NCBI GenBank assembly: GCA_021819035.1
Contig: JAKASL010000001.1
Location: forward strand, 124,001 to 188,000
Length of the DNA stretch: 64,000 nt
Source: an archaeon
GTDB taxonomy: Archaea > Thermoproteota > Nitrososphaeria > Nitrososphaerales > Gagatemarchaeaceae
Direction: 5' to 3'
Within the stretch, counting starts at the first letter, position 1. Every line of letters starts with the position of its first letter. The position numbers were made by a program, and so were the translations under genes. The notes under the pieces are model-generated. The model made no database searches. It was given only the letters and a program-made list of their open reading frames with translations, and had not been told where the DNA came from. This document shows, in pieces, positions 1 to 64,000 of the stretch.

Positions 1-394
1 CCTGCTTCTCGGCGAGCGACCTGGCGATGTCGCCCGTCGTGATTATCCCGACCAGAGTCCCAACTTGATCGACGACAACGAGTCGTCTCACGCGATACCT
101 GGCCATCAATTCGGCCGCACCGGTCAGGGAAGAACTGGGACTGATGGTGATCAGCGGCGTAGACATGATATCGCGCACGAGCACTTTCTTCCCATCTATC
201 GATTCTGCGAGCACCTTGGAAACGAGGTCTCGTTCGGTCACAATCCCGATGGCCGAGCCGCTCTGCGTGATGACAGCGCAGCTGACCCCCTTCTTCGCCA
301 TCGCCTTGGCGCAGTCAGTAGCGCTGACGTTTAGCTCGATCGCCATCACCGTCTGCGACATCGCCTTCGCGACAGTAGGTTCTTCCATGGTCAT
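1..394 (-). CDS. CBS-domain-pair protein (partial, C-terminus off the left edge)
   Basis: Reading leftward from an ATG at 394 (second ATG at 388) gives about 131 residues with two CBS repeats. The first contains AIGIVTERDL and the second LVGIITTGDIARSL, the usual strand-helix ends of CBS motifs. Such pairs bind adenosine nucleotides and act as energy or redox sensors, either as stand-alone archaeal proteins or fused to effectors. No effector is visible because the frame runs off the window. A TATA-like box lies about 25 nt upstream, so the transcript is probably leaderless. The family is secure; the ligand and partner are unknown. Confidence 0.85.
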   Translation of the reverse strand, partial: MTMEEPTVAKAMSQTVMAIELNVSATDCAKAMAKKGVSCAVITQSGSAIGIVTERDLVSKVLAESIDGKKVLVRDIMSTPLITISPSSSLTGAAELMARYRVRRLVVVDQVGTLVGIITTGDIARSLAEKQ

Positions 395-416
395 GCTCTG
401 GCTGCACACATTGGGA

Positions 417-426
417 TGATATAGAG
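417..426 (-). promoter_or_regulatory. TATA-like box of the CBS gene
   Basis: On the minus strand this reads CTCTATATCA. It sits about 25 nt ahead of the ATG at 394, the spacing expected for an archaeal TATA box driving a leaderless mRNA. Confidence 0.5.
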
Positions 427-438
427 ATTAGGAGTAGG

Positions 439-531
439 TGGACCGGGGGGGAATTGAACCCCCGACCTTGGAGCCCTTTCGGGGTTCTTCCGCGTGCAAG
501 GCGGACGTTCGTACCGCTGAACTACCGGCCC
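439..531 (-). tRNA. tRNA-Ala(TGC) with a ~20-nt insertion in the variable region
   Basis: The cloverleaf is readable on the minus strand. Acceptor GGGCCGG pairs with CCGGTCC plus discriminator A; the D stem is GTTC/GAAC; the anticodon stem is TCCGC/GCGGA with loop CTTGCAC (anticodon TGC); the T arm is GGGGG-TTCAATT-CCCCC. Between the anticodon stem and the T stem there are 25 nt instead of the usual 5. The extra ~20 nt contain a small CCC-CGAAA-GGG hairpin. This is best read as a non-canonical intron removed by the splicing endonuclease, as known in TACK archaea. No CCA is encoded. Confidence 0.9.
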
Positions 532-649
532 ACACTCCGACGGCTCTTCTGGGCATTTTAAACTAGGAGGGATGGTCTCCGGAAAGAATGGTCCGTTAGA
601 GCCGCCGTGGTTCGCACGCTTATAGAGGATGTCACGCGCCCCGGGGCCT

Positions 650-741
650 GGGCTGGTAGCTCAGTCCCACATGGGGAGCAGCTTGGCTAGAGCACCCGAC
701 TGATAATCGGGAGGCCAAGGGTTCGAATCCCTTCCGGCCCA
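650..741 (+). tRNA. tRNA-Ile(GAT) with a ~17-nt insertion in the D-loop
   Basis: Acceptor GGGCTGG/CCGGCCC with discriminator A, D stem GCTC/GAGC, anticodon stem CCCGA/TCGGG with loop CTGATAA (GAT), T arm AAGGG-TTCGAAT-CCCTT. The D-loop is 27 nt instead of about 10. The excess folds as CCC-ACAT-GGG, which suggests a non-canonical intron in the D-loop. The gene is followed by a T-run (741-745) that could end transcription. Its 3' end and the ~20 nt downstream reappear in dispersed repeats near 7.5 and 8.0 kb. Confidence 0.92.
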
Positions 742-980
742 TTTTGAAAGTAGCCCAGAATAAGCTGTGTTCAGTAAAAGAGGCTCTATTCAAGCTGATT
801 ACGGAGGTTTGACGGTGGCGAGTTGACTTGTTCTCTCCATTGGACAGTCTAAGCATGGTGTTTGACAGGGCAGCAGAGAACCCAGCCGCTGATAGCACGC
901 CATCTAGGATGTCAGTAGTACCGTCTTGAACACCGCTTCCTTCCCACCCATTAATCGTCCATCACTCTGCCCGGCAAAGA

Positions 981-1790
981 CTACCACTTCATCGCTTCCT
1001 CAACAGCTTCGTCGAACGCTTTTGGGGCTGTAAGATTCAGCAAGTGGTCTGCGCCTGAGACCACCCGCATCTTGGCGCCGGGGACATAATTCGCCAAGTA
1101 GCGAGCTATGTGCGGCTGAGCAGGGTTGTCACGGTCTCCGACGAGGATTAGTATGGGTATGTTGAGGTTGGACAGCTGGGTCGCGGCTTTGGGTTCCACG
1201 GGGAGTTCGTGCTGGCCGGAGCGGTCCAGGAAGACTTCGTCCGAGTTCTTGCGCACCATGGCCCGAAAGAGTTCGAGGTCCTTCCCTTCGAGTGCGGCTC
1301 CCCACAGCCCGCGGAGATGTTCGATCGCTTCGTCGACCTTCCCTGCCTTGTACGCCTCGTAGGCCGCCTTGGACGCCCTCTCGTCGACGTTGAAAACCCC
1401 TTCTGGGAACATCGGGTAGTCCATCCCCGAGAAGCCGGGGGAGACTAAGAGAAGCCCCCGTACCAAGCCAGGGTGAGCGATCACGAAATCCAGGGCTATC
1501 CTTCCTCCAATGCTCGGCCCTACGATGAGGGGGCGTTCGAGCTTCAGGTGGTCCAAGATCGCTTTGAGATCATCGATTGATGAGAACGTCAGTTCCGCGG
1601 GAGTGGACCCGCCGTACCCCCGAAGGTCATAGCGTACCACGCGGTGGCTTTTGGCAAGGGCGGGGAACTCCCGGTCCCACAGTCTTCGGTCGGTTATCCC
1701 TTCGTGGATTAGAACGATTGAGGACACTCCCTCGGGCCCGGCGACGTCGTAGGCAATCTTTCCGCCAGGGACTTCTAGGAACTCTGCCAT
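981..1790 (-). CDS. alpha/beta-hydrolase
   Basis: About 269 residues of a standard alpha/beta-hydrolase fold. The oxyanion strand contains HEGITD, the nucleophile elbow is GPSIGG (Ser near residue 92), the acid region is VGDRDNPAQ and the catalytic His is in GADHLLNL. The order and spacing fit a functional Ser-Asp-His triad. The family hydrolyses esters, lactones or similar small substrates, and the substrate here cannot be told. An upstream GTG (1796) is possible, but ATG at 1790 is preferred. It diverges from the acetyltransferase at 1855, sharing a short promoter region. Confidence 0.85.
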   Translation of the reverse strand: MAEFLEVPGGKIAYDVAGPEGVSSIVLIHEGITDRRLWDREFPALAKSHRVVRYDLRGYGGSTPAELTFSSIDDLKAILDHLKLERPLIVGPSIGGRIALDFVIAHPGLVRGLLLVSPGFSGMDYPMFPEGVFNVDERASKAAYEAYKAGKVDEAIEHLRGLWGAALEGKDLELFRAMVRKNSDEVFLDRSGQHELPVEPKAATQLSNLNIPILILVGDRDNPAQPHIARYLANYVPGAKMRVVSGADHLLNLTAPKAFDEAVEEAMKW

Positions 1791-1854
1791 CGCCACGTGA
1801 CCTCGTTTTGGAGGCGAACCCAGCTATATATGCAAGCCCTTCAACGCGGAGACG

Positions 1855-2448
1855 ATGGCTCTCACGTCGAAGCCGCTCACGGCCAAGACATGGCCCGCCT
1901 TTGCCCGACTCGTGGAGAAGCACAATGGGATTTTCGGCGGGTGCTGGTGCATCTCCTATCATCTTAAGCCAGGGGAGAAGAGACATGGTTACGCGGCATA
2001 CAAAGCGATGAAGAAGGTCCTAGTCCGGCAAGGGCAGGCGCACGCCGCGCTCGTCTTTGACGGCCAGAACGCAATTGGGTGGTGCCAGTTCGGCCCCACC
2101 GCGGAACTCCCCAACATTCGGAGCAAGAAGGTCTACGAGGAGGGACTGCGCAAGCTTCCAGACTGGCGCATTACCTGCTTCTTCATCGACCGGGAACGTC
2201 GAGGAGATGGCATTGCCACTTTCGCTCTCCGCGAAGCGCTTCGATTTATCGCTCAATCCGGCGGCGGAACGGTCGAGGCTTATCCAGAGGACTACACCGG
2301 GGAGAAGACTTCCAATTCGTTCTTATGCAGTGGCACCTTGGGCATGTTTGAGAAGATCGGGTTCAAGAAGGTGCGTAAGATTGCGACGCGTAGGTGGGTC
2401 GTAGCACGCAGGATTTCCCCCGCTCTGCCGAACGGGAACGGTGCTTAA
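1855..2448 (+). CDS. GNAT-family N-acetyltransferase
   Basis: A 197-residue protein. The middle part reads like the GNAT acetyl-CoA core: a beta-strand (ITCFFIDRERRGDGIATFAL) in which RRGDGIA is the Q/RxxGxG/A pyrophosphate-binding loop. It is followed by a helix and a late strand ending near FEKIGFKKVR, the typical C-terminal GNAT signature. The N-terminal GGCWCISYH segment resembles GNATs that modify small molecules. The acceptor is unknown. A TATA-like ctatatatgc at 1822-1831 lies about 25 nt before the start, consistent with near-leaderless transcription. Confidence 0.8.
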   Translation: MALTSKPLTAKTWPAFARLVEKHNGIFGGCWCISYHLKPGEKRHGYAAYKAMKKVLVRQGQAHAALVFDGQNAIGWCQFGPTAELPNIRSKKVYEEGLRKLPDWRITCFFIDRERRGDGIATFALREALRFIAQSGGGTVEAYPEDYTGEKTSNSFLCSGTLGMFEKIGFKKVRKIATRRWVVARRISPALPNGNGA

Positions 2449-2611
2449 CTCACGCTTCGTCGTAGGCTGAACGAATCATGGTCCGGCACAATTCCCGTCC
2501 TATTGAACATAGCTTCGAATGCGTTGGCGCGTAAATAGCGAAAAAAGAGAATGTGGAGAGGCTGTAATGTGACGATGCTGCACTGTGCCAAGGCTCCGGA
2601 CCCACCCGCCC

Positions 2612-2693
2612 CGAATCCTCGTCAAGGAGGCCAAGGGTTTGGGCCGGAAAAATCGACGAATCAAGTGGTCGAACTCCTTCGATAAGCCCAAAT
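2612..2693 (+). repeat. dispersed tRNA-acceptor-like element, copy A (degenerate)
   Basis: Member of a five-copy family in this window. It contains AGGAGGCCAAGGG, then TTGGGCCGGAAA, a central ATCGACGAAT...AAGTGGTC segment and a 3' arm ending in GCCCAA. The 3' arm is mutated (TTCGATAAGCCC instead of TTCCGGCCC), so the terminal stem is partly lost. It lies in the 270-bp gap before hicB, and no protein-coding gene is evident in that gap. Confidence 0.6.
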
Positions 2694-2718
2694 AGACGGG
2701 TCCAATAGAACAGGTCGT

Positions 2719-2988
2719 ATGACGCTTCAGGTGCCCGTTCCGGTCCTCATCACGAGGGAGGGCAAGTGGTTCGTCGCGTCCTCACCGATTCTCGACGTCG
2801 CGACTCAGGGCAGGACCGAAAAGGAGGTCAAGGAGAATCTGGCAGACCTGATCAACGAATACCTCAGGGATCCAGATACCCGAAAGCCGTCTCTAGACGA
2901 GCTGATGTCGCTCACCCTGGCGAACATCCCTGTACGCATTCCGGAAAGCATACTCCATGGCAAGACTGCGTCCTCTCCCTCGTCGTAA
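2719..2988 (+). CDS. hicB: HicB-like antitoxin
   Basis: An 89-residue HicB-type protein. The N-terminal half (VPVPVLITREGKWFVASSPI) is the partial RNase-H-like fold typical of HicB, followed by GRTEKEVKENLADLINEYL, the conserved helix. No separate DNA-binding tail is evident beyond residue ~75. In this order (antitoxin first) the last 32 bases overlap the hicA start, a translationally coupled type II toxin-antitoxin pair. HicB binds and neutralises the HicA RNase. Position and sequence agree, so the call is firm although the biological target is not known. Confidence 0.85.
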   Translation: MTLQVPVPVLITREGKWFVASSPILDVATQGRTEKEVKENLADLINEYLRDPDTRKPSLDELMSLTLANIPVRIPESILHGKTASSPSS

Positions 2989-3172
2989 GGTAGTCGACAT
3001 TCTGAAGGCGAACGGGTTTGAAGAGGTACGGTCCGGGAAGCACGCCACCTTCAAGAAGAAATTAGGAGACCGGGTCCTGACGACTTGGGTGCCCCACCAC
3101 GGCGAGGTCACCATCTTCGTGATCCAATACATCATCAAACAGGCAGAGAAACAACGCACGGAATTCGAGTGA
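2957..3172 (+). CDS. hicA: HicA-like mRNA interferase toxin
   Basis: A 71-residue protein with the small dsRBD-like HicA fold. It begins RPLPRRKVVDILKANGFEE and contains SGKHATFKK, where the His is the known catalytic residue of the family. It then has WVPHHGEV and a C-terminal helix IQYIIKQAE. HicA proteins cleave mRNA and tmRNA, and here it is coupled to the upstream HicB through a 32-bp overlap. Length and motif are intact, so the toxin should be functional. It is flanked on both sides by copies of the dispersed tRNA-like element. Confidence 0.88.
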   Translation: MARLRPLPRRKVVDILKANGFEEVRSGKHATFKKKLGDRVLTTWVPHHGEVTIFVIQYIIKQAEKQRTEFE

Positions 3173-3282
3173 AGGCCGTAAGGATTGCAGCGCGTGGGTG
3201 ACTAAATACGGGCCGCAGAGTTAGGTAGCTGTTGAGTTCACCGGCACTGCTCGGTGCCATGCCTTCGAGTCCTCATCGACTC

Positions 3283-3357
3283 GGTTCGTGTCAGGGAGGC
3301 CAAGGGTCTGGGCCGGAAATATCGCGATGTGAAGTGGTCAGGCTCCTTCCGGCCCAT
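3283..3357 (+). repeat. dispersed tRNA-acceptor-like element, copy B
   Basis: The best-paired copy. GGAGGCCAAGGG is followed by TGGGCCGGAA, a ~30-nt centre (ATCGCGATGTGAAGTGGTCA) and TTCCGGCCCA, which is the perfect 10-nt reverse complement of the left arm. The arms look like a 7-bp tRNA acceptor (GGGCCGG/CCGGCCC) with discriminator A. The element lies in the hicA-methyltransferase gap. The gap from 3173 to 3440 holds nothing else recognisable. Confidence 0.7.
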
Positions 3358-3440
3358 ACTAACACCCATGTGAATCCGCAAAAAGGGCGCTACGAGACCC
3401 AATCTTAACGGAGCACAGATGGACAAACAGATGATCGTGT

Positions 3441-4028
3441 TCACGATGCGTGAAAAACGCGAGAATTTGGCACGGCGCGAGGGACTTGCATGCATAGGAG
3501 ACCGTAGTGGAAAGGCCCTGCGTCGACCCTCTTGAGCACCTCGAAGCTGTTTTCCGCAAATATTCGCCTGGACTCGACTTCGGTGAGCGTGATTTCTGAC
3601 GGCGGCCCGAACGTGCTGTCCTCCTTCTTCCAGTCGATGCCCACGGCAATCCCGTCTGGCTTCATGATTCTAGCGACCTCCCTCAAGAAAGCGCCATTGT
3701 CTCTTATGTCGTGGAGGACGTTGGCGAAGAAGGCCATGTTGATCGAAGCATCCGGGAGCGCGGTTCTCGCCACGTCTGCCTCCGTAGCCACGACCGTGCT
3801 TTCGACCGCACCGTGCTGCTTCAAGTTCTCCCTCAGGCCTTGAAGTATTCTGGAATCATGGCCGATTGCGTATGCCTTCCCTCTCTCTCCTATGGCCTTC
3901 GAGAAGGGAACAGTGAAGAATCCGTTCCAGCGGCCCAGGTTGGCGACCACAAGACCGGCCCTGACCCCAATTTGTGCGTGGATTTGCCCCGGGTTCTGCA
4001 TCTTTCGTTTAAGCTCAAACGTTGGCAT
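3441..4028 (-). CDS. class I SAM-dependent methyltransferase, degenerate motif I
   Basis: About 195 residues starting at MPTFELKRKMQNP, the usual start of a group of small archaeal methyltransferases; an upstream ATG at 4112 would add an unlikely Arg-rich tail. The Rossmann order is visible: VVANLGRWNGFFTVP (motif I), YAIGHDSRIL (motif II), the acidic TEADVA, and MAFFANVLHDI (motif IV region). Motif I normally reads D/E-x-G-x-G-x-G. Here the acidic residue and two glycines are replaced (N-L-G-R-W-N-G), and the motif II acidic residue is also unclear, so SAM binding may be weakened. The downstream neighbour is a transporter pseudogene, which suggests local decay. Confidence 0.6.
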   Translation of the reverse strand: MPTFELKRKMQNPGQIHAQIGVRAGLVVANLGRWNGFFTVPFSKAIGERGKAYAIGHDSRILQGLRENLKQHGAVESTVVATEADVARTALPDASINMAFFANVLHDIRDNGAFLREVARIMKPDGIAVGIDWKKEDSTFGPPSEITLTEVESRRIFAENSFEVLKRVDAGPFHYGLLCMQVPRAVPNSRVFHAS

Positions 4029-4145
4029 GGCGTGAAATCCTTCTTCGCCCTTTCTGTTCCGAAGGCGCGAATGCGACGACAACGTTCTTCCTCTACTGAC
4101 TCGGAATCGCATCCGGAAAGGTTTGTCGGTGGAGCAGGATTGTCG

Positions 4146-4650
4146 TCAGAACAGGGCCCTCTTCTTTTTTGTCGAAGACTTCGGCATGAAGAGGAAAGCG
4201 GTTCCCACTACGAAGATCAGCACTATCATCAGGTAGAAGCTCGTGGTCAAACCCGAATAGTCGTTCAGTGCGAGCAAGCCAACTACCGCTGGTCCAACTG
4301 CCATTCCTCCCTGGCTGCCTAACCCTCAGACCACCGAATTAGCTGTGGAAGAGGGCCCTTGGACGTAGTCCTGTATGATCAAGAGTAACTGCGGGAATCC
4401 GGAGAATGTGAAGAAACCAAAGACACCGAGCATGACCAAGGCTTCCATTCCCATTGTGTTGATGTACCCGACGATGGTCACCGCAGTACGGAATGAAGTG
4501 AGAGACAGCGGGATTTTCTTGTCGAACTTCCTTGTAAGATAGCCGAAGACTGGCGGCCCAGGATGCGCCTCCGATTCAATCGCCCTGGCCCCCGACATCT
4601 CCGGAGCGTCTGTCGTCAGGCGGACCAACCAAGGGATTGCTCACAGCCGT
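4146..4650 (-). pseudogene. MFS transporter C-terminal remnant with in-frame TGA
   Basis: The minus strand encodes several transmembrane segments typical of major facilitator proteins: GPPVFGYLTRKFDKK (the conserved loop between helices), then PLSLTSFRTAVTIVGYI and LVMLGVFGFFTF. A TGA at 4326-4328 interrupts the frame exactly after TANSVV. The same frame then continues as GLGSQGGMAVGPAVVG and a further membrane helix to a stop at 4146. A single TGG-to-TGA change explains the break. The N-terminal half of the family is absent. Readthrough or sequencing error cannot be excluded, but the missing N-terminus argues for a true pseudogene. Confidence 0.65.
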
Positions 4651-4670
4651 GCTGCCACGCATGTCTCCGC

Positions 4671-5753
4671 CTAGGGTATGATTTCACAGCCGTTATTGAA
4701 TACAGGATACTTGAAGTCAGACAGCTTCACAACTCCGTGCTCGGCGAAAGCTTTTACACGCGGTTGGGCTTCGCGCAGCTCCTTCACCAAGTGCTTCACT
4801 GTGGTGCAGATTAGAGAATAGCCGTCCTGTCGTAGCAGATGTTGTGACCTGTTGACGAACAGGCACCTGCCCCCGCAGACGTCTATGATGTCGCACGACG
4901 AACAGGGATCACCAACGGTTGCAACATCGCGGAGAGATGCAGGGGTGTTTCTGAAAATGGAGCCGACTATGGAAAAATCGAAGTCGACCGAGACCGGGCA
5001 AACGGAGACTCTTCCGTCGGGCAGAACCGAAAAGAAATCAAGGCCTGAGCCGCAACGCAACCTGGCTTTCTCGCCCGACAACAGCGATTCCATGACTCCT
5101 ATGAACGGAACCATGCCCTCGACTCTGCCCGCACGCTCCATCTCGTCCACCCACGAGTCCACCAGTGAGGAGATTCCAGAGTTGTATTTCGCGACCCACT
5201 CCTGGATTCCCGGTTCGGTGTATTCTCCTGCTTCCCAGAACATCCCGAAGTCGAGCTGCCAGTGCACATGGTCGAACAGCCCAGAGCGCAAAAGGTGCCG
5301 CACATTCTCCTTGATGTCGGTCCCCTGGGCCACGGTCATCCTTGCCACCAGGTCCCCCCTAAACCCTCTCCTTCTGATTAGCTCAACATTGCGCACCACG
5401 CGCTCGTAGACCCCCTTCCCCCTCTGCCTATCTGTGACTTCCTCTGTCCCGTCTATCGAGACGAGGACCGTGCTGAGCTTCGAGAGATACCTCGGCTCGA
5501 CCCTGTCTAGATGAATCCCATTCGTCTGCAGCACGAAGCGCCCGGGCATCTCGTCCATCATGGCCTGCATTGTTCCAACACGCAGAAGGGGCTCCCCTCC
5601 ATAGAACTCGACTACCGGGTTTCTGTCCTGCCTCAAGAACGACCCGAGTTCGGCCGTGGAGTACTGGATTTCCTTGGGAGGGGTGTCACTCCCACCTCCG
5701 CAGTACTTGCAAAGCAGATTGCATTCTTTCGTCAGAATCACGTGATAGTGCAT
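4671..5753 (-). CDS. radical SAM protein, putative peptide-modifying type (AF1577-like)
   Basis: A 360-residue radical SAM enzyme. The CxxxCxxC cluster motif is near the N-terminus (CNLLCKYC, residues 11-18), followed by EFYGGEPLL (the GGE motif). The C-terminal third has extra Cys groups (RCGSGLDFFSVLPDGRVSVC, then PCSSCDIIDVCGGRC), which resemble a SPASM-like auxiliary Fe-S domain. This layout matches archaeal radical SAM proteins annotated as putative peptide modifiers (AF1577 family), from memory and not from a search. No small precursor-peptide gene is obvious next to it. A TATA-like ccttataatc lies just upstream on the minus strand (5784-5793). Confidence 0.75.
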   Translation of the reverse strand: MHYHVILTKECNLLCKYCGGGSDTPPKEIQYSTAELGSFLRQDRNPVVEFYGGEPLLRVGTMQAMMDEMPGRFVLQTNGIHLDRVEPRYLSKLSTVLVSIDGTEEVTDRQRGKGVYERVVRNVELIRRRGFRGDLVARMTVAQGTDIKENVRHLLRSGLFDHVHWQLDFGMFWEAGEYTEPGIQEWVAKYNSGISSLVDSWVDEMERAGRVEGMVPFIGVMESLLSGEKARLRCGSGLDFFSVLPDGRVSVCPVSVDFDFSIVGSIFRNTPASLRDVATVGDPCSSCDIIDVCGGRCLFVNRSQHLLRQDGYSLICTTVKHLVKELREAQPRVKAFAEHGVVKLSDFKYPVFNNGCEIIP

Positions 5754-5835
5754 GCTTCGGGGCTGATTGGATTTAGGGGTTTTAGATTATAAGGTGTTTC
5801 CCAATGAAAGACCCGCGGTGAGGTCCAATCGGGCC

Positions 5836-6072
5836 CTAGGATGCCACCATGATGACTTTGTTCCTCGCCCTGGCGCCGCTCACTAGCGCCAGCTCCGATT
5901 TCGGGACGTCGAGATAATCTGACATAATTTCTAGGAGCCTTCTGTTGGCCCTTCCGCGTTCTGCCGTTTCGTCGACCCGAACTTCGAAGGTCTCGTCGTC
6001 TATCTTGACCACGTCCGCCTTCCTGGCTTTCGGCACCGCATGGACTTTCAATAGCAGGGTGCGCCATCCCAC
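5836..6072 (-). CDS. DUF167/YggU-family small protein
   Basis: A 78-residue protein. KVHAVPKARKADVV, EVRVDETAERGRANRRLLEIMSDYL (central helix region) and SGARARNKV follow the DUF167 pattern (VxPxA/S-x-x-x, then A-x-x-G-x-A-N, then SG-x-x-x-x-K). The protein is full length for the family, whose biochemical function is not established. It is encoded downstream of the RelE-like fragment on the same strand. The start at ATG is supported by the conserved first beta-strand beginning directly after it. Confidence 0.8.
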   Translation of the reverse strand: MGWRTLLLKVHAVPKARKADVVKIDDETFEVRVDETAERGRANRRLLEIMSDYLDVPKSELALVSGARARNKVIMVAS

Positions 6073-6225
6073 TCGCCTGCCTTCTGTAAGACTTTTGGTG
6101 GTTTCGCGGTGCCGCCACTTTTGGAGTGATTCCCAAATGGCCCATGATGCAGTCCGTTCGACAGGCGAGACTCGGGCGGCACCATTCCAGATGACGGCCC
6201 AAGCCCTGGAGATTCGCTAAGACGA

Positions 6226-6360
6226 TTAAGCAAATCTCTTCAGCTTCACGACATCTAACAACCTGGAGGGCACCGGGTCTTCCTCCAGTGCTAGAATCGC
6301 ATCTCCGACCGCCTTCTTCCTTTCGGGTCCAGCATTTCCGCTGTTCGGAGTGCGCGACGT
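6226..6360 (-). pseudogene. RelE-like toxin fragment (tentative)
   Basis: Immediately after the stop of the small gene at 6361, the same frame continues as PERKKAVGDAILALEEDPVP followed by DVVKLKRF and a stop. This resembles the central helix and the KLKG turn of RelE/ParE toxins, which normally continue with a YRIRVGDYRIIY strand that is missing here. There is no usable start codon. It looks like a remnant truncated at both ends. The call rests on a short similarity and is weak. Confidence 0.3.
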
Positions 6361-6555
6361 TTAATCGCTATAGCGAACGCCAAGGGCACCCATTAGCTCT
6401 CTTTCTGTGGCTAGGTCCCTCCCCTTGATGGCTTTCTTCTCAGCGGCAGTCGGTTTGTCAACGGGGATGACTCTGCCCACTAGCTCTTTGTAGAGCACCA
6501 TCCGCTCTCGTACTTCCTCTTTTATCTCGTGCAAGGTCTGATCCGCCTTGGCCAT
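6361..6555 (-). CDS. small hypothetical protein, possible antitoxin remnant
   Basis: A 64-residue charged, helix-rich protein beginning MAKADQTLHEIKEEVRERM. No family recognised. It ends directly before, and in frame with, the RelE-like fragment, the position an antitoxin would occupy, but no antitoxin fold is identifiable. Composition is plausible for a real short protein. The 250 bp upstream (6556-6806) show no further gene. Confidence 0.4.
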   Translation of the reverse strand: MAKADQTLHEIKEEVRERMVLYKELVGRVIPVDKPTAAEKKAIKGRDLATERELMGALGVRYSD

Positions 6556-6806
6556 CTGGCGATTCTGATGCTCCTTCCGTACATTAATGCATATCAGGTT
6601 GAGTGCGAAGTAACGGAAACGGAAGGAAGCTCGCCTGCGCCAGCCTACGCCCTTCGGGCTCGGCAGGGAGGGAGAGAGAGTTGGGGTCCGATCGGGAACT
6701 GGAGAAAACTTGGCGCTTGCACTGTCGAATGGAACCGAGTACGTCCTTGTTCGCTACCGAGTCTAGGACCTGTGATAACAGGCCCCATGCAAGAGTAACG
6801 GAAGAA

Positions 6807-7277
6807 TCAACACTGTAGCATGCAAGTGCTCACAGTCGATGAGCTCTGACCAGAGGGTATGTGAATCGTAATCCATACCAACTGTTGTGGCTCGACGCTG
6901 ACGGAGACGGTGTAATTACGGTTACCCTGAGTCACAACCAAACTGTACTTCCCATCATAAGAGGGTTGAATGTTGACCGTTCCGCTAGCTGGTACAACTA
7001 GATTGTATATGGGGGTAATCATGGTACCGTTGCCGCACTCCACCGAAACAGTTCCAGATATTCTTGCTCCATCGACTGGCAACCCAGAGTCATTCAGCAC
7101 AGTCGCGCGCAGACTGCCAATAGAACCAATTTGTACACACGTCACTTGTGTGGTGTTCCTCAGGTCAGGGACTACAAAGAACGCCACGAGCGCGGCGACT
7201 AGGACTATTGCAACAACTCCGATAACAGGGAACAGCCGAATTCTCTGGGGTCGCCCAGAGTTCTTTGAGGCCAACAT
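6807..7277 (-). CDS. membrane-anchored extracellular protein with Ig-like/carboxypeptidase-regulatory-like domain
   Basis: A 156-residue protein. A short basic start (residues 1-14) is followed by one long hydrophobic helix (IGVVAIVLVAALVAFFVVP, residues ~19-37) and then an outside domain rich in V, S, T and N with several N-x-S/T sequons. The segment SLRATVLNDSGLPVDGARIS resembles the first strands of carboxypeptidase-regulatory-like or bacterial Ig-like beta-sandwich domains. Cys pairs near residues 48 and 80 and at the C-terminus (CMLQC) could form disulfides. The function is unknown. The gap up to 7660 contains dispersed repeat copy C. Confidence 0.6.
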   Translation of the reverse strand: MLASKNSGRPQRIRLFPVIGVVAIVLVAALVAFFVVPDLRNTTQVTCVQIGSIGSLRATVLNDSGLPVDGARISGTVSVECGNGTMITPIYNLVVPASGTVNIQPSYDGKYSLVVTQGNRNYTVSVSVEPQQLVWITIHIPSGQSSSTVSTCMLQC

Positions 7278-7452
7278 AACAGAGCCATCACGACAGAATA
7301 CAAATGCTTTATGTCCGATAGATAGATTTTATGTGGCCGGGAGAACTATCTAAAGTAGCCTAGACCGAGCTCTGTTAGGCGACGTTATCGGCAATCCTAT
7401 CCGATGTCGATCTATAACCCCGTTCGGTGCCAAAGGCTCGTACCCACCCCGT

Positions 7453-7550
7453 CTCGAACCCTTGTCAGGAGGCCAAGGGTCTGGGCCGGAAAACTAGACG
7501 AGTGAAGTGGTCAGGTTCCCTCCGGCCCATCTTGAAAATAGCTCAGAGTG
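7453..7550 (+). repeat. dispersed tRNA-acceptor-like element, copy C (with tRNA-Ile downstream flank)
   Basis: The core AGGAGGCCAAGGGT-CTGGGCCGGA...TCCGGCCCA has a 9-bp perfect terminal stem, and the centre contains GAGTGAAGTGGTCAGG. It continues as CATCTTGAAAATAGCTCAGA, which matches the sequence just beyond the tRNA-Ile gene (CATTTTGAAAGTAGCCCAGA, from 739) in 17 of 20 positions. The left part (GGAGGCCAAGGGT) matches tRNA-Ile variable-loop/T-stem sequence. This copy therefore carries tRNA-Ile-locus sequence on both sides of a ~35-nt insert. Confidence 0.7.
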
Positions 7551-7661
7551 CACGCGTCCTCCCGCGTCCCCGTCCATGGGATTGGTTGGGCACTTCAAAT
7601 CGGCAATAGTAGCTATCCTGATTGGTGGTTATATACGACCAAGGCGTAATTTTTACGAGAC

Positions 7662-7904
7662 ATGGCCGAGAAGATTCCTGGCTGGCTTCAGAAGGTGCTT
7701 ATGCCGCAGATAGGCGAGGTGAAAGGCGAACTGAAGGCGATGAACGCAAGAATGGAAGGTGATTTCAAGGTGCTCCATTCAGAAATCAAGAGGGTGGAGG
7801 AGACGCTCGGCACGAAAATCGACGAACTGGACAAGCGTATGGACGTAACCAGACGCTTGGCCGCAGTCGAAGAGCAGGTCAGGGAGCTGCGCGCCAAGGC
7901 CTAG
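7662..7904 (+). CDS. small coiled-coil protein
   Basis: An 80-residue protein beginning MAEKIPGWLQKVLMPQ, then almost entirely heptad-like helix (residues 17-78). The run IKRVEETLGTKIDELDKRMD is typical of a family of short archaeal coiled-coil hypotheticals of unknown function. A TATA-like ttatatacga lies about 30 nt upstream (7629-7638). The coding call is supported by the promoter, clean length and heptads. No partner is evident; it is flanked by two copies of the dispersed element. Confidence 0.65.
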   Translation: MAEKIPGWLQKVLMPQIGEVKGELKAMNARMEGDFKVLHSEIKRVEETLGTKIDELDKRMDVTRRLAAVEEQVRELRAKA

Positions 7905-7954
7905 CTTGGGTTGCCTGGCAGAACTTCTCTGCGGCTTGCCAAACACTCCTGTCT

Positions 7955-8058
7955 GGTTCGAGCTCGGTCCTCGTGGAGGGGCCAAGCACCTGGGCCGGAA
8001 GTGTCGGGATGTGAAGTGATTGGGTTCCTTCCAGCCCATCTGAAAATAGCTCAGAGTG
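7955..8058 (+). repeat. dispersed tRNA-acceptor-like element, copy D
   Basis: GGGGCCAAGCACC is followed by TGGGCCGGAA, a centre containing GGGATGTGAAGTGATTGGG, and TTCCAGCCCA. The terminal 10-bp stem has one C-A mismatch. The copy continues as CATCTGAAAATAGCTCAGAG, the same downstream flank seen in copy C and at the tRNA-Ile locus. It lies only ~50 bp after the coiled-coil gene. Confidence 0.65.
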
Positions 8059-8182
8059 AACTTTATTAGGCAAATGCGAGTTGATTCTGACTATCTCGAA
8101 TGTGTACGTCGACGCCTCGGAGAATCTGCAATGTGGGAATGACGTCCTCAACTAGATGGAAAGCACATGGATTACGAAGAGC

Positions 8183-8821
8183 TTATTGCACATATCCGCA
8201 CTGATGTACAACCGGACCCGCGACGCCAGGACCACAGGCAACTACCACGACATCCATGTTGCTTACTCCCACGATTTGAAACGTCGGGAGGGTCGAATAC
8301 AGGGTGGGACTGCAAAGTGGAATCTCGCTGCGTGAGATATCGTTAGGGATTGGTCCAATAACCAAGGGAATCCATTCGCAGCCTCCGATCGCCATCCAAT
8401 AAACCCCCTGGGCTGCTCCTTTGGACGCCGATACGGTGTAGGTCGCTGTGACGTTAGTAGCTCCATGGTAAGAGACCGATATTGGAGAGACCGATGCGTT
8501 GATTCCGGCACACCCATTGTTGCATGTAACCAAGGTTCCGTTCTCCCCGATGTAGGACGAGATGCCGGCTGCGAAATTCCAACTTTCGTTGCTCTTGTTT
8601 CCGTTCGCCGGGAGAGCCCAAACGACGCATAACTTCGACTCGGAGGGGGCAGACAAAATGAACACATCGGAGTAATTCACGTTAGAAGGTTGCGGACTGA
8701 CTTGGTCTGCACATCCAGAACCTGCGGTTACCTGACTCTCGGCGCGGCCGAAGAAGTATCCGGCCCCCACACCAGCCACGATTAGGACAACTATCAGCGT
8801 GGCTACAAACTCGTTTTTCAT
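8183..8821 (-). CDS. membrane-anchored extracellular protein of unknown function
   Basis: A 212-residue protein with an N-terminal signal-anchor (residues 7-25, VATLIVVLIVAGVGAGYFFG). The exported region is rich in S, T, N and V with several N-x-S/T sites and six or more cysteines (for example CNNGCAG), so disulfides are likely. Beta-rich; no domain recognised. The layout resembles the protein at 6807-7277, though the sequences are not obviously homologous. It may belong to a surface-exposed accessory set. Confidence 0.6.
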   Translation of the reverse strand: MKNEFVATLIVVLIVAGVGAGYFFGRAESQVTAGSGCADQVSPQPSNVNYSDVFILSAPSESKLCVVWALPANGNKSNESWNFAAGISSYIGENGTLVTCNNGCAGINASVSPISVSYHGATNVTATYTVSASKGAAQGVYWMAIGGCEWIPLVIGPIPNDISRSEIPLCSPTLYSTLPTFQIVGVSNMDVVVVACGPGVAGPVVHQCGYVQ

Positions 8822-8863
8822 GCCCTCCGCTAGATTGTTTGGCTGAATATACGCCTAATCATA

Positions 8864-8953
8864 GCACCTGCTTCGGATTCGAACCGAGGCCATTAACGGG
8901 AAGGGGTTCACTTAGAGAACTACGCTCATCCGTTCAGCCCGCCCCCAGGTCGC
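8864..8953 (-). pseudogene. tRNA-like sequence, possible tRNA-Leu pseudogene
   Basis: On the minus strand, acceptor halves GC(G)ACCT and AGGTGC pair if one base is bulged. A T arm TCGG-TTCGAAT-CCGA is intact, and an anticodon-like hairpin GTTC-TCTAAGT-GAAC would give TAA. The ~90-nt length with a long variable segment suits a Leu/Ser-type tRNA. The acceptor bulge, C at position 33 and a poor D arm argue that it is not functional. Confidence 0.4.
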
Positions 8954-9154
8954 TGTGAACCCGCTTTGTTGTTCCACACGTGATTCATGGATGAAAAGTC
9001 CTTCCGGCAGTACATATTCTCTATGCTATCAAGTAAACTGATTGATGCTTCGGCGCCAGTTGACACCGGTCAGCCAAACCCGTGATATCAATCACCGCTG
9101 ATTCTGAACCTCCAACATGCCCTTCGGCTCCCCTCGGGAGTAGACCAATTCGGA

Positions 9155-9170
9155 ACCTTTATATGACATT
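9155..9170 (+). promoter_or_regulatory. TATA box and operator-like half-site of the mercury cassette
   Basis: CCTTTATATGACAT: the TTTATATG lies about 30 nt ahead of the ATG at 9191. The half-site TGACAT at 9165-9170 is mirrored by ATGTCA at 9191-9196, an inverted pair flanking the predicted transcription start. Autoregulation by the ArsR-type product is a reasonable inference. Confidence 0.45.
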
Positions 9171-9190
9171 GATTACATATGACGTTCATG

Positions 9191-9514
9191 TCAGACAAGG
9201 TTGTCGAGATCAAGTCCCACGTGGTCCTTTTTCAAGCCCTTGCCAGCCCTATGCGAGTACGCATACTCCACGCGCTTCGCGAACCAGCTATGAGTCTAAC
9301 GCAGACCAGTGATGAAGCTGGTGTGAAGCAGACGAACGCCTCCCACAACCTCCGGCGTCGCGTGGTCTGCGGGTTGATTACAGTAGCGCGACTGGGGAAG
9401 TCTAGAATCTATTCCTTGAGCAAAGAAACAGTCTTACCGATCTTGGAAATCATGGCGAATCATCTGCGGAAATCTGCCGGCAGCCTCCCGAACTCCGACT
9501 TGCTGGAAAGGTAG
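9191..9514 (+). CDS. ArsR-family winged-helix regulator of merA
   Basis: About 107 residues starting at MSDKVVEIK; an ATG 12 nt earlier (9179) is possible, but the TATA spacing favours 9191. LFQALASPMRVRILHALREP is the classic first helices of ArsR winged helices. The recognition helix lies around VKQTNASHNLRRRVVCGLI and the wing around RLGKSRIYSL. Only one Cys (in VVCGL) is in the core, so it may not sense metal through the usual Cys cluster. It ends 2 bp before merA, so it almost certainly forms one transcript with it and controls it. Confidence 0.85.
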   Translation, partial: SDKVVEIKSHVVLFQALASPMRVRILHALREPAMSLTQTSDEAGVKQTNASHNLRRRVVCGLITVARLGKSRIYSLSKETVLPILEIMANHLRKSAGSLPNSDLLER

Positions 9515-9515
9515 A

Positions 9516-10937
9516 ATGAACATGAAAGATTACGATCTGATTATACTTGGACAGGGTTCGGCAGCGTTCGCGGCCGCCATCAAGGCTGATGAGCTCGGCA
9601 TCAAGACCGCGATGATTGGCGGAAACGCGACCTCGGGGGCGACAGTTGGTGGGACATGCGTCAACGTGGGCTGCGTGCCGAGCAAGAACTTGATCACCGT
9701 CGGAAACGCGTTTCATGGGCTGACTCAATCTTCCTTCGGCGCCATCCACTATGGCAGGACCAGGCTTGACTTCAAGAAAGCGATAGAGGAGAAGGATGCC
9801 TTGGTGGAGAGGTTCAGGAATGAGAAATATGCCGACGTCCTCAATGGTCTGCAAAATGTCGAGTATGTGCCAGGGGTGGGACGTTTCGTTTCCAGGAAAG
9901 AGGTGAAGGCTGGAGACACGGTTCTCAAAGCGAAGAAGTTCCTGATAGCCACTGGAGCTAGGGCCAAGGTGGTCCCAGTGAAAGGCGTCGGTGGGGTAGG
10001 ATACCTCACTAACGAAGAGGCGCTCAGCCTGAAGAAACTTCCTCGTTCAATGATCGTGGTGGGCGGCAGGGCGCTTGGATTAGAATTTGCGCAGATGTAC
10101 GCGCATTTCGGGACAAAGGTGACCGTCCTCCAGCGGAGCGATAGAATCCTGCCTGAGCACGAGCCAGAAATCTCGAGTGCACTGAAGGGATACCTGCAAG
10201 ACGAAGGCATCGACATACAGACAGGAGTTAAGCTCACGGAGGTCGTTCAGAGGGGAGAAATGCGAGTCGTCCGCTGCACGGTGAAAGGCAATGAGAAGGT
10301 GTTCCAGGCTGACCAGCTGTTGTTCGCTTCTGGGAGGGTTCCCAATACCGATTATCTCTCTGCCGACAAGGCGGGGGTTGAGCTCGATTCTCGTGGCTTC
10401 GTGAAGGTCAATGATGAAATGCACACGCGGGCTCCTCATGTCTGGGCTGCTGGGGACGTAATCGGAGAGCCGATGCTCGAGACAATCGCGGCGAAGGAAG
10501 GTGCGGTCGCAGTAAACAACGCTTTCGGAGAAGGCAAGAAGAGGATTGACTTCAAGGAGGTCCCCAATGCCGTGTTCACATATCCAGAGGTGGCGAGCGT
10601 GGGGCTAACAGACGCCCAGGCCAACGAACAGGGGATCAAGTGCGCCTGTGGTGTTCTACCTCTGGATATGGTCCCGAAGGCGCGCATCATGGGAGACACA
10701 AGGGGACTGATAAAACTCGTAGCCGACAGCAGGACAAAGCGAGTGGTGGGCTTGCATATCCTGGCTCCTCACGCGGCAGACCTTATCCACGAAGGCGTGT
10801 TGGCAGTGAAGTTCAGACTGACCATAGACGACATCATCGACACAGTCCATGTCTTCCCGACGCTCTCCGAAGCGGTCAAGCTGGCTGCCCAGTCGTTCTA
10901 CAGGGATGTGGGGAAGATGAGTTGCTGCACCGAGTAG
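9516..10937 (+). CDS. merA: mercury(II) reductase
   Basis: A 473-residue flavoprotein disulfide reductase that reduces Hg(II) to volatile Hg(0) with NAD(P)H. FAD-binding GQGSAAFAAA, the redox pair C48/C53 in GGTCVNVGCVPSK, and the FAD-closing motif HVWAAGDV are all present. The C-terminal vicinal pair C470-C471 (MSCCTE) distinguishes MerA from lipoamide dehydrogenases. There is no N-terminal heavy-metal-associated (NmerA) domain, as in many archaeal and short MerA proteins. A purine-rich ggaaaggt precedes the ATG. The regulator upstream and small Cys proteins downstream support a resistance cassette; no organomercurial lyase or transporter is seen. Confidence 0.93.
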   Translation: MNMKDYDLIILGQGSAAFAAAIKADELGIKTAMIGGNATSGATVGGTCVNVGCVPSKNLITVGNAFHGLTQSSFGAIHYGRTRLDFKKAIEEKDALVERFRNEKYADVLNGLQNVEYVPGVGRFVSRKEVKAGDTVLKAKKFLIATGARAKVVPVKGVGGVGYLTNEEALSLKKLPRSMIVVGGRALGLEFAQMYAHFGTKVTVLQRSDRILPEHEPEISSALKGYLQDEGIDIQTGVKLTEVVQRGEMRVVRCTVKGNEKVFQADQLLFASGRVPNTDYLSADKAGVELDSRGFVKVNDEMHTRAPHVWAAGDVIGEPMLETIAAKEGAVAVNNAFGEGKKRIDFKEVPNAVFTYPEVASVGLTDAQANEQGIKCACGVLPLDMVPKARIMGDTRGLIKLVADSRTKRVVGLHILAPHAADLIHEGVLAVKFRLTIDDIIDTVHVFPTLSEAVKLAAQSFYRDVGKMSCCTE

Positions 10938-11062
10938 AGTCACCTGAATCAGCCGACAGGCGGCTAAATCCGCGGTCTTCGTTCTAAGAAGTGGTTTCAA
11001 CGGTTTGTTTAAGTGTCGAACGACATTTCTCAAATCCGCTCGGGTTCTTGTATTCCCCTGAG

Positions 11063-11227
11063 GTGAAGGAAATCCAAAAACAGGTAGTGAAACAGTATTG
11101 CGGACTGACCTTCGAGGACAACTCCTCATTCAGGGAGCACCTAAAGGAACGCGAGCTAGAGCCTTGTTGTGCATGCGACTACGCTGAAGTCCTGTCACGG
11201 TCTTTCGAATTCAAGATGACACCGTAG
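11063..11227 (+). CDS. small Cys-pair protein downstream of merA
   Basis: About 54 residues if translation begins at GTG 11063 (TTG at 11048 or GTG at 10991 would lengthen it). It contains a central LEPCCACDYAEV motif with vicinal cysteines followed by another Cys, plus one Cys at YCGLTF. No family recognised. Vicinal Cys next to merA suggests metal binding or delivery, but this is inference. A TATA-like tttgtttaag is at 11003-11012. Length and charged composition are plausible for a real gene. Confidence 0.4.
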   Translation: MKEIQKQVVKQYCGLTFEDNSSFREHLKERELEPCCACDYAEVLSRSFEFKMTP

Positions 11228-11350
11228 TCACCTATCTCAGACCGCTGCGGCTTGGTGCCGTAGCAGAGGGTCTACGGGCTAGGCGCCGTAGCAGGGGTCG
11301 CGGTCTGTTTCGTCTTCTTCATCCTTCTGGCCAACGGCTTCGCTTCGAGC

Positions 11351-11647
11351 ATGGACATGACCCTCATGGGGATGGGAACTACGATGACTGGCGGGGTTTT
11401 ATTCGGCCATCTGACTTTCGGCCTCATCCTTGGAGGGGTGACCTCTGCGGCTGCCCCGAAGGAGACGTCCTCCTACCAATGCCCAACTTGCGGCGCCAGC
11501 TTCGAAACAAAGAGTGGACCCATCCAACACGGGAAGTCGCACACGTCAGGCACGACAAAGCAAAGGTCCGAGTGTCCCACATGCGGGGCGACATTCGCCA
11601 CTCAGCAAGAGCTGATGGACTACAAGGCGAAGGCCTACCCTAAGTAA
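11351..11647 (+). CDS. membrane protein with C-terminal C2H2-like zinc finger
   Basis: A 98-residue protein. A Met-rich start (MDMTLMGMGTTMTGG) leads into a hydrophobic segment LFGHLTFGLILGGVTSAAA. Then comes one zinc-finger-like unit YQCPTCGASFETKSGPIQH and a second, degenerate one (ECPTCGATFATQQELMDY) lacking its histidines. Open frame continues upstream to about 11270 with another hydrophobic stretch (VAGVAVCFVFFILLANGF) but no start codon, so the N-terminus may have been lost or recoded. A 20-bp imperfect direct repeat (around 11250 and 11282) lies just there. A role with the mercury genes is only suggested by position. Confidence 0.6.
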   Translation: MDMTLMGMGTTMTGGVLFGHLTFGLILGGVTSAAAPKETSSYQCPTCGASFETKSGPIQHGKSHTSGTTKQRSECPTCGATFATQQELMDYKAKAYPK

Positions 11648-11655
11648 GTGAAGGA

Positions 11656-11685
11656 GAGATGAGACGGGCTCATCTCACCCTTTTT
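11656..11685 (+). terminator. hairpin plus T-run terminator
   Basis: A perfect 8-bp stem GAGATGAG-ACGGG-CTCATCTC is followed within 5 nt by TTTTT, 9 nt after the stop of the zinc-finger gene. It looks like an intrinsic-type terminator closing the mercury cassette. Downstream to 11955 no gene is visible. Confidence 0.6.
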
Positions 11686-11954
11686 GTTTCAGATTCTCGG
11701 AATTCATTTACTTTGATCAGACGCGCGGACTCTTGCTGCGGCGAGTAGGGCTGCAAGCCTGCTTCTTCGTCGCATGAACACCACAGAAGTATGACAGAAG
11801 TCATCTGTCGGTGTCGCAGCAGCACCTAACTTACCGCCATCCTTCGACACACTCGGAGGATTCATCTGTGGCGGTCGGATGAGGGCCGCTGCACCGGGGA
11901 GATTGGATGAGGAGGTTCGTAAAGAGAGAAGGAAGACCCGGCTGTGGGAGCGAC

Positions 11955-12242
11955 CTAGCAACACTGGCTGCCGCTGGCCTGCTGAACTAATGGGATACGA
12001 GAATTCTCGCTTCCTAATCCAAGGTCCTGAGCAGTTGGGAGCCTCCCTGTCGACTTCTTCGAGTAAACGACTTGGTCGTTCTTCTTGACTTCGAAGGACC
12101 CGGCTTCACCCGGTACAAGCGTCAGCGAAAGACTCTCGTCATGGGGGTTCGTTTCAAGAAGGCTCTTCGCAAGTGCGAGAGCGTCTCCTAGGTAGCATCC
12201 CACACAGAACTGCATTTCGTATTTGACGGTGTTGTTGGACAT
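11955..12242 (-). CDS. SelW/Rdx-family thioredoxin-like protein
   Basis: A 95-residue protein with the selenoprotein-W-like layout. A first strand ends in FCVGC (redox CxxC near residues 13-16, Cys in place of Sec), followed by helix LGDALALAKSLL. Then LSLTLVPGEAGSFEV and VVYSKKSTGRLPTAQDLG are the conserved second half of Rdx proteins. The family is linked to thiol redox chemistry; substrates are unknown. It is transcribed divergently from the HxlR regulator, with an AT-rich promoter between them. The extra C-terminal tail ends in QCC. Confidence 0.8.
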   Translation of the reverse strand: MSNNTVKYEMQFCVGCYLGDALALAKSLLETNPHDESLSLTLVPGEAGSFEVKKNDQVVYSKKSTGRLPTAQDLGLGSENSRIPLVQQASGSQCC

Positions 12243-12261
12243 CGAACTGTGCTACAGATTT

Positions 12262-12276
12262 CAAAGTATTTATACT
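12262..12276 (+). promoter_or_regulatory. TATA-like element in the SelW/HxlR divergent region
   Basis: AAGTATTTATACTAT lies between the divergent SelW-like (start 12242) and HxlR (start 12330) genes. It is partly palindromic (AGTATttATACT), so it could be a TATA box overlapping an operator for the HxlR protein. Confidence 0.4.
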
Positions 12277-12329
12277 ATGAAGTCCGAAGTATTGGAGGCA
12301 CTTTGGAGAATCGAAGTAATGGAACAAAC

Positions 12330-12713
12330 ATGACGTACTGCATGTGCGCGCTCAATGGAACGATGGATCTTCTTGGAAGGAAGTGGGTTCTCTTCGCTAT
12401 CAACTCGATAGGAAACCATGGCTCAGTGAGATTTACGGACCTCAACAGGGAACTTAGGGGGGTGTCTCCTTCTACACTCGCATGGATATTGAAGCAACTC
12501 GAGCAGATAGGGGTCATCAAACGCAAATCGTTCGCAGAGATTCCTCCAAGGGTCGAATATTCTTTGACATCGAACGGGAAAGACCTCAGGACTGCGATAA
12601 TCCCTCTTTTGCTTTGGGCAGCAAGGCAGGATGATTACCCAATGAAGGTCGAGGGTTGCGAACCCTGTCAGTATGTCCAAGTGAGCGGCGGAGGCCGTGG
12701 CCTAACTCCATAG
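12330..12713 (+). CDS. HxlR-family winged-helix regulator
   Basis: About 127 residues from MTYCMCALNG; an earlier in-frame ATG at 12249 would overlap the promoter. The HxlR signature is clear: DLLGRKWVLFAINSI, VRFTDLNRELRGVSPSTLAW with KQLEQIGVIKRK, then EIPPRVEYSLTSNGKDL. Two cysteines at the start (CMC) and a C-terminal CEPC pair could sense thiol stress as in Cys-based HxlR proteins, and its divergent neighbour is a CxxC Rdx protein. Control of that neighbour is likely but inferred. Confidence 0.85.
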   Translation: MTYCMCALNGTMDLLGRKWVLFAINSIGNHGSVRFTDLNRELRGVSPSTLAWILKQLEQIGVIKRKSFAEIPPRVEYSLTSNGKDLRTAIIPLLLWAARQDDYPMKVEGCEPCQYVQVSGGGRGLTP

Positions 12714-12844
12714 GCGTCCCTCTCACCTTCTGCGAACGTATTCTCAAGGCTGCCACATTCGTTGCTGTGCGGGCCGAAAAAACATGAGATTCCTAGTTAA
12801 GAGGCGGGGGTTTGTATGTTGGCAGACTAATACTCTCTAACATA

Positions 12845-12902
12845 GGAGGTCAGTGGCCTGGGCTGGAGAAGTCGACGAACGATGTGGCCCTGCTCCGGCC
12901 CA
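12845..12902 (+). repeat. dispersed tRNA-acceptor-like element, copy E
   Basis: AGGAGGTCAGTGGCC leads to TGGGCTGGAG, a centre GTCGACGAACGATGTGG, and CTCCGGCCCA; the arms form a 10-bp stem with one G-T pair. The acceptor-like halves GGGCTGG/CCGGCCC are identical to those of tRNA-Ile. It lies in the ~500-bp gap 12714-13218, in which I see no gene. Confidence 0.6.
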
Positions 12903-13218
12903 GTTTCTGGAGGAACTGATTGGTCCGGGGCTCCCATCCGTTACACCTATCTGCTCGCATCTATTTCTTCGGTCTGATTATCTGGAGGTACACCTCCTTA
13001 CCTCCCGAAGCTCGTTTGATGTCTCCCCTACTCACTTCTGGCGCTCTGATCGTTGTCCCGCACCGCAGCTCGGATCGACAGGAGGAACTAAATCCGGCTA
13101 AACGATGGTCCTGCTAGACTTGCGAAACCCGGAGCGTTAGAAAAATCAAGCCTGATGACGAAGGCGGTCAGGGCGCTGGAAGTCATGCACACGACTCCGC
13201 AGTCCTGATGGCGGTGTT

Positions 13219-13824
13219 CTATCTCATTTCTAGAAGTGACGTTTCGAACGCTACAGACCTCCTCGGGTCGGAAGCGTAGATTACCGACTGGTGGTTCTCC
13301 AATAGCCCTCTAATCCAGCGGCCCCTTCTTGACTGCTCTATCCTTCTGACGTCGTAGAAACAGAGGAGCCCTATCCCGAATTCCTCGAAGTGGTCGTTAC
13401 CGACCTTCTCGAACTCCATCCCTTGGCTCATCCCCTCAATCGATTCGGTGTCAGATATAGTCCTCCCGACAAACCTGAATGGACCTCTCATCCCCTTGGT
13501 CGACTCGGCCACCAACGCCCTTTGAACGTCCAACGCGTCCACCTTGCCGGCGGCCGTGCGCGGAGTTTGGAAGAATCGAAAGTGGTTTCCAGCCTCGAAC
13601 TCTCCGACATCAATCCCTAGCACAGCTAGCTTCTGCCTGATTGGAGTCGGCTCCACCTCAGTCAAGAAAACACAGGACTCTCCCTTCGCTAATCCATCCG
13701 CGAAATAGCGCACGATGAAGAGGTCCGCTTGTTTCTCGTCGTCATACAGCATCACCACGTGCCTGTTTCTTCCCAGCCGGCTAAGGAAACCCAGCGGTTG
13801 GTAGCTCGATGCCGTGCTGTTCAA
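13219..13824 (-). CDS. MEDS-domain sensor protein
   Basis: A 201-residue MEDS (DcmR-type sensory) domain. NRHVVMLYDDEKQADLFIVRY (residues ~20-40) and AKGESCVFLTEVEP (near 51-64) are the family opening, followed by a RecA-like alternation of strands and helices to the end. This class is common in archaea with a signal-sensing role; the ligand is not known. Its start overlaps the stop of the upstream winged-helix gene by 4 bp (ATGA). The two products therefore probably work together, with MEDS as sensor and the winged helix as DNA-binding partner. Confidence 0.8.
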   Translation of the reverse strand: MNSTASSYQPLGFLSRLGRNRHVVMLYDDEKQADLFIVRYFADGLAKGESCVFLTEVEPTPIRQKLAVLGIDVGEFEAGNHFRFFQTPRTAAGKVDALDVQRALVAESTKGMRGPFRFVGRTISDTESIEGMSQGMEFEKVGNDHFEEFGIGLLCFYDVRRIEQSRRGRWIRGLLENHQSVIYASDPRRSVAFETSLLEMR

Positions 13825-14117
13825 TCTTCTCTTCCCCCCTTAATCCTCAGGTACTTGACCCCCATTTCTTCTAGGAACCCTTTGATACGGTCGTAGTCCT
13901 GCAGGAAGTCGTGTCCCCTCTGAGTCAAGACTAGAGGCTCGCGAGTAATCGTCTCCATGCCCTCAAGCTCCACTAGATATCGCATCAGTTTGTCGTAAGC
14001 GAGGTTGCTCTTCGCTTGTATCCGGGTCGGCCTGGCTTCGCCGTGACAAGACTCCTGGTTGATTGCGGTGAGGATGTCATTGTAAATCTCCATCTTGTTC
14101 CTCTTCGCCTTCGGCAA
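13821..14117 (-). CDS. archaeal winged-helix DNA-binding protein
   Basis: 98 residues from TTG at 14117, or 90 from ATG at 14093. A winged helix of the archaeal HTH_45-like type: EIYNDILTAI, then TRIQAKSNLAYDKLMRYLVE (recognition helix region), GMETITREPLVLTQRGHDFL (wing). A TATA-like tttttattac is about 27 nt upstream of the TTG, favouring a leaderless TTG start. It is first gene of a two-gene operon with the MEDS sensor and may bind DNA as a dimer through its C-terminal helix. Confidence 0.8.
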   Translation of the reverse strand: MPKAKRNKMEIYNDILTAINQESCHGEARPTRIQAKSNLAYDKLMRYLVELEGMETITREPLVLTQRGHDFLQDYDRIKGFLEEMGVKYLRIKGGRED

Positions 14118-14200
14118 GGATAATCATGTTCTGGTTTCGACGTAATAAAAACTCCCCAAGGGGCGGAACCGATTATATCTGGTGGACCGCCTCCATTGAT

Positions 14201-14314
14201 GTGAGCGGTCTCGAACAGTGTGCGAAAGAGCCCGCGGAGGTCGGAACCGACAAAAAACGTGAACTCGCTCAAGGACTGAGGGAAACCACGGCGAGGATGG
14301 ACGCGCTTGAGTAG
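14201..14314 (+). CDS. small ORF upstream of the tandem SRPBCC gene (uncertain)
   Basis: A 37-residue charged helix-like peptide from GTG (VSGLEQCAKEPAEV...). It is kept because a TATA-like gattatatct (14171-14180) places the transcription start at about the GTG, and because the ORF ends 2 bp before the next ATG. It could be a leader peptide or only 5'-untranslated sequence. No homology recognised. Confidence 0.3.
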   Translation: MSGLEQCAKEPAEVGTDKKRELAQGLRETTARMDALE

Positions 14315-14316
14315 AA

Positions 14317-15192
14317 ATGGACTACACAACAAGCTTCACCGTTAAACAGTCGCCGGAGGCTGTTTTCGGGGCAATCAACAATCCACGCGGTTGGTGGTCG
14401 GAAGCCATCAAAGGCACAACTGACAAGGTCGGGGGTGTCTTCAACTATCGCTACAAGGATGTCCATCGGTGTGAAATCAAGGTGACTGACCTTACTCCGG
14501 GGAAAAGAGTCGAGTGGCTCGTCCTAGACAACTACTTCAGCTTCACTAAATCAGGGAGTGAATGGAAGGGCACAAGAATGGTCTTCGAAATCTCAAAGCA
14601 ACGCGACAAGACCAAGGTTCGATTCACGCACATCGGCCTGGTTCCTAAATGCGAATGCTACGGCATATGTGCAGATTCGTGGGGGCATTACATAGGGGAG
14701 AGTTTGAAGGACCTGATCATAGGGGGGGACGGGGGACCCCAACTAGTGAGACCGATGGAGAGCCAAGACTACACCACCTCCTTTACGGTGGATCGGTCAC
14801 CAGAAGAGGCCTTTGCCGCCATCAACAACGTGCGCGGATGGTGGGAAGGAGAAATTGAGGGGTGGACAGACAGAGTAGGCAGCGTGTTCACATACCAGTA
14901 CGGGGAACTCCATAAATCCAGGCAAAGGGTGACGGAGCTGGTCACTGGCAAGAGGGTGGTCTGGCTGGTCACCGAAGGGGGTCCTAGATTCGTGAACGAC
15001 AAGAACGAGTGGACGGGTACGGTTGTCATCTTCGACATCACCAGAAAGGGCGGCAGGACTCAGGTTCGTTTCGCCCACAAGGGACTCATACCAAAACTAG
15101 AGTGCTACGACTCCTGCACAGATGCTTGGGGTTCCATCATAAGAGACAGCCTGCTGAACCTGATAGCGACAGGCAAAGGTCTCGGGAAGTAA
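14317..15192 (+). CDS. tandem SRPBCC (AHSA1-like) domain protein
   Basis: 291 residues made of two copies of one START/SRPBCC domain. Copy 1 is residues ~1-145 (DYTTSFTVKQSPEAVF...NNPRGWW) and copy 2 is ~149-291 (DYTTSFTVDRSPEEAF...NNVRGWW). Both end in matching V-R-F-x-H-x-G-L-x-P-K-x-E-C-Y segments with two nearby cysteines each. The fold binds hydrophobic ligands or acts like an Aha1-type chaperone partner. Related proteins are usually single-domain, so the internal duplication is notable; the ligand is unknown. Confidence 0.8.
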   Translation: MDYTTSFTVKQSPEAVFGAINNPRGWWSEAIKGTTDKVGGVFNYRYKDVHRCEIKVTDLTPGKRVEWLVLDNYFSFTKSGSEWKGTRMVFEISKQRDKTKVRFTHIGLVPKCECYGICADSWGHYIGESLKDLIIGGDGGPQLVRPMESQDYTTSFTVDRSPEEAFAAINNVRGWWEGEIEGWTDRVGSVFTYQYGELHKSRQRVTELVTGKRVVWLVTEGGPRFVNDKNEWTGTVVIFDITRKGGRTQVRFAHKGLIPKLECYDSCTDAWGSIIRDSLLNLIATGKGLGK

Positions 15193-15347
15193 CGACGAAG
15201 AGGGCGGGCGCCTCCGAGAGTCACCAGTTCCCCGATTGCCTGAGCGACGAAGAATAGGACGAAGGCGCCGAGGACAAGATAAATCCTGCCAAAACTAGTC
15301 GCCCGCCTGAAGTTGATGTAGAACTGATATCCTGACCTTCCTGTCAC

Positions 15348-16117
15348 TCATGTCGACTGTTCTCTCCAAGTTTCCCTTCTTACCTCGCTGGTGGAAACCA
15401 AGGCCACCCAGAGGCTGAGGAGGCTCAGCCCGAAGAGCAATGCTTCGAAAGCAGGGACGCCCAGGCGCGCAGAGAAAGGCGCCAACAAATCCACCAGACC
15501 CATGGGGAGAGCCAAACAAAGGAAGAGTCTCCTCCTGAAGACCACCGCCAAGGCGCACAGGAGGCCCCAAGAAAAGTGCACTAAGAGAGAAGAGACCCGC
15601 TCCAGGACCGCGTAGCCGACCAGGGGCAGGGCCGCGGATGGAGCATAGAAGAGGGAAGGAGACTCCCTCTCCAGGATGGCGAAGAGTTGCTGCGCACCGG
15701 CGCCTCCGCCAGAGAGCAGGAGGGTGTAGACGACATAATCCAAGAGCAAGACCGCCCCAACCAACACTCCGTTCTCCCAAAACGCGAGGCCGACTCCATA
15801 AGCAGCCGCATCGCCAGCCCGTATCTTCCCCTTTGAGAAGGCATACCGCACGACAAGGAATGCGCCCCCTACCTCGAAGATTACCGTCTGAAGACCGAAG
15901 TAGGCGCCTAGGGCGACCTGACTCCCGCCGACCGCAGCTTCGAACGGCCGAAGGGTAAATGCCTGGAAGACGACCTTGAGGGCTATCGCCCCCCATAGGC
16001 GACAAGCGAGGTGAGAAGCACCCAGGCAGAGAAACGCCCTCTGAGGCGCAGATACAGCACCAGCCCGACACTGAATCCTATGACGATGATTGGGGTTAGG
16101 AAGTAGACCGGATCCAT
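15348..16117 (-). pseudogene. YhfC-like multi-pass membrane protein, frameshifted
   Basis: From ATG at 16117 the frame encodes MDPVYFLTPIIVIGFSVGLV and a second hydrophobic stretch, then hits a stop right after a run of six C (15989-15994; G on the coding strand). Shifting by one base continues smoothly as AIALKVVFQAFTLRPFEAAV and about 200 more residues of membrane protein to 15348, with ENGVLVG, LERVSSLLVHFS and other features of the YhfC intramembrane family. The combined length (~257 aa) is right for the family. A G7-to-G6 deletion or a homopolymer sequencing error explains it. Confidence 0.65.
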
Positions 16118-16857
16118 GTTCTGCAAGGTCAATCGCTCTTACTTCAACGCCTGCCCGCGCTATTGAGGTGGTTCCACATCGTCCTCGTCGTCACCCACTG
16201 AAGTCTATATACGCACGCGTAACGATTCCGACCTGTTGATGTCACTCCGACCGTTGGAGAAACTGGACGCCTGTATCCTCGACACTCTTCCCAATGAAGC
16301 ATAATCAGGGGCTCGTCTCTACTGAGCGTTCAATCTCTGCACCCTCCAAGTTCGCCCCCCAAATCGCAAAGACACAGAAGTGGATCGCTAAACTGCGTGG
16401 GAGGCAGAACTTAGCATACCAAATCAACGGAGATGGGGTCTCTCTTGCAAAAGTCTACCGCGCGAGAGAGCTATCCGGTAAGCGAGCCGAAAGCCTCTGT
16501 CCCTGGATTCGAAAGGAAGAACGGTCAGGGAAGCCTACGAACTCTATTCGAACATCCAATGCGTGCGGTCGATTCGATGTCCATGTCCGAGCAGATTCCA
16601 TAGAAAGTCGATTCATTCACCTTTACTCCATTCACAGGTATGCATGCTCTCTGCCGTGTCCTTTGCATCCTGATACGGCCATCTAGCCACTCGAGCTGCG
16701 CCAGAAGCTCCTTCGGTTGGGCTACGCGATTGAAATCCACCGGACTGCTGGTCCTATATCTGCGCCTTCCTGATAACGAGTCATTTCACATAGGCCACCT
16801 CGAAAGTTCCTCTTCGGCGGGACCCCGTCGGATTTGCCTTGCCTGCTTCCTGTCCGC
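16118..16857. other. gene-poor stretch
   Basis: No convincing gene. A TATA-like gtctatatac at 16202-16211 precedes a 21-codon ORF (from ATG 16239) that ends in a stop and may be a fragment. Several overlapping open frames exist on both strands between 16290 and 16860, but none has recognisable domains or coding-like composition. Confidence 0.5.
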
Positions 16858-17097
16858 TCACCAAGGCCTCTGTTTCGTGACGTATTCGGTCCATCTGTGC
16901 TTGCAGGACCTGCATTCATGCTCCACCTCGTAGGAGTACACCCACACATGGAATGGCTCCTTGACCTGAACCCCTCCTCTGGTCATCCAGGTTCCCCTAG
17001 ACAGTTCTACCTTCTCGGCGGACTTTCTCTCGGTCCGTAGCACCCGTTTCCGAGATTTCTCGCGGCACTTTGGGCAGGTATGGTAGTACCACCCCAT
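16858..17097 (-). CDS. small zinc-ribbon protein
   Basis: About 79 residues from MGWYYHTCPKCREK. Two Cys pairs (CPKC near residue 8 and CRSC near residue 66) are separated by a beta-rich basic segment, the pattern of a split zinc ribbon. The end is WTEYVTKQRPW. No specific family recognised. Earlier in-frame starts (17184) would add a Gly/Arg-rich tail. It may bind nucleic acid, but this is only suggested by the ribbon. Confidence 0.5.
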   Translation of the reverse strand: MGWYYHTCPKCREKSRKRVLRTERKSAEKVELSRGTWMTRGGVQVKEPFHVWVYSYEVEHECRSCKHRWTEYVTKQRPW

Positions 17098-17293
17098 GGG
17101 CGTGACACCGACGGTCGCACCCTTCAACCTTCCGCCAGGTCTGAAGCACGTCGCCTTCCTTGTCCCGGCCCCGGTGGTTGCCAAACCCCTCTCTCACAAC
17201 TGGTAGTTCGGCCCCTGTTCGTCATGTGAAGTGATACGCTATAGTATATGATTGCCCAATGGACCTCATCGAGAACCGTTTTAGCGAACCCGT

Positions 17294-17620
17294 GTGTCTT
17301 TCGGCCCGATGCAAATACAAGAAAGATCAAGCCTCGGCGATGTGGTCTTCCGAGGCGAATTGGACGACCGGAGCCTATTGGCCCTGCTCGCTCTCGTCGG
17401 TTCGAAGCGGGCTGACGCCAACGTATTTCGGAGGCGTACCAGGTTGTCCCCTGCGGCCTTTGACAGACTTCTCGGCTGGCTTCAGCGGGAGTGCCTCATT
17501 GACGTGGTATCGACCATGACAAACGTCGGCATCGAAGATGAGCTGGTGCTAACCGAACGTGGCGAGGCTCTGCTCTTAGCGATGTTGGAGAAGACCTGCG
17601 AGCTCCCTGAGTATCCCTGA
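17294..17620 (+). CDS. winged-helix DNA-binding protein
   Basis: A 108-residue protein. Helices LDDRSLLALLALVGSKRA and FRRRTRLSPAAFDRLLGWLQ with a following LIDVVS...ELVLTERGEALLLAML wing/helix resemble archaeal MarR/ArsR-like winged helices, notably the LTERGEALL ending. A tata-rich ctatagtatatg at 17238-17249 may be its promoter. Convergent with the PhoU gene (16 bp apart). The target is unknown. Confidence 0.55.
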   Translation: MSFGPMQIQERSSLGDVVFRGELDDRSLLALLALVGSKRADANVFRRRTRLSPAAFDRLLGWLQRECLIDVVSTMTNVGIEDELVLTERGEALLLAMLEKTCELPEYP

Positions 17621-17635
17621 GGACCATCCAGTTCC

Positions 17636-18673
17636 TCAGACAGCTTGGGGATCCGTGACGGTGAGGTCTATGGCGATCTCTGCTATATCAGACCCATATT
17701 CTGCGACCCTCCTGATGCTCTCGAACATCAACTTCGCGGAGGCGACCTGAGCTCCACTCATCCTCGGCGCCAGCACCTCACCGCTTACTCTCTCCTCCAT
17801 CAGCAGGGCATCCTTCGACTTGGCTATGGCTTCTTCTGCCATCTTACCGTCGAGTCGGAGCAAAGAGGCGATGGAGCTGTCGAACACCTTCTTGGATAGC
17901 GCTGTCATCTCAGTGACTTTCTTGACGGACTGTTCCGAAAGGTTGCCGAGGTTCTCCGCGTCGGCGGCTATGCTCGCCGCATGGTCGGCTACTCTCTCGA
18001 CGTTCTTGACCACAAGTCTGTATCCAAGGCAGTCTCTCGTCGATTTCAGGCCTATCTCCTGAATCACTGACCTGTCCCTCACTGCAATGTTGAGTTGTCT
18101 AAGGAGAAAGTGGTAAAATCTGTCTACCTCGTCGTCTCGCTCTACGACTTCTCCTGACATCCCTTCGTTCCCACCCTGAAGGACTCCGACAGCATCGGTC
18201 AGCATTCCCCCAGCAATGATGGCCATCCGCTCTAGCGCTTTCTTCAGCGGAAGGTCGACGTAGCCGGAGAGGCACTGCGTGAGTATGCCTCCTGACGACT
18301 CCTCAATTATCTCTACCCCGATTAGTTTACGTCGAATACCCTCCCTGATGAACCCTCTGAGTCTAGGATCAGATCTTCCGATGGCGACCCGTATGGTGTC
18401 ATAGCCTGCTAGGTAATAGGAGATGAAATGCCTCAGCAAGAAGTCTTTGTCGAGACCCGGGGAGGTTTCAAGGGTGGCCTCTGACTTGACGCCTGTCCGT
18501 ATGTCCCTCCTAGGGACTATCAGGAGCGAAGAATCAGGCTGCACGAGCACGGCCACGGGGTCTTTCGCCCTCAATCCCAAGTCGGTGACCCAGCTCTTCG
18601 GAAGAGAGACCACGAAGCTGTCTCCCCCTGTCTTTTGCACTCTCCGAAAGTCTTGCCTTCTGGGCTCTGCCAT
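17636..18673 (-). CDS. phoU: PhoU-type phosphate regulator with N-terminal AbrB/SpoVT domain
   Basis: A 345-residue protein. Residues 1-55 form an AbrB-like swapped-hairpin (QKTGGDSFVVSLPKSWVTDL). Residues ~110-340 are two PhoU three-helix bundles with acidic metal-site motifs (ERDDEVDRFYHFLLRQ, VERVADHAASIAADAENL). Archaeal PhoU proteins of this fusion type are thought to couple phosphate status to transport or transcription. No pst transporter genes are adjacent. It is full length, with start ATG at 18673. The 18674-18892 gap shows only short hydrophobic open frame without a start codon. Confidence 0.85.
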   Translation of the reverse strand: MAEPRRQDFRRVQKTGGDSFVVSLPKSWVTDLGLRAKDPVAVLVQPDSSLLIVPRRDIRTGVKSEATLETSPGLDKDFLLRHFISYYLAGYDTIRVAIGRSDPRLRGFIREGIRRKLIGVEIIEESSGGILTQCLSGYVDLPLKKALERMAIIAGGMLTDAVGVLQGGNEGMSGEVVERDDEVDRFYHFLLRQLNIAVRDRSVIQEIGLKSTRDCLGYRLVVKNVERVADHAASIAADAENLGNLSEQSVKKVTEMTALSKKVFDSSIASLLRLDGKMAEEAIAKSKDALLMEERVSGEVLAPRMSGAQVASAKLMFESIRRVAEYGSDIAEIAIDLTVTDPQAV

Positions 18674-18892
18674 TGAATCACCACTGAGGCCGAGGGATAG
18701 CGAGTATATACTTGTTGCCAGGAAGATCAGTGGCTATTGGGATAGGGTCAGGAGTCGTATTCTGGCGCGATGGAATTGGGTTGGCCAAACCCCGGCACAG
18801 GTGAAAACGGAGGCTCCCAAGAGCGTCAAAAGAAAGAGGTGGTCGGGTACATGGCCACCTATGTGAGGCCATCCTCCTGACTTCCGAAGTCG

Positions 18893-19684
18893 TCACCTCA
18901 GCGTCAATACCCTCGTGACCTCTTTGCCTGCCGTTATGGACACATTCTCCCCCATCGCGACCTTGATTCCAGCCCGGCTGTCTGCGACCCCGAAGAGCCT
19001 GGCGTCCGCCTCCCTGAACAGCGAGATCTCTATCTTGCTCCCCCACGGGACAGTGTATCTCAACGGGTGGGTCCCGGCGCCGAGCCTTTCGGTGTAGGTG
19101 GGGTTGATGTGACATACCCCCACTTCGTCCTTCCCGACGTGGGCGAACGCGGATGGCTCAATCATGTTCCCTCTGATCCTGTCGACGTAAGAATAGTAGC
19201 CCGTGGAACCTGCTCGCGTGGTGACCACTACCCCGTCCGCTATGGCTGCCTCTTCGAACCTAACTCTGTTTCCTGAGACCCTCAGCTTGTAGCGGAGACA
19301 GCTCCCCTCATCCCCCCTCTGAAGGTAGACGTCTGTGAACACCTCCCCAAGGACCCTGGCCCCCTTGAAGACCCTCAGTCGCGGGTGTTCGTCTATCTCG
19401 TATTCGCCGGACCTGATTCTTGCCAGCGCCTCTGGGAGCTCGTCGAGGCCGGTCTGGGCGAGGTGGGCTTTGGACCCGACGGCCCCCTTGGATCTAACCC
19501 CCACGAAAAGCAGCGGGAGCTTCTCAGTTCGCCCGTATCTGCTGAACCGCCCGTCCCCCCCTACGACGATCCCGAAGTCCGCGCCCGCCCTTCCCACCTT
19601 GATGCCGGCCTTCATGACAATCCTGCCCAACTCCTCCGGCTTGACCTTGGGCGCCTCGCCGTCCAGCAGAAGGGCAGCCTTCAC
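18893..19684 (-). CDS. nadK: NAD kinase (divergent)
   Basis: 263 residues from GTG at 19684, overlapping the stop of the DUF72 gene as GTGA. The NAD-kinase landmarks are GIVVGGDGRF (GGDG catalytic motif, residues ~39-48) and a C-terminal half with ADGVVVTTRAGSTGYYSYVD, the NAD-binding turn seen in all NADKs. The segment after GGDG (RFSRYGR) departs from the common T-x-L. The enzyme phosphorylates NAD to NADP. A longer open frame upstream only repeats the DUF72 gene in another frame. Translationally coupled to DUF72. Confidence 0.8.
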   Translation of the reverse strand: MKAALLLDGEAPKVKPEELGRIVMKAGIKVGRAGADFGIVVGGDGRFSRYGRTEKLPLLFVGVRSKGAVGSKAHLAQTGLDELPEALARIRSGEYEIDEHPRLRVFKGARVLGEVFTDVYLQRGDEGSCLRYKLRVSGNRVRFEEAAIADGVVVTTRAGSTGYYSYVDRIRGNMIEPSAFAHVGKDEVGVCHINPTYTERLGAGTHPLRYTVPWGSKIEISLFREADARLFGVADSRAGIKVAMGENVSITAGKEVTRVLTLR

Positions 19685-20541
19685 TTTCCACTCCCCGCCC
19701 CGACGAATTCGAGTATGCTCCCTTCCCCTGTATCCCTCCTCCCGGTCGTGATGAACTTGGTCGCCTTCTCCCTCGCTTCGTTCTGGAGAGGGGTCGACAC
19801 GTCCAACTTCTCCATCATCTTGAGCGAATTCTCTACTGCGAACCCCCTGAAATGGTTGTTGAAGTAGCCGAACGTATTCTTCGCCCTGGACGTGACGTCT
19901 CTTATCTTCGTGACCCATCCGTCGAGCTCGCCGTCGCTGTATCTGTAGTTGTACCATGGCCTGCTCCCTCTCCCGTGCCATCTCACGAAGGCGAAGTCAG
20001 CGGTCACGACTGTGTCTGGGGGGAGGAGCGGCTCGTCGACAATAACGTTCGCCAGGTTCCTGCCCCTGAGATAAGACCAGACCTCTTCCCTCAGCCACGA
20101 AGGGTGCCTGAACTCGACCGCGAACATCAGGTCTTCAGGGGCCATGTCAAAGAAGTCCTTCAGCCTCTTAAAGTCATCTTGGAAGGTGTAGCTCGGCGGG
20201 AGTTGTGCTAAGATGGGTCCGAGTTTCCCCGCGGCTATGAGCGGCTTCAGAAGGCCTAGGAACCTGACAAGGTCCGCTTCGACGCCCTGAGACAGGTCGA
20301 GCTTCTTGTCGTGGGTAATCAGCCTGGGGAGCTTCACCGAGAAGACGAACTTCTCGGGCGTATACCTGGCCCAGCCGAGCACCATCCCCTTGGAGGGGTA
20401 GGCGTAAAACGTCGAGTCGACTTCCACAGTGACGTAGAGCCTGGAGTAGTATGACAGCTTGTTGACCGAAGAGTTCGGGTAGAACACCCCATTCCATTCG
20501 TTGTACGACCAGCCAGACGTGCCAATGAGAAGGTCGGTCAA
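19681..20541 (-). CDS. DUF72 family protein
   Basis: About 286 residues from TTG at 20541 (MTDLLIGTSGWSYNEW...). GTSGWSYNEWNGVFYP is the hallmark start. Further features are VEVDSTFYAYP, FVFSVKLPRLITHD, AVEFRHPSWL and the conserved FGYFNNHFRGFAVEN near the end, a TIM-barrel family (YecE-like). Function unproven; some links to nucleic-acid or nucleoside metabolism have been proposed. The further 5' open frame reaching 20643 is Arg-rich and unlikely. It lies 50 bp downstream of the cyclohydrolase gene in the same orientation. Confidence 0.85.
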   Translation of the reverse strand: MTDLLIGTSGWSYNEWNGVFYPNSSVNKLSYYSRLYVTVEVDSTFYAYPSKGMVLGWARYTPEKFVFSVKLPRLITHDKKLDLSQGVEADLVRFLGLLKPLIAAGKLGPILAQLPPSYTFQDDFKRLKDFFDMAPEDLMFAVEFRHPSWLREEVWSYLRGRNLANVIVDEPLLPPDTVVTADFAFVRWHGRGSRPWYNYRYSDGELDGWVTKIRDVTSRAKNTFGYFNNHFRGFAVENSLKMMEKLDVSTPLQNEAREKATKFITTGRRDTGEGSILEFVGAGSGK

Positions 20542-20590
20542 CCGGACGTGCTGCGGCGGCGCTCTCGATTTAAGTCTGGGGGCCCTTCTC

Positions 20591-21337
20591 TTAGAGGATC
20601 GGCATCCAGCCTGGCCTCGAAGACCACGTGGCGACTGCGTCATGGGAGTGTATCGACTCGAAGCACCTCCCTCTTATGAAGAGGGCGTTAGGGAACCTGC
20701 TGACGCACTCTCTGACGATATCCTCCGCGAACTTCGGGTTGGATTGCGCCTCGAGGATCTTCTTCGCTTCATCCAGCCTCTTCATGTGCTCGATGGGAAA
20801 GGCCGAAAAGCACTCCGCGATTCTTCCGATGACGGCAATCGAGTCGAGGGGCTTGTTGCTCTTCAGGATAAGAGTCAGTTGAGCTCTCTGCATGTGCCCC
20901 ACCCCTATCATCTTCTTCGAGCATGGACAGGCCGTCATCCCGTCCACCACGTACTTGTAGGTTACCGCGCCGCGTTCCGTAGCCCTCATTGTGACCTTCA
21001 CGAACTGGTCTTCGTAGGGAAGCTCAAAGTCCGCGGTGACGCTAGACCCAGGCTGGGTCTGATTCACCTCTTTGCAAATCCATCTGAGCCACTGCTCCAC
21101 CCCCTTAGGTTTTCTGCTGTTCGCTGCCTTCACCATTCGGCTCATGTGAACTCCCCTGTGGAGCCCTGTAGAAGTCTGGATTGAAAGCTCGATGGGCATG
21201 GCGATGTTCCCAGAGCTGCCAATCACTCTGAAGTTAGCGATACCGGCGTCCACTGGCATTTGAGCAACCTCAGCCTGCACGTCGGCAGTAGCATCAATGT
21301 AGTCTAGGGCGTCGGTTGCTCTGTCTAGCCGCCTCAA
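20591..21337 (-). CDS. mptA: GTP cyclohydrolase of the MptA/FolE2 family (COG1469)
   Basis: A 248-residue protein. GLHRGVHMSRMVKA and VDGMTACPCSKKM contain the metal-binding residues of type IB GTP cyclohydrolases, with the conserved Cys in CPCS. Archaeal members open GTP to make dihydroneopterin (cyclic) phosphate for pterins; bacterial FolE2 makes dihydroneopterin triphosphate. Here the gene sits directly next to queC and queD, so its product most likely feeds 7-deazaguanine (archaeosine) synthesis. Start by length and homology; GTG/TTG variants are possible. Confidence 0.85.
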   Translation of the reverse strand: MRRLDRATDALDYIDATADVQAEVAQMPVDAGIANFRVIGSSGNIAMPIELSIQTSTGLHRGVHMSRMVKAANSRKPKGVEQWLRWICKEVNQTQPGSSVTADFELPYEDQFVKVTMRATERGAVTYKYVVDGMTACPCSKKMIGVGHMQRAQLTLILKSNKPLDSIAVIGRIAECFSAFPIEHMKRLDEAKKILEAQSNPKFAEDIVRECVSRFPNALFIRGRCFESIHSHDAVATWSSRPGWMPIL

Positions 21338-21363
21338 CGAGTTCTCAAACCTTCGGCCACCCC

Positions 21364-21996
21364 TTAAGTAACTTTTCCTACGTCTGTCGCAAGAGGATCC
21401 TCAACCCCTGCCTCTTCGAACGACGCCCGTCTCGAGAGACACCCGGCGCATTTCCAGCAGTGCGCCTTCCCATCCCTGTGGCAGCTCCAGGTGAGTCCGA
21501 AGGGAACCCCCATCGAACTTGCCAGCCTGACCACCTGGGGCTTTCGCATCTGCCTTAGCGGGCGGACGATTCTGAGCCTCTCCATCCTCAGAATCGGGGA
21601 CCCGGCGTGGAACGACTTCTCTAGGGCAGCGAAGAATGCCGCGCTCACATCCGCGAAAACGGCTGTGTCGTCCCTGTTGTGCCCTCCCACTATGGCCGAC
21701 GCCCTGACCTCTTCGGCATAGGACGCAGCGAAGGAGTAGAACACGCTGTTCCTGAGCGGGATGTATGTCGGCGGGAGGCTCCCAAAACTGGCGCCGGTGA
21801 TGTCAGCGGCCTCCCTAAGGTCGGGGAGCCTCACGAACCGGTGCTCTATCACGCCGAGTTTTGCCGCCATTTCCCTGGCGGACCGGAGTTCGCTGTCAGC
21901 TACCCCGCAGTACTCGAAGGTGAGCGCCCTGACCATGTATGTCTCCTTGGCAAGCAGAAGCGCGGTAGCGGAGTCTATCCCGCCTGAAAGGAGCAC
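21364..21996 (-). CDS. queC: 7-cyano-7-deazaguanine (preQ0) synthase
   Basis: A 210-residue PP-loop enzyme. The ATP loop LLSGGIDSATALLLA is at the N-terminus, TYIPLRNSVFYSFA (family motif) is in the middle, and SCHRDGKAHCWKCAGC provides four cysteines for zinc at the C-terminus. It converts 7-carboxy-7-deazaguanine to preQ0, the base inserted by archaeal tRNA-guanine transglycosylase. The start is GTG at 21996, overlapping the queD stop (TAGTG), so the two are translationally coupled. Confidence 0.9.
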   Translation of the reverse strand: MLLSGGIDSATALLLAKETYMVRALTFEYCGVADSELRSAREMAAKLGVIEHRFVRLPDLREAADITGASFGSLPPTYIPLRNSVFYSFAASYAEEVRASAIVGGHNRDDTAVFADVSAAFFAALEKSFHAGSPILRMERLRIVRPLRQMRKPQVVRLASSMGVPFGLTWSCHRDGKAHCWKCAGCLSRRASFEEAGVEDPLATDVGKVT

Positions 21997-22856
21997 TATG
22001 GCTTCTTTCGTGCCGATCGCGCACCTTCCTGGTGGATCTTAGCCAGGATGTGACTCCCTTTGTTCAGCCCTTCGTATACGTAGACTCCTACGGAGGTCAC
22101 GTTTTCTGGCATCTTGGGGGCAATCCTAGAGAGCACTTCCCTAGCCATGTTCTCTACGGTCGCCTCTCCATCCAGCAGCACCGTGGTGTCCTTAGGGGCC
22201 TTGATTGAGAATTCTCCATGGACCGTGTCGAACTTCAGCGATACGCTCTTCCGGTCTACTGACGTCACATACTTCCCGTGAATGAAGAGCTTGTGGTCGA
22301 GACCCTTGACTGCTTCCCTGACGATCTGTTTCGCTACGCCGAAATCAACGACCATCCCTTCAATTGGTCTCCCCCCCACTTCCACGAGCACGCTGGAGGT
22401 GTGCCCGTGCATCACTGAGCATTTCTCTGTCTTCGGGAGGATGTGCGCGTAGTCAAAGTTGAAGGATGGGTCGTCCAGAAATATGGTCTGCACCCTCCCC
22501 TCTTCACCCAGGCCAAGCACTCTTATGCCGTGGTCGAAGCGGTCGCTTCTCAGCGCATCCCTCCTGATTATGACGCAGCTTTTCCCCTTGAGGAGGCTCA
22601 ATTCCCTCTCGTCCAATTTGGGCTCGGCGAACACCAAGGTGCCGTTAACCTGGAAATCTGCCCTGAGGCTCCCAGCACCAGGAACCGGTACGTCTTCCTT
22701 GAACCTGATTCTCAGGGAGCTGAAGAGGTCGGCCACGAGCTGGTGAGTGCTCGTCCGTCCCTTGGCGCCTCCTGCCCTGTAACCCCTCTCATAGGCGCCC
22801 GTGCCAAGCTTCCTCAACCTCGGAGCCAACTTGGACAGAATCTGCTCGGTCGACAA
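21996..22856 (-). CDS. queD: QueD-like 6-carboxytetrahydropterin synthase with N-terminal PD-(D/E)XK-like domain
   Basis: A 286-residue protein from TTG. The C-terminal ~160 residues are QueD/PTPS: FDYAHILP and MHGHTS give the zinc histidines, LDHKLF and ATVENMAREV follow the family order. Typical QueD is 120-160 aa. The additional ~125 N-terminal residues contain HQLVADLFSSL, then LRADFQVN and LVFAEPKLDE, that is D-x10-E-x-K, matching the catalytic signature of the restriction-endonuclease-like fold. Such a fusion is unusual; it may be a structural or DNA-related module. A TATA-like gtataaacc is 20-30 nt upstream. Confidence 0.85.
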   Translation of the reverse strand: MSTEQILSKLAPRLRKLGTGAYERGYRAGGAKGRTSTHQLVADLFSSLRIRFKEDVPVPGAGSLRADFQVNGTLVFAEPKLDERELSLLKGKSCVIIRRDALRSDRFDHGIRVLGLGEEGRVQTIFLDDPSFNFDYAHILPKTEKCSVMHGHTSSVLVEVGGRPIEGMVVDFGVAKQIVREAVKGLDHKLFIHGKYVTSVDRKSVSLKFDTVHGEFSIKAPKDTTVLLDGEATVENMAREVLSRIAPKMPENVTSVGVYVYEGLNKGSHILAKIHQEGARSARKKP

Positions 22857-22913
22857 GCTTGGAATGGAGAAACTGCTTGGTTTATACCATTTCTGTTCAA
22901 GGGGGCGGGTAGT

Positions 22914-22988
22914 GCGGCCTTGATCCAGTGGTTAGGATAGTGGCTTCCCAAGCCACTCGCCCGGGTTCGAATCCCGGAGGCCGCACCA
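22914..22988 (+). tRNA. tRNA-Gly(CCC), CCA encoded
   Basis: Acceptor GCGGCCT/AGGCCGC, discriminator A and genomic CCA; anticodon stem GTGGC/GCCAC with loop TTCCCAA (anticodon CCC); T arm CCGGG-TTCGAAT-CCCGG. No intron. This is the only tRNA in the window that encodes CCA. Confidence 0.95.
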
Positions 22989-23169
22989 CAAATCGCGCCG
23001 TGTAACCATTCGGAGCAGTGGTCGGCAGGGCCGTGAAGCCGGGGCCATTGGAACTTACGCCCGCCGTGACCGAAGTCATGGTGAAGCTCTAATCCGTACG
23101 CCCTTCCCCATCACGTCCCTTGTACGATTGCCAGTTTCGAGGATGTTGTTGGCCAGTCGGCCTGGGCGG

Positions 23170-23628
23170 TCAGTCTCTGATAGCTTTCAGAGCCTCAATC
23201 GCTTCGGCGATGTGCTGCCTTGGTTTGAGCTGCGACGAGAACTTGTGCCTTACGACACCTTTCTTGTCTATGACGAAAGTGACCCGGCCAGGGATGAGGC
23301 CCATCGACTTCGCGCCGTACTCAGCTCTGACTTTCCCCCCTGCGTCTGCGAGCAGCGGGAATCTGGCCCCACATTCCTTTGCGAAACCGTTATGGCTCTC
23401 GGCCGTGTCGGAGCTTATGCCGATTACCTCTGCCCCCATCTCCAAGAGGCCTTCGTAGCTTTCACCGAATGCCTTTGTCTCTTGTGTGCACCCCATGGTG
23501 AAGTCCTTCGGATAGAAGTAGAGGACCACGTTCTTCGTGCCGGCGAACTCATGCAGCGACACCGCCCGTCCATCCTGTGCTGGGAGGGTGAAGTCCGGGG
23601 CCTTGTCTCCCACCTTTGGGCCGCCCAA
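23170..23628 (-). CDS. bcp: peroxiredoxin, BCP/PrxQ type
   Basis: A 152-residue thioredoxin-fold peroxiredoxin: [15 protein letters not shown] opening, [15 protein letters not shown] with the peroxidatic Cys (~residue 47), [15 protein letters not shown] near the end. The second Cys of some PrxQ proteins, five residues later, is replaced (CTQETKA), so a different resolving partner is needed; another Cys occurs at KECGARF. It reduces peroxides with thiol donors. Start at TTG 23628, 5 bp after the preceding gene, so co-transcribed with it. Confidence 0.9.
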
Positions 23629-23633
23629 CGTCC

Positions 23634-23969
23634 TCAGGTCCCTTCCGTGATCTTCCTCATTGTAATCGAACCGTTCCGGATGTCCAAGTCGTAGACCTCA
23701 TTGACGTCGAGCCTGAGGCCGAACATGTCGTACTCCGACTCGGTCAGGGTCATGATAATCTTGGAGAACCCTACTTCCCTCATCTGGGGCATCAGACCCA
23801 TGGACTGCAACTGTGACACCATCCCCTGGACGACTCTGGCCTCGTCGCTGGCAGGGAACATTTCCGGCCTGCGTGCATCTCTGACCTCAACCAGCTCGAT
23901 TTGCTTTGCGGGGAGCCCAGTCAGAGGGTCAGTAACTCCGCTAATCCGGTTCACCTTCACCTTACCCAT
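23634..23969 (-). CDS. conserved archaeal protein (arcadin-1-like?)
   Basis: A 111-residue protein beginning [21 protein letters not shown] and containing [29 protein letters not shown] and [11 protein letters not shown]. The strand-turn pattern recalls a family of small archaeal proteins sometimes annotated as arcadin-1, but I cannot confirm that by eye. No catalytic motif. It is immediately upstream of the peroxiredoxin gene (5 bp), forming a two-gene operon. Confidence 0.6.
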
Positions 23970-24043
23970 TGGTGCGTCGTCCCATGCCGCTGGTATAAAC
24001 TCAGCGCCGGCTGTTTGCGTTCCGTTTGCTGCATGGAAACGGG

Positions 24044-24520
24044 CTATTGTTGCGCGTCTGACCCGGGCTCGCCGTGCGTCTCTTCAGGCGACCCCTGCTG
24101 CGGCTCCTCCGGGGGCATCCGGACACCTTCCTCGCCCTGCTGGTTCGCCATGATAGCCTCGACGTCTTCTGGCGAGAGGATTCTTGCCATCGAGAGGTTC
24201 ACCAGTGAGTTCGCAGAGGCGTCGCCGGACATCCTCCCTATCCTCCCCCTGAGCTGGCGCCACTTCAGCTTCGTGTTTCCGCTCTTGGAGGTATAGATGA
24301 TGCCAAGCACGTCTCTCGCGTTGATGAATGTGATGTCTCTGATCTTTTTGAGGTCGACTTTGTCGACGGCCTCGACGTAGATGGACCCTTGGTCTCCTTG
24401 CTTCTCGGGGAATACTTCAGGGTCCCTAAGGTAAGATTCAGGGATGAAGCTCCTGCATGTGCTGCTGATCAGAAACCTCCTGAACCCCTCTAGATTGCAG
24501 GTGAGATCAAGCTCAACCAC
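24044..24520 (-). CDS. uncharacterised protein with acidic/Gln-rich tail
   Basis: A 158-residue protein from GTG. Residues 1-105 look folded: CNLEGFRRFLISSTCRSF, YVEAVDKVDLKKIRDITFI, LKWRQLRGRIGRM. The last ~35 residues are Glu/Pro/Gln-rich and probably disordered. No family recognised. A TATA-like tttataacc on the minus strand (24553-24561) is about 30 nt upstream. Divergent from the DUF309 gene. Confidence 0.55.
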   Translation of the reverse strand: MVELDLTCNLEGFRRFLISSTCRSFIPESYLRDPEVFPEKQGDQGSIYVEAVDKVDLKKIRDITFINARDVLGIIYTSKSGNTKLKWRQLRGRIGRMSGDASANSLVNLSMARILSPEDVEAIMANQQGEEGVRMPPEEPQQGSPEETHGEPGSDAQQ

Positions 24521-24721
24521 CCGACTTCGCCTGAACCCGCGGCGCGTTTCAGAGGTTATAAATTGATTCCCGACACGCCGAGACGCTCACCCCGGGCGAT
24601 GTGTGGGTTCTCGTACTCAAGATCCTCGACATCTGTCGGTTCAGTAGGCTAAATCCGGTCATCACCCACGACATCTACAAGGCTGGCTTAACATTAAAGC
24701 ATTGCAGGCATCTTTCTCGTT

Positions 24722-25282
24722 GTGTTGCGATTTCTCATCAGGCTTGAGGGGGGCCACTTCCAAGGCGACCTCTTGGGGGTCGTGCGGGCGATGGCCAGAG
24801 AGCTCGGCATGGATGTGCGCAACCCGAAGTGGACGTCATACGGCGCCCTGGAGCTGGACGTCTTCGCGCCTGGCCGCCCGGACTTCGACCTCTTCATGGC
24901 CACCTTGGCGCCCCTGGTCGAGGTCGAGTTCACCCACGACCTGAACACCGCGCCAAAGTTCCGGCCTGAACACGAACTCCTCTCCGAAGCCAAGGCGCTG
25001 TTCGACTCTGAGCGGTACTGGGAGTGCCATGAAGTTCTAGAGGGGGTCTGGCGGACGAAGAACGGAGACGAGAGGGCCCTCCTACAAGGGATGATACTGG
25101 TCTGCGCCGCCTTCGTCCACCATCAGAAGGGCGAAGACGCGGTAGCCCTCGGCATCTTGGAAAGGGCGGTTCGGATGCTGAGGTTCTCACAGCCGTCCTA
25201 CGGGGCCTTCAGGGTCGACCGGCTGAAGACGAACTCCGAAGAGATACTGGGGGGGAGGCGCTTCTTCAGCTTCGAAGCCTAG
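24722..25282 (+). CDS. DUF309 protein with extra N-terminal domain
   Basis: A 186-residue protein. The C-terminal half carries the DUF309 signature (FDSERYWECHEVLEGVWR, residues ~101-118, then LLQGMILVCAAFVHHQKG), an all-helical fold with a conserved acidic/His set that may bind metal. Residues 1-85 add a ferredoxin-like beta-alpha unit (MLRFLIRLEGGHFQGDLLG...). Function unknown. It ends overlapping by 4 bp the convergent 4-TM gene. Confidence 0.75.
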   Translation: MLRFLIRLEGGHFQGDLLGVVRAMARELGMDVRNPKWTSYGALELDVFAPGRPDFDLFMATLAPLVEVEFTHDLNTAPKFRPEHELLSEAKALFDSERYWECHEVLEGVWRTKNGDERALLQGMILVCAAFVHHQKGEDAVALGILERAVRMLRFSQPSYGAFRVDRLKTNSEEILGGRRFFSFEA

Positions 25283-25677
25283 CCGAACACAGGCAGGTTC
25301 ATCGGGTTCGCCTGCTCCTTCAGTTGCTCCCTGGGCCTCAATGCCAGGAAGTTGAAAATCAGTGACACAAGGGAAAGGACGACCAGACCTGCCCATGCCC
25401 CTCCCCCATATTGTCCGGCCCAGTTGTAGAGGGGGATAGCGGCTACGATCGCACAGAGGGCGCCGCCCACCATGAAAGCAACCCTGAATCCAACGTAGCA
25501 CACAAGCGCGTCCAGGACAAGAACCGCCCCAAGCACGGGCACGGCAGCCTGGAGGGCTGGTATTGGGCATCCGCTGGTGGGGCACAGCAGCGACTGGCCG
25601 AAGCCCCAGCCGACTACCCCGGCCCATACCCCGGTCAGGAGGTTGAGGACTGCCGAGGCTCTTGGTGTCAGAGCCAG
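25279..25677 (-). CDS. four-helix membrane protein, start unresolved
   Basis: The frame encodes four hydrophobic helices: AVLNLLTGVWAGVVGWGF, PVLGAVLVLDALVCYVGF, VAFMVGGALCAIVAAI and WAGLVVLSLVSLIFNFLAL. A CPTSGC motif after the first helix recalls VKOR-like loops, but the rest does not. No ATG/GTG/TTG exists ahead of helix 1; CTG codons at 25677 or 25671 are the only candidates, while GTG 25542 would delete helix 1. It directly follows the 25679 gene and is the last gene of the TrmB operon. Confidence 0.55.
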   Translation of the reverse strand: MALTPRASAVLNLLTGVWAGVVGWGFGQSLLCPTSGCPIPALQAAVPVLGAVLVLDALVCYVGFRVAFMVGGALCAIVAAIPLYNWAGQYGGGAWAGLVVLSLVSLIFNFLALRPREQLKEQANPMNLPVFG

Positions 25678-25678
25678 G

Positions 25679-26104
25679 CTACTTCACCATCGTCAGTCTG
25701 TAATGCCCCGCCTCAATGTTCTTGTTGAGGTTGTCCTTCACGAGATACAGCCTGTGGATAGGGCTGCCTGTGTCAGGCGAGAGCGTGTAGCCCTCCCCCA
25801 CCACGAACTCTTGTACATGGCCGTCCCTGCATGCGTGGGTGACCCTTTTACCCGGTTTGACCCCTAGGGAGTTCATGTACACATCCTTCGGGGTGGTACA
25901 CGTCAGCACAGCCCACTCTTCGTCATCGGGGATCGACTCAAACCCCACGCTCGCCTTCAGTGGCTCATCATACCTCTTGTCGTCGCAGAAGAGCTTCTTG
26001 CACCCTCTGCACCTCCAAACGTCCACCACCCCCTGCAGGTAGTTGTCGCGGTTCACGTTGACCATCCCCAAGAAGACTATCTCATGCTCATGTGGCGCAG
26101 CCAT
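25679..26104 (-). CDS. uncharacterised CxxC protein in the TrmB operon
   Basis: About 141 residues from MAAPHEHEIVFLG (an earlier ATG at 26125 overlaps the previous gene). WRCRGCKKLFC suggests a small metal-binding knuckle; later segments VLTCTTPKDVYM, GKRVTHACRDGHVQEF and GSPIHRLYLV are beta-rich. No family recognised. It starts within a few bases of the upstream TrmB-like gene stop, so both are co-transcribed. Confidence 0.55.
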   Translation of the reverse strand: MAAPHEHEIVFLGMVNVNRDNYLQGVVDVWRCRGCKKLFCDDKRYDEPLKASVGFESIPDDEEWAVLTCTTPKDVYMNSLGVKPGKRVTHACRDGHVQEFVVGEGYTLSPDTGSPIHRLYLVKDNLNKNIEAGHYRLTMVK

Positions 26105-26108
26105 GGCT

Positions 26109-26474
26109 TTAGGCGCCCCTGGCATTCGCCTTTTTCTCCGTTGCGGCCTCGTAGAGGGGGATTAGCTCGAGGATCAGCCTGTCCACCCTCATCCGTCTCT
26201 CGTTGATCTCCCTTATCACCGCTTCCCTCCACGTCCTGTAGTGGTTTGCGATGCCGAGCCTGGGATGGACTGGGATTATCCTCTTCCCATCCCCCGAGAC
26301 TATAGCCATCCCTCTCTCCAAGAGGGCCGCGGCCTCCCCTCCTCCGGGCAAGGAGATATGTCCTTCCTGGAGCAGCCTGAGGTACAACGATGCTTCACCC
26401 CGGGACAGGCCGGCGTCCATGCCGAGCCGCTCGAGGACGCCTTCCTCGTCTTTGATGTCCTTTCTCCTGTTCAT
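26109..26474 (-). CDS. TrmB-like winged-helix protein (short)
   Basis: About 121 residues beginning MNRRKDIKDEEGVLERLG, at an ATG overlapping the TrmB stop (ATGA). ERLGMDAGLSRGEASLYLRLLQEGHISLP mirrors the TrmB opening (LGLTGSEVKAYVALLKGG) of its upstream neighbour, then SGDGKRIIPVHPR. The C-terminal helix is long and charged. It lacks the sugar-binding C-terminal domain, so it may be a partner or a truncated paralogue of the adjacent TrmB. Confidence 0.65.
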   Translation of the reverse strand: MNRRKDIKDEEGVLERLGMDAGLSRGEASLYLRLLQEGHISLPGGGEAAALLERGMAIVSGDGKRIIPVHPRLGIANHYRTWREAVIREINERRMRVDRLILELIPLYEAATEKKANARGA

Positions 26475-27253
26475 CGTTCTGTCGTCCCTGGTGAGTTCCA
26501 CAGGAACTCGAAGTAGTCCTTGGCGAAACTCGCCAGCCCGTGGTGCGATGCCCAGATGGCCAGCGGGAGTCCTCCCTGCTCGCCTCCTCCGAGCAGGAGA
26601 ACTACTTCGCGCGAATCTGACACGAGGCCTCCGCCATACATGGTCTTCCTCGTCCTGAGCTCCGAGTGCCTAGCCAGTTGGCCCGCCGCCTCCTTCGGGA
26701 GGTCAGGAGATGTGAGTATCAGGCACTTCACCCCCTTCTCCTTGAGCGTCGCGAGCAACGGCTCGATTCTGTCGGTGAACGGCGCCAACTGCGCTGGCAG
26801 GGCGATGAGCAACTCCGCCCTGCAGTTCAGGAGGAGGTTCTTCACCCTCGAGAGAATCTCGTTCGTCCCCCGCATGATCCATATGTCTGGCTTCTCCTGT
26901 TCCCCCCTGCTGACGTATATCCCCATCAGCTCTTCGAGCGCGAACTGCTCCTTCTCCTTCCTCTCGGTCTCCTGGCGAGACTTCAGCTCCTCCAAGGCCG
27001 TGTCGGGGGGCTTGGCCGTATAGACCGTCGGCCTTCTCTTCTGTTCCTCCACCCAGCCGTGCCTGTGGAGGGACTCGAGCGCATCGTATACCTTGGAGTA
27101 TGGTATCCTGGCCTCCCTGCTCACGTCGCTAGCCGTCATTGTCCCCCCCTTGAGGAGCGCGACGTAGGCTTTCACTTCGCTCCCCGTCAGCCCGAGCGCC
27201 TCGAGGGACGCCATGGCGCGCTCGCTCAGAGTCATCAGCCGGTCCAACCGCAC
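26471..27253 (-). CDS. TrmB-family transcription regulator
   Basis: A 260-residue protein (GTG 27253; ATG at 27235 possible). The winged helix is LEALGLTGSEVKAYVALLKG, TASDVSREARIPYSKVYDAL and a wing RRPTVYTAKPP. A coiled segment (residues ~80-105) follows and then a TrmB regulatory domain (DIWIMRGTNEILSRVKNLL, AELLIALP). Some TrmB proteins sense sugars; the effector here is unknown. It is transcribed away from the tetraether-synthase-like gene with ~80 bp between starts, so control of both directions is plausible. Confidence 0.85.
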   Translation of the reverse strand: MRLDRLMTLSERAMASLEALGLTGSEVKAYVALLKGGTMTASDVSREARIPYSKVYDALESLHRHGWVEEQKRRPTVYTAKPPDTALEELKSRQETERKEKEQFALEELMGIYVSRGEQEKPDIWIMRGTNEILSRVKNLLLNCRAELLIALPAQLAPFTDRIEPLLATLKEKGVKCLILTSPDLPKEAAGQLARHSELRTRKTMYGGGLVSDSREVVLLLGGGEQGGLPLAIWASHHGLASFAKDYFEFLWNSPGTTER

Positions 27254-27264
27254 GGGCTGTCTTT

Positions 27265-27302
27265 AACTTTTCACCCTCTGGAAAGTAAAAATGCTTATAT
27301 GC
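27265..27302. promoter_or_regulatory. divergent promoter between trmB and the tetraether-synthase-like gene
   Basis: For the plus strand, gcttatatgc (27293-27302) is a TATA box about 35 nt ahead of the TTG start at 27336. For the minus strand, agttaaaga (27265-27273) can serve. Between them lies an imperfect inverted repeat ACTTTTC...GAAAGT (27272-27289), a candidate operator. Confidence 0.5.
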
Positions 27303-27335
27303 GCTCGGCGGGGGAGAGACTCCAGCGAACCTACT

Positions 27336-29009
27336 TTGGCTCAAATCGCTGACGTAAGCCTTGAACTGAAGAAAGAAGTCTCCAAGGGGAACTTCATCCG
27401 CCAGACGCAGTCCATCTGCCCTGACTGCAACCGGATACTGCCCGCCATCGTCTTCGAGCGCGACAACAAGGTCTGGATGACGAAGACGTGCCCTCAGCAC
27501 GGCGAGACCGAAGAGCTCTACTTCGGCTCCTACGAGATGTACAGCAAGTTCTCACGCTACTGGAAGGACGGGAAGGGGACCCACGCAGCCAATGTCCCGC
27601 TTGACGTCTGTTCCTGCCCGGCGAACTGTGGCCTCTGCTCCAACCACCTATCGCACACAGGCCTTTCGAACATCATAGTCACGAACAGGTGCGACCTCAC
27701 CTGCTGGTACTGCTTCTTCTACGTCAAGAAGGGACTGGAGGGGGCTTACGTGTACGAGCCCACCCTAGACCAGATCAGGGAGATGGGGCGCTCGTTGAAG
27801 GCAGAAAGGCCCGTGGCTGGCAACTCAGTCCAGATTACAGGCGGGGAGCCGACGCTCCGCGAGGAGCTCCCGACCATCATTAAGATACTGAAAGAGGAAG
27901 GGGTGGACCACATCCAGCTCAACACAAACGGCATAAATCTCGCTCTCAACCCAGGGCTTGCGAAGCGTCTGAAGGACGCTGGTGTCTCCAACCTCTACAT
28001 GAGCTTCGACGGTGTCACTCCGAAGACCAACCCGAAGAACCACTGGGAGGCGCCCTACGCCATCGACGCCTGCCGGAAGGTGGGCTTGGGCGTAGTTCTT
28101 GTCCCGACCGTCATAAAGTCGATCAACGACCACGAGCTCGGGGACATAATACGTTTCGGTGCGAAGAACATCGACACCGTCCACGCGGTCAACTTCCAGC
28201 CGGTCTCGCTCACAGGCAGGCTGACGAAGTCGGAGAGGGCGAAGTACAGGATAACCATACCTGACTGCATCGAGAGGATAGAGGAACAGACCAACGGCAT
28301 GATTTCGAAGGACGGGTGGTTCCCTGTCCCGTCCTGCTCCCCTGTGACGGGGTTCATAGAGGCCTTCACCAAGAAGGAGCAGTATGAACTCTCGATTCAC
28401 TTCGCCTGCGGCGCAGGGACCTACGTGTTTAACGACCCAGACAAGAAGCGGCTCGTCCCACTGCCGGAGTTCGTAGACATACCTGGCCTCGTGGAGTATC
28501 TCGATGAGAAGACGGAGGAGATTTACTCAGGGACAAACCGCTACGTGGTAGCTGCGAAGGTCCTGACAAGGGTTTCGTCCTTCGTGAACAAGGAGAAGCA
28601 GCCGAAGAGCCTGAGTTTCGCCAAGCTCCTCACCGACGCCCTCGTGAAGCACGACTACTCCTCGGTGGGCCAGTTCCATTTGAAGAGCATGTTCATCGGG
28701 ATGATGCACTTCCAGGACAAATACAATCAAGACGAGGAAAGGCTCCAGAGGTGCGACATCCACTACCTCACTCCAGATCTGAGGATCATACCATTTTGTA
28801 GTTTCAATGTCTTACCGGAATGGTACAGAGACAGGATACAGCAGAAGTACGGAATGCCCATCGAAGAGTGGGAGACCAAGACCGGGAAGAAGCTCGAGGA
28901 GGGGCTCTACAGGGGGACTCTAAGGCGCGGCGGTCACGTGCAGGGATGCGGATGCGCGGCGGGGGAGCACGGCGAGCCGCTGCCTATCCAGCCGATCACC
29001 GGGACATAG
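27336..29009 (+). CDS. tes: radical SAM protein, probable tetraether lipid synthase (Tes-like)
   Basis: About 557 residues from TTG 27336; the upstream ATG at 27291 lies inside the TATA box and is unlikely. Several cysteine clusters are present: SICPDCNRILPA, VCSCPANCGLCSNH, the radical SAM CxxxCxxC in NRCDLTCWYCFFY, and a C-terminal GCGCAAG. VQITGGEPTLREE is the GGE motif. This multi-cluster layout matches archaeal Tes enzymes that couple the alkyl chains of archaeol to form biphytanyl tetraethers, recognised from memory. The substrate call is inference; radical SAM membership is secure. Confidence 0.75.
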   Translation: MAQIADVSLELKKEVSKGNFIRQTQSICPDCNRILPAIVFERDNKVWMTKTCPQHGETEELYFGSYEMYSKFSRYWKDGKGTHAANVPLDVCSCPANCGLCSNHLSHTGLSNIIVTNRCDLTCWYCFFYVKKGLEGAYVYEPTLDQIREMGRSLKAERPVAGNSVQITGGEPTLREELPTIIKILKEEGVDHIQLNTNGINLALNPGLAKRLKDAGVSNLYMSFDGVTPKTNPKNHWEAPYAIDACRKVGLGVVLVPTVIKSINDHELGDIIRFGAKNIDTVHAVNFQPVSLTGRLTKSERAKYRITIPDCIERIEEQTNGMISKDGWFPVPSCSPVTGFIEAFTKKEQYELSIHFACGAGTYVFNDPDKKRLVPLPEFVDIPGLVEYLDEKTEEIYSGTNRYVVAAKVLTRVSSFVNKEKQPKSLSFAKLLTDALVKHDYSSVGQFHLKSMFIGMMHFQDKYNQDEERLQRCDIHYLTPDLRIIPFCSFNVLPEWYRDRIQQKYGMPIEEWETKTGKKLEEGLYRGTLRRGGHVQGCGCAAGEHGEPLPIQPITGT

Positions 29010-29184
29010 AACACTACGCCGGGGGTACCTGCTGTCGACTGCCCGAAAACTAGTCCTTCACAGGTTCGTTGCACCAACACTAACGGGTGACTTTTGGCTG
29101 GGTCTGTGCCGAAGAGTTAGGAGCTTAGACATCTGCCTCCTCGCGAGGCTTTCTTTATTTACCTGATGGGGAAGTCGCTCTTAG

Positions 29185-30135
29185 TTGTCCATCAAGGCGA
29201 CCCTGCGCGCGAGGCAGAGGAGGAGGCGCATACTGTTAATCTCTGTCATCGCCGTCGTAGTAGCTCTGCTGGTTGTCGTCTATTTCATAGCTGCTGCCGG
29301 CAGCGACCCCTACACGAAGTACATCGGCCAGCCCGTCTCCCCGACCGTACTCGGCCAGGTGACCGGTGTGAGCGACTCGACCCTCAACGCCATCGGGACC
29401 CCGACGGGCGTGTCTCCCCCCGCCAAGATTTCCGGCTCTCTCCTCACGTCCGGGGGGAAGCCCGAGGTCCTTTATGTCGGCGGGGAATTCTGCCCGTTCT
29501 GCGCCATCGAGAGGTGGGCGATTGTCGTGGCTCTTTCCCACTTCGGGACGTTCAGCGGCCTTCAGTACATGCTCTCCTCGAGCACCGACATCAACGCCAA
29601 CACACCGACGTTCACATTCGCGAACGTCACCTACACCAGCAGCTACATCACGTTCGTGGCAGTGGAGGAGTACGGTCGGGCAGGCCAGAGCGACGTGAGA
29701 CAGGCTCTCACGCCGGCCCAGACCAGCCTCGTGTCCCAGTACGACACATGTTCGGCTTCGGCGACACCGTCAACCGGAGGCATTCCGTTCGTCGACATAG
29801 CCAACCAATACGCAGTCAATTGTGGTGCCCAGTTCGAGCTCCCCGACCAATCACAATACCTGACATCTCCATCTCAGCCCAACATCATCGGCATGAACTG
29901 GACCCAGATAGCTTCCCAACTCAATACGCCCGGTAGCCCGATTGCGCAGCTGGTAGACGGCGCCGCCAACTACCTGATCAGCGCCATCTGCAACGTAGAT
30001 GGCGGCCAGCCAGGGTCAGTGTGCAGCCAGCAATACGCGACCGCTACCCTTGCGAACGTGTCGCCAGCCCAGGGGACATCCACAGCCCTGGTGGCAGTCC
30101 CAGCCAGGATCTGTGACCCACGATGGACCGTCTGA
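29185..30135 (+). CDS. DUF929 extracytoplasmic thioredoxin-like protein
   Basis: 316 residues from TTG 29185, ~26 nt after a TATA-like ctttatttac (leaderless). Residues 14-38 are a membrane anchor ([20 protein letters not shown]). Outside lies a DUF929 domain with [20 protein letters not shown], a thioredoxin-like CxxC, plus further Cys (DTCSAS, NCGAQF, ICNVDG, VCSQQ). Overlaps the VKOR gene by 13 bp. Together they look like an oxidative folding pair: VKOR generates disulfides, DUF929 passes them to exported proteins. Confidence 0.85.
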
Positions 30136-30566
30136 CCAAGGGCTTCGTAGCCTTAGCATCCGTCGGGGTGGCGGTGGCTACCTTCCACGCATACGATGAG
30201 ATTACGGCATTCTCCACCCCGCTATCGAGGGTGTGCAACGTCAACGCATTTTTCTCCTGTGGGAGTGTCTTCGCCAGCGGAGACGTGACCTTCCCCCCTG
30301 GCCCGTACGGCATACCCCTCTACGTCTATGGGTTGGTCTGGTTCCCGTTAATGGTCGCGCTCGGGATGTGGTATGGTCGTAGGAAAGGCTCGCTAGACGG
30401 AGAGGTGATGGTCCCCGCGCTGATGGTGGGGAACCTGTTCACGCTCTATCTGTGGTACCTCGAGCTTGGCGTCATACACGCCGTCTGCCCTGTCTGCATG
30501 ACGATGTACTTCCTGAACTATGCGATGACCGGCCTCGCGCTCAGGCGCCTGCTGGGTCCCTTCTAG
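30123..30566 (+). CDS. VKOR-family membrane oxidoreductase
   Basis: A 147-residue four-helix protein. [15 protein letters not shown] holds the loop cysteines, followed by [13 protein letters not shown] and the active-site pair [12 protein letters not shown] in the last helices, the standard VKOR arrangement. It reoxidises a partner thioredoxin-like protein while passing electrons to a quinone. The partner is evidently the DUF929 protein upstream (13-bp overlap). The conserved Ser/Thr before the second loop Cys is present. Confidence 0.88.
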
Positions 30567-30572
30567 GGGCCG

Positions 30573-31031
30573 CTACCCGCTTGACTCACGCAAATAGAGG
30601 ATGACGGGTTCCCCAAGTCTTGCAAGTACCTCGCCCTTCTTCGAAAGGGTGTATCTGACCTTCGGTGGCCGCGTGCCGATTACCTCCCTCCGGATGAACC
30701 CCAACTCTTCGAGGTCCTTCAGCTTCTTTGAGAGCACCCGGGGGCTTATCCCGCGGAGCAGCCTCCTCAGGTCCGCGAAGCCAGCAGTCTTCAGGGAATA
30801 GGTGCTGGTCAGTATCTCGATGGACCACTTGCTGAACACCATCTTCGTCACCCGCAGGTTGTCCTTCACAGACCTCGTCTCCCCCCTGTAGGAGAAGGCC
30901 CCAGTGGCGCTCACCTCCCTGACGAACGCTGTCGCGACCTCTCCGAAGTCCTGAAACCTCCTCTCAAGCGCTTCCGCGCTAAGAACCCCCGGATGGGGGC
31001 GGCTCTCTTCCCCCTCATATTTTCGCGCCAA
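30573..31031 (-). CDS. HxlR-type winged-helix regulator
   Basis: A 152-residue protein. The C-terminal ~90 residues give the HxlR fold: VFSKWSIEILTSTYS, GFADLRRLLRGISPRVLSKK, LKDLEELGFIRREV and TRPPKVRYTLSKKGE. The N-terminal ~50 residues (RRFQDFGEVATAFV...) form an added helix of unknown use. No Cys, so thiol sensing by itself is unlikely. Convergent with VKOR (6 bp apart). Confidence 0.8.
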   Translation of the reverse strand: MARKYEGEESRPHPGVLSAEALERRFQDFGEVATAFVREVSATGAFSYRGETRSVKDNLRVTKMVFSKWSIEILTSTYSLKTAGFADLRRLLRGISPRVLSKKLKDLEELGFIRREVIGTRPPKVRYTLSKKGEVLARLGEPVILYLRESSG

Positions 31032-31158
31032 GCGAGGTCCGGCGCGCTGTCTTTCTAATAAACGAAGGGAAGGCGCAGGCGCCTGCTCCAGCCCATGATG
31101 GGATGTCTGAACTCGGGGTTCGGTAGGTGTCTCCCAGCCGATGCCCCGTGCGGGTCAG

Positions 31159-31911
31159 CTATCGGAGGTCGTCGAGCTTGGCCGATGAACGCATGAGCGA
31201 AAGCAGCCTGTCGAAGAACGATTCGAGGGCATCTCTGAACCTCCCGGCCTCCCACTCCACGCTCGCGGTCGCGAAGAACGACTCAAGCCATTCGAACTCC
31301 CTCCTTGCTTTGGGCCCTAGCGAGGATATGAGCGACTCGTTCCTATGGTGCATCTCGCTGGTCTTGTCGAACAGGCCACGCCTCTTGAGCGAAGCGACGG
31401 CGAAGGCGTTCCTGCACAGGAGCTCTGTGTCGGTCACCGGGTCCCCAGATGGCTTGTCAGACACCCATTCAGCGAAGAACTTCTTCGTCGTCGCCTTCTC
31501 CTTTTCCCCCATGACGGCGAAGACCACGTCATCCACCATCACATTCTGAAGGTGATTGAAGGCGTCTATCAGGCACTCGGTCTCCTTGGTCCTCAGGCCG
31601 TCCCGCTCTTTCAGCCCCTCCAGGACCTCTTCCAAGGCGTCGCTGTCATGCGAGCTGGCCCCTCGCTCAGTGAAGTAGACATGGGCAAGCTCGTGTAGCA
31701 CGAGACCCCCCAGCATCTCAGAGTCGAGTGCCCACTCTGAAATCATAATCTTGTGAGTCCCTCCCTCCTTCCTGGCGTAACCCATTATCGCGAGGTTCGG
31801 CTCGACGTTGAGTGTGACCTTCGACTTCACGGTATACCCTTTCTGGCGCATCCTGTCGAGCGCCCAGTCGAGTGTGCTCTGTAGTTGTCTGTCGCTGCTT
31901 GCAAGGCGCAT
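31159..31911 (-). CDS. HExxH metalloprotease-like protein (DUF5781-like)
   Basis: About 250 residues from ATG 31911, chosen because a TATA-like gtttatcc is just upstream (an earlier ATG at 31947 overlaps it). GGLVLHELAHVYFTERG holds the HExxH zinc motif, with a downstream ETECLIDAFNHLQNVMVDD segment that could supply the third ligand, E/D. A conserved archaeal family; substrates unknown. Soluble, no signal peptide. The 31032-31158 gap holds no gene. Confidence 0.65.
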   Translation of the reverse strand: MRLASSDRQLQSTLDWALDRMRQKGYTVKSKVTLNVEPNLAIMGYARKEGGTHKIMISEWALDSEMLGGLVLHELAHVYFTERGASSHDSDALEEVLEGLKERDGLRTKETECLIDAFNHLQNVMVDDVVFAVMGEKEKATTKKFFAEWVSDKPSGDPVTDTELLCRNAFAVASLKRRGLFDKTSEMHHRNESLISSLGPKARREFEWLESFFATASVEWEAGRFRDALESFFDRLLSLMRSSAKLDDLR

Positions 31912-31971
31912 TGGTTCTTCGAGGAGACCCGCCACATGGATAAACATAGCGCGGGCGCGGGCACCGACAGG

Positions 31972-32697
31972 TTAGTGGTAGATGGAGCTGCCCCCGGACT
32001 GGCTAGTTGGAAGGGTGGGGAGCGCCTTCGACTTCAGCTCGTCCAGGTCTATCTGAAAACCAACCAGCTCGCTGAGAGCCTCGATCAACCTCACGACGGA
32101 CCTGGTATGAGGGCTCGGTTCGCCGTGGTCGGTCGACAGCTTGTACCCCCTGATCCCGTGGTCTTTCGCCATGGCTACCACCATCGAAGCGAAGAAAGGC
32201 GCCGGCTCTTCTGTCACGATTTTCACGCCGCTCCTCCGCAGCCTGGTTACGCCGATGGCGTCGGTCGCGAAGCCGAGCGCCTGTGGGTCTGTCTCAGGGG
32301 GGAGGGGGGTCTCGGTCCACCTTGCCCCGATAGAGTAGAGCTCTTCGGTGCCCAGCTCCTCCGCTTTCCCAAGGAGGAACTCGGTGAACTCGTACTGCTC
32401 GTCCATGGGGCTAGAGTCCCCGGCGAAGAGGATTGTGTCGCGTTTCCCCCTGTTCAGATACAAACCACATTCGGGGAGGGTCGATATCCCCTCGTCTCGA
32501 AGGAGCACTTCGGGCGGGAACGCGGAGGCCCTGACCGTCCCTATCCTCTCGAACTTCATCTTCTTCAGCATATAGTCTGCCAACTCGCGGGCCTGGGAAT
32601 AGAGTGCGCGATACTGGGGCATCGACGTCGAGACCGCCACGACCATCGCTGGAGACCTCAACTTGGTTGGGCGCGAACCTACGTAGTCTATCCACAT
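31972..32697 (-). CDS. PAC2-family protein (proteasome-assembly-chaperone-like)
   Basis: A 241-residue COG1938/PAC2 fold: SPAMVVAVSTSM near the start, DTILFAGDSSPMDEQYEFTEFLL, ELYSIGARW (the conserved GG/GA-x turn region), then GIRGYKLSTDHGEPSP. Archaeal PAC2 proteins resemble proteasome assembly chaperones, but many are of unproven role. A TATA-like ttaaataaga on the minus strand (32722-32731) is ~25 nt ahead of the ATG, leaderless. Divergent from topoisomerase IB. Confidence 0.8.
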   Translation of the reverse strand: MWIDYVGSRPTKLRSPAMVVAVSTSMPQYRALYSQARELADYMLKKMKFERIGTVRASAFPPEVLLRDEGISTLPECGLYLNRGKRDTILFAGDSSPMDEQYEFTEFLLGKAEELGTEELYSIGARWTETPLPPETDPQALGFATDAIGVTRLRRSGVKIVTEEPAPFFASMVVAMAKDHGIRGYKLSTDHGEPSPHTRSVVRLIEALSELVGFQIDLDELKSKALPTLPTSQSGGSSIYH

Positions 32698-32804
32698 GTA
32701 TTGATGACTTCTTGGCCCGACTTCTTATTTAACCCTCGTAGTACCATCGGCCAAAAGCTGAGTTGACTTTAATACACGATAGGCACAAACCTCCACAAAG
32801 GCTC

Positions 32805-34382
32805 ATGAGTGCCTACTGGAAGACTCTCTCTCACAACGGGGTCGATTTCCCTGACCCATATGTCCCGGAGGGTATCACAGTCTCTGTAGATGGCAAAGAG
32901 GTGCTGCTCTCGCCTTTGGCCGAAGAGATGGCGTACAACTTCGCAAAGAAGAAGGACACCCCCTACGTCCAAGACACTGTCTTCCGGTCCAACTTCATGT
33001 CTGATTTCATAAAGCTGCTCCCTGACTGGTGCAACGGTGTCACTTTCGAGGGTGTAGACTTCTCAAAGCTCTATCGTAAGGTCGATGCTGAGAGGGCGGC
33101 GAAGGAGGGGATGTCCAAGGAGGAGAAGAAAGCGCTCGCCGCGGCGAGAAAGGAGAGGAGAGAGGCGTTGAAGGCAAAGTACGGCCGGGCAGTCTTGGAC
33201 GGCAAGGAGGTCGACATAGCTAACTGGATGGTCGAGCCCCCAGGGCTCTTCATGGGCAGGGGTCAGCACCCACTGAGAGGCAGGTGGAAGCCCAGGACAC
33301 AGCCTTCCGATGTAGTGCTCAATCTTGGAGAGGAGTCGCCGACCCCGCCCGGGGAATGGAAGGCGGTGGTGCACGACCACGACTCCATGTGGATGGCCAA
33401 GTGGATCGACAGGCTGACCGGCAAGGAGAAGTACGTGTGGCTGCACGAGAGCTCCCCGCTGCAGCAGTCGAGGAGCAAGGCGAAGTATGATAATGCGCTG
33501 AAGGTAGGCACCCACCTCGAGAAGATCAGGGCCAGGATACTTCGGGGCCTGGAGTCGAAGGAAGAGAAGGTACGGCAGGTCGCGACAATCTGCTATCTGA
33601 TTGACACACTCGGGATGAGGGTAGGGGACGAGAAGGACGAAGACGAGGCTGACACTGTAGGCGCGAGCACCCTCAGGGTGGAACATGTGAACCTCAGGGG
33701 AAACATGGCCGAGTTCAAGTTCCTGGGGAAGGACTCGGTCGCCTGGAACAAAACGGAGGCCCTCCCCCAGTCAGTCGTCGACAACCTCCACGAGTTCATG
33801 CACGGCAAGAAGCCAGGCGACGAGATATTCCACGACGTTAGCTCGAGCATGGTCAACCAGTTCTTGTCCTCCACGGTCCCCGGGGTCACAGCGAAGGTAT
33901 TCAGGACCTACCACGCGACCGCTCAGGCGAGGGAGTACCTCGGCTCGGAAGACATGCGAGACGCAGACGACCTGGACAAGCTCTACCATGCGAAGGAGGC
34001 GAACCTCCGGGCGGCGATGTTCTGCAACCACCAGAGGACCCCCCCGAAGAGCTGGGAAGAGGCTCGCAGGAAGAAGGAGCAGAAGCTAAAGGACGCAATC
34101 GCCAAAAACGATGTCAAGCGCATCCCCCGGCTGAAGAGGGAACTCGACTTCTACGAGAGGACCAAAAACTACAACCTAAACACGTCGATGAAGAACTATA
34201 TCGACCCGCGGGTCTACAAGGCCTGGTGTGACTATGTGGGGCTCGAATGGGCGAAGGTCTACAGCAAGTCCCTCCAGAATAAGTTCGCCTGGGCCCTCAA
34301 GACCTCCTCCAAGTGGGTCCCAACCGGTGCGGAGGCCAGGCCTCTACCTCGAGCCTCGACGCCGGGCGAGCACTCTCCATAG
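32805..34382 (+). CDS. DNA topoisomerase IB
   Basis: About 525 residues from ATG 32805 (an upstream ATG/TTG overlaps the TATA-like ctttaatac). A eukaryote-type TopIB: an N-terminal core with the lysine-rich helix, then GMRVGDEKDEDEADTVGA (catalytic Arg), FLGKDSVAW (Lys), KVFRTYHATAQ (Arg and His) and NTSMKNYIDPRV with the nucleophilic Tyr at about 465. It relaxes DNA through a 3'-phosphotyrosine. Presence of TopIB is a known marker of Thaumarchaeota and relatives. The last 39 bp overlap the convergent AIR-synthase-like gene. Confidence 0.93.
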   Translation: MSAYWKTLSHNGVDFPDPYVPEGITVSVDGKEVLLSPLAEEMAYNFAKKKDTPYVQDTVFRSNFMSDFIKLLPDWCNGVTFEGVDFSKLYRKVDAERAAKEGMSKEEKKALAAARKERREALKAKYGRAVLDGKEVDIANWMVEPPGLFMGRGQHPLRGRWKPRTQPSDVVLNLGEESPTPPGEWKAVVHDHDSMWMAKWIDRLTGKEKYVWLHESSPLQQSRSKAKYDNALKVGTHLEKIRARILRGLESKEEKVRQVATICYLIDTLGMRVGDEKDEDEADTVGASTLRVEHVNLRGNMAEFKFLGKDSVAWNKTEALPQSVVDNLHEFMHGKKPGDEIFHDVSSSMVNQFLSSTVPGVTAKVFRTYHATAQAREYLGSEDMRDADDLDKLYHAKEANLRAAMFCNHQRTPPKSWEEARRKKEQKLKDAIAKNDVKRIPRLKRELDFYERTKNYNLNTSMKNYIDPRVYKAWCDYVGLEWAKVYSKSLQNKFAWALKTSSKWVPTGAEARPLPRASTPGEHSP

Positions 34383-35351
34383 CTCGTCCTGAGGGGCGTC
34401 CTTCAGTTCCCGGGAGGAGCCATCCCTCCCCACCACGAATCTCCTGCCGCTTGCAAAGGAGCCTAGCCTGGTGACATCGCACACTCCTCGCAGCGCGTCT
34501 TCTACCTCCGCCTCGGCTCCGGGCGCCACGGAAAGCAGAAGCGAGCCGGAGCCTATCAGCCGCAGGGGGTCGATGGACAGGACATCGCATATCTCTCTGG
34601 TCTCAGGGGCGACCGGGACCGCCGCCTCTTCGAGCACGAAGCCGAGACCAGACGCCAGGGACATCTCGAAGGCCGCCCCCATGACACCTCCCTCGGTGCA
34701 GTCATGCATTGCGTGGACCTTCCCAGTCCCGAATGATGCGACCGCCTCCTTCGTTATGTCGACCTTCTCGATGAACCGTCTCGCCCTTCTGAGGGTGGAG
34801 GGGCGTAGGTCTCCCGGGCGGAACCTGTACTCTCGTGCCAGCTCCGCGGTACCTTCCAGGCCTGCTGTCTTCGTCATCATCATCGTATCGCCATCTTGTG
34901 CGTCCCCTGAGGTGACAAACTTGTCCACAATACTGAACACCGTCGCCATGAGGATGGGGTGGTCTATGCCAGGCGCGACCTCGGTGTGCCCTCCTAGTAT
35001 GGTAATCCCCGTCTTCAGGGCCGCCTCGTGAACCTGCCTGGCGACCTTTTTGAGGTCCGAATCAGATGACCCTCGCGGGAGCAGTATCACGACCTCCGCG
35101 AATTGAGGTTTGTTCCCGCTGGTGGCTACGTCGTTGGCGCTCACGTGCACCGCATAGGCGCCAATATTCTCCGAAACGCCAGTTATCGGGTCGGCCGACG
35201 CCACCATGAACTTGTCTCCTACCTTGACAGCCGCGAAATCGAGCCCCGCCCTTGGCTGGGCAACCAACTGGTCCGAGACTGCCCCGGTTAGCTTCAGCAC
35301 AGTGTCGTTCAAGACTTCGATTGGGATCTTCCCCAGCGGGAGCCTTTTCAC
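34344..35351 (-). CDS. AIR-synthase-related (HypE/PurM-like) protein
   Basis: 335 residues from GTG 35351. A PurM-like two-domain ATP-binding fold: KLTGAVSDQLV, VASADPITGVSENIGAYAVH (metal/ATP loop), NDVATSGNKPQFAEVVILLP, ILGGHTEVA, and MHDCTEGGVMGAAFEM. Related to HypE-like proteins (COG0309), but without other hydrogenase genes here; in archaea the role of such orphans is unknown. Overlaps TopIB convergently by 39 bp. Confidence 0.8.
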   Translation of the reverse strand: MKRLPLGKIPIEVLNDTVLKLTGAVSDQLVAQPRAGLDFAAVKVGDKFMVASADPITGVSENIGAYAVHVSANDVATSGNKPQFAEVVILLPRGSSDSDLKKVARQVHEAALKTGITILGGHTEVAPGIDHPILMATVFSIVDKFVTSGDAQDGDTMMMTKTAGLEGTAELAREYRFRPGDLRPSTLRRARRFIEKVDITKEAVASFGTGKVHAMHDCTEGGVMGAAFEMSLASGLGFVLEEAAVPVAPETREICDVLSIDPLRLIGSGSLLLSVAPGAEAEVEDALRGVCDVTRLGSFASGRRFVVGRDGSSRELKDAPQDELWRVLARRRGSR

Positions 35352-35474
35352 CCCCTCTGGGGTGGAACCCCAGCCCTTTTCCTTTCCGGTGTCTCCCGGA
35401 GGGGTGGCGCTTTACCCTTCGTGTTGCCCATCGTGTTACGGGGACGGGAGTGGCCGGCGGCCCGGTGGGGCTCT

Positions 35475-36113
35475 TCAGAGCGTCGAGAACAGGATACCTA
35501 TGGCATAGAGTAAGACGCCTGCTGTCGCCCCCACGGCTGCCGATTCAAAGCCAGACCTCGGCCTGAAGTTACGAGGCACGAAAGCCCTAGAACCCAGGGC
35601 AAACAACGCGACGAGCGACAGCGTCACGGACGCCCCGAGCGCGTCAGCTCTGGGGAGAAGGATGAGGTACGGCGAAAGCGAGAGGATGGAAAGCAAGAAG
35701 AACGCCAATCCTGCGGCGAGTGCATGGCCGTAAGGGTCAGTGTTGACGTCTTCGGCATTCACGCGCAGCTCTCTTCGCAGCATCTCCCTTAGCCAGAGCT
35801 CCTTGTCTTTCTTCAGCCTCCCCATTATGACTTCGACTTCGCGTCCGCCGTAGCCGTCCTTCTTCAGCAGGTCAGCCATCTCCTGCATCTCCTCTTCAGG
35901 CTCCGTCTCGATCTCCATCTTCTCCCTCGCCAAGTCAATCTTGAGCGAGTCCACCTCGGTCCTCCTGGAGAGGTAGCTGCTGAAGAACATAGAAAGGGCG
36001 CCTGCGACGGCAAAGGCGACGCCCGCTACCGCTATGGTCCCGAACGCCAGGCCTGCTCCGTTGAGTGCAGAGGTCATCGCCACCCCCTCGATCGCTCCGT
36101 CGCTCCCACCCAA
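35475..36113 (-). CDS. VIT1/CCC1-family membrane transporter
   Basis: 212 residues from TTG 36113, though the frame is open further to 36205 with LLDRIVLGGSDGAIEGVAM, so the true start may be earlier at a non-ATG codon. A VIT-like opening GGSDGAIEGVAMTSALNGAG, two helices, a charged cytoplasmic helical domain (residues ~57-115, with ETEPEEEMQEMADLL) and three C-terminal helices. The family moves Fe/Mn into compartments or out of the cell. Substrate inferred from family. Confidence 0.8.
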   Translation of the reverse strand: MGGSDGAIEGVAMTSALNGAGLAFGTIAVAGVAFAVAGALSMFFSSYLSRRTEVDSLKIDLAREKMEIETEPEEEMQEMADLLKKDGYGGREVEVIMGRLKKDKELWLREMLRRELRVNAEDVNTDPYGHALAAGLAFFLLSILSLSPYLILLPRADALGASVTLSLVALFALGSRAFVPRNFRPRSGFESAAVGATAGVLLYAIGILFSTL

Positions 36114-36339
36114 GACTATCCTGTCTAGGAGGTTGCGAGCTGGAATGTGGGGGTGCTTCTCTTCGGGGCTGGTGGGCAGTTCGACTCGCCTGAGTCGTTC
36201 GGCTGTTCTTATTTAGAAGTTGGCGCCTGTACAAAGGGTCGGCGCGGCCTGGCTCGCACTTAGATTTCGCCTGACGCAGGACCCTCCTCGTCATGCATAG
36301 GCTCATTCTTAAAAGCCGAGACGCGTAACGGCTGCCGTC

Positions 36340-36462
36340 ATGACACTGGACGAAAAAATCCGGTACGGGATGATTGCCCTGACTGGCGCAAGCATTGTTT
36401 TTGCGTCGTTGGGCCTCAAGGTCGGGCCGCTTGAAGTAATCGGCGGCTTCGGTGTCAGCTAG
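36340..36462 (+). CDS. small single-helix membrane protein (40 aa)
   Basis: MTLDEKIRYGMIALTGAS then VFASLGLKVGPLEVIGGFG and stop: a short cytosolic amphipathic start and one hydrophobic segment. A TATA-like ttcttaaaag (36306-36315) lies about 28 nt ahead, giving a leaderless start. No family name known to me; small conserved one-helix proteins of this size are easily missed in annotation. Confidence 0.55.
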   Translation: MTLDEKIRYGMIALTGASIVFASLGLKVGPLEVIGGFGVS

Positions 36463-36468
36463 GCGCTC

Positions 36469-37611
36469 CTAGCTGACCCCTGTTTTTATCTGGACCATCA
36501 GCTGTTCGAATTTCGACAACATGTTCTCTCCGTCGAGTTTCCACTGCTTCTTAGTAGGGTCGTACAACTGATAGGCTATGGTGAAGCGGGCAGCCTCTGA
36601 TTGGTCAATTGGGTAAACGCCGGTCCTGTCTTTCAGCCCATGGGTGGCGTTCCCGATGAACTGAAGCGCTTCTACCACGCTGTCGACTGGGAATGCGAAC
36701 TCCGCGAAGTAGCTGCCGCCGCCGGCTTCCCCCCAAATGAACGGCAGCCTGTTGAGCCCGCGTCTGAGCGTCATTGTCTCAAGTTCACCGAGTTCTCTGA
36801 CGAAGAGGTCCACGGCGAAATACCTGTGTCTTCGGTGCAGAGCCTTCTCGAGGGTGTAGTCGTACCTTGTCCCCATCCAGTTGACCGTGTACCCTGATAT
36901 CAGCTTCCTGGCGATGACGTGAGAGGAGTAATGCCAAGCGAGCTTCTTGTAGTTCACGTTCAGCTTGTCAGAGATCTCTTTGAGGGACTTGTTCGCGTCC
37001 ATCTGTAACTCCTTCACTATCAGGAGGTCCACGCCGTCGAATCTGCCCCTCTCTGAAGGGACGCCGGCTGCAGCTTGGAAGTCTTCAGGGCCCCTCCCCT
37101 GCCAGTCGAAGTCCCACCTTCCCGTGTCGAAGTCGTAGTGCTCCGCCTTCATCGGGACGGTGCGGAACCAGTCGAACTCGTAGACTTCAAGACGAGTGAA
37201 CATGCCCTTCTCTTCCAGCCCTCTGAAGAGGTCGCGGGCTTCACGGACGTGCTCTTCAGGGATGCTGAAGTTGATCACGTACTCCCCGCCTACCAAGGTC
37301 TTCGCGAAGCCGACGACGTAGCAGAGTTCGTGCATGGCCGTGAAGATAGCATGGGCATATCCTCTGTAGGGCTCTGCCACGTCCGCTATGGCCATCATCC
37401 GCCTCAGGCCAAGCTTTTCGTGGTCGACGGCCGCCTGAACAGCTATGCCGCGGTTGACGATCTTCTCCTTGTACCTGTAGCGTACAGACTCCTTGAATTG
37501 CCCCAGCTTCCTCGAAATCTCCGGGACATCAGGACCGAGAACAGAGAGAAGCTTCACCAGTTGCACTGTCCTCGTATTCGTGCTGTCAATCTCCTGTCCT
37601 ATTGCCGTCAT
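36469..37611 (-). CDS. AsnC/Lrp-like HTH protein, duplicated architecture
   Basis: About 380 residues from ATG 37611; an ATG at 37749 overlaps the TATA-like region and would add a low-complexity tail. The N-terminal HTH is TVQLVKLLSVLGPDVPEISR. A second HTH is near residue 200: GVDLLIVKELQMDANKSLKE followed by ISDKLNVNYKKLAWHYSSHV. Each is followed by a ligand-like alpha-beta region. This double-HTH layout occurs in archaeal regulators of unknown function. Diverges from the ACT-V4R gene with an AT-rich promoter between. Confidence 0.65.
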   Translation of the reverse strand: MTAIGQEIDSTNTRTVQLVKLLSVLGPDVPEISRKLGQFKESVRYRYKEKIVNRGIAVQAAVDHEKLGLRRMMAIADVAEPYRGYAHAIFTAMHELCYVVGFAKTLVGGEYVINFSIPEEHVREARDLFRGLEEKGMFTRLEVYEFDWFRTVPMKAEHYDFDTGRWDFDWQGRGPEDFQAAAGVPSERGRFDGVDLLIVKELQMDANKSLKEISDKLNVNYKKLAWHYSSHVIARKLISGYTVNWMGTRYDYTLEKALHRRHRYFAVDLFVRELGELETMTLRRGLNRLPFIWGEAGGGSYFAEFAFPVDSVVEALQFIGNATHGLKDRTGVYPIDQSEAARFTIAYQLYDPTKKQWKLDGENMLSKFEQLMVQIKTGVS

Positions 37612-37787
37612 GTCCTCCTCCAGGGTACCTGAAGACGGCGCTCCTCGAGCGGATTTACGCGGTGTAGATTCCAAATCCGTAGTCTTGATATCTCGCTCCC
37701 CGGTGGGACTACAGCCCTGTTCCACAGGGCGCTGTACCAAAGATAGCATTTATTAAGAATATACATCAGGGGTCAGACCAATCGGTC

Positions 37788-38624
37788 ATGCATTATCCGA
37801 AGAACATAGAGATATGGGAATATGCTCCAGGTCGCAGGCTGGCTGAGATAGTCATCAGGATTAGAAACGAGAAGGGAGCCCTCGCAAGGTGCAGTCAGGT
37901 TGTCAGTGACTGCGGCGTAAACGTCCTTACAGGCTTTTTCACCGCGCCGGGGCGGTCGAATACAGCGACCCTGAGCTTCTTCGCTGACATCACGGACGCT
38001 GAAGAGGGGCTTTCGGGCTTGAAGAAGTCGCTGCAGTCCATGGATTTCATTGAATCTGTTGACGCCATCGCAGCGGAGGACGGGTTCATGGTGGACAAAC
38101 AGCATTTTCCCGTGCAGTGGGCCGGCCGGAAGGGGATAATCATGAGGGCCGACGCGCTGAACGAAATGCTGAACAGACTGTGGACCGTGTTCGGGACCGG
38201 CGCGGCGACCATAATAGACCAGATGGCGGAGGCAATGGGACGGCACTCGGCAAAGGAGATCGCGGAAGACTTCGGGGCGAAGTTCGCGGTCGGACAACTC
38301 GACGAGCTAATCGGGACCTATTCTGCTCTAGGATACGCCGACGTATCGATAGAACGAGGCAAGACCTCGGACTTCCCTATAGTGGTGAACGCGAAGGAGC
38401 TTTTCGAATGCGAGTCGAACTCGAAGCAGAACTTACACAGGAGGAGCACGTTCTTCAGGGCGCACCTTCGGGGGTTCATGTCGGGGACTTTCAGCAGGAC
38501 CTTCGAGGTGAACGAGGTCCAGTGCCTGACTGAGGAGGACGAAGTCTGCTCATTCAGGGTGGCGCTTTCAGAGTCGGTCGCCCCTCGCCTTCTGCGAAGC
38601 GTTCCGAACGCCCACTCTGAATAA
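37788..38624 (+). CDS. ACT-V4R domain protein
   Basis: A 278-residue protein. Residues ~15-95 are ACT-like (AEIVIRIRNEKGALARCSQV, VNVLTGFFTAPG) and ~115-275 a V4R domain (GAATIIDQMAEAMGRHSAKE, ELFECESN, HLRGFMSGTFSR, ECx-type CLTEEDEVCSFRV with a potential metal-binding Cys pair). V4R domains bind small hydrophobic or metal ligands; ACT binds amino acids. Likely a sensor linked to the divergent AsnC-like regulator. TATA-like gaatatacat lies ~30 nt upstream. Confidence 0.8.
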   Translation: MHYPKNIEIWEYAPGRRLAEIVIRIRNEKGALARCSQVVSDCGVNVLTGFFTAPGRSNTATLSFFADITDAEEGLSGLKKSLQSMDFIESVDAIAAEDGFMVDKQHFPVQWAGRKGIIMRADALNEMLNRLWTVFGTGAATIIDQMAEAMGRHSAKEIAEDFGAKFAVGQLDELIGTYSALGYADVSIERGKTSDFPIVVNAKELFECESNSKQNLHRRSTFFRAHLRGFMSGTFSRTFEVNEVQCLTEEDEVCSFRVALSESVAPRLLRSVPNAHSE

Positions 38625-38666
38625 CGCGCCAAACTTTAAACCGCCTGCGGAGCCCGCCTCCCCCCG

Positions 38667-39230
38667 TTGTCTCTGAAGGACAGGCGCGGGGAGTACGATT
38701 GGCCGCCCACCATGATTGACCGCGTCAGTCTGGTCACCGACAAAAAGAACTACGCCTCAGAGGACACTGTGAAAGTCAACGTCGCCTATAGAGTCGTCGG
38801 GGGGCTGAGGGAAGCTTTCCACCCAGACGTGTGGACGGTCGCCTGGGAAGACTTCGACAAGAGGATGCCTCTCACCGTCAGGCTTACCCTGGGTGCAAGG
38901 AGGGGGATCCGCCCGCGGAAGCTCGATGAGGTCAAGAAAGAAGTGCGGAGGGCGAGCTTCTATTGGAGCCGTGACCCGGACCTACCTTATCGCATCTGGG
39001 CGATGATTATGCCCGAAGACGGCGGTCCCCCCAAGATACCCAGAAATGTGGAGGACGCAAGGTCCAAGATGTTCGACTTTGAGAAGGAGTTCAGATTCCC
39101 CGCTTCGTCACTTGGGCCAGGGCACCACGGGCTCTTCGCCGGGGTATGGGTGCGATGGGGAAGGAGGAGCTTCATAGAGAAGGGTGCAGTCGAGTCGACG
39201 TCGAAGCCTGTGGTGGTAGAAATTGAGTGA
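38667..39230 (+). CDS. beta-sandwich-like protein of unknown function
   Basis: 187 residues from TTG 38667, ~27 nt after a TATA-like actttaaacc. TMIDRVSLVTDKKNYASEDTV resembles the first strands of arrestin- or Ig-like sandwiches and the end has FPASSLGPGHHGLFAGVWV. No signal peptide. Function unknown. Overlaps the OsmC gene by 8 bp, so expressed together. Confidence 0.55.
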   Translation: MSLKDRRGEYDWPPTMIDRVSLVTDKKNYASEDTVKVNVAYRVVGGLREAFHPDVWTVAWEDFDKRMPLTVRLTLGARRGIRPRKLDEVKKEVRRASFYWSRDPDLPYRIWAMIMPEDGGPPKIPRNVEDARSKMFDFEKEFRFPASSLGPGHHGLFAGVWVRWGRRSFIEKGAVESTSKPVVVEIE

Positions 39231-39645
39231 CAGAGAATGGCAAGCGGAGGTCGACTGGAACGGGGACAACGTCTTCTTAGGCTCTGACGCAGCTGGGCAC
39301 ACAGTAGTCTTCGACGCAATGCAAGATAAGCAGAAAGGCATCGGTCCGATGACCGCCCTCCTCGCCTCTCTCGGCGCCTGCACAGGGATGGACATAGTGG
39401 CAATCCTCAAGAAACGAAAACAGAAACTGGCCTCGTTAAGGATTCTAGTCTCGGGGGAGAGGCCTGAGCACGGCCTCCCAAAGCCTTGGACGTCTATACA
39501 CATCAAGTACCTCCTGTCTGGCGCGGACCTTGAGAAGCGCTACGTGGAGGAAGCCATCAGAGACAGCACAGAGAAGTTCTGCAGCGTGGGTGCGACAGTC
39601 CAGCCCACCGCGAAGATTACCCACTCTTATGAGATAGTCCCCTAA
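39223..39645 (+). CDS. OsmC/Ohr-family protein
   Basis: 140 residues from TTG. GIGPMTALLASLGACTGMDIVAILKK carries the first reactive Cys, and STEKFCSVGATVQP the second, the OsmC pair that reduces organic hydroperoxides or exchanges thiols. SLRILVSGERPEHG is the family middle. The 8-bp overlap with the upstream gene shows operon organisation. Convergent with the alcohol dehydrogenase (4-bp overlap). Confidence 0.85.
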   Translation: MSDREWQAEVDWNGDNVFLGSDAAGHTVVFDAMQDKQKGIGPMTALLASLGACTGMDIVAILKKRKQKLASLRILVSGERPEHGLPKPWTSIHIKYLLSGADLEKRYVEEAIRDSTEKFCSVGATVQPTAKITHSYEIVP

Positions 39646-40670
39646 ACCTTCAGGACTATCTTCCCGAAGTGCCTGCTCGACTCCATCCGGGACTGGGCGG
39701 CGCTCGCCTCGGCGAGGGGATACACCGAGTCCACCACAGTCTTCAGCCTCCCGGCCTTGAACAGGTCTACCACCTCCAACAGCTCCCCCATCCCCGCCAT
39801 GAAGCTCCCGTAGATGGTCAGCTCCTTGTTGTAGACGAACCTGAGGTCCGTGGTCACCTCTGCCCCCGTGGTCGCACCGCATGTGACCAGCCTCCCCCCC
39901 TTCGCTAGCGCCTTCACGCTCCCCTGCCAGGTCGACCTCCCAACGTGCTCGATCACCACGTCGACTCCTCTCTTGCCTGTAATCCGTCGGGTCTCGGTCA
40001 GGACGTCTTGGGAGTAGTGGTCTATCACCTCGTCGGCGCCGAGGGCGCGCGCCCTCTTCGCCTTCTCCTGGTCCCCCGCTGTGGCGATGACCTTCGCTCC
40101 GAAGAGCTTTGCCACCTCGACGGCCGCCGAGCCCACTCCTGAGTTGGCGCCGAGGATGAGGACGGTGTCTCGGGGGGTCACCCTTGCCTTTGTCACCAGC
40201 ATATGATATGCGGTCTCGAACACCAAAGGGAACGAAGCGGCCTCTTCGAAAGACATCTGTTCCGGCTTCCTGATCAGGTGAGTCCTCCTGACCTTCACCA
40301 GCTCCGCGTACCCTCCGTCCACGCCGTATCCGATTATGGTGTAGTCCCTGCACTGGTCGTCCTTTCCAGAAAGGCACCTGTCGCAGCGCCCGCACCCAAT
40401 CCCCGGGTTGACTATGACCTCGTCTCCAGCCGCGAACTCCTTCTCTTCGGCAGGGACCCGTTCCACGACCCCTGCTATGTCGCTCCCGGAGATGTGTGGC
40501 AGCGGGATCATGACGTTTGGCAGCCCATTCCTTGCCCAAATGTCCAGATGGTTCAGCGCGCACGCCTTCACCCTTACCAGCGCCTCGTCCGCGCTCGGAG
40601 ACGGGTCGGGGGCGTCTTCATACTTCAGCACCTCGGGGCCGCCATGGCTGTGGAACCTGACTGCCTTCAA
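39642..40670 (-). CDS. MDR-family zinc-containing dehydrogenase/reductase
   Basis: A 342-residue medium-chain dehydrogenase. Structural zinc loop GCGRCDRCLSGKDDQC is present (four Cys), and the NAD(P) fold is LILGANSGVGSAAVEVAKLF. The catalytic-zinc Cys position reads CALNHLDIW, where Asn replaces Cys, as in quinone reductase/crotonyl-CoA-reductase-like members. It is therefore more likely an enoyl or quinone reductase than an alcohol dehydrogenase. Substrate unknown. Confidence 0.85.
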   Translation of the reverse strand: MKAVRFHSHGGPEVLKYEDAPDPSPSADEALVRVKACALNHLDIWARNGLPNVMIPLPHISGSDIAGVVERVPAEEKEFAAGDEVIVNPGIGCGRCDRCLSGKDDQCRDYTIIGYGVDGGYAELVKVRRTHLIRKPEQMSFEEAASFPLVFETAYHMLVTKARVTPRDTVLILGANSGVGSAAVEVAKLFGAKVIATAGDQEKAKRARALGADEVIDHYSQDVLTETRRITGKRGVDVVIEHVGRSTWQGSVKALAKGGRLVTCGATTGAEVTTDLRFVYNKELTIYGSFMAGMGELLEVVDLFKAGRLKTVVDSVYPLAEASAAQSRMESSRHFGKIVLKV

Positions 40671-40795
40671 CGCCCTGGCTACCTTTCGCGCTTATTTCCG
40701 CTTTGCCAGGACACTTTCGGCGAGCCCTCTATCTTTCGTTCTATTGAACACATGACTAAGGTTATAAGAGAAATTGGGGGAATCTCGCAACTCTC

Positions 40796-43024
40796 ATGAC
40801 GCTCCCGCGTTCGGTTTTCAGAGACGAAGCCATTCTCCTGCAGGAGTACCTCCCGCATCAGATACCTCACCGTGAAGCGCAGCTAAAGAGGCTCGAACTC
40901 TACTTTCAGGGGGTCGCGCAGAACGCCTCCAAGGCCAGCCAGACAGTCATGATAACCGGGCCTGTGGGCTGTCACAGAAAGGGGCAACTCGTTTTGATGT
41001 TCGACGGTTCAATGAAGCGCGTCGAAGATGTGGTTCAAGGAGACTTGTTGATGGGTCCAGATAGCGCTCCCAGGCGTGTCCTAGAAACAATACGCGGCTT
41101 TGGGAAGATGGTCGAGGTGCGGCCCACACAGGGGAAGCCATTCGTGGTCTCAGAAGACCATATACTCACCGTGATACAAACCCGCCTGAAGAAGGGCTCG
41201 TGCAAGCCGTCCGAAGACCCCGAAGGGGTCATCAAAGACATCCCGATAAGCGAGTTGTTGGAGCTTCCGAAACGACTCGTCGGCCCTAAGGCGGTCTACA
41301 AGCTGGTTAGAACAGGGGTTGATTTCCCTAAGATCCCAGAAGGGCCGATTGACCCGCATCTTCTCGGCGTATACTTGGGAGATGGAGCAAGCACAGATGG
41401 CAGCATCGGTGTTGCTTCTGGTCAAAAGATAGCAGCCACCACAAGGGCACAGTCGGAAATGCATGCGCAATCAGTGCTACAGCATCCAGTGGGCAATGCA
41501 CGGCAATACATGTTGGCCGTGGAACGAACAGGCGGGCAAACGCTGACGGATACGACCGCCAGAGGTTTGGTAGCACTGGGGCTCAACGTAACACCCGATT
41601 CGGAGTTCATTCCACTCCAGTACAAATTTGGCTCGAGAGAGACGCGTCTAGGGGTACTGGCTGGGTTGCTCGACACAGATGGCCGACTGGCGCGGGGATG
41701 TTTCGACATCATCACAAGGTCGAAAACGCTGGCCGAGGACGTCGCGTTCGTGTCTAGAAGTCTTGGGTTCTATGCCTATGTCAGAGAGAAGCATTCCTGT
41801 GGTCGACCTGGACGCGAAGGACTGTACTACAGAGTTGGCATCGCGGGCGACCTCTCTAGGATACCTACCAGAGTCCAGAGGAGGCAGGCCGAGCAACGGA
41901 AACACAAGTCTGTCTTGAGGACCGGATTCACGCTCAAACCTCTAGGGGAGGAGGAGTACTTCGGTTTCAGAGTCGATTCAGACCAGCGGTATCTTCTGGA
42001 TGATTTCACCATAACTCATAATTCAGGGAAAACCATGCTGGCGAAGAAGCTGCTGCTCGAGTCGCTCCCGAGGAAAGCCGCGCTCCATGGGAACCTGGTC
42101 AAGGCCGTCCACGTCAACTGCAGGATAGACAGGACCCTCCAGGCCATCATGGTGAAGGCGTTGAAGTCGTTGGGGCAGAACTACCCCACCAGAGGCTACA
42201 GCTTCGAGGAGCTTCTCGCCGCGCTGGTCGACGAGCTGAGGAGCAATAGGATGCACCTAGTCATGGCCTTCGACGAAGTGGATTCGCTCGTGCTGTCTGA
42301 TCCTGCATCGCTCTACACCATAACCAGGCTGAGGGAGATGTCACCAGGGGCCCAGGTCCTCTCATCGCTGCTCATATCGAAGACGACGGACTACCTCAAG
42401 AAGGTGGACCTGAGCACGTTGAGCTCCCTCCAATGGAACGAGATTGCCCTCGACAGCTACCCGTCGGAGCAGCTCGCTGACATCTTGAACTCGCGCAGCG
42501 AGGCTTTCAGCGACGGCGCCGTTGACGATGACATCATCCAGTTGGCTGCAGACATAGCAGGGACCTACGGAGATGCCAGGTACGCGCTGGATCTGCTCTG
42601 GCGCGCGGGAAAGCTGGCTGACGACTCCGGGTCCCCCCGCGTGCTGCCTGAGTACGTGAGGTCTGCCAAGGCTTCGCTCCCGCCGCAGCTGAGAAAGGAG
42701 GAGCTGTCTTACCTGACCACCCACCAGAAATTGCTGCTCATGGCCATCTCTTCGCTCCTGAAGAAGGAGGCCTCGACCTATGTCACCATAGGGGAAGTGG
42801 AGAAGAGCTATTCTGCCCTCTGCGAGGGGAGGAATGTGGCTCCGTACCACCATACCCAGGTATGGAGCGACGTCAACGAGCTGTCGAGGAAAGGTATCAT
42901 CGAGACGCAGCTCTCTGGAAAGGGGGTGAGAGGGAGGACGACCATGATTGGGCTGTCTCTGGTATCGGCCAAGGAACTGATGGGAGAGCTCGAGAAGGGG
43001 ATGCTCGCAGACGTTCGAGCTTGA
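40796..43024 (+). CDS. cdc6: Orc1/Cdc6 replication initiator interrupted by an intein
   Basis: A 742-residue precursor; removal of the 351-residue intein leaves a 391-residue Cdc6. Walker A is GPVG|SGKT, split exactly by the intein; Walker B is LVMAFDEVDSL; sensor and lid regions follow (YGDARYALDLLWRAG), and a C-terminal winged helix (residues ~640-735, SYLTTHQKLLLMAIS...) contacts origin DNA. TATA-like ggttataaga is ~35 nt upstream. No origin-recognition-box pattern could be seen in the 125-bp upstream gap. Splicing is required to restore ATP binding. Confidence 0.93.
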   Translation: MTLPRSVFRDEAILLQEYLPHQIPHREAQLKRLELYFQGVAQNASKASQTVMITGPVGCHRKGQLVLMFDGSMKRVEDVVQGDLLMGPDSAPRRVLETIRGFGKMVEVRPTQGKPFVVSEDHILTVIQTRLKKGSCKPSEDPEGVIKDIPISELLELPKRLVGPKAVYKLVRTGVDFPKIPEGPIDPHLLGVYLGDGASTDGSIGVASGQKIAATTRAQSEMHAQSVLQHPVGNARQYMLAVERTGGQTLTDTTARGLVALGLNVTPDSEFIPLQYKFGSRETRLGVLAGLLDTDGRLARGCFDIITRSKTLAEDVAFVSRSLGFYAYVREKHSCGRPGREGLYYRVGIAGDLSRIPTRVQRRQAEQRKHKSVLRTGFTLKPLGEEEYFGFRVDSDQRYLLDDFTITHNSGKTMLAKKLLLESLPRKAALHGNLVKAVHVNCRIDRTLQAIMVKALKSLGQNYPTRGYSFEELLAALVDELRSNRMHLVMAFDEVDSLVLSDPASLYTITRLREMSPGAQVLSSLLISKTTDYLKKVDLSTLSSLQWNEIALDSYPSEQLADILNSRSEAFSDGAVDDDIIQLAADIAGTYGDARYALDLLWRAGKLADDSGSPRVLPEYVRSAKASLPPQLRKEELSYLTTHQKLLLMAISSLLKKEASTYVTIGEVEKSYSALCEGRNVAPYHHTQVWSDVNELSRKGIIETQLSGKGVRGRTTMIGLSLVSAKELMGELEKGMLADVRA
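40970..42022 (+). mobile_element. intein with LAGLIDADG homing endonuclease in Cdc6 P-loop
   Basis: 351 codons. Begins with Cys (CHRKGQLV), block B is VVSEDHILTV (S-E-D-H in place of T-x-x-H), two dodecapeptide motifs LLGVYLGDGAS and LGVLAGLLDTDG, and the end YLLDDFTITHN followed by the +1 Ser of the extein. The acidic DOD residues are present, so the endonuclease may be active. Frame is continuous with cdc6. Confidence 0.92.
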
Positions 43025-43055
43025 GAAGCTCCTGTCCTCCTACGGCAGGACCAAG

Positions 43056-43307
43056 GTGCTCACTATAATGCTCGAGACGGGAGAGCTCAATATCTCGGAG
43101 ATAACCCGGAGGTCTGGGCTATCACACGGCTCAGCCTCCCGCCATCTCGAGTTCCTCACAAGGTCCGGGATACTGACAGAGAAGCGCTTCAACAGGATAA
43201 GGATATTCAGGCTCGACCCAGCCAGCCCCATGGCAGGCGCCCTCTCCAGATTCTATGCCGATTGGAAGGAAGTAGGAGGGTCCGCCGAGGCGCTACCGCT
43301 AAACTAG
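43056..43307 (+). CDS. small ArsR/MarR-like winged-helix protein
   Basis: 83 residues from GTG 43056, although homologous-looking sequence (LEKLLSSYGRTKV) continues upstream in frame without a normal start codon. LNISEITRRSGLSHGSASRHLEFLTRSGILTEKR is a clear winged helix with recognition helix and wing NRIRIFRL. Follows cdc6 by about 30 bp on the same strand. Target unknown. Confidence 0.7.
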   Translation: MLTIMLETGELNISEITRRSGLSHGSASRHLEFLTRSGILTEKRFNRIRIFRLDPASPMAGALSRFYADWKEVGGSAEALPLN

Positions 43308-44479
43308 CGCTTGGGCTGCCTCAACGCTTCCTTGGCTAGGAAGGCGTCGTAGTTCTCCTCCAGCTCGAGGCCCCTGACCAGCCTCTCCCTGAAACCCCTG
43401 TCAGCGCAAAGCAGCAGGACAAACGGCATGTCTTGGACCAGAAACCCTCTCTGGCTCGTCCCCATCCGCTTCGCCGAGAGCAAGGCCATCTCCTTCAGCT
43501 TCTTCGAGTCATTCCATATCCGGAGCTGCAGCGGCCAAGGGACCGAGTCGAGGGTGTACCGCAGCCCCCCGTCCCCTAGCGCCTTCCAGAGCTCCGACGC
43601 AAGCATTGGGTCGAGATACCTCAGGAGCCTCCAGTCCTTCCCGCGCATCATCCTCCCCATGACAACATCGGCCCTGGAGATGACTTCGAGTGCCGCCGCC
43701 TTCCGCTCTTCGTGAACCCTGGACCTCACAACGGCCGTGAACAGGTCTCGCAGCTTCTCCCTAGGCTGGCCGGGATACGCCCTGAGGGCCCTCAGCGCAG
43801 CCCTCTCATCGACGGCGTCGAAGAACGCGTTGATCGACTCTGACGCCGTCAGCTCTTCGTCCTTCTGGCCCGCCGTCCCAGTCTGCAGGGAGTTCATCGC
43901 TGCCCTAAGATCGCCGTTCGCCGCCCTTGCTATCTTGGCCATCTCCTCGTCTCCGACCCGGATACCTTCCTTGCTCGAGACCGCCAGAATCCTCTTCAGA
44001 ACCGTCCGGTCGTCTGGCCTCCTGAACTCGATCTTCGTTGCTGCGCTCCCAAGCTTCCTCACTTCGTCTGAGTCGGGGTCGTTGGCTGCCATGAGGACCG
44101 GCGCTACGCTCCTTTTGACGGCATCCTTGATGAAGTCAATCGCCCCGTAGTCAGCCCTCCCGGCGAGGCCGTCCACCTCGTCAAGGAACACCGCTGTATG
44201 TCCCCCGAGCAGGCTGGAGCTCGCCATCGCCTCGCCGAGCTTCTTGGCTAGCTTCTCCTTCGTGCGGGCGTCGCTGGCGTTCAGCTCTACCAGCTGGAAC
44301 CCCAGGCTTTCCGCCACGAGGTGGACGCTCGTGGTCTTCCCCGTCCCGGGGGAGCCGACCAGCAGCGCTGCCCTCCCCCCGGGCTTCCACTTCTTGAACC
44401 AAATGATCAGTTTGGCCCTCGCTTCGTCATTCCCCACCATCTCGTCCAATGTCTTGGGCCTGTGTTTCTCAGACCACAT
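43304..44479 (-). CDS. rfcL: replication factor C large subunit
   Basis: A 391-residue clamp loader subunit: MWSEKHRPKTLDEMVGND start, Walker A VGSPGTGKTTS, Walker B AVFLDEVDGLAG, and NGDLRAAMNSLQ (sensor II region). It loads PCNA with RfcS. Archaeal RfcL is usually longer and ends in a charged tail with a PIP box; here the protein ends soon after LRQPKR with no visible PIP box. Last of the EndA-UbiA-RfcL operon, starting 1 nt after the ubiA stop. Confidence 0.9.
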   Translation of the reverse strand: MWSEKHRPKTLDEMVGNDEARAKLIIWFKKWKPGGRAALLVGSPGTGKTTSVHLVAESLGFQLVELNASDARTKEKLAKKLGEAMASSSLLGGHTAVFLDEVDGLAGRADYGAIDFIKDAVKRSVAPVLMAANDPDSDEVRKLGSAATKIEFRRPDDRTVLKRILAVSSKEGIRVGDEEMAKIARAANGDLRAAMNSLQTGTAGQKDEELTASESINAFFDAVDERAALRALRAYPGQPREKLRDLFTAVVRSRVHEERKAAALEVISRADVVMGRMMRGKDWRLLRYLDPMLASELWKALGDGGLRYTLDSVPWPLQLRIWNDSKKLKEMALLSAKRMGTSQRGFLVQDMPFVLLLCADRGFRERLVRGLELEENYDAFLAKEALRQPKR

Positions 44480-44480
44480 A

Positions 44481-45326
44481 TCAGAGGGCGCCCCCTATGA
44501 ACACTATCAACCCGACCGTCATCCCGGCCAGGGCTATGTTCTTCACCCGCAGCGCGCTGGATGGGTCGTGCCTGTAGACTATCGCCGCCGCCAGGTATGC
44601 GAATATGGCGTCTGGGACGACGACTCCGATGGCGTAGACTTCGTTCGCCAGGCCTGTCAGGAGAGGCACCCAGCTAGCGACGACAGCGAGGAGAAAGAAG
44701 AGGGCGCCAATGCGGGATGCAGTCGCCAGCCCCCGCCTCCTAGCAAGGGAGTTCACGTCCCTCTTGGCGTCTCCTTCTACGTCGGCCATGGCCTTCACCA
44801 CTTCCCTCCCCACCCCTGAGAAGAAGGCTGTGAGCGCCATCATGAGAAGCAGAGAGCCTAACAGCGACCCGCGCGCCACCGCTCCGCCGTAGATGAACGG
44901 GATGGCCAGGGAAGAGGCCACGATGAGGTTGCCCCACAGGCCTGCCTTCTTCCCTCGGCTGTTGTACAACCATGATAAGAAAGCGTAAGCGGCTGCTACG
45001 ACCAAGGCAAGGAGGTCGAGCGACAGGGCGGCGCAGGCCAGTCCTGCGACGAGGGTGGCAGTGGAAATCGCGTTCGCCTCTTGCATCGAGACGCTCCCGC
45101 TCGGTAATGGTCTGTCGGGCCTGTTGACCCTATCGACGTCTACGTCGTAGACGTCGTTGACCACCATGGAGTAGGCGCATATGAAGAAACCAGTCAAGAA
45201 CCCGAGGGCAAGCTGAGCTGGCAGGACCGACGGCGGCTTAGACACGAAAGCGCCGACTATCACCGCGAAGCCTATCATGACACAGTTTACCGGCCTGATG
45301 AGCTTGATAGCCCCCCGGGGGTTCAT
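44481..45326 (-). CDS. UbiA-type prenyltransferase, probable digeranylgeranylglyceryl phosphate synthase
   Basis: 281 residues from ATG 45326, 4 nt after the endA stop (an ATG at 45383 would overlap endA). First Asp-rich motif NDVYDVDVDRVNRPDRPLPSG, second DVEGDAKRDVNSLARRRG; eight to nine hydrophobic helices. Archaeal members attach the second geranylgeranyl chain to G-1-P ether for membrane lipids; other UbiA activities cannot be excluded. In an operon between endA and rfcL. Confidence 0.85.
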   Translation of the reverse strand: MNPRGAIKLIRPVNCVMIGFAVIVGAFVSKPPSVLPAQLALGFLTGFFICAYSMVVNDVYDVDVDRVNRPDRPLPSGSVSMQEANAISTATLVAGLACAALSLDLLALVVAAAYAFLSWLYNSRGKKAGLWGNLIVASSLAIPFIYGGAVARGSLLGSLLLMMALTAFFSGVGREVVKAMADVEGDAKRDVNSLARRRGLATASRIGALFFLLAVVASWVPLLTGLANEVYAIGVVVPDAIFAYLAAAIVYRHDPSSALRVKNIALAGMTVGLIVFIGGAL

Positions 45327-45330
45327 CGCG

Positions 45331-45876
45331 TCAGAACCTGGCCTTGCTGACCTTGTAGTAGATGACCTCACCGCGCCTTTCAATCACAGCTATGATCGCC
45401 TCCTTCCCCATCTTCGCCATCTCTTTCACCGACTTCTGGAGCTCCGACATACCCTTCTCGATACCCTCGTCCAGGGCGAACACCACGTATTTCGCGGGTT
45501 TCTTGGGGTAGTCTCCGCGTTCGTAGACCCGGAGGTCTGTCCCGAACCCGAAGCCGTCCCTCACCACGTATCCTCTGCTCCTCAGGTCCCGGTAAATTAT
45601 GAACTTCGTCCAGGAGTCGCCAGCCCTGCCTTGGGCGAGCTCAGCGAGCCTGTCGAAACTCACCTTCTTCCCAGACTCGGTCACCTCCAGCTTCCCGGCG
45701 TATAGCAGGTAGAGCGCTTCGTAGTCGCGCAGGGCCAGACGGCTCCCCTCCCGCGTGCCGTACCCGGACTCCTCGAGCTCCCCGAATCGCTCCCTGTCGG
45801 TGACATTCACCGTCCCATCTTCAAGGAGGGCGTTGTACGGCCTGACCTCTTCCCCCGCGGCTCCAGCTTCCTGCAT
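45331..45876 (-). CDS. endA: tRNA-splicing endonuclease-like subunit (catalytic His absent)
   Basis: 181 residues. The EndA fold is plain: N-terminal domain to ~residue 85, then YRDLRSRGYVVRDGFGFG, TDLRVYERGD, AKYVVFALDEG and a C-terminal GEVIYYKVSKARF with the conserved Lys. In catalytic subunits a His precedes K/E-Y-L-V-H; here that place reads KKPAKYVV, with Pro/Ala instead of His. It may thus be the structural (beta) subunit of an (alpha-beta)2 enzyme, with a catalytic subunit elsewhere. First gene of the operon with ubiA and rfcL. Confidence 0.8.
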   Translation of the reverse strand: MQEAGAAGEEVRPYNALLEDGTVNVTDRERFGELEESGYGTREGSRLALRDYEALYLLYAGKLEVTESGKKVSFDRLAELAQGRAGDSWTKFIIYRDLRSRGYVVRDGFGFGTDLRVYERGDYPKKPAKYVVFALDEGIEKGMSELQKSVKEMAKMGKEAIIAVIERRGEVIYYKVSKARF

Positions 45877-45965
45877 CCGGTGCCGGACGCTCCGCCGACT
45901 CTATTTGAAGATGATTGGACAACGCCTCCGGAAACCCTTTAGTGGGCTCCGGTGTGTTCGCCTGT

Positions 45966-47006
45966 GTGGCTGGCTTCTTTTCGCTCCGAACAGTGACGTG
46001 GGAGGACGGGCGCGTGAGGATGATTGACCAGACCGTCCTCCCCAACAGGCTTTCCTACGTGGTCTATACCACACCGGAGCAGGTGGCCGACGCCATCAGG
46101 ACGATGGTGATTCGCGGCGCACCGGCGATCGGGGTAGCCGCAGCGATGGGGGTCGCGCTCGCCGCACGCAGGTCAAAGGCTGCGGATGTCCCCGGCTTGG
46201 TCCGTGACCTCGAGGCGAGTGCTACGATGCTTCGCTCTACCAGGCCGACGGCGGTGAACCTCTTCTGGGGAGTCGACAGGGTCATGGCGAAGGCTAGGTC
46301 TTCGCCGTCGGTGAAGCGCGCGAAGGAGGAGCTCGAGTCAGAGGTGAAGCGGATGGAGAATGAGGACGTGGAGGTAAACAGGAGGCTCGGAAGGGTAGGG
46401 GCTGGCCTCATAAGGGACGGGGACACGGTACTCACCCAGTGCAACGCCGGGTCGCTGGCCACTGTCGGCTACGGGACCGCCTTGGGGGTGGTCAGGGCAG
46501 CCGTGGAACAGGGGAAGCTCGTCAAGGTCCTGGTCCCAGAGACCAGGCCCGCCCTTCAGGGGGCGCGGCTGACCGCCTTCGAACTGGCACACGATGGGAT
46601 ACCATGCACCCTGATCTCCGACACCGCCGTCGGTTACATGATGAGCCTGGGGAGGGTCGACAGGGTCGTGGTGGGGGCAGACAGGATAACCAGAGACGGA
46701 TACGTCTTCAACAAAATTGGGACCTACCAGGAAGCAGTCCTGGCACGGAGGCACGGGATACCGTTTCATCCCGCTGCCCCTCGGTCGACCTTCGACCTGG
46801 CGCGGACCCACGACCAGGTGACAATCGAAGAGAGGGGGGCTGACGAGGTGGTACAAATCAGAGGCAAGAGGATAGCCCCCAAAGGGGTCCCGGTATCGAA
46901 TCCTGCCTTCGACATGACACCACCGGACCTGGTCACTTCGATGATTACTGAGAGAGGGCTCCTGTCTCCGCCGTTCGAAGAGACCATCGCCGCTTCCATG
47001 GCTTAA
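45966..47006 (+). CDS. mtnA: methylthioribose-1-phosphate isomerase/aIF2B-family protein
   Basis: About 346 residues from GTG 45966; an ATG 51 bp earlier (45915) adds a poor N-terminal tail and overlaps the divergent promoter area. LRTVTWEDGRVRMIDQTVLP start, RGAPAIGVAAAMGVAL, TVLTQCNAGSLATVGYGTAL (catalytic Cys) and RVVVGADRITRDGYVFNKIG with the acidic catalytic residue, all typical of MtnA. It isomerises methylthioribose-1-P in methionine salvage; archaeal paralogues act in ribose-1,5-bisphosphate metabolism, so the exact substrate is uncertain. Confidence 0.85.
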   Translation: MAGFFSLRTVTWEDGRVRMIDQTVLPNRLSYVVYTTPEQVADAIRTMVIRGAPAIGVAAAMGVALAARRSKAADVPGLVRDLEASATMLRSTRPTAVNLFWGVDRVMAKARSSPSVKRAKEELESEVKRMENEDVEVNRRLGRVGAGLIRDGDTVLTQCNAGSLATVGYGTALGVVRAAVEQGKLVKVLVPETRPALQGARLTAFELAHDGIPCTLISDTAVGYMMSLGRVDRVVVGADRITRDGYVFNKIGTYQEAVLARRHGIPFHPAAPRSTFDLARTHDQVTIEERGADEVVQIRGKRIAPKGVPVSNPAFDMTPPDLVTSMITERGLLSPPFEETIAASMA

Positions 47007-47031
47007 TTAGCCGGCGCCAGGCCGCCCTCGT

Positions 47032-47124
47032 GGGCCCGTAGCCTAGCACGGATTAAGGCGTCAGCCTTCGGAGCTGAAGAGGCCTTAGCCTCAGAGACCA
47101 TGGGTTCGAATCCCACCGGGCCCG
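47032..47124 (+). tRNA. tRNA-Arg(TCG) with a ~17-nt insertion in the variable region
   Basis: Acceptor GGGCCCG/CGGGCCC with discriminator G, D stem GCCT/AGGC, anticodon stem TCAGC/GCTGA, loop CTTCGGA (TCG), T arm ATGGG-TTCGAAT-CCCAC. Between anticodon and T stems there are 22 nt; the excess forms a GAGGC-CTTA-GCCTC hairpin. As Arg tRNAs have short variable loops, this is best seen as a non-canonical intron. No CCA encoded. Confidence 0.9.
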
Positions 47125-47149
47125 CCTGCGCAAGGACTCCCTCCCGGAT

Positions 47150-48979
47150 TTAGGTGAGGTCAGACTTCGAAAGGAGGTTCATCGCCCTCTCATACGCCCT
47201 CATGATGTCAGTCCGCGTGACGATCCCGACCAGCCTGCTGGAATCCATGGAGACAACCGGGAGGCGACCGATCCCGTTATTGGTCATGGTCTCGAGCGCT
47301 GTGAGCATGGTGTCGTCGACGTGCGCGACGAGGACGTTCTGGGTCATCACCTCCTTGAGCGGAGTCGCATCCATCCTTTCGCGCGGAATCCTCATCAGGT
47401 CGCTCACAGTCGCGATGCCCACCAGTTTCTCCCCGTCGACGATGGGGATCCCCCTGTATCCCTTCTCGACTACCACCTGATAGGCTGCGCCGACAGAGTC
47501 GCTGGAGGAGAGCGTGACTACCGCGTTGTTCATGGCGTCTGAGACGAAAATCTTTGTGAGCAACGGGACGTTGTACTCACCCCTGTGAGCGGGGGAGTCG
47601 GAGCGTTTGGAGACCTGGCTCCTGTAGATGGTGTACCTGGGGGTTGTCACGAAGTACGCCGCAACCACTGCCACCATAGAAGGGGCCAGGAGGTTGAGAG
47701 ACCCCGTCATTTCGCTCACCATGAGCATCACAGCGATTGGGACGCGCCCTACACCGCCGAACAGAGCCATCATTCCGACCACCACCAGAGGGGCCGAGTC
47801 GGGGATCCACCCTGGGAGGAACGCGTTGACCACCAGCCAGAAAGCGGCCCCTACGAAGCCCCCTATGACAAGCGAGGGGGCGAACACTCCGGCGCTCCCA
47901 CCTGAGCCTACGGTGAACGCCGTAGCCACGATCTTCAGGAAGACGACCGCTACCAAGAACACGAAGAGCGGGAGGGCGAGGTGGGTAAAGTTCTCCTGCG
48001 CCAGTCCGCCGACCCCGTTGCCGTTGATCAGAATCTGAAGGAACCCGTATCCCAAGCCTAGAACCTGGGGGAAGAAGATCCCAATCGCCCCGGCGACCGC
48101 AGCGCCTACCATCGGCCTGAGGTACTTGGTGAAGGGCATCCTGGCGAAGAGGCCCTTCACGGAGTAGAATGTCGTGGTGTGCACCCTCCCCACGAGCCCG
48201 CAAATGATCCCTAGTGCGGCATAGATGAGCAGGTTCCTGGGTTCGGTGAAAGCGTAGGTGAGCCCGTTCCCGAAGATCGGGGTGAACCCGGTGTACGACG
48301 CGAAGATGATGTACCCTATGGGGGATGCGATGAACGACGGGATCAGGGCCTCGACCTCGAAGTCCCCGCCGCTGTAGAGTATCTCACCGGACAGGATGGC
48401 CCCGCCGAAGGGGGACTTGAAGATGGACCCGATCCCGGCCCCGATTCCAACCGCTACGGCGATGCGCCTGTCCTTCACAGGCAGCTTCAGGATGTCCCCG
48501 ATGAAGGAGCCGAACCCCGCAGCGATCTGGGCTGTCGGCCCTTCCCTTCCTCCGCTCCCTCCGGAGCCTATCGTGAAGGCCGACGCCAGCGCCTTGATCA
48601 GAGGGATTCTCCGGCGAATTTCCCCGTCGTGCCGATGGAACGCCGCTATCGCCTCGTCCGTCCCATGCCCTTCGGCTTCGGGGGCGAAGCGGTAGACCAG
48701 AAACCCCGCGACGAGCCCTCCTATTATGGTCGCCAACGGTATGAGCAGGTAGTCCGGATGGACTGATATCGGGGCTGCTCCCTCTCCAGCGGGGTTGGGG
48801 GGGTAGAACCCTGTTATTCCGCCAAGCAGGTAGTTGCTCACTGCTTGGATGGCCACGTAGAATCCGACCGCGCCGGCCCCTGCGACGACTCCTATCATGA
48901 GGCCGACCACAACCCACTTCGCGAGATACCCTTGCTGGATGACGCGGTTGACCCGCGCTATCAATGGCGAACCGCTCAA
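47150..48979 (-). CDS. ClC-type chloride channel/antiporter with CBS pair
   Basis: 609 residues from TTG 48979. ClC motifs GSGGSGGREGPT (selectivity loop and gating Glu in GREGP), GIGAGIGSIFKSPFGGA (GxFxP-like), GSGGSAGVFAPSLVIGG, with ~16 membrane helices to residue ~440. A cytosolic CBS pair follows (residues ~470-600; LVGIATVSDLM, LVGIVTRTDIMRA) likely binding nucleotide. Either channel or H+/Cl- exchanger. The first helix is followed by a Pro/Gly-rich loop (residues ~52-72) that is longer than usual. Confidence 0.92.
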   Translation of the reverse strand: MSGSPLIARVNRVIQQGYLAKWVVVGLMIGVVAGAGAVGFYVAIQAVSNYLLGGITGFYPPNPAGEGAAPISVHPDYLLIPLATIIGGLVAGFLVYRFAPEAEGHGTDEAIAAFHRHDGEIRRRIPLIKALASAFTIGSGGSGGREGPTAQIAAGFGSFIGDILKLPVKDRRIAVAVGIGAGIGSIFKSPFGGAILSGEILYSGGDFEVEALIPSFIASPIGYIIFASYTGFTPIFGNGLTYAFTEPRNLLIYAALGIICGLVGRVHTTTFYSVKGLFARMPFTKYLRPMVGAAVAGAIGIFFPQVLGLGYGFLQILINGNGVGGLAQENFTHLALPLFVFLVAVVFLKIVATAFTVGSGGSAGVFAPSLVIGGFVGAAFWLVVNAFLPGWIPDSAPLVVVGMMALFGGVGRVPIAVMLMVSEMTGSLNLLAPSMVAVVAAYFVTTPRYTIYRSQVSKRSDSPAHRGEYNVPLLTKIFVSDAMNNAVVTLSSSDSVGAAYQVVVEKGYRGIPIVDGEKLVGIATVSDLMRIPRERMDATPLKEVMTQNVLVAHVDDTMLTALETMTNNGIGRLPVVSMDSSRLVGIVTRTDIMRAYERAMNLLSKSDLT

Positions 48980-49075
48980 AATATCAGAAGTGTGCTGCTG
49001 CTGGAGACCTCAAAAAGCTTCATGTGTACCGCGCGACCTTTCCGCGGCGGGGCAAAGCCCGGGATTCTGGCGGGT

Positions 49076-49720
49076 CTATTCCTCTTGAAGAGAGACGCCC
49101 AGGGCGTTCGACATTATCCTGCGCTCTGCGCTCCTCAGAATCTCGCTGAGCGTCGAGGGCTTCACGCCCACCACTTCGCTCAGACCGGTGAGACTGATTT
49201 TCCTCGGGAACTCGAAGTATCCCTTGGCCACTGCCGTGGACATGATCTCCTTCTGTCTTTCTGTGAGTGTGGCCTTCCTTTCGAGCGGGGAGATGTCTTC
49301 AATCTTCGCCTCCACCCCTTCCTCCTCGAGCTTCGACAGCACCTGTCTGAAGTCGCTGGTCTTTCTGACTATGAGCTTCCACGAAGCGGGCTGGGACTCC
49401 GAGTTCAAAGGGCACTCAAGACATACTATGGCGGCGTCGTTCGATGCCCTGCATATCGCTGGCCTGGACAGCACCACAAGGAGCGGGACAGAGTCCCCAT
49501 CGATCTCCCCTTCGACCGCCTGCCTGACCCCCTCCGTCCTGCGGATTTCCGTCACGGCGGAGCGGACGTTCTTGGGGCCCCCTTTCAGTTCGAGGAGGAG
49601 CGACATCCCGGTCTTGTTGAACGGTTTGCAGTCCACGACGCTGAGTTTGACGCCGTTCGCTTTCGCTACCTCCTGGAGCATGCTCTCCGTCCTCACCTGG
49701 AGCGTAATCTGTCTCAGCAT
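49076..49720 (-). CDS. HTH_10 (bacterio-opsin-activator-like) regulator
   Basis: A 214-residue protein. The C-terminal ~55 residues LTERQKEIMSTAVAKGYFEF then SLTGLSEVVGVKPSTLSE and RSAERRI form the Bat-type HTH common in haloarchaea and Thaumarchaeota. The N-terminal ~140 residues are two ACT/PAS-like alpha-beta repeats with several Cys (CLECPLNSES). Upstream, a TATA-like ttaaatatac and a perfect inverted repeat suggest autoregulation. Confidence 0.85.
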   Translation of the reverse strand: MLRQITLQVRTESMLQEVAKANGVKLSVVDCKPFNKTGMSLLLELKGGPKNVRSAVTEIRRTEGVRQAVEGEIDGDSVPLLVVLSRPAICRASNDAAIVCLECPLNSESQPASWKLIVRKTSDFRQVLSKLEEEGVEAKIEDISPLERKATLTERQKEIMSTAVAKGYFEFPRKISLTGLSEVVGVKPSTLSEILRSAERRIMSNALGVSLQEE

Positions 49721-49766
49721 CGCTTAACAGGTTAGGGTATCGAACGTATATTTAACCGGGAAAGAC

Positions 49767-49786
49767 GATTTCCAGAAGTGGAAATC
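49767..49786 (-). promoter_or_regulatory. inverted repeat upstream of HTH_10 gene
   Basis: GATTTCCA-GAAG-TGGAAATC: an 8-bp perfect palindrome with 4-nt spacer, ~10 bp upstream of the TATA-like element (49746-49755) of the regulator gene. Candidate operator or activator site. The following stretch to 49894 has no gene. Confidence 0.45.
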
Positions 49787-49894
49787 ACCCTATTGAATCG
49801 TTCCCCTAACGCATTAGGAACGAGCTCTTCGAGTTTAGGACCTTGTCCCGGCTCCCAGGCTCACCGCAGCCGGGCAAGCGGGACATCCCCCTGG

Positions 49895-50422
49895 TCAACC
49901 CTCTGACCGCTTGACCGCTTCGTATACGGACAGCACTTCGAAGAACAGCCTACGCGAGGCGAGCAGCCGGAGCGTGAAGCCCGCTTCCTCGCACGCCCCC
50001 CTCAGCTCCTCCACGTCCGTTCCATCATTGACGAGGAAGACCACCTTCCCGCTCCTGTTCACCGTGCGGAATGCTTCCGACAGAAAGGCCTTCGGGACTT
50101 CCAACGGTCTTCCTCCCTCGACCGCGACGTCTCCGGTCTCGTCCCCCTCCAGGTAGGGGGGGTTGAAAGCAACCAAGTCGAAGCATGAGCTGCGAAGGCA
50201 CGCCGCCCCGTCCGCCAAGACGAAGTTGGTGTCCCGCCTCCAGTCTGTCATGGAAGGTCTGACCAGGTCCGTTCCTACCACGGTCCTGAACCTCTTCGCC
50301 AGTTCGAGGAGGTTCCCACCATTCCCCGCACCAATCTCCAGGCAGCTATCGCCTGAGTATGCGGTCAACGCCCCCCTGAGGAGCGCAGAGTCTTCTGAAG
50401 CGAGGTACGGCTCCCCGCTCAT
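49895..50422 (-). CDS. HemK2/Mtq2-like protein methyltransferase
   Basis: 175 residues. YLASEDSALL opening (EDS), CLEIGAGNGGNLLELA (motif I), VVGTDL (motif II), and LVAFNPPYLEGDE with the NPPY motif of glutamine/adenine N-methyltransferases. The small size matches archaeal HemK2, which methylates the release factor GGQ glutamine together with Trm112. Overlaps the preceding small gene by 4 bp (ATGA). Confidence 0.85.
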   Translation of the reverse strand: MSGEPYLASEDSALLRGALTAYSGDSCLEIGAGNGGNLLELAKRFRTVVGTDLVRPSMTDWRRDTNFVLADGAACLRSSCFDLVAFNPPYLEGDETGDVAVEGGRPLEVPKAFLSEAFRTVNRSGKVVFLVNDGTDVEELRGACEEAGFTLRLLASRRLFFEVLSVYEAVKRSEG

Positions 50423-50682
50423 TCGGTCAGGTCGTCTTCCTTCAGGGACTTGTACTCTGCGGGGGTGAGCACCTGGGTTATGTTCTGGGTCGTATAGTAA
50501 TACGCCGGGGTCCCGTCAGGCGAGGTGGCTAGGCTGTTATCAGGGTTCTGGAGCCTGTATACTTTCACCATAGCAGGCTTTATCCCGAGCACGGTCCCGT
50601 CATCGAGAGCGTAGTAACTGAACCTCTCTTGCAGGGGCTTGAACCCGACGAGCTTCCCCTTTGGCTGAGGTGAAGGTATCAT
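50419..50682 (-). CDS. small conserved protein upstream of hemK2
   Basis: 87 residues: MIPSPQPKGKLVGFKPL, then FSYYALDDGTVLGIKPAMVKV, DGTPAYYYTTQNITQVLTPAEY. Looks like a compact beta-protein with repeated Tyr. No family name known to me. Couples by 4-bp overlap with the HemK2 gene and follows the asparagine-synthase-like gene by 22 bp, so operon member. Confidence 0.6.
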   Translation of the reverse strand: MIPSPQPKGKLVGFKPLQERFSYYALDDGTVLGIKPAMVKVYRLQNPDNSLATSPDGTPAYYYTTQNITQVLTPAEYKSLKEDDLTE

Positions 50683-50704
50683 GGACTGCCTCCGTTCCGG
50701 GCTG

Positions 50705-51403
50705 TTAAAAGGGTGCCTTGGCTACCAGCTTCTGGATCCCAGAGCTGTACTGGGCCGCCTTCTTGGGCTCACAGGCTATCCATTCGGGGACGCCGAGCTC
50801 CACCGCGGCCCTCCTCAGTACAGCCTTCCTGACCCCGTCCGTCAGCTTGAGGGACGTCTGGATGGTCGCTGCATATCCGACGAGCTGTTCGAAGGGGAGC
50901 CTCGGCTCGACCCACCTGGAACAGGCTCTCATGTCTCTGACCCTCCCCCTGCTGAAGTATCCCTCCAAGTCGGCCTCCATCATGGCGGTGGCCGCGTCCG
51001 CCCCCTCTTTGGCCATAACGGCAGAGTATTTCGCATAACCGCCGAACAGTTCGTCTGCAAGCTGGCCCAGGAGAATGACCCGCGCCCCTGCCTCACTCGC
51101 GCTCCGAGAGACGACTGAGTAGAGACACCAGAGGCTCCGGTCCATCAGCGTGGTCTCGAAGGGGAGGTCTACCCCGACGAGTTCTCGCTCCACCGTTTCA
51201 GGGGTGAGCCGGGTGGTCACAAGATCCACCCCCAGGGCGTCGGCTGCCTTGCGGGCTCGTAGCGAGTCCCATGCGCCGTCTGCGTGGGCAGTGCACGCGA
51301 CGAGCCGGGTCTCTGCCGCAGCACACCTCGCCACGACCGAGCTGTCTACCCCTCCGGAAAATGCGACGGCAACCTTCTCCTCGCCGGCGACTGACCTTCT
51401 CAC
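50705..51403 (-). CDS. asparagine-synthase-like PP-loop ATPase without glutaminase domain
   Basis: 232 residues from GTG 51403; open frame extends upstream to the helicase stop without normal start. VAVAFSGGVDSSVVAR is the PP-loop; VILLGQLADELFGGYAKYS is the AsnB-specific GQGADELFGGY segment with A instead of the usual G-x; RLPFEQLVGYAATI follows. The N-terminal Ntn glutaminase of AsnB is absent. Archaeal proteins of this kind are of unknown substrate; could amidate or modify using ammonia. Sits behind the Hel308 gene. Confidence 0.8.
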   Translation of the reverse strand: MRRSVAGEEKVAVAFSGGVDSSVVARCAAAETRLVACTAHADGAWDSLRARKAADALGVDLVTTRLTPETVERELVGVDLPFETTLMDRSLWCLYSVVSRSASEAGARVILLGQLADELFGGYAKYSAVMAKEGADAATAMMEADLEGYFSRGRVRDMRACSRWVEPRLPFEQLVGYAATIQTSLKLTDGVRKAVLRRAAVELGVPEWIACEPKKAAQYSSGIQKLVAKAPF

Positions 51404-51459
51404 CGCAGCCTGGATGCGCCCCGCGAGCTCGCGGGCTGCTCCTCCAATGTGGTCGGGGC

Positions 51460-54400
51460 TCAGCGCCTCTTCACCTGTTCCTTGATCTTCCTCGCGACGG
51501 CTCCTCCCACCTTGTCAACCTTGGCAAGCTCGTCTGCTGACGCCTCTTTCAGGTCCTCGAGTGTCCTGAATCCGGCTGAGTACAGGGCACGCGCCCTCAC
51601 CCTCCCGACCCCGCCGACCGTCGTGAGCTCCACAAGCTCCCTCCCGACACCGCTCGCCACCCTCCTCCTCAGAGTTTCTGACTGCTTCACCATGTCAGGG
51701 AGTTTGAACAGCTTGCAGAGCTCTCCAAGAGCGTGGAGGAGCCAGTCGGCGTTGTCGACCGCTCTGTGCATGTCGCCCGGCTCCACGCCAAGCCTCGTCA
51801 AGAGCTCCTCCTCCCTCCATTCTTCTATCCATCCATGGAGCGCCATGACGCTCCTCACATCCTGGAGGGCCCTGTCGTAATCGGAGAACTCCCTCGTAGT
51901 ATGCCTCGCCAGCATCTCGGGAGCATGCTCTTCCATGAACGTCATGGCCTGTTCGTAGTCCTTGCTTCTCAGAGGGAACTTCGGTTCAAAGTCCGGCGCT
52001 GAGGCGACCAGGTGCAGCAGACCAGCGGTGTAGTCTCTCCCAGGCTCGGCGCGCCTCACTGCGTCCCTGAATAGGACTGCGGTGGCCGGGTCTATGTAGA
52101 GGACAGAAACCCTGGTCCCGAAGTCCGTCGCATAGAAGAGCTCTCCGTGGGACTCGAGCAGCTTCTCGGAGAGAAGGTAGCCGAGGGCCTTCTCGGTCAG
52201 CCTCGATACCTCAGCCTGGCCGGTCTCCCTGGCTAGCAGGGTCTCCCTGAAGAGGCTGTCGAGGCGACCCTTCGAGAGGCCCCTCCCCGTTGCTACGGTC
52301 GCCAGCGTGTGCGACCGCATCGACGCCTCGTCCGACAGCCTGGACTTTATCGGCTCGGGGGGCTCTTTCGTGTAATGTGCCAGGAAGTCCGCGGCGAGCT
52401 GCGAGGGGGGCGGGACCATCACCGTCTCCCCATGGTCGTCGTACTGGGGCCTCCCTGCCCTGCCTGCCATCTGTCTGTATTCCAGCACCGAAATCTCCGA
52501 GTTCCCTCCCTTTTCGACGTCGTAGCGGGTCATGTCTGCTATCACAACCCTTCGTGCCGGGAGGTTCACGCCAGCCGAGTTATGCACTACAAAGGATCCA
52601 ACATAGCTAGAGTGCCCTTCAACCTCGAGGTTGTGAACCATGCCGGAGTATTGTTCGGACTCGATTTTTCTGATAGGCATGTAGTAGAAGTCATCGTCGA
52701 CATGCCCTCTGTTGAATTCGCGGTTAACATCGACGGCGCGTCTGGGTTTGAGGAGGACTGTCTCAGCGAATCTATGGTATTGGCTCCCTGATATCGAAAC
52801 AGTATAGAGGTCTTGCCGATGTGTCATCTTTAGCTTCCCACTCGACTTCTTCCTCGCCCTCCGGCTTACCTTGAGAGAGGGCATGTATCCCATCTTGACG
52901 AGAATTGCAAAGAGCTGCTTGGCCAAGGCTCTGGAAGTGGTGTCTAGTCTTGCCGATTTGGGACCATTTCTGGCCACGTTGCCATCTCCTTTCCAGACTC
53001 CCCTGACTAGACTTGAGAGCTTCTCAACCGGGAGGAGCAGGAACTCATGTGGAATTCTCTTCTCAGGAGCCTTGGTCCCGAACATTTCCCTGAACAGGGA
53101 GGCGAGGTGCTTTGAGCAGGCGTATACCCTCCGCCTATGTCTCGTTGTGTCTTCGACTGTGGGAACCAAGCCGAGGTTTTTGAACCATTTTACGGTCAGG
53201 GACGTGAGTTCATCCTCTTTTGTACCAAACGTGAAATATACTTGCCCCTGTGGCTCACTGAACCCTTCCGCCAAGTACATCCCAAGTTGCTCAAGGTCCC
53301 TTGAAGTCAACCCTATGCTTTTCACCTTCAGACGTGACCAATGGCTGCCGAGCGCCCCTCCTTGGTTCCGGAGGGGACCAATCCGTGGTAGAGTCAGCCT
53401 CTCCATGTCTGATACTGTCTTGATTCTTGGAAACACTACCATATCGCCCGGCTTCAAGTTCTTCGCTTCGGTCCACTCCGGCTCAGAGTATGTCCACCAG
53501 TGCCTGTTCTCCAACTTGCTATGGATAGAATGGCGTACCTTTGTGACTCTCAGAGCCCTATGCTCTGGGGTCATCCTCATTGGAAGCTGGAACCAAGGTG
53601 TCACGCGCAACAGTGGTCCATCGTACGGCCTCGAAGTCGGGCCGATGACTTTCTCGAATGTATTACCATGCGTGAGAACACGGTCGTTGACGCCGAGTTC
53701 TTGGATCTGTACCGGGCCCGGATTCCCAAAAATCTCCTCACCGGTTGGCAAACAAAGTGTCGGAGTAGCGGACAATAGTTTGATCGCCCTGGCCCTGTAA
53801 TACTCTTCTACGACCCTCCTGTGCTCGCCCTCGAGTCCGGCATGGTGGAATGCAGATCCCTTGGCCACGACCTCGGCCAGGAGCCTGCTCAGGCTTGTCT
53901 CTTCTCCCGATGCAAGGATCTTCCTGGACGCCTCGGAGACCGCCTTCTTCTCGTCCGGGCTCAGATACCTCTGAGTGAGCTCTGCCGTTCTGGTCGCCAG
54001 GCTCACCGCCCTGCGCCTTGTGCTCGCGAATATCAGCGACTGGCCTCCCTCCTTCACCGTGTCCATGGCGACGTCTATGGGAGAGCCGTAGGTCGACCTG
54101 GGGATGGGCTTCTCGTCCCCGTCGGCGAAGACCACTCTGCCGTAGTCGTAGACCCCTTCCTTCAGGGGGACAGGGCGCCAGTCCATCTCGACCGGAGTTG
54201 CGTGGAGCCACTCCCCTATCGTCTTCGCGTTGCTGATGGTCGCCGAGAGTGCGAGCAGCTGCGCATCCAGGCCGAGGTGGACGACCTTCGTGAGGATCAT
54301 CTCCAAGGTGGGCCCCCTCCTGTCGTTTCCTGCCAGGTGTACTTCGTCGGCGACGAACAGCCCCACGGAGTTGACCCATGACGCCCTGTGCCTCATCACC

Positions 54401-54780
54401 GAGTCGAACCGCTCGTTGGTGAGAACTACGACGTCAGCTTTCCCGAGGGTCTCGCCACTCGAGTCGTAGTCCCCGGTCGAGATGGTTGTGCGTATGCCGA
54501 ACCTGGCCAGTTCAGAGAATTCGGCGTACTTCTCAGAAGCAAGCGCCCTCAGAGGGGCGAGATACACCACTTTCCTCCTCTCCAGCTTCGCCCTGAAGTA
54601 GGCAGACATCAGGGCGAGCAACGTCTTTCCGGAGGCAGTAGGGGACGAAACCACCAGGCTCTTCCCTTCGAAGAGCCCAGCGCGTATCGCCTGCTCCTGA
54701 GGAGGGTAGAGCTCGGTGATGCCCTTCTCCTTTACGAACTGGATTAACTCCTCTGGGGCCTTTATCTCGTCTACCTTCAC
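51460..54780 (-). CDS. hel308: Hel308/Ski2-like DNA helicase interrupted by an intein
   Basis: A 1106-residue precursor; extein 714 residues after removing 392. Q motif LYPPQEQAIRAG, Walker A SSPTASGKTLLALM, DEVH box FVADEVHLAG, motif III LLALSATISNA, motif V ATPTL|SAGVNLPARR (interrupted), motif VI YRQMAGRAGRPQ. C-terminal ratchet and a helix-hairpin-helix (LTTVGGVGRVRARALYSAGF). Unwinds lagging-strand forks in repair. Downstream of mcm in the same orientation. Confidence 0.92.
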   Translation of the reverse strand: MKVDEIKAPEELIQFVKEKGITELYPPQEQAIRAGLFEGKSLVVSSPTASGKTLLALMSAYFRAKLERRKVVYLAPLRALASEKYAEFSELARFGIRTTISTGDYDSSGETLGKADVVVLTNERFDSVMRHRASWVNSVGLFVADEVHLAGNDRRGPTLEMILTKVVHLGLDAQLLALSATISNAKTIGEWLHATPVEMDWRPVPLKEGVYDYGRVVFADGDEKPIPRSTYGSPIDVAMDTVKEGGQSLIFASTRRRAVSLATRTAELTQRYLSPDEKKAVSEASRKILASGEETSLSRLLAEVVAKGSAFHHAGLEGEHRRVVEEYYRARAIKLLSATPTLCLPTGEEIFGNPGPVQIQELGVNDRVLTHGNTFEKVIGPTSRPYDGPLLRVTPWFQLPMRMTPEHRALRVTKVRHSIHSKLENRHWWTYSEPEWTEAKNLKPGDMVVFPRIKTVSDMERLTLPRIGPLRNQGGALGSHWSRLKVKSIGLTSRDLEQLGMYLAEGFSEPQGQVYFTFGTKEDELTSLTVKWFKNLGLVPTVEDTTRHRRRVYACSKHLASLFREMFGTKAPEKRIPHEFLLLPVEKLSSLVRGVWKGDGNVARNGPKSARLDTTSRALAKQLFAILVKMGYMPSLKVSRRARKKSSGKLKMTHRQDLYTVSISGSQYHRFAETVLLKPRRAVDVNREFNRGHVDDDFYYMPIRKIESEQYSGMVHNLEVEGHSSYVGSFVVHNSAGVNLPARRVVIADMTRYDVEKGGNSEISVLEYRQMAGRAGRPQYDDHGETVMVPPPSQLAADFLAHYTKEPPEPIKSRLSDEASMRSHTLATVATGRGLSKGRLDSLFRETLLARETGQAEVSRLTEKALGYLLSEKLLESHGELFYATDFGTRVSVLYIDPATAVLFRDAVRRAEPGRDYTAGLLHLVASAPDFEPKFPLRSKDYEQAMTFMEEHAPEMLARHTTREFSDYDRALQDVRSVMALHGWIEEWREEELLTRLGVEPGDMHRAVDNADWLLHALGELCKLFKLPDMVKQSETLRRRVASGVGRELVELTTVGGVGRVRARALYSAGFRTLEDLKEASADELAKVDKVGGAVARKIKEQVKRR
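52579..53754 (-). mobile_element. intein with LAGLIDADG-type endonuclease in Hel308 motif V
   Basis: 392 codons. Begins with Cys343 (CLPTGEEIF) after SATPTL and ends VGSFVVHN before Ser (SAGVNLPAR). Block B is MTPEHRALRV (T-x-x-H). Endonuclease-like motifs are DLEQLGMYLAEGFS and LVRGVWKGDGN; the first lacks the canonical D/G pattern. Base composition in this stretch is visibly less GC-rich than the flanking helicase. Confidence 0.92.
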
Positions 54781-54868
54781 GGATGCCCACCTATCATCTG
54801 GCTGCCATGAGAGTCAGGCTGATGGCTCTCTGCGCTTCCAACGCTCCCCTGCACCTCGCGATTCCATC

Positions 54869-56917
54869 CTAGGCGCCCAGCCTGCGGATGTAGCCCGGCT
54901 TCGACTCGTACACCATGCCTTCCCTGAACATGGTCCTTATCATCTTCTCCGCGTCTTCGTCAGCAAATTTCGCCTTCACAAGCTCCTCCTTGAACAGCTT
55001 GCGCTCGACAGGTTTCTTCTCAGGGCCTTCCAGGGCCTTCAGCACCTCGAGCGCGGACCTGAGATTCTTGGTCTCTCCAGCCGGCTTCCCGAGCTGGATC
55101 CCGAAATCGGTCTTCTTCGTCGCCGCGTCGGTGAGGATGTCCTCCACCATCCTGTTCATCAGGCCTATGGCTGCGAGAGCGTCCTCTTCAGTGACTTCAT
55201 CCCTGAGTAGTACCTTCGCCCGAGCGGTCGAGATCCTGATCAGGGCCTCAAGCGTCCTCAGCGTGGGAGGGATCGAGTCTTCTGTCCCGCTCGACCTCCT
55301 CAGGTCGAGGTAGTACTCCCTTATCCTGTCCATGGCCCCCTTCGTGAGCGTCGGAGAAATCCTCTTGGCGAAGGCCAGGTACTTCTTCAGGAGGCTGAAC
55401 TCGATCGGCGGAGGGGCTGTGTACGACCGGCGGGCGTGCACTGACAGGATGTGACTGGCCAGCTTCTCGTCGTCCGCGGGGGTGGGCTGGTCCCTGAAGA
55501 CGAAGATGATGTCGAACCTCGTCAGCAACGGAATAGGGAGGGTCCCTATGTTTTCGATGAGGTTCTGGAACGGGTTGTACCGCCCCAACACAGGATTGCA
55601 GGCCGCAAGGATGGCCGTCCTCGCGTTAAGCGTCGCGTAAATCCCGCCCTTCGCGATTGTCACCGTCTGCTGTTCCATCATCTCATGGAGCGCTGTCCTG
55701 TCCTCAGGTTTCATCTTCTCGAACTCGTCTATCGCTGCAATGCCGAGGTCGGCCAGGACGACCACCCCTGCTTCGAGCATCAGCACGTTCTTCTCCCTGA
55801 TCACGGCCGCGGAGAGGCCAGCGGCAGTGGTCCCCCTCCCTGAGGCGTAGAGGCCGCGCGGCGCGACCTGAGACGCGAACTTCAGCAACTCTGACTTCCC
55901 GGTCCCAGGATCGCCGACGAACAACGCGTTGATGTCTCCCCTCAGCTTTGTCCCGTCGGGGAGCGACGTCGCGCTCCCGCCTACAAGCAGAAGGAGAATC
56001 GCTTCCTTCTCCTGTTGGTGACCCAGGATGACGGGGGCGATAGAGTTGACGAGGTTCTCGTAGGCATCCGGTGCGGCCGCTATGTTCCTGATCAGTTCCT
56101 CGTCCTCCTTCGTCACGAGCACCTGATCCGGCTCCTTCCCCTTTACTTCGACGTGGTTGCAGTCGACCTGCGACCTGAACAGCCTCGTTCTTACCTGGCC
56201 GAGGGTGTAGTCGGGGACTGCTCTTACTACTCCGGTGAGCATCACCCTGTCCCCCGGCCTCGCCATGTTCACGATATCCCCTTCAACATTGACGTCGAAG
56301 AACTGCGGGAGCTGACCAGGGGGGAGCTCCTCGGGGAGCTCCTGGATCCTGAGCACCTGGAAGTCGACGAACTTGGAACGCTTCTTATCGAGCTCAAAGT
56401 TCCTCACCTCGCCGCAGAGCTCGCACTTCGGGGGACGCTTGAGGACCATGTCGTCCTGCTCTTGGTAGGTGAGGTGGCCGCTCGGGCAGACCCACGCCGC
56501 CTCCGTCATCATGGGCCTGAGCTCAGAAGTCCTTACCACCATCCCTGAAACGGCGAGCATGCGGTCGATGTACGAAGTGTCAACTTTCCTTAGCGGCACC
56601 AGGTCAGGGAGGTTCCTCAGCCGGACTGTCAGCTCCCGCTTGACCCTGTCGGCATAGAGAGCGTTCTCGCTCCTCATGGTCTCGAAGGCGGCTATCTTGA
56701 AAGAACCGAGGGACGAGTCAGGCTCCATGAGTAGCCTGTTCGCCAGGTCGTTGTTGTATCGCAGGAGGTCGCCGAAGTCGACGACCAGGGACTTGCCGTC
56801 TGTCGCTATGAGCTGCGAAATCTTGCTCCTGTATACTGGGGCCCCGTCCCGGTCGAGGACCGACTTCAGGAAGTCCTCGAACTGTTCTGAGAGCTTACCG
56901 CTGGTGAGCGTAGCCAC
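54869..56917 (-). CDS. mcm: MCM replicative helicase
   Basis: 682 residues from GTG 56917, directly after the GINS stop. N-terminal OB/zinc part with CPSGH...CELCGE zinc finger (residues ~137-163); AAA+ core Walker A GDPGTGKSELLKF, Walker B VLADLGIAAIDEFEKM, arginine finger PLLTRFDIIF; C-terminal winged helix. Forms hexamers unwinding DNA at the fork with GINS and Cdc45/RecJ. Full length, no intein. Confidence 0.96.
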   Translation of the reverse strand: MATLTSGKLSEQFEDFLKSVLDRDGAPVYRSKISQLIATDGKSLVVDFGDLLRYNNDLANRLLMEPDSSLGSFKIAAFETMRSENALYADRVKRELTVRLRNLPDLVPLRKVDTSYIDRMLAVSGMVVRTSELRPMMTEAAWVCPSGHLTYQEQDDMVLKRPPKCELCGEVRNFELDKKRSKFVDFQVLRIQELPEELPPGQLPQFFDVNVEGDIVNMARPGDRVMLTGVVRAVPDYTLGQVRTRLFRSQVDCNHVEVKGKEPDQVLVTKEDEELIRNIAAAPDAYENLVNSIAPVILGHQQEKEAILLLLVGGSATSLPDGTKLRGDINALFVGDPGTGKSELLKFASQVAPRGLYASGRGTTAAGLSAAVIREKNVLMLEAGVVVLADLGIAAIDEFEKMKPEDRTALHEMMEQQTVTIAKGGIYATLNARTAILAACNPVLGRYNPFQNLIENIGTLPIPLLTRFDIIFVFRDQPTPADDEKLASHILSVHARRSYTAPPPIEFSLLKKYLAFAKRISPTLTKGAMDRIREYYLDLRRSSGTEDSIPPTLRTLEALIRISTARAKVLLRDEVTEEDALAAIGLMNRMVEDILTDAATKKTDFGIQLGKPAGETKNLRSALEVLKALEGPEKKPVERKLFKEELVKAKFADEDAEKMIRTMFREGMVYESKPGYIRRLGA

Positions 56918-57535
56918 TTAGCTCGAGCCCCCAAGCAGTCCTGCCTTCCACTCCTTGGAAAGTGACTGAGATAAGGCGAAGAACTCTCTCTCCTCAGGGG
57001 TGAGCTTGTCCGCCAGGGTCGAGGCTGGGGTCGACGAGCTGGAGAGCGAAAGGAGCTTGCTTAGCCTTATCCCGATAAGGTCGTAGCAGATGACCCGCAG
57101 TCTTTCCAGTTCCTCCCTCCTTGCCTTCCCCTCGGCCACGGCGGCCCTGAGCGCGCCCAGGCGCCTCCTCATCCTCAGGTAGAAATCCTGTGCCAGCCCT
57201 GAAAGCTGCAGCGGTCCCATCATCTTCTCCTTGCTGAGGGAGTTGAAGACCTCGTTCTCGAAGGGGGCCTCCGACGGCTCAGCCATGCCTTGTGCAACCA
57301 GCTCGTCCAATACCCATCTGGGGAGTTCGACCGCATCCCCCTCGGACAGCTTCTCGACCTGGAAGTCGCCGACATCGAGGTTCTCGAGGGATGACCGCAT
57401 CTTCGCCCTGGCCGTCCCTAGCAGGTACTCCCTCTCCCTGCGCTCGAGCATCTGTCTCAGGGCGACCCGTTCATCGGACAAACCAGGCAACAAGTGGCCC
57501 GCCTCGATAATAAACGTTGGGCGCTCGATCGACAT
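56918..57535 (-). CDS. GINS complex subunit (B-A order, Gins23-like)
   Basis: 205 residues from ATG 57535 (another ATG 15 nt earlier). A beta-rich B domain comes early (EGDAVELPRWVLDELVAQGM, residues ~67-87) and the helical A domain later (QDFYLRMRRRLGAL, ICYDLIGIRLSKLLSL, LTPEEREFFALSQSL). In archaea Gins51 has A-then-B, Gins23 B-then-A, so this is Gins23-like, though the helical N-terminal ~50 residues are extra. Immediately before mcm, so CMG assembly genes are coupled. Confidence 0.75.
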   Translation of the reverse strand: MSIERPTFIIEAGHLLPGLSDERVALRQMLERREREYLLGTARAKMRSSLENLDVGDFQVEKLSEGDAVELPRWVLDELVAQGMAEPSEAPFENEVFNSLSKEKMMGPLQLSGLAQDFYLRMRRRLGALRAAVAEGKARREELERLRVICYDLIGIRLSKLLSLSSSSTPASTLADKLTPEEREFFALSQSLSKEWKAGLLGGSS

Positions 57536-57696
57536 GAGACCTCGCTTCACTCCGTCCCATATGCCGCCTCCAGACGCCGGCGCCTATGGCGCGTCGGCGG
57601 ACGCCTCGTATGGGGACAGAAGCTTTTGGCCCACCGATGTCGCCCAGGGGAAGCTGGAACGCGTCGCTGTCCTCGACAGGGTCTCCTTTTCCTTGA

Positions 57697-57708
57697 ACGG
57701 ATAAATAA
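57697..57708 (+). promoter_or_regulatory. TATA-like box upstream of rfcS
   Basis: ACGGATAAATAA lies ~25 nt ahead of a short in-frame ATG (57733) that reads 11 codons to TAG just before the rfcS ATG at 57770. The tiny ORF could be a leader, or the start may be 57785 (MMWVEKYRP). Confidence 0.4.
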
Positions 57709-57769
57709 GAACCGGATGCCAGTCTTCTCGGAGATGCGGAACTTCTGGGCGACGCGAGGGATGGACTAG

Positions 57770-58738
57770 ATGCCGCTTTCAGAGATGATGTGGGTGGAGA
57801 AGTACAGGCCGTCTACCATGGCGGAGCTCGTCGACCAGGAGTCGGTCAAGCAGAGGCTCGAGGCGCTCCTACGGAAGAAAGAACAACTCCCCCACCTGCT
57901 CTTCGCAGGCCCCCCTGGCTCGGGGAAGACCACTACCGCAATGATAATCGCTAGGCAGATACTCGGCGAACCATGGCGGGACTACACGCTCTCGCTCAAC
58001 GCCAGCGACGAGCGAGGGATAGACGTGGTTAGGGAGAGGATCAAGACCTTCGCCAGGTTCGCAGACAGGAGGGAAGGTGTGCCATACAGACTGGTTATTC
58101 TCGACGAAAGCGACGAGATGACTTCCGACGGCCAGACCGCCCTCCGCCGCATCATGGAGGAGAACTCCGAGCACACCCGTTTCATCCTCATCTGCAACTA
58201 TTCGTCAGGTATAATCGAGCCTCTGCAGAGCCGGTGCGCGATCTTCAGGTTCCAGAGATACGGTGAAGGACCAGTGGTGGAGCACCTGAAGGCAATCGCG
58301 AGGAAGGAGCGGCTGAAACACTCGGGGGAGTCCGCGTTCGCCGCGATTTACGAAGCCACCCAGGGCGACCTGAGACAGGCGATCAACATGCTGCAGGCCG
58401 CATCAGCCACAGGCGAAATCACCCTGGACTCGGTGAAATCCGTGACCGGCGCCGCTGTGAAAGGGCGCGTAGCGGACGTCATGGAGGCGGCCCTCGGCGG
58501 CGACTTCGAAACAGCGAGGTCGAAGATGGTGGAGCTTACACGGGTCTACGGCGTCCCGGAGCGAGATTTCCTGAAGTACGCCAACGAGTCCCTGGGGGGC
58601 CTCAAGGCTCCGGAACTAGGCAAGGTCATATCCATCCTCGCCGAGTACGACTTCCGCCTCGTGCAGGGGTCGCAGCCTGAGCTCCAACTCACCGCAATGC
58701 TCGCCCAGATCTCCTCGCTGAAGGAGAAGGCAAGCTAG
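57770..58738 (+). CDS. rfcS: replication factor C small subunit
   Basis: 322 residues; MWVEKYRPSTMAELVDQES opening, Walker A FAGPPGSGKTTTAMI, Walker B LVILDESDEMTSDGQTALRR (DESD in place of DEAD), SRC motif PLQSRCAIFRF, and QGDLRQAINMLQ. Four copies pair with RfcL to load PCNA. Stop is 2 nt from the HisRS start, so both genes form a transcript. Confidence 0.96.
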   Translation: MPLSEMMWVEKYRPSTMAELVDQESVKQRLEALLRKKEQLPHLLFAGPPGSGKTTTAMIIARQILGEPWRDYTLSLNASDERGIDVVRERIKTFARFADRREGVPYRLVILDESDEMTSDGQTALRRIMEENSEHTRFILICNYSSGIIEPLQSRCAIFRFQRYGEGPVVEHLKAIARKERLKHSGESAFAAIYEATQGDLRQAINMLQAASATGEITLDSVKSVTGAAVKGRVADVMEAALGGDFETARSKMVELTRVYGVPERDFLKYANESLGGLKAPELGKVISILAEYDFRLVQGSQPELQLTAMLAQISSLKEKAS

Positions 58739-58740
58739 AG

Positions 58741-60012
58741 TTGGACCTCGCGCTCCCCAGGGGGGTAGACGACGTGGGGCCGGACAGGTACGCGCTCCAC
58801 TCCAAGGTGAGGTCGGCCTTCGAGGAGGTGGCGCGGCTCTACAACTTCCAGCTGATGGAGCCGGCTTCGCTTGAGCACCTCGGCGTCCTCAGAGCCAAGA
58901 GCGGCGAAGCGGTCGACAAGGAGATCTACGCCTTCAAAGACAAGGGAGGGAGGGACATCGGGCTCCGGTTCGACATGACCGTGGGTATGACCCGCTACGT
59001 CTGCTCTCGTAAAGGGCTGAGGCTCCCGGTCAAGCTCGCCGCTTCCGGGGGGATCTGGCGCTACGACGAGCCCCAGTACGGGAGATACAGGTGGTCCCAT
59101 CAGTGGGACCTGGAGGTGTTTGGACCTCCGTCAGTCGAAATCGACGCCGAGGTGTTGGACGCATGCTCGGCCATGCTCAGCAGGCTTGGGCTGTCGGAAG
59201 CTACGATAAAGATAGGCGACAGGAGGGTGGTGGAGGGCTTCATCCGAGGGAAGGTCGGAATCACCGACGAGACCCAGTTGGTCGATCTGATGAGGGCCCT
59301 TGACAAGGTCGAGAAGAAGACTGCTGACGAGCTGACAGGCGAATATGTGGGGAAAGGATTCGACCCTGAACAGGTGCGCGAGTTGCTAGGCTTCGGTAGC
59401 ATACGCGGGCGTCCTGACGATGTCCTCTCGAAGGTCTCTGAGCTGGGCCAGGATGCGACCAAGGACCTCCGGGTCTTGGCTGACATGCTCGATTCCAGAG
59501 GTGTGCGGAACGTGGAGTACAACATGAGCATAGTGCGTGGTATTGACTACTACACCGGGATAGTCTTCGAAGCCGCGGACAACAGGAACCCGCGGCTCGG
59601 CTCGCTCTTCGGGGGCGGGAGGTACGACGCCCTTCCAAGGATGTTCGGACGGCTAGATCTCTCGGCCAGCGGGGCGGCAGGGGGGGTCGAGAGGATGGCG
59701 CTGTCCATCGCCGCCCAGACCAAGACCGCCGGGCTGCTAGTCTATGTCGCAGTTGCTGGTGGAGGCTTCGGGGCCTACGCTGCGAAGGTCAGGAGGGCCC
59801 TGATGGACGCGGGGATCCCATGCGAGGCCTCACTCCAGGATAGGCAACTGTCGAAGCAGCTAGAAGACGCCAGCCGGATCGGGGCCACATGGGCCGTGAT
59901 CGTAGGTGACAGGGAAGCCAAGGCCAGGTCTGTCACCCTGCGGGACATGAAGAGGAGCACCGAGGAGACCATGCCGCTGGAGGACGCTGTCAAGCTGGCA
60001 TCGCGCGCCTGA
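58741..60012 (+). CDS. hisS: histidyl-tRNA synthetase
   Basis: 423 residues from TTG 58741. Class II core: LPRGVDDVGPDRYALH (motif 1 region), GGIWRYDEPQYGRYRWSHQW (motif 2), histidine loop SIVRGIDYYTGIVFEA (HisA motif) and motif 3 GGVERMALS. The C-terminal anticodon domain VAVAGGGFGAYAAKVRRAL, ASRIGATWAVIVGDREAKA. Complete. The linkage to rfcS is unusual but tight (2 nt). Confidence 0.95.
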   Translation: MDLALPRGVDDVGPDRYALHSKVRSAFEEVARLYNFQLMEPASLEHLGVLRAKSGEAVDKEIYAFKDKGGRDIGLRFDMTVGMTRYVCSRKGLRLPVKLAASGGIWRYDEPQYGRYRWSHQWDLEVFGPPSVEIDAEVLDACSAMLSRLGLSEATIKIGDRRVVEGFIRGKVGITDETQLVDLMRALDKVEKKTADELTGEYVGKGFDPEQVRELLGFGSIRGRPDDVLSKVSELGQDATKDLRVLADMLDSRGVRNVEYNMSIVRGIDYYTGIVFEAADNRNPRLGSLFGGGRYDALPRMFGRLDLSASGAAGGVERMALSIAAQTKTAGLLVYVAVAGGGFGAYAAKVRRALMDAGIPCEASLQDRQLSKQLEDASRIGATWAVIVGDREAKARSVTLRDMKRSTEETMPLEDAVKLASRA

Positions 60013-60059
60013 GACCTGCCGTAATCTTTAATCGAAGGCCCCCGCTCGTCTGGTGAGGC

Positions 60060-60290
60060 ATGGAACGGGCGATAGTACTGGTGAACCTGAGCCCAGGTTC
60101 AGAAGAGCAGAACATCACTACGTTGAAGGGGACTCCGGGCATAAAGTCTGTCTATCAGCTGTATGGGCTCTATGACCTGCTCGTCATAGTGGAGGGTGCG
60201 GACGACCAGGCTGTAAAGTCCATCATAGCTGAGAACCTCAGGTCGAAGCCAGGGGTGGTCTCCACTATAACGATGAAGATACTTCTCTGA
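60060..60290 (+). CDS. stand-alone Lrp/AsnC ligand-binding (RAM) domain protein
   Basis: 76 residues: RAIVLVNLSPGSEEQNITTL, GIKSVYQLYGLYDLLVIVEG and PGVVSTITMKILL, the alpha-beta sandwich of Lrp effector domains, with no HTH. Such single-domain proteins bind amino acids or pair with full-length Lrp. TATA-like tctttaatcg lies ~30 nt upstream. Next to threonine-degradation genes, so an amino-acid sensing role is plausible. Confidence 0.85.
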   Translation: MERAIVLVNLSPGSEEQNITTLKGTPGIKSVYQLYGLYDLLVIVEGADDQAVKSIIAENLRSKPGVVSTITMKILL

Positions 60291-60331
60291 GCCGCTAATG
60301 CTTAAACGCGTTACGCCTGCGCCTTCCTGAG

Positions 60332-61294
60332 TTGGCCCCCAATGTCTTGGTCACAGGCTCGGCTGGCCAGATTGGCGCTGAGTTAGTCCCTCGTCTCCGT
60401 TCTCTCTACGGCAAGGACAACGTGGTCGCGGCTGTCCACGCGTCCCCGAGGGACCCGTCCGTCAGTGACGGCCCCATGGTCGTCCTCGACACCGGAGATC
60501 AAGCAGCCGTCGTGGCAGCCCTGAAGGAGTACAAGGTCGACACCGTCTATCACCTCGCGGCGCTTCTGTCCGCGAAGGGGGAGAAGGACCCTCAGCTAGC
60601 TTGGACTGTGAACATGGACGGGCTAAGGAACGTCCTCGAAGCCTCCAGGACCAACGGCGTTTCGCAGGTGTTCTGGCCGAGTTCCATAGGCGCTTTCGGT
60701 CCCGACGCGCCCAAGACCAACACCCCCCAGAATGCCCCCTTGAACCCCACGACTATGTATGGGGTGACTAAGGTCGCCGGAGAGCTTCTCTGCAACTATT
60801 ACCACGCGAAGTATGGGCTCGACGTCCGTTGCCTCCGATACCCTGGCCTGATCAGCAGCGTCGCTCTTCCCGGAGGTGGGACCACGGACTATGCCGTGGA
60901 GATCTTCTATGAAGCCGTCAGGACCGGTTCGTACACCTGTTTCTTGCGTGAAGACACCGTCCTCCCCATGATGTACATGCCAGACGCCCTAAAGGCCACT
61001 GTCCAGTTGATGGAGGCGCCCGCGCCAAAGGTCCCTCGACACCTCGGTTACAATCTTGCCGCGTTCAGTTTTTCTGCCGGAGAGCTAGCGTCTGAGGTTG
61101 CGAAGCTGGTCCCAGGGTTCAAGGTGACCTATTCCCCTGACTCCCGTCAGAAGATAGCCGACTCCTGGCCTCAGTCCATCGACGACAAAGAGGCGAGGCG
61201 AGACTGGGGGTGGGAACCTGAGTACGACCTCGCCAGGATGGTGGCCGACATGCTGGCCAAGCTCAGGCTGAGGCGTGAGGGGAAAGGCGTTTAA
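60332..61294 (+). CDS. tdh: L-threonine 3-dehydrogenase (SDR type)
   Basis: 320 residues from TTG 60332. NAD fold VLVTGSAGQIGAELVPRLR; catalytic WPSSIGAFGPDAP (Ser) and MYGVTKVAGELL (YxxxK). MMYMPDALKATVQLM is typical of SDR-type threonine dehydrogenase/epimerases. Converts threonine to 2-amino-3-ketobutyrate, the substrate of Kbl encoded 26 bp downstream. A shared pathway makes the TDH assignment firm over a generic epimerase. Confidence 0.87.
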   Translation: MAPNVLVTGSAGQIGAELVPRLRSLYGKDNVVAAVHASPRDPSVSDGPMVVLDTGDQAAVVAALKEYKVDTVYHLAALLSAKGEKDPQLAWTVNMDGLRNVLEASRTNGVSQVFWPSSIGAFGPDAPKTNTPQNAPLNPTTMYGVTKVAGELLCNYYHAKYGLDVRCLRYPGLISSVALPGGGTTDYAVEIFYEAVRTGSYTCFLREDTVLPMMYMPDALKATVQLMEAPAPKVPRHLGYNLAAFSFSAGELASEVAKLVPGFKVTYSPDSRQKIADSWPQSIDDKEARRDWGWEPEYDLARMVADMLAKLRLRREGKGV

Positions 61295-61319
61295 CCATAC
61301 GGAGGGGCGGTTGCCATCA

Positions 61320-62531
61320 ATGAGGAATCCTACCGCTTTTCTCGCACAAGAGTTTGGTGACCTTGTCCGTCAGGAGCTCGACTGGAAGCTCCGTATCCTT
61401 GGGGGACCGAGCACTTCATGGTGCACTGTCGACGGGAAGAAGGTCCTGATGTTCTGTTCCAACAACTACCTCGGGCTCAGCAACCACCCCAAGCTGAAGG
61501 AGGCGGCCATCGAAGCCGTCAGGACCCACGGTGCAGGCTCGGGCTCGGTCAGACCCATCGCGGGGAACATGGATATCCACGTGGAACTCGAGAAGCGCCT
61601 CGCGAAGTTCAAGGGCGCCGAAGCCTCCCTCGTATACCAGACAGGCTTCGCGGCGAACTCCGGACTGATCCCACAGTTGGCAGGAAAGGGGGACCTGATC
61701 ATAAGCGACGAGCTGAACCATGGAAGCATAATCGACGGGGTCAGGCTTTCAGCTGCCGATCGCAAGGTCTACAAACACGCTGACATGGACGACCTTGCCC
61801 AGGTGCTCGCGGAGGCGGAGAAGACGGCTCCAGCTTACAGGCGCATCTTGATAATCACAGATGGCGTCTTCTCGATGGACGGCGACGTGGCGCCCCTCGA
61901 CAAGGTCGCAGCCCTCGGCGCCGAGCACGGAGCCATGGTGTATGTCGATGACGCCCATGGCGAAGGCGTCCTCGGCGATGGGGGGAGAGGGATTGTCTCC
62001 CACTTCGGCCTTAAGAGGGACAAGGTCCAGGTGGAGATGGGGACCTTCTCCAAGGCGTTCGGCGTCGTGGGGGGGCATGTATCTGGTTCGAAGGACCTCG
62101 TAAACTTCGCCTACAACAAGTCCCGCACCTGGCTTCTGAGCGGGTCCCACCCGCCGGCGGTCGCCGCAGCCTGTCTGGCAGCCGTAGACGTGCTGGAGCA
62201 CGAGCCGCAGCACGTCCAGAAGCTCTGGGACAACACCCGTTACTTCAAGAGGGCCATGAAAGACCTTGGCTTCGACATCGGCAACAGCGAGACCCCCATA
62301 ACCCCGGTGATGGTCGGAGAGAGCGGGAAGGCAAAGAAGCTCAGCTCCAGGCTCTTTGAAATCGGGGTCTTCGCACTCCCCATCGTGTACCCGATGGTCG
62401 CCCAAGGCAAGGCAAGGATCAGGACCATCATGAATGCCGCCCTGACGAAGGAGGACCTCGACTTCGCCATAGGCGCCTTCGAGACCGCTGGGAAGGAGCT
62501 CGGCGTGGTCCGTGCTCAAGGCCATGCTTAG
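61320..62531 (+). CDS. kbl: 2-amino-3-ketobutyrate CoA ligase (glycine C-acetyltransferase)
   Basis: 403 residues from ATG 61320 (an earlier ATG overlaps tdh). PLP fold-type I: FCSNNYLGLSNHPKLKEA start, GAGSGSVRPIAGNMDIHVELE, DDAHGEGVLG, and GTFSKAFGVVGG with the PLP Lys. It splits 2-amino-3-ketobutyrate to glycine and acetyl-CoA. Coupled to tdh. Related alpha-oxoamine synthases (BioF) are excluded by context. Confidence 0.92.
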   Translation: MRNPTAFLAQEFGDLVRQELDWKLRILGGPSTSWCTVDGKKVLMFCSNNYLGLSNHPKLKEAAIEAVRTHGAGSGSVRPIAGNMDIHVELEKRLAKFKGAEASLVYQTGFAANSGLIPQLAGKGDLIISDELNHGSIIDGVRLSAADRKVYKHADMDDLAQVLAEAEKTAPAYRRILIITDGVFSMDGDVAPLDKVAALGAEHGAMVYVDDAHGEGVLGDGGRGIVSHFGLKRDKVQVEMGTFSKAFGVVGGHVSGSKDLVNFAYNKSRTWLLSGSHPPAVAAACLAAVDVLEHEPQHVQKLWDNTRYFKRAMKDLGFDIGNSETPITPVMVGESGKAKKLSSRLFEIGVFALPIVYPMVAQGKARIRTIMNAALTKEDLDFAIGAFETAGKELGVVRAQGHA

Positions 62532-62579
62532 GCTGCGTACAGGTTAAGAGCCAGGCCTGGTGACGCGAGAAGAAGCAGG

Positions 62580-63002
62580 TTGACCTTCCGCTATCTCCCT
62601 GATGTGGCACTCGCCGACGTCGCGTTTGAGGCTGAAGCCGGGTCACTCGGCGAGCTCTTCGAATCCTGTGCCCTCGCACTGACTGACATCATGGTGGACC
62701 CGGCGACGCTCAAGCCCGCGGTAGCGCGAGACATATCCCTGGAATCAGACGACGCAGACAGGCTCCTGTACGACTTCCTCACTGAGCTCATAATAGCCAA
62801 GGACGTGGACTCGCTCCTCTTCAGGGAGTACAGCATAGAAACAGCACCCGACGGCCGCTCGCTCCGGGCGACGGCGCGGGGGGAGCCAATCGACAGGGAA
62901 CGCCACTCACTAAGGAACGACGTGAAAGCCGTGACCATGCACATGTTCGGCATCAGGCACGAGGGGGGCAAGTGGATGGCGACGGTCGTCCTCGACATTT
63001 GA
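62580..63002 (+). CDS. archease
   Basis: 140 residues from TTG 62580. YLPDVALADVAFEAEAGSLGEL with the conserved Asp near the N-terminus, LYDFLTELIIAKDVDSLLF (the DADRLLYDFLTEL signature), and KAVTMHMFGIRHEGGKW at the end. Archease activates RtcB by promoting guanylylation and turnover. Directly upstream of rtcB, as in many archaea. Confidence 0.92.
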   Translation: MTFRYLPDVALADVAFEAEAGSLGELFESCALALTDIMVDPATLKPAVARDISLESDDADRLLYDFLTELIIAKDVDSLLFREYSIETAPDGRSLRATARGEPIDRERHSLRNDVKAVTMHMFGIRHEGGKWMATVVLDI

Positions 63003-63059
63003 GACTTCCAAACCCTTAAAGGCTCAACTCGCAGGCAAGGAAAAGGGCAGGGGCTCTGG

Positions 63060-64000
63060 GTGGCACAGACAAGCTCTTTCAAGCAGCTTTCAGATTACTC
63101 GTGGGAGATCCCGCAGTCCTACAAGCCCGGGATGAACGTCCCCGCGAAGATCTATGCCACGCGCAAGCTCCTCGAAGCGATGGACACCGGCGTGATCGAG
63201 CAGGTGACCAACGTCGCCTGCCTCCCGGGGATCGTCAGGCAGGCCTATGCCATGGCCGACGCTCACTGGGGGTATGGGTTCCCGATAGGAGGGGTGGCAG
63301 CGTTCGACATCGAGGACGGGATAATCTCGCCTGGAGGGATTGGTTTCGACATCAACTGTGGGATGCGTTTGATACGGACGAATCTTACGTACTCAGAGGT
63401 CAAACCAAAGATAAAGGAGCTAGTCGACCTCATCTTCAAACTCGTCCCCGCAGGAGTAGGCGTAAAGGGGTTCCTGAGGGTCAGCGAGCCTCAGTTCGAC
63501 GAGATCATGAAGTACGGGGTGAAATGGTGCGCCGAGAATGGCCAGGCGTGGGAGGACGACCCGGCCCACGTAGAAGAAGGGGGTTACATCAAGGGGGCTG
63601 ACCCGTCCAAGGTCAGTCGCCAGGCCCGGACCAGGGGGATCGACCAGCTCGGGACGCTGGGTTCAGGCAACCATTACCTCGAAGTTCAGGTGGTCGACCC
63701 TGCCAGGTACTTCGACCAAGAGCTTGCAAGGCACTTCGGAATCGTCCAGGATGACCAGGTCCTAGTCATGATACACTGTGGAAGCCGCGGGTTCGGCCAC
63801 CAGATAGGGAGCGACTACCTCCGCGTCTTCGACGGCGCCATGAAGAGATATGGAATCCAGGTCAAGGACAGAGAGCTAGCTTGCGCCCCCTTCGCGTCGA
63901 AGGAGGGTAAGGACTACTACGGGGCAATGGTCTGCGCGGCCAACATGGCCTTCACAAACAGGCAGATCATAGTGCAGAGGGTCAGGGAGGCTTTCTCTAG
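63060..64000 (+). CDS. rtcB: RtcB RNA ligase (partial, C-terminus off the right edge)
   Basis: Open frame from GTG 63060, 313 codons to the window end. VPAKIYATRKLLEAM start, DAHWGYGFPIGGVAAF, GGIGFDINCGMRL (Mn-binding Cys/Asp), LGTLGSGNHYLEVQ (GSGNH) and MIHCGSRGFGHQIG (two histidines). RtcB joins 2',3'-cyclic phosphate exon ends made by the splicing endonuclease. The pair with archease and the intron-bearing tRNAs fits tRNA splicing. TATA-like cccttaaagg is ~45 nt upstream. Confidence 0.95.
   Translation, partial: MAQTSSFKQLSDYSWEIPQSYKPGMNVPAKIYATRKLLEAMDTGVIEQVTNVACLPGIVRQAYAMADAHWGYGFPIGGVAAFDIEDGIISPGGIGFDINCGMRLIRTNLTYSEVKPKIKELVDLIFKLVPAGVGVKGFLRVSEPQFDEIMKYGVKWCAENGQAWEDDPAHVEEGGYIKGADPSKVSRQARTRGIDQLGTLGSGNHYLEVQVVDPARYFDQELARHFGIVQDDQVLVMIHCGSRGFGHQIGSDYLRVFDGAMKRYGIQVKDRELACAPFASKEGKDYYGAMVCAANMAFTNRQIIVQRVREAFS

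Follow-up and report, generated by a model that had tools for sequence, protein, structure and literature searches.

What are the five related repeats, copies A to E, that recur in the 64,000-nucleotide stretch of archaeal DNA analysed here (the window, from genome G000)? An earlier note had taken them for a structured RNA or a MITE/SINE-like element. We find instead that they are very probably att sites, used by tyrosine-recombinase elements for insertion at the 3' end of tRNA-Ile(GAT).

Repeat copies and the tRNA-Ile gene

All five copies lie where the note had placed them, on the + strand, but the element it delimited was too short: homology begins ~45 bp further upstream, at ~GTGCCAAGG (2585 in A, 3254 in B, 7427 in C and 7936 in D), for a total of ~105 bp. 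The inverted arms that it described, TGGGCCGGAA...TTCCGGCCCA, are complete in B and nearly so in C and D, but E has changes in them and in A they are disrupted. A sixth copy, F, lies ~420 kb further along the contig, at G000:C3:557273. Named after the att-site reading, the tRNA gene and the copies are as follows.

649..742, + strand: tRNA-Ile(GAT) with a non-canonical intron; probable attB target, unoccupied in G000 (Rfam match 650-741)
742..1022, + strand: flank downstream of tRNA-Ile; in G004 a ~68.5-kb insertion has displaced it
2585..2680, + strand: copy A, whose att arm ends in the core CCTTC (2676-2680), with T-arm mimics at 2587-2599 and 2630-2642
3254..3356, + strand: copy B, with att arm, core CTCCTTCCGGCCCA (3343-3356) and T-arm mimics at 3256-3268 and 3299-3311
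7427..7529, + strand: copy C, att arm and core TTCCCTCCGGCCCA (7516-7529); T-arm mimics at 7429-7441 (+), 7454-7466 (-) and 7472-7484 (+)
7936..8038, + strand: copy D, diverged att arm and core TTCCTTCCAGCCCA (8025-8038)
12835..12902, + strand: copy E, the most diverged, with a shortened core (CTCCGGCCCA)

ARAGORN labels 649-742 as tRNA-Ser(GCT); we assign it as tRNA-Ile(GAT) because of its CTGATAA anticodon loop and the calls made in relatives.

A covariance model, R1, was built from A-E and F, and its matches to these six hold by construction. Since it was built on the RNAalifold helix (the only use made of that helix), R1 carries a structure that we do not credit. Outside the building set it recovers copies in G004 (E=4.2e-20), G018 (1.1e-17), G028 (3.6e-16) and G033 (9e-13), which bears out the claim that the repeat is not chance. 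The search for copies in relatives that had been proposed was run with R1 at E<=0.1, with stricter filters for large searches, and returned 49 matches, comprising 24 full copies and 25 short ones (42-45 nt). Full-length copies occur in 13 of the 37 genomes of the family, its own included, and in none of 24 genomes from other families of the order at this threshold. At E<=0.1, R1 missed diverged copies in G025 that came to light when the core was searched allowing up to 2 mismatches, so the R1 copy counts are lower bounds. Run on 16 short loci, ARAGORN called 10 as tRNA-Ile and 4 as tRNA-Ser(GCT), with no call there at 2. The exact pattern GAGGCCAAGGGTYTGGGCCGG had no match in the viral collection and matched 8 stretches in genome contigs, four in archaeal bins and four in bacterial contigs (Paracoccus, Planctomycetota, Pseudotabrizicola and Rhodobacteraceae); our guess is that the bacterial ones are chance.

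The short R1 match in the window, at 700-744, is the repeat minus ~30 nt and covers the 3' part of tRNA-Ile. The likeness to a tRNA acceptor pointed out in the note has a specific source: the 3' arm is the 3' end of the target tRNA-Ile itself, common to attP and attB. This alignment across a ~30-nt gap, together with the tRNA-Ile-flank-like sequence found directly after copies C and D, would also suit decayed tRNA-Ile pseudogenes or fragments left by local duplication. We disfavour that origin as highly improbable: the 5' half and the anticodon arm are absent from the printed copies (by eye), different genes follow different copies, the arm has a three-site architecture common to different genera, and integrase remnants follow copies in two genera (see below). 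A point against the att-site reading is that copy F and two G033 copies lie away from tRNA-Ile.

The att arm contains regularly spaced near-copies of the T-arm of the target tRNA, with 51 matches versus 1.4 expected in 22 copies, a result that is partly circular as site 3 lies within the R1-modelled region and site 2 partly so. Site 1, wholly outside that region, is at offset 15-16 in 17 of the 22. The count covers 22 of the 24 full copies (the second G029 copy and a weak G015 copy were excluded), each printed out and checked by sequence; four of them, D, E and those of G036 and G009, have no recognisable mimics. These GCCAAGGGTTCGA-like sites are putative integrase-binding sites.

A structured non-coding RNA whose stem resembles a tRNA acceptor would also display such inverted arms. 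Across 18 copies, 89.1% of cells pair, versus 22-53% with the partner slid by 1-3 columns, and the copy C fold beats 196 of 200 shuffles (z -2.30). However, pairing is equal in shuffles (89.1 vs 89.0 percent), and the covariation reported earlier was not reproduced, with a hairpin score of 0.137 vs 0.139 in shuffles over the 18 copies and two-sided changes at only 1 of the 10 pairs; the C-to-T change of copy E is a one-sided G-U change. Fold z-scores for A-E (-1.17, -0.64, -2.30, -0.28 and -1.16) are unremarkable in four of the five copies, and RNAalifold on six copies gives a different consensus helix with 1 of 16 pairs covarying. Rfam at the gathering threshold returns four tRNAs in the window and no other family. 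In addition, the 3' arm varies with whichever unit stands on its right (GATAAGCCC, AGCCCACC, CGGCTCGAACC), and in G004 the repeat acts as an exact insertion junction. As hairpin covariation does not exceed shuffles, the RNA reading is unsupported and we rate its probability as very low. Separately, the innermost pair of copy E, read ungapped, could be an A-U to G-C change.

The MITE/SINE proposal was right about a mobile-element origin and a link to tRNA, and wrong about the kind of element, the copies being in all probability site-specific recombination sites. When a MITE was considered, the copies did not show terminal inverted repeats enclosing the element at both ends; their right half differs (A, F and G018b), with the break at the tRNA core.

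Occupied and empty sites and the adjoining integrases

The decisive evidence for the att-site reading is an exact occupied/empty pair. Contig C68 of G004 is 100% identical to window positions 602-742 (141 bp) and 742-1022 (281 bp), and ~68.5 kb lies between the two flanks, with the tRNA kept intact and a repeat copy ending at the right junction; both junctions come from a single contig. Two diverged comparisons, G025/G005 and G000/G029, agree with it, the relatives being mostly fragmented assemblies, several of them named metagenome bins. In G025, diverged core copies lie ~41-43.6 kb beyond tRNA-Ile, and the sequence past the last copy matches the G005 flank of tRNA-Ile at 80.5% identity across 529 bp. 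A G005-type flank is also found in G032, beyond a copy and an integrase remnant. In G029, the homolog of window positions 14933-15180 starts about 35 bp past the tRNA-Ile end, and the flank matches 16840-17084 as well; both matches lie beyond the array.

Insertion would proceed as follows. A mobile circle would carry a ~100-bp arm with TTCCTTCCGGCCCA at its end, a sequence that comprises the T-stem 3' strand, the acceptor 3' strand and the discriminator of tRNA-Ile. Crossover would fall within the stretch common to circle and tRNA, narrowed by natural breaks to CCTTC, and insertion would rebuild the tRNA at the left and leave arm and core at the right junction (attR).

A tyrosine integrase gene adjoins one junction in both G004 and G025. 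In G004, a 524-aa ORF begins ~35 bp after tRNA-Ile; its PF00589 match is below the cut-off (E=1.2e-3) and that of a homolog above it (6.2e-7), its PHROG integrase match has E=5.5e-5, and a profile of 6 proteins matches XerA 5hxy at 1.7e-5. In G025, a 472-aa integrase ORF (57% identical) directly follows tRNA-Ile. Integrase remnants start about 40 bp and 35 bp after repeat copies in G033 and G032, two other genera than that of G000; the former has an internal stop and the latter retains only 46 residues. The spacer between copy and integrase is conserved in 4 of the 4 loci compared. At the first-catalytic-Arg motif, where tyrosine integrases usually have GLRxS, five related putative integrases read GLDES or GMDxS, with the canonical Arg not evident, whereas an H-x-x-R-type H379/R382 and G404-H405 are invariant among them. 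The site-linked integrase also has an N-terminal extension.

The G004 insert further carries the ATPase, coupling-protein and pilus genes of an integrative-conjugative element, namely a VirB4/TraG-like ATPase (AAA_10/TraG), a T4SS coupling protein (TraG-D_C/T4SS-DNA_transf), T2SSE and T2SSF, in a Pfam scan of 20 of its 73 called ORFs.

G000 has no homolog of the G004-type integrase at E<=1e-5 and no integrase alongside copies A-E, so the history of A-E itself is one that we infer. The sole PF00589 match in G000, at C1:66878, is weak and below the cut-off. A 363-aa integrase-type ORF (L015:6085-7176) lies ~0.7 kb from copy F, with a PHROG integrase match at E=1.6e-4 and no Pfam match. In G058, an integrase (48%) begins after an apparent tRNA 3' end (by eye; ARAGORN calls none there), and a second copy of that end was absent from the 35 kb examined.

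Gene blocks between the repeats

The repeats appear to bound discrete gene blocks, some of which, such as toxin-antitoxin pairs, look swappable.

743..14932, unstranded: whole island, bounds from the G029 comparison
2681..3349, + strand: unit A-B, left half-site GATAAGCCCA, HicB (2719-2988, by position), HicA (2957-3172) and the copy B arm
3350..7522, unstranded: unit B-C, methyltransferase (3441-4112, -), radical SAM protein (4671-5753, -) and block 6238-6664
7523..8031, + strand: unit C-D, 80-aa coiled-coil-like ORF (7662-7904)
8032..12896, unstranded: unit D-E, ArsR-type regulator (9179-9514), mercuric-reductase-like flavoprotein (9516-10937) and HxlR regulator (12249-12713)

The array A-E downstream of tRNA-Ile probably arose by repeated insertion and loss of integrase genes. 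Whether the units could also move by themselves divides two readings. According to serial accretion only, the units are full tRNA-Ile elements cut down by deletion or recombination and none is self-moving; we give this a little less than an even chance. Tandem arrays at one integration site with integrase loss are known in archaea (as described in PMC8371274 and PMC6563490). Partly deleted integrases do follow copies in G033 and G032, and genes near tRNA-Ile in other genomes occur within the array here: the radical SAM homolog of G001 starts ~32 bp after tRNA-Ile, and block 6238-6664 starts ~0.25 kb after it in G028 C1. The coiled-coil-like ORF of unit C-D also stands between two copies in G033, in another genus; its end arms in G000 and G033 share 64% identity, no more than paralogs, and such divergence fits accretion and does not demonstrate that ORF and arm travelled jointly.

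The HicAB unit (0.67 kb) argues against accretion alone. Three genomes share its right side at 96-97% identity, with the break within CCTTC, and the first 200 bp of unit A-B recur at 96-97% identity in G018 and G029, where other arms precede them. The arms before HicAB share 77-81% identity versus 60-78% for paralogous arms inside G000, and the breaks at the core are clean, those on the left side in three genomes and those on the right side in two of them. Moreover, the left half-site GATAAGCCCA would be expected to damage the tRNA-Ile acceptor upon entry there. Similar breaks occur elsewhere: copy B and G018b share 91% of the arm and nothing alignable to its right, and copy D and G028 share 61% of the arm and 89% of the right side, positions 7980-11028 being 93% identical in G028.

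Small integrase-less units (HicAB, VapBC-like and the coiled-coil ORF) may have moved in trans between array sites, with the integrase supplied by an element that is either resident or visiting. In its full form, which we put forward tentatively as possible but unlikely, this would be a tRNA-anchored cassette system, in which the integrase of visiting conjugative elements captures units of gene and att arm and rearranges them in trans, tRNA-Ile being the main point of entry to an open-ended array whose units are often toxin-antitoxin pairs. Because the arm is made of several copies of the target T-arm, one DNA-binding specificity would then serve the chromosomal target, the arm and the array sites.

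Units of gene and site in one orientation, small toxin-antitoxin units and one unit in different contexts also recall a true integron or CALIN, with attC sites used by IntI in trans, and archaeal integrons have been published (PMC9668308). Weighed on core, anchor and integrase features alone, this is scarcely credible: the core is the tRNA-Ile 3' end, the tRNA itself is the first site, and the site-linked integrase differs in look, with its weak PF00589 match and N-terminal extension.

In summary, an apparent RNA oddity has become a mapped recombination system with a target (tRNA-Ile GAT), a core (CCTTC), an arm and an integrase. Because the arm mimics the target, it yields a testable claim, that a single recognition sequence could serve the integrase at both core and arm sites. 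Toxin-antitoxin and mercury-resistance-type genes stand beside a tRNA gene in varying orders and contexts, which makes the locus a candidate cassette-array-building system, apparently independent of integrons. If the cassette reading were true, integrons would have a counterpart in archaea that arose from tRNA attachment sites.

Relation to known systems

CIMEs and ICE accretion provide att-bounded segments without integrase, in tandem with integrase-bearing elements; unlike CIMEs, the units here can be very small, and one is reused in three genomes. Integrons also carry toxin-antitoxin cassettes. The array loosely resembles integron cassettes and CALINs as presented in PMC9668308, being a one-orientation array of small genes and sites with no neighbouring integrase, but here a tRNA gene provides both core and anchor, and the site is built from a repeated T-arm motif.

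A further likeness is to the thaumarchaeal integrative-conjugative elements, described with a median att of 17 bp and a median size of 64 kb (Krupovic et al. 2019, PMC6563490). Shared are a Nitrososphaerota host, an integrase, insertion at a tRNA 3' end, conjugation-type genes, a short att (here 13 bp common to attR and attB, by eye) and the size (~68.5 kb). Unlike those elements as described in PMC6563490, five att copies here bound integrase-less units, and the arm holds several mimics of the target T-arm.

The layout also resembles that of the Dehalococcoides ssrA islands, which are described as lying in tandem downstream of one RNA gene, with strain-variable cargo (McMurdie et al. 2011, PMC3146451). 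As in that account, a direct repeat of the RNA-gene 3' end bounds each island and adjoins a conserved motif, and an integration module adjoins attL. Those islands are bacterial and use a serine recombinase and tmRNA, whereas the present system is archaeal, with a tyrosine recombinase and tRNA-Ile, and, unlike the islands described there, has units down to ~0.5-0.7 kb.

Repeat copies and their kinship with tRNA-Ile

The five repeat copies (A–E) that the earlier note placed between 2612 and 12902 of the window are present in the sequence where it put them. Copies A–D form one direct-repeat family, to which E was added through alignments, and their homology reaches ~45 bp farther upstream than the note's limits. 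A covariance model (R1) was built from A–E and a sixth copy, F (~557 kb on the same contig), so that the six full matches in the window's own genome (1.67 Mb in three contigs) arise by construction. Beyond these six, no full copy is prominent in that genome, where the next best match (E = 1.07) is the reverse strand of F. The further copies in relatives for which the note proposed a scan do exist, 24 of the 49 matches at E ≤ 0.1 being full-length. Full-length matches occur in 13 of 37 family genomes at this threshold, counting the own genome and a weak match in relative G015, and in 10/46 at E ≤ 0.001; these counts are lower bounds, as R1 missed the diverged copies of relative G025. No full-length match at E ≤ 0.1 was found in 24 genomes from other families of the order. 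The exact pattern common to the repeats is also present in Nitrososphaerota/Nitrososphaerales metagenome bins, among them FK5_bin.27, FK2_bin.84 and A_CRE_07.

R1 also gave short matches, stretches of 42–45 nt, and ARAGORN called a tRNA at 14 of the 16 such loci scanned (10 Ile(GAT), 4 Ser(GCT)). These tRNA loci align to the repeat with ~30 nt absent. The outer parts of the repeat thus resemble tRNA-Ile, one in the variable loop and 5' side of the T-stem, the other in the 3' side of the T-stem and acceptor. The window's own gene is as follows:

Window 649–742: tRNA-Ile(GAT), the target gene (short R1 match, anticodon loop and relatives)

ARAGORN names this gene tRNA-Ser(GCT), a mis-call repeated in four relatives; the anticodon loop CTGATAA and the relatives show it to be tRNA-Ile(GAT) with an intron in the D region.

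The note had taken the acceptor-like hairpin, whose arms it saw covary in copy E, for a structured RNA or a MITE/SINE-like element. Across 18 copies, its covariation score was 0.137 versus 0.139 in shuffles, and 89.1% of hairpin cells were paired versus 89.0%, with slid controls at 22–53%. The pairing exceeds the slid controls because both arms are conserved, with no sign of compensating changes. With no covariation above shuffles, the structured-RNA reading is not supported. The hairpin 3' arm is the right half-site left by recombination.

Occupied and empty tRNA-Ile sites

The reverse-complemented contig C68 of relative G004 starts with window 602–742 (141 bp) and ends with window 742–1022 (281 bp), both 100% identical, and ~68.5 kb separates these flanks. 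The tRNA is intact at the left junction, and at the right the shared flank starts where a repeat copy ends. Since this copy ends at the right junction of the insert, with the tRNA intact on the left, it is the attR (right junction) of an element inserted at the 3' end of tRNA-Ile, and the repeats are very probably attachment (att) sites. The repeats are real and are mobile DNA, not RNA. A Pfam scan of 20 of the 73 ORFs called in the insert gave the following:

Conjugation-type genes: VirB4/TraG-like ATPase, coupling protein, T2SSE, T2SSF
Other genes: UvrD-PDDEXK helicase, hydrogenase/complex-I-like, antiporter, QueC-like
Close to attR: DUF5131

In relative G029, sequence from ~35 bp past tRNA-Ile matches window 14933–15180 (71%) and 16840–17084 (82%), so about 14.2 kb, with all five copies inside, separates tRNA-Ile from its old flank in the window. 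The G029 locus and the one on contig C11 of G028 agree at 100% across 603 bp there and are treated as a single observation. Contigs C1 and C11 of G028 carry two different tRNA-Ala/tRNA-Ile loci (92% and 84% to the window), one with a flank identical to that of G029; this assembly is probably mixed. In G025, a core search located four diverged copies ~41–43.6 kb beyond the integrase and tRNA-Ile. Past the last of them, a stretch of 529 bp shares 80.5% identity with the sequence that flanks tRNA-Ile in G005. This G005 flank also matches G032, at 81% across 526 bp, on the far side of a repeat copy and an integrase remnant situated ~4.4 kb after the tRNA-Ile of G032.

A TGAAAATAGCTCAGAGTG-like sequence follows tRNA-Ile (743–765), copy C (7530–7547) and copy D (8039–8060), as well as copies in G028 and G033; it could be either a conserved tRNA flank or the right arm of att.

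Integrase and its putative binding sites

A 524-aa ORF in G004 (locus L064, 7191–8765) begins ~35 bp past tRNA-Ile. It matches PF00589 at E = 1.2e-3, below the cut-off; a 472-aa homolog in G025 (L089, 1513–2931), 57% identical and directly after tRNA-Ile, reaches 6.2e-7, above it. The integrase ORF matches a PHROG integrase at 5.5e-5, and a profile of six proteins matches XerA (PDB 5hxy) at 1.7e-5. By these profile matches, the G004 ORF is a diverged tyrosine recombinase. In the family (L064, L089, L090, L091 and L092), GLD/GMD takes the place of the GLR that normally holds the first catalytic arginine, and no such Arg is evident. Three members are longer at the N-terminus, one of them having a weak winged-HTH match. 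Integrase remnants begin about 40 bp (G033, internal stop) and about 35 bp (G032, 46 residues) past a repeat copy, and the core-to-integrase spacer keeps CCAGCxCA...TTxG in all four loci compared. The family may switch tRNA targets. In genomes of other families, related integrases (L114 in G058, L091 in G049) begin right behind what by eye resemble other tRNA 3' ends (GGGTTCAAATCCCACCGGGCCCGCC; AGTTCGAATCTGGGCGGGGCTACCA); ARAGORN called no tRNA in these upstream sequences.

The tRNA-Ile T-arm 5' motif GCCAAGGGTTCGA (both strands, up to 3 mismatches) has 51 matches in 22 copies, where Markov-resampled sequence predicts 1.4. The majority sit at fixed offsets: 15–16 (+) in 17/22 copies, 40–41 (−) in 12/22 and 55–59 (+) in 15/22, the last mostly with 2–3 mismatches; seven lie elsewhere, and four copies (D, E, G036 and G009) have none. 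The first site lies outside the R1-modelled region, and its presence is therefore not a search effect. These mimics, copying the target tRNA, are rather likely to be integrase-binding sites.

Units between copies and comparison with known systems

Homology between genomes breaks at the core. The 200 bp right of the copy A core (HicAB) are 96–97% identical in G018 and G029; the arms to its left are 77–81% identical between genomes versus 60–78% for paralogous arms within the own genome. HicA matches PF07927 at 4.6e-10, and HicB is named by position, with no Pfam call. In G018, the unit after HicAB encodes a MazE/AbrB-type antitoxin, whose PF04014 match (2.9e-4) falls below the cut-off, together with a PIN toxin (PF01850, 4.1e-12). 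At the far end of the HicAB unit, the arms of copy B and G018b share 91% identity, and past CCTTC nothing aligns; copy D matches G028 at 89% on its right side and 61% in the arm. Unit B–C here contains a radical SAM gene, whose homolog starts ~32 bp past tRNA-Ile in G001, and block 6238–6590, which starts ~0.25 kb past tRNA-Ile in G028 C1. Because its left half-site GATAAGCCCA would disrupt the acceptor of tRNA-Ile, the HicAB unit probably inserted at an array site that already existed and not at the tRNA. For the coiled-coil ORF in unit C–D, an 80% counterpart lies between two copies in G033, of another genus. There the left half-site comparison (2 aligned bases) is uninformative and the end arms reach just 64% identity, so this case shows that the context is shared but not that ORF and arm moved together. 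A trans-acting cassette system is possible but doubtful.

Window 9179–10937 (unit D–E) encodes an ArsR-type regulator and a mercuric-reductase-like flavoprotein that has, by eye, a C-terminal Cys pair. Its counterparts share 93% identity in G028 and 77% in G033, and the one in G033 points the opposite way from the repeat copy beside it. Copy F (locus L015, 5237–5358) runs on into a 22-bp inverted repeat (86%) ending CGAACCCTTGGCCTC; an integrase-type ORF of a different kind is ~0.7 kb away, and G027 and G035 have similar right halves. A second dispersed repeat of ~75 bp (L015, 2835–2912 and 5384–5461; 88% between copies) shares 93% identity with a stretch of the G004 insert near 63.3 kb. L015 5467–5622 and 2095–2208, also close to F, match the insert at 72–78%, one of them immediately ahead of the attR. 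The F region is perhaps an ancient relative of the G004 element.

In the literature searched, mostly at title level, no description was found of arms that mimic their target, or of toxin-antitoxin units bounded by att sites at an archaeal tRNA. The only match for integrase, attP, T-arm and direct repeats in archaea was PMC3293823, which concerns tRNA-Thr disruption. In archaea, several elements arrayed at a single site, as well as the loss of integrases, are already known (PMC8371274 and PMC6563490). The latter gives thaumarchaeal integrative-conjugative elements a median of 64 kb, a median att of 17 bp and a location at tRNA 3' ends, which the G004 insert fits in its size (~68.5 kb), site and conjugation-type genes. 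Archaeal integrons (PMC9668308) share the layout but differ in the anchor. Among the literature searched, the nearest layout described is that of the Dehalococcoides ssrA islands (PMC3146451).
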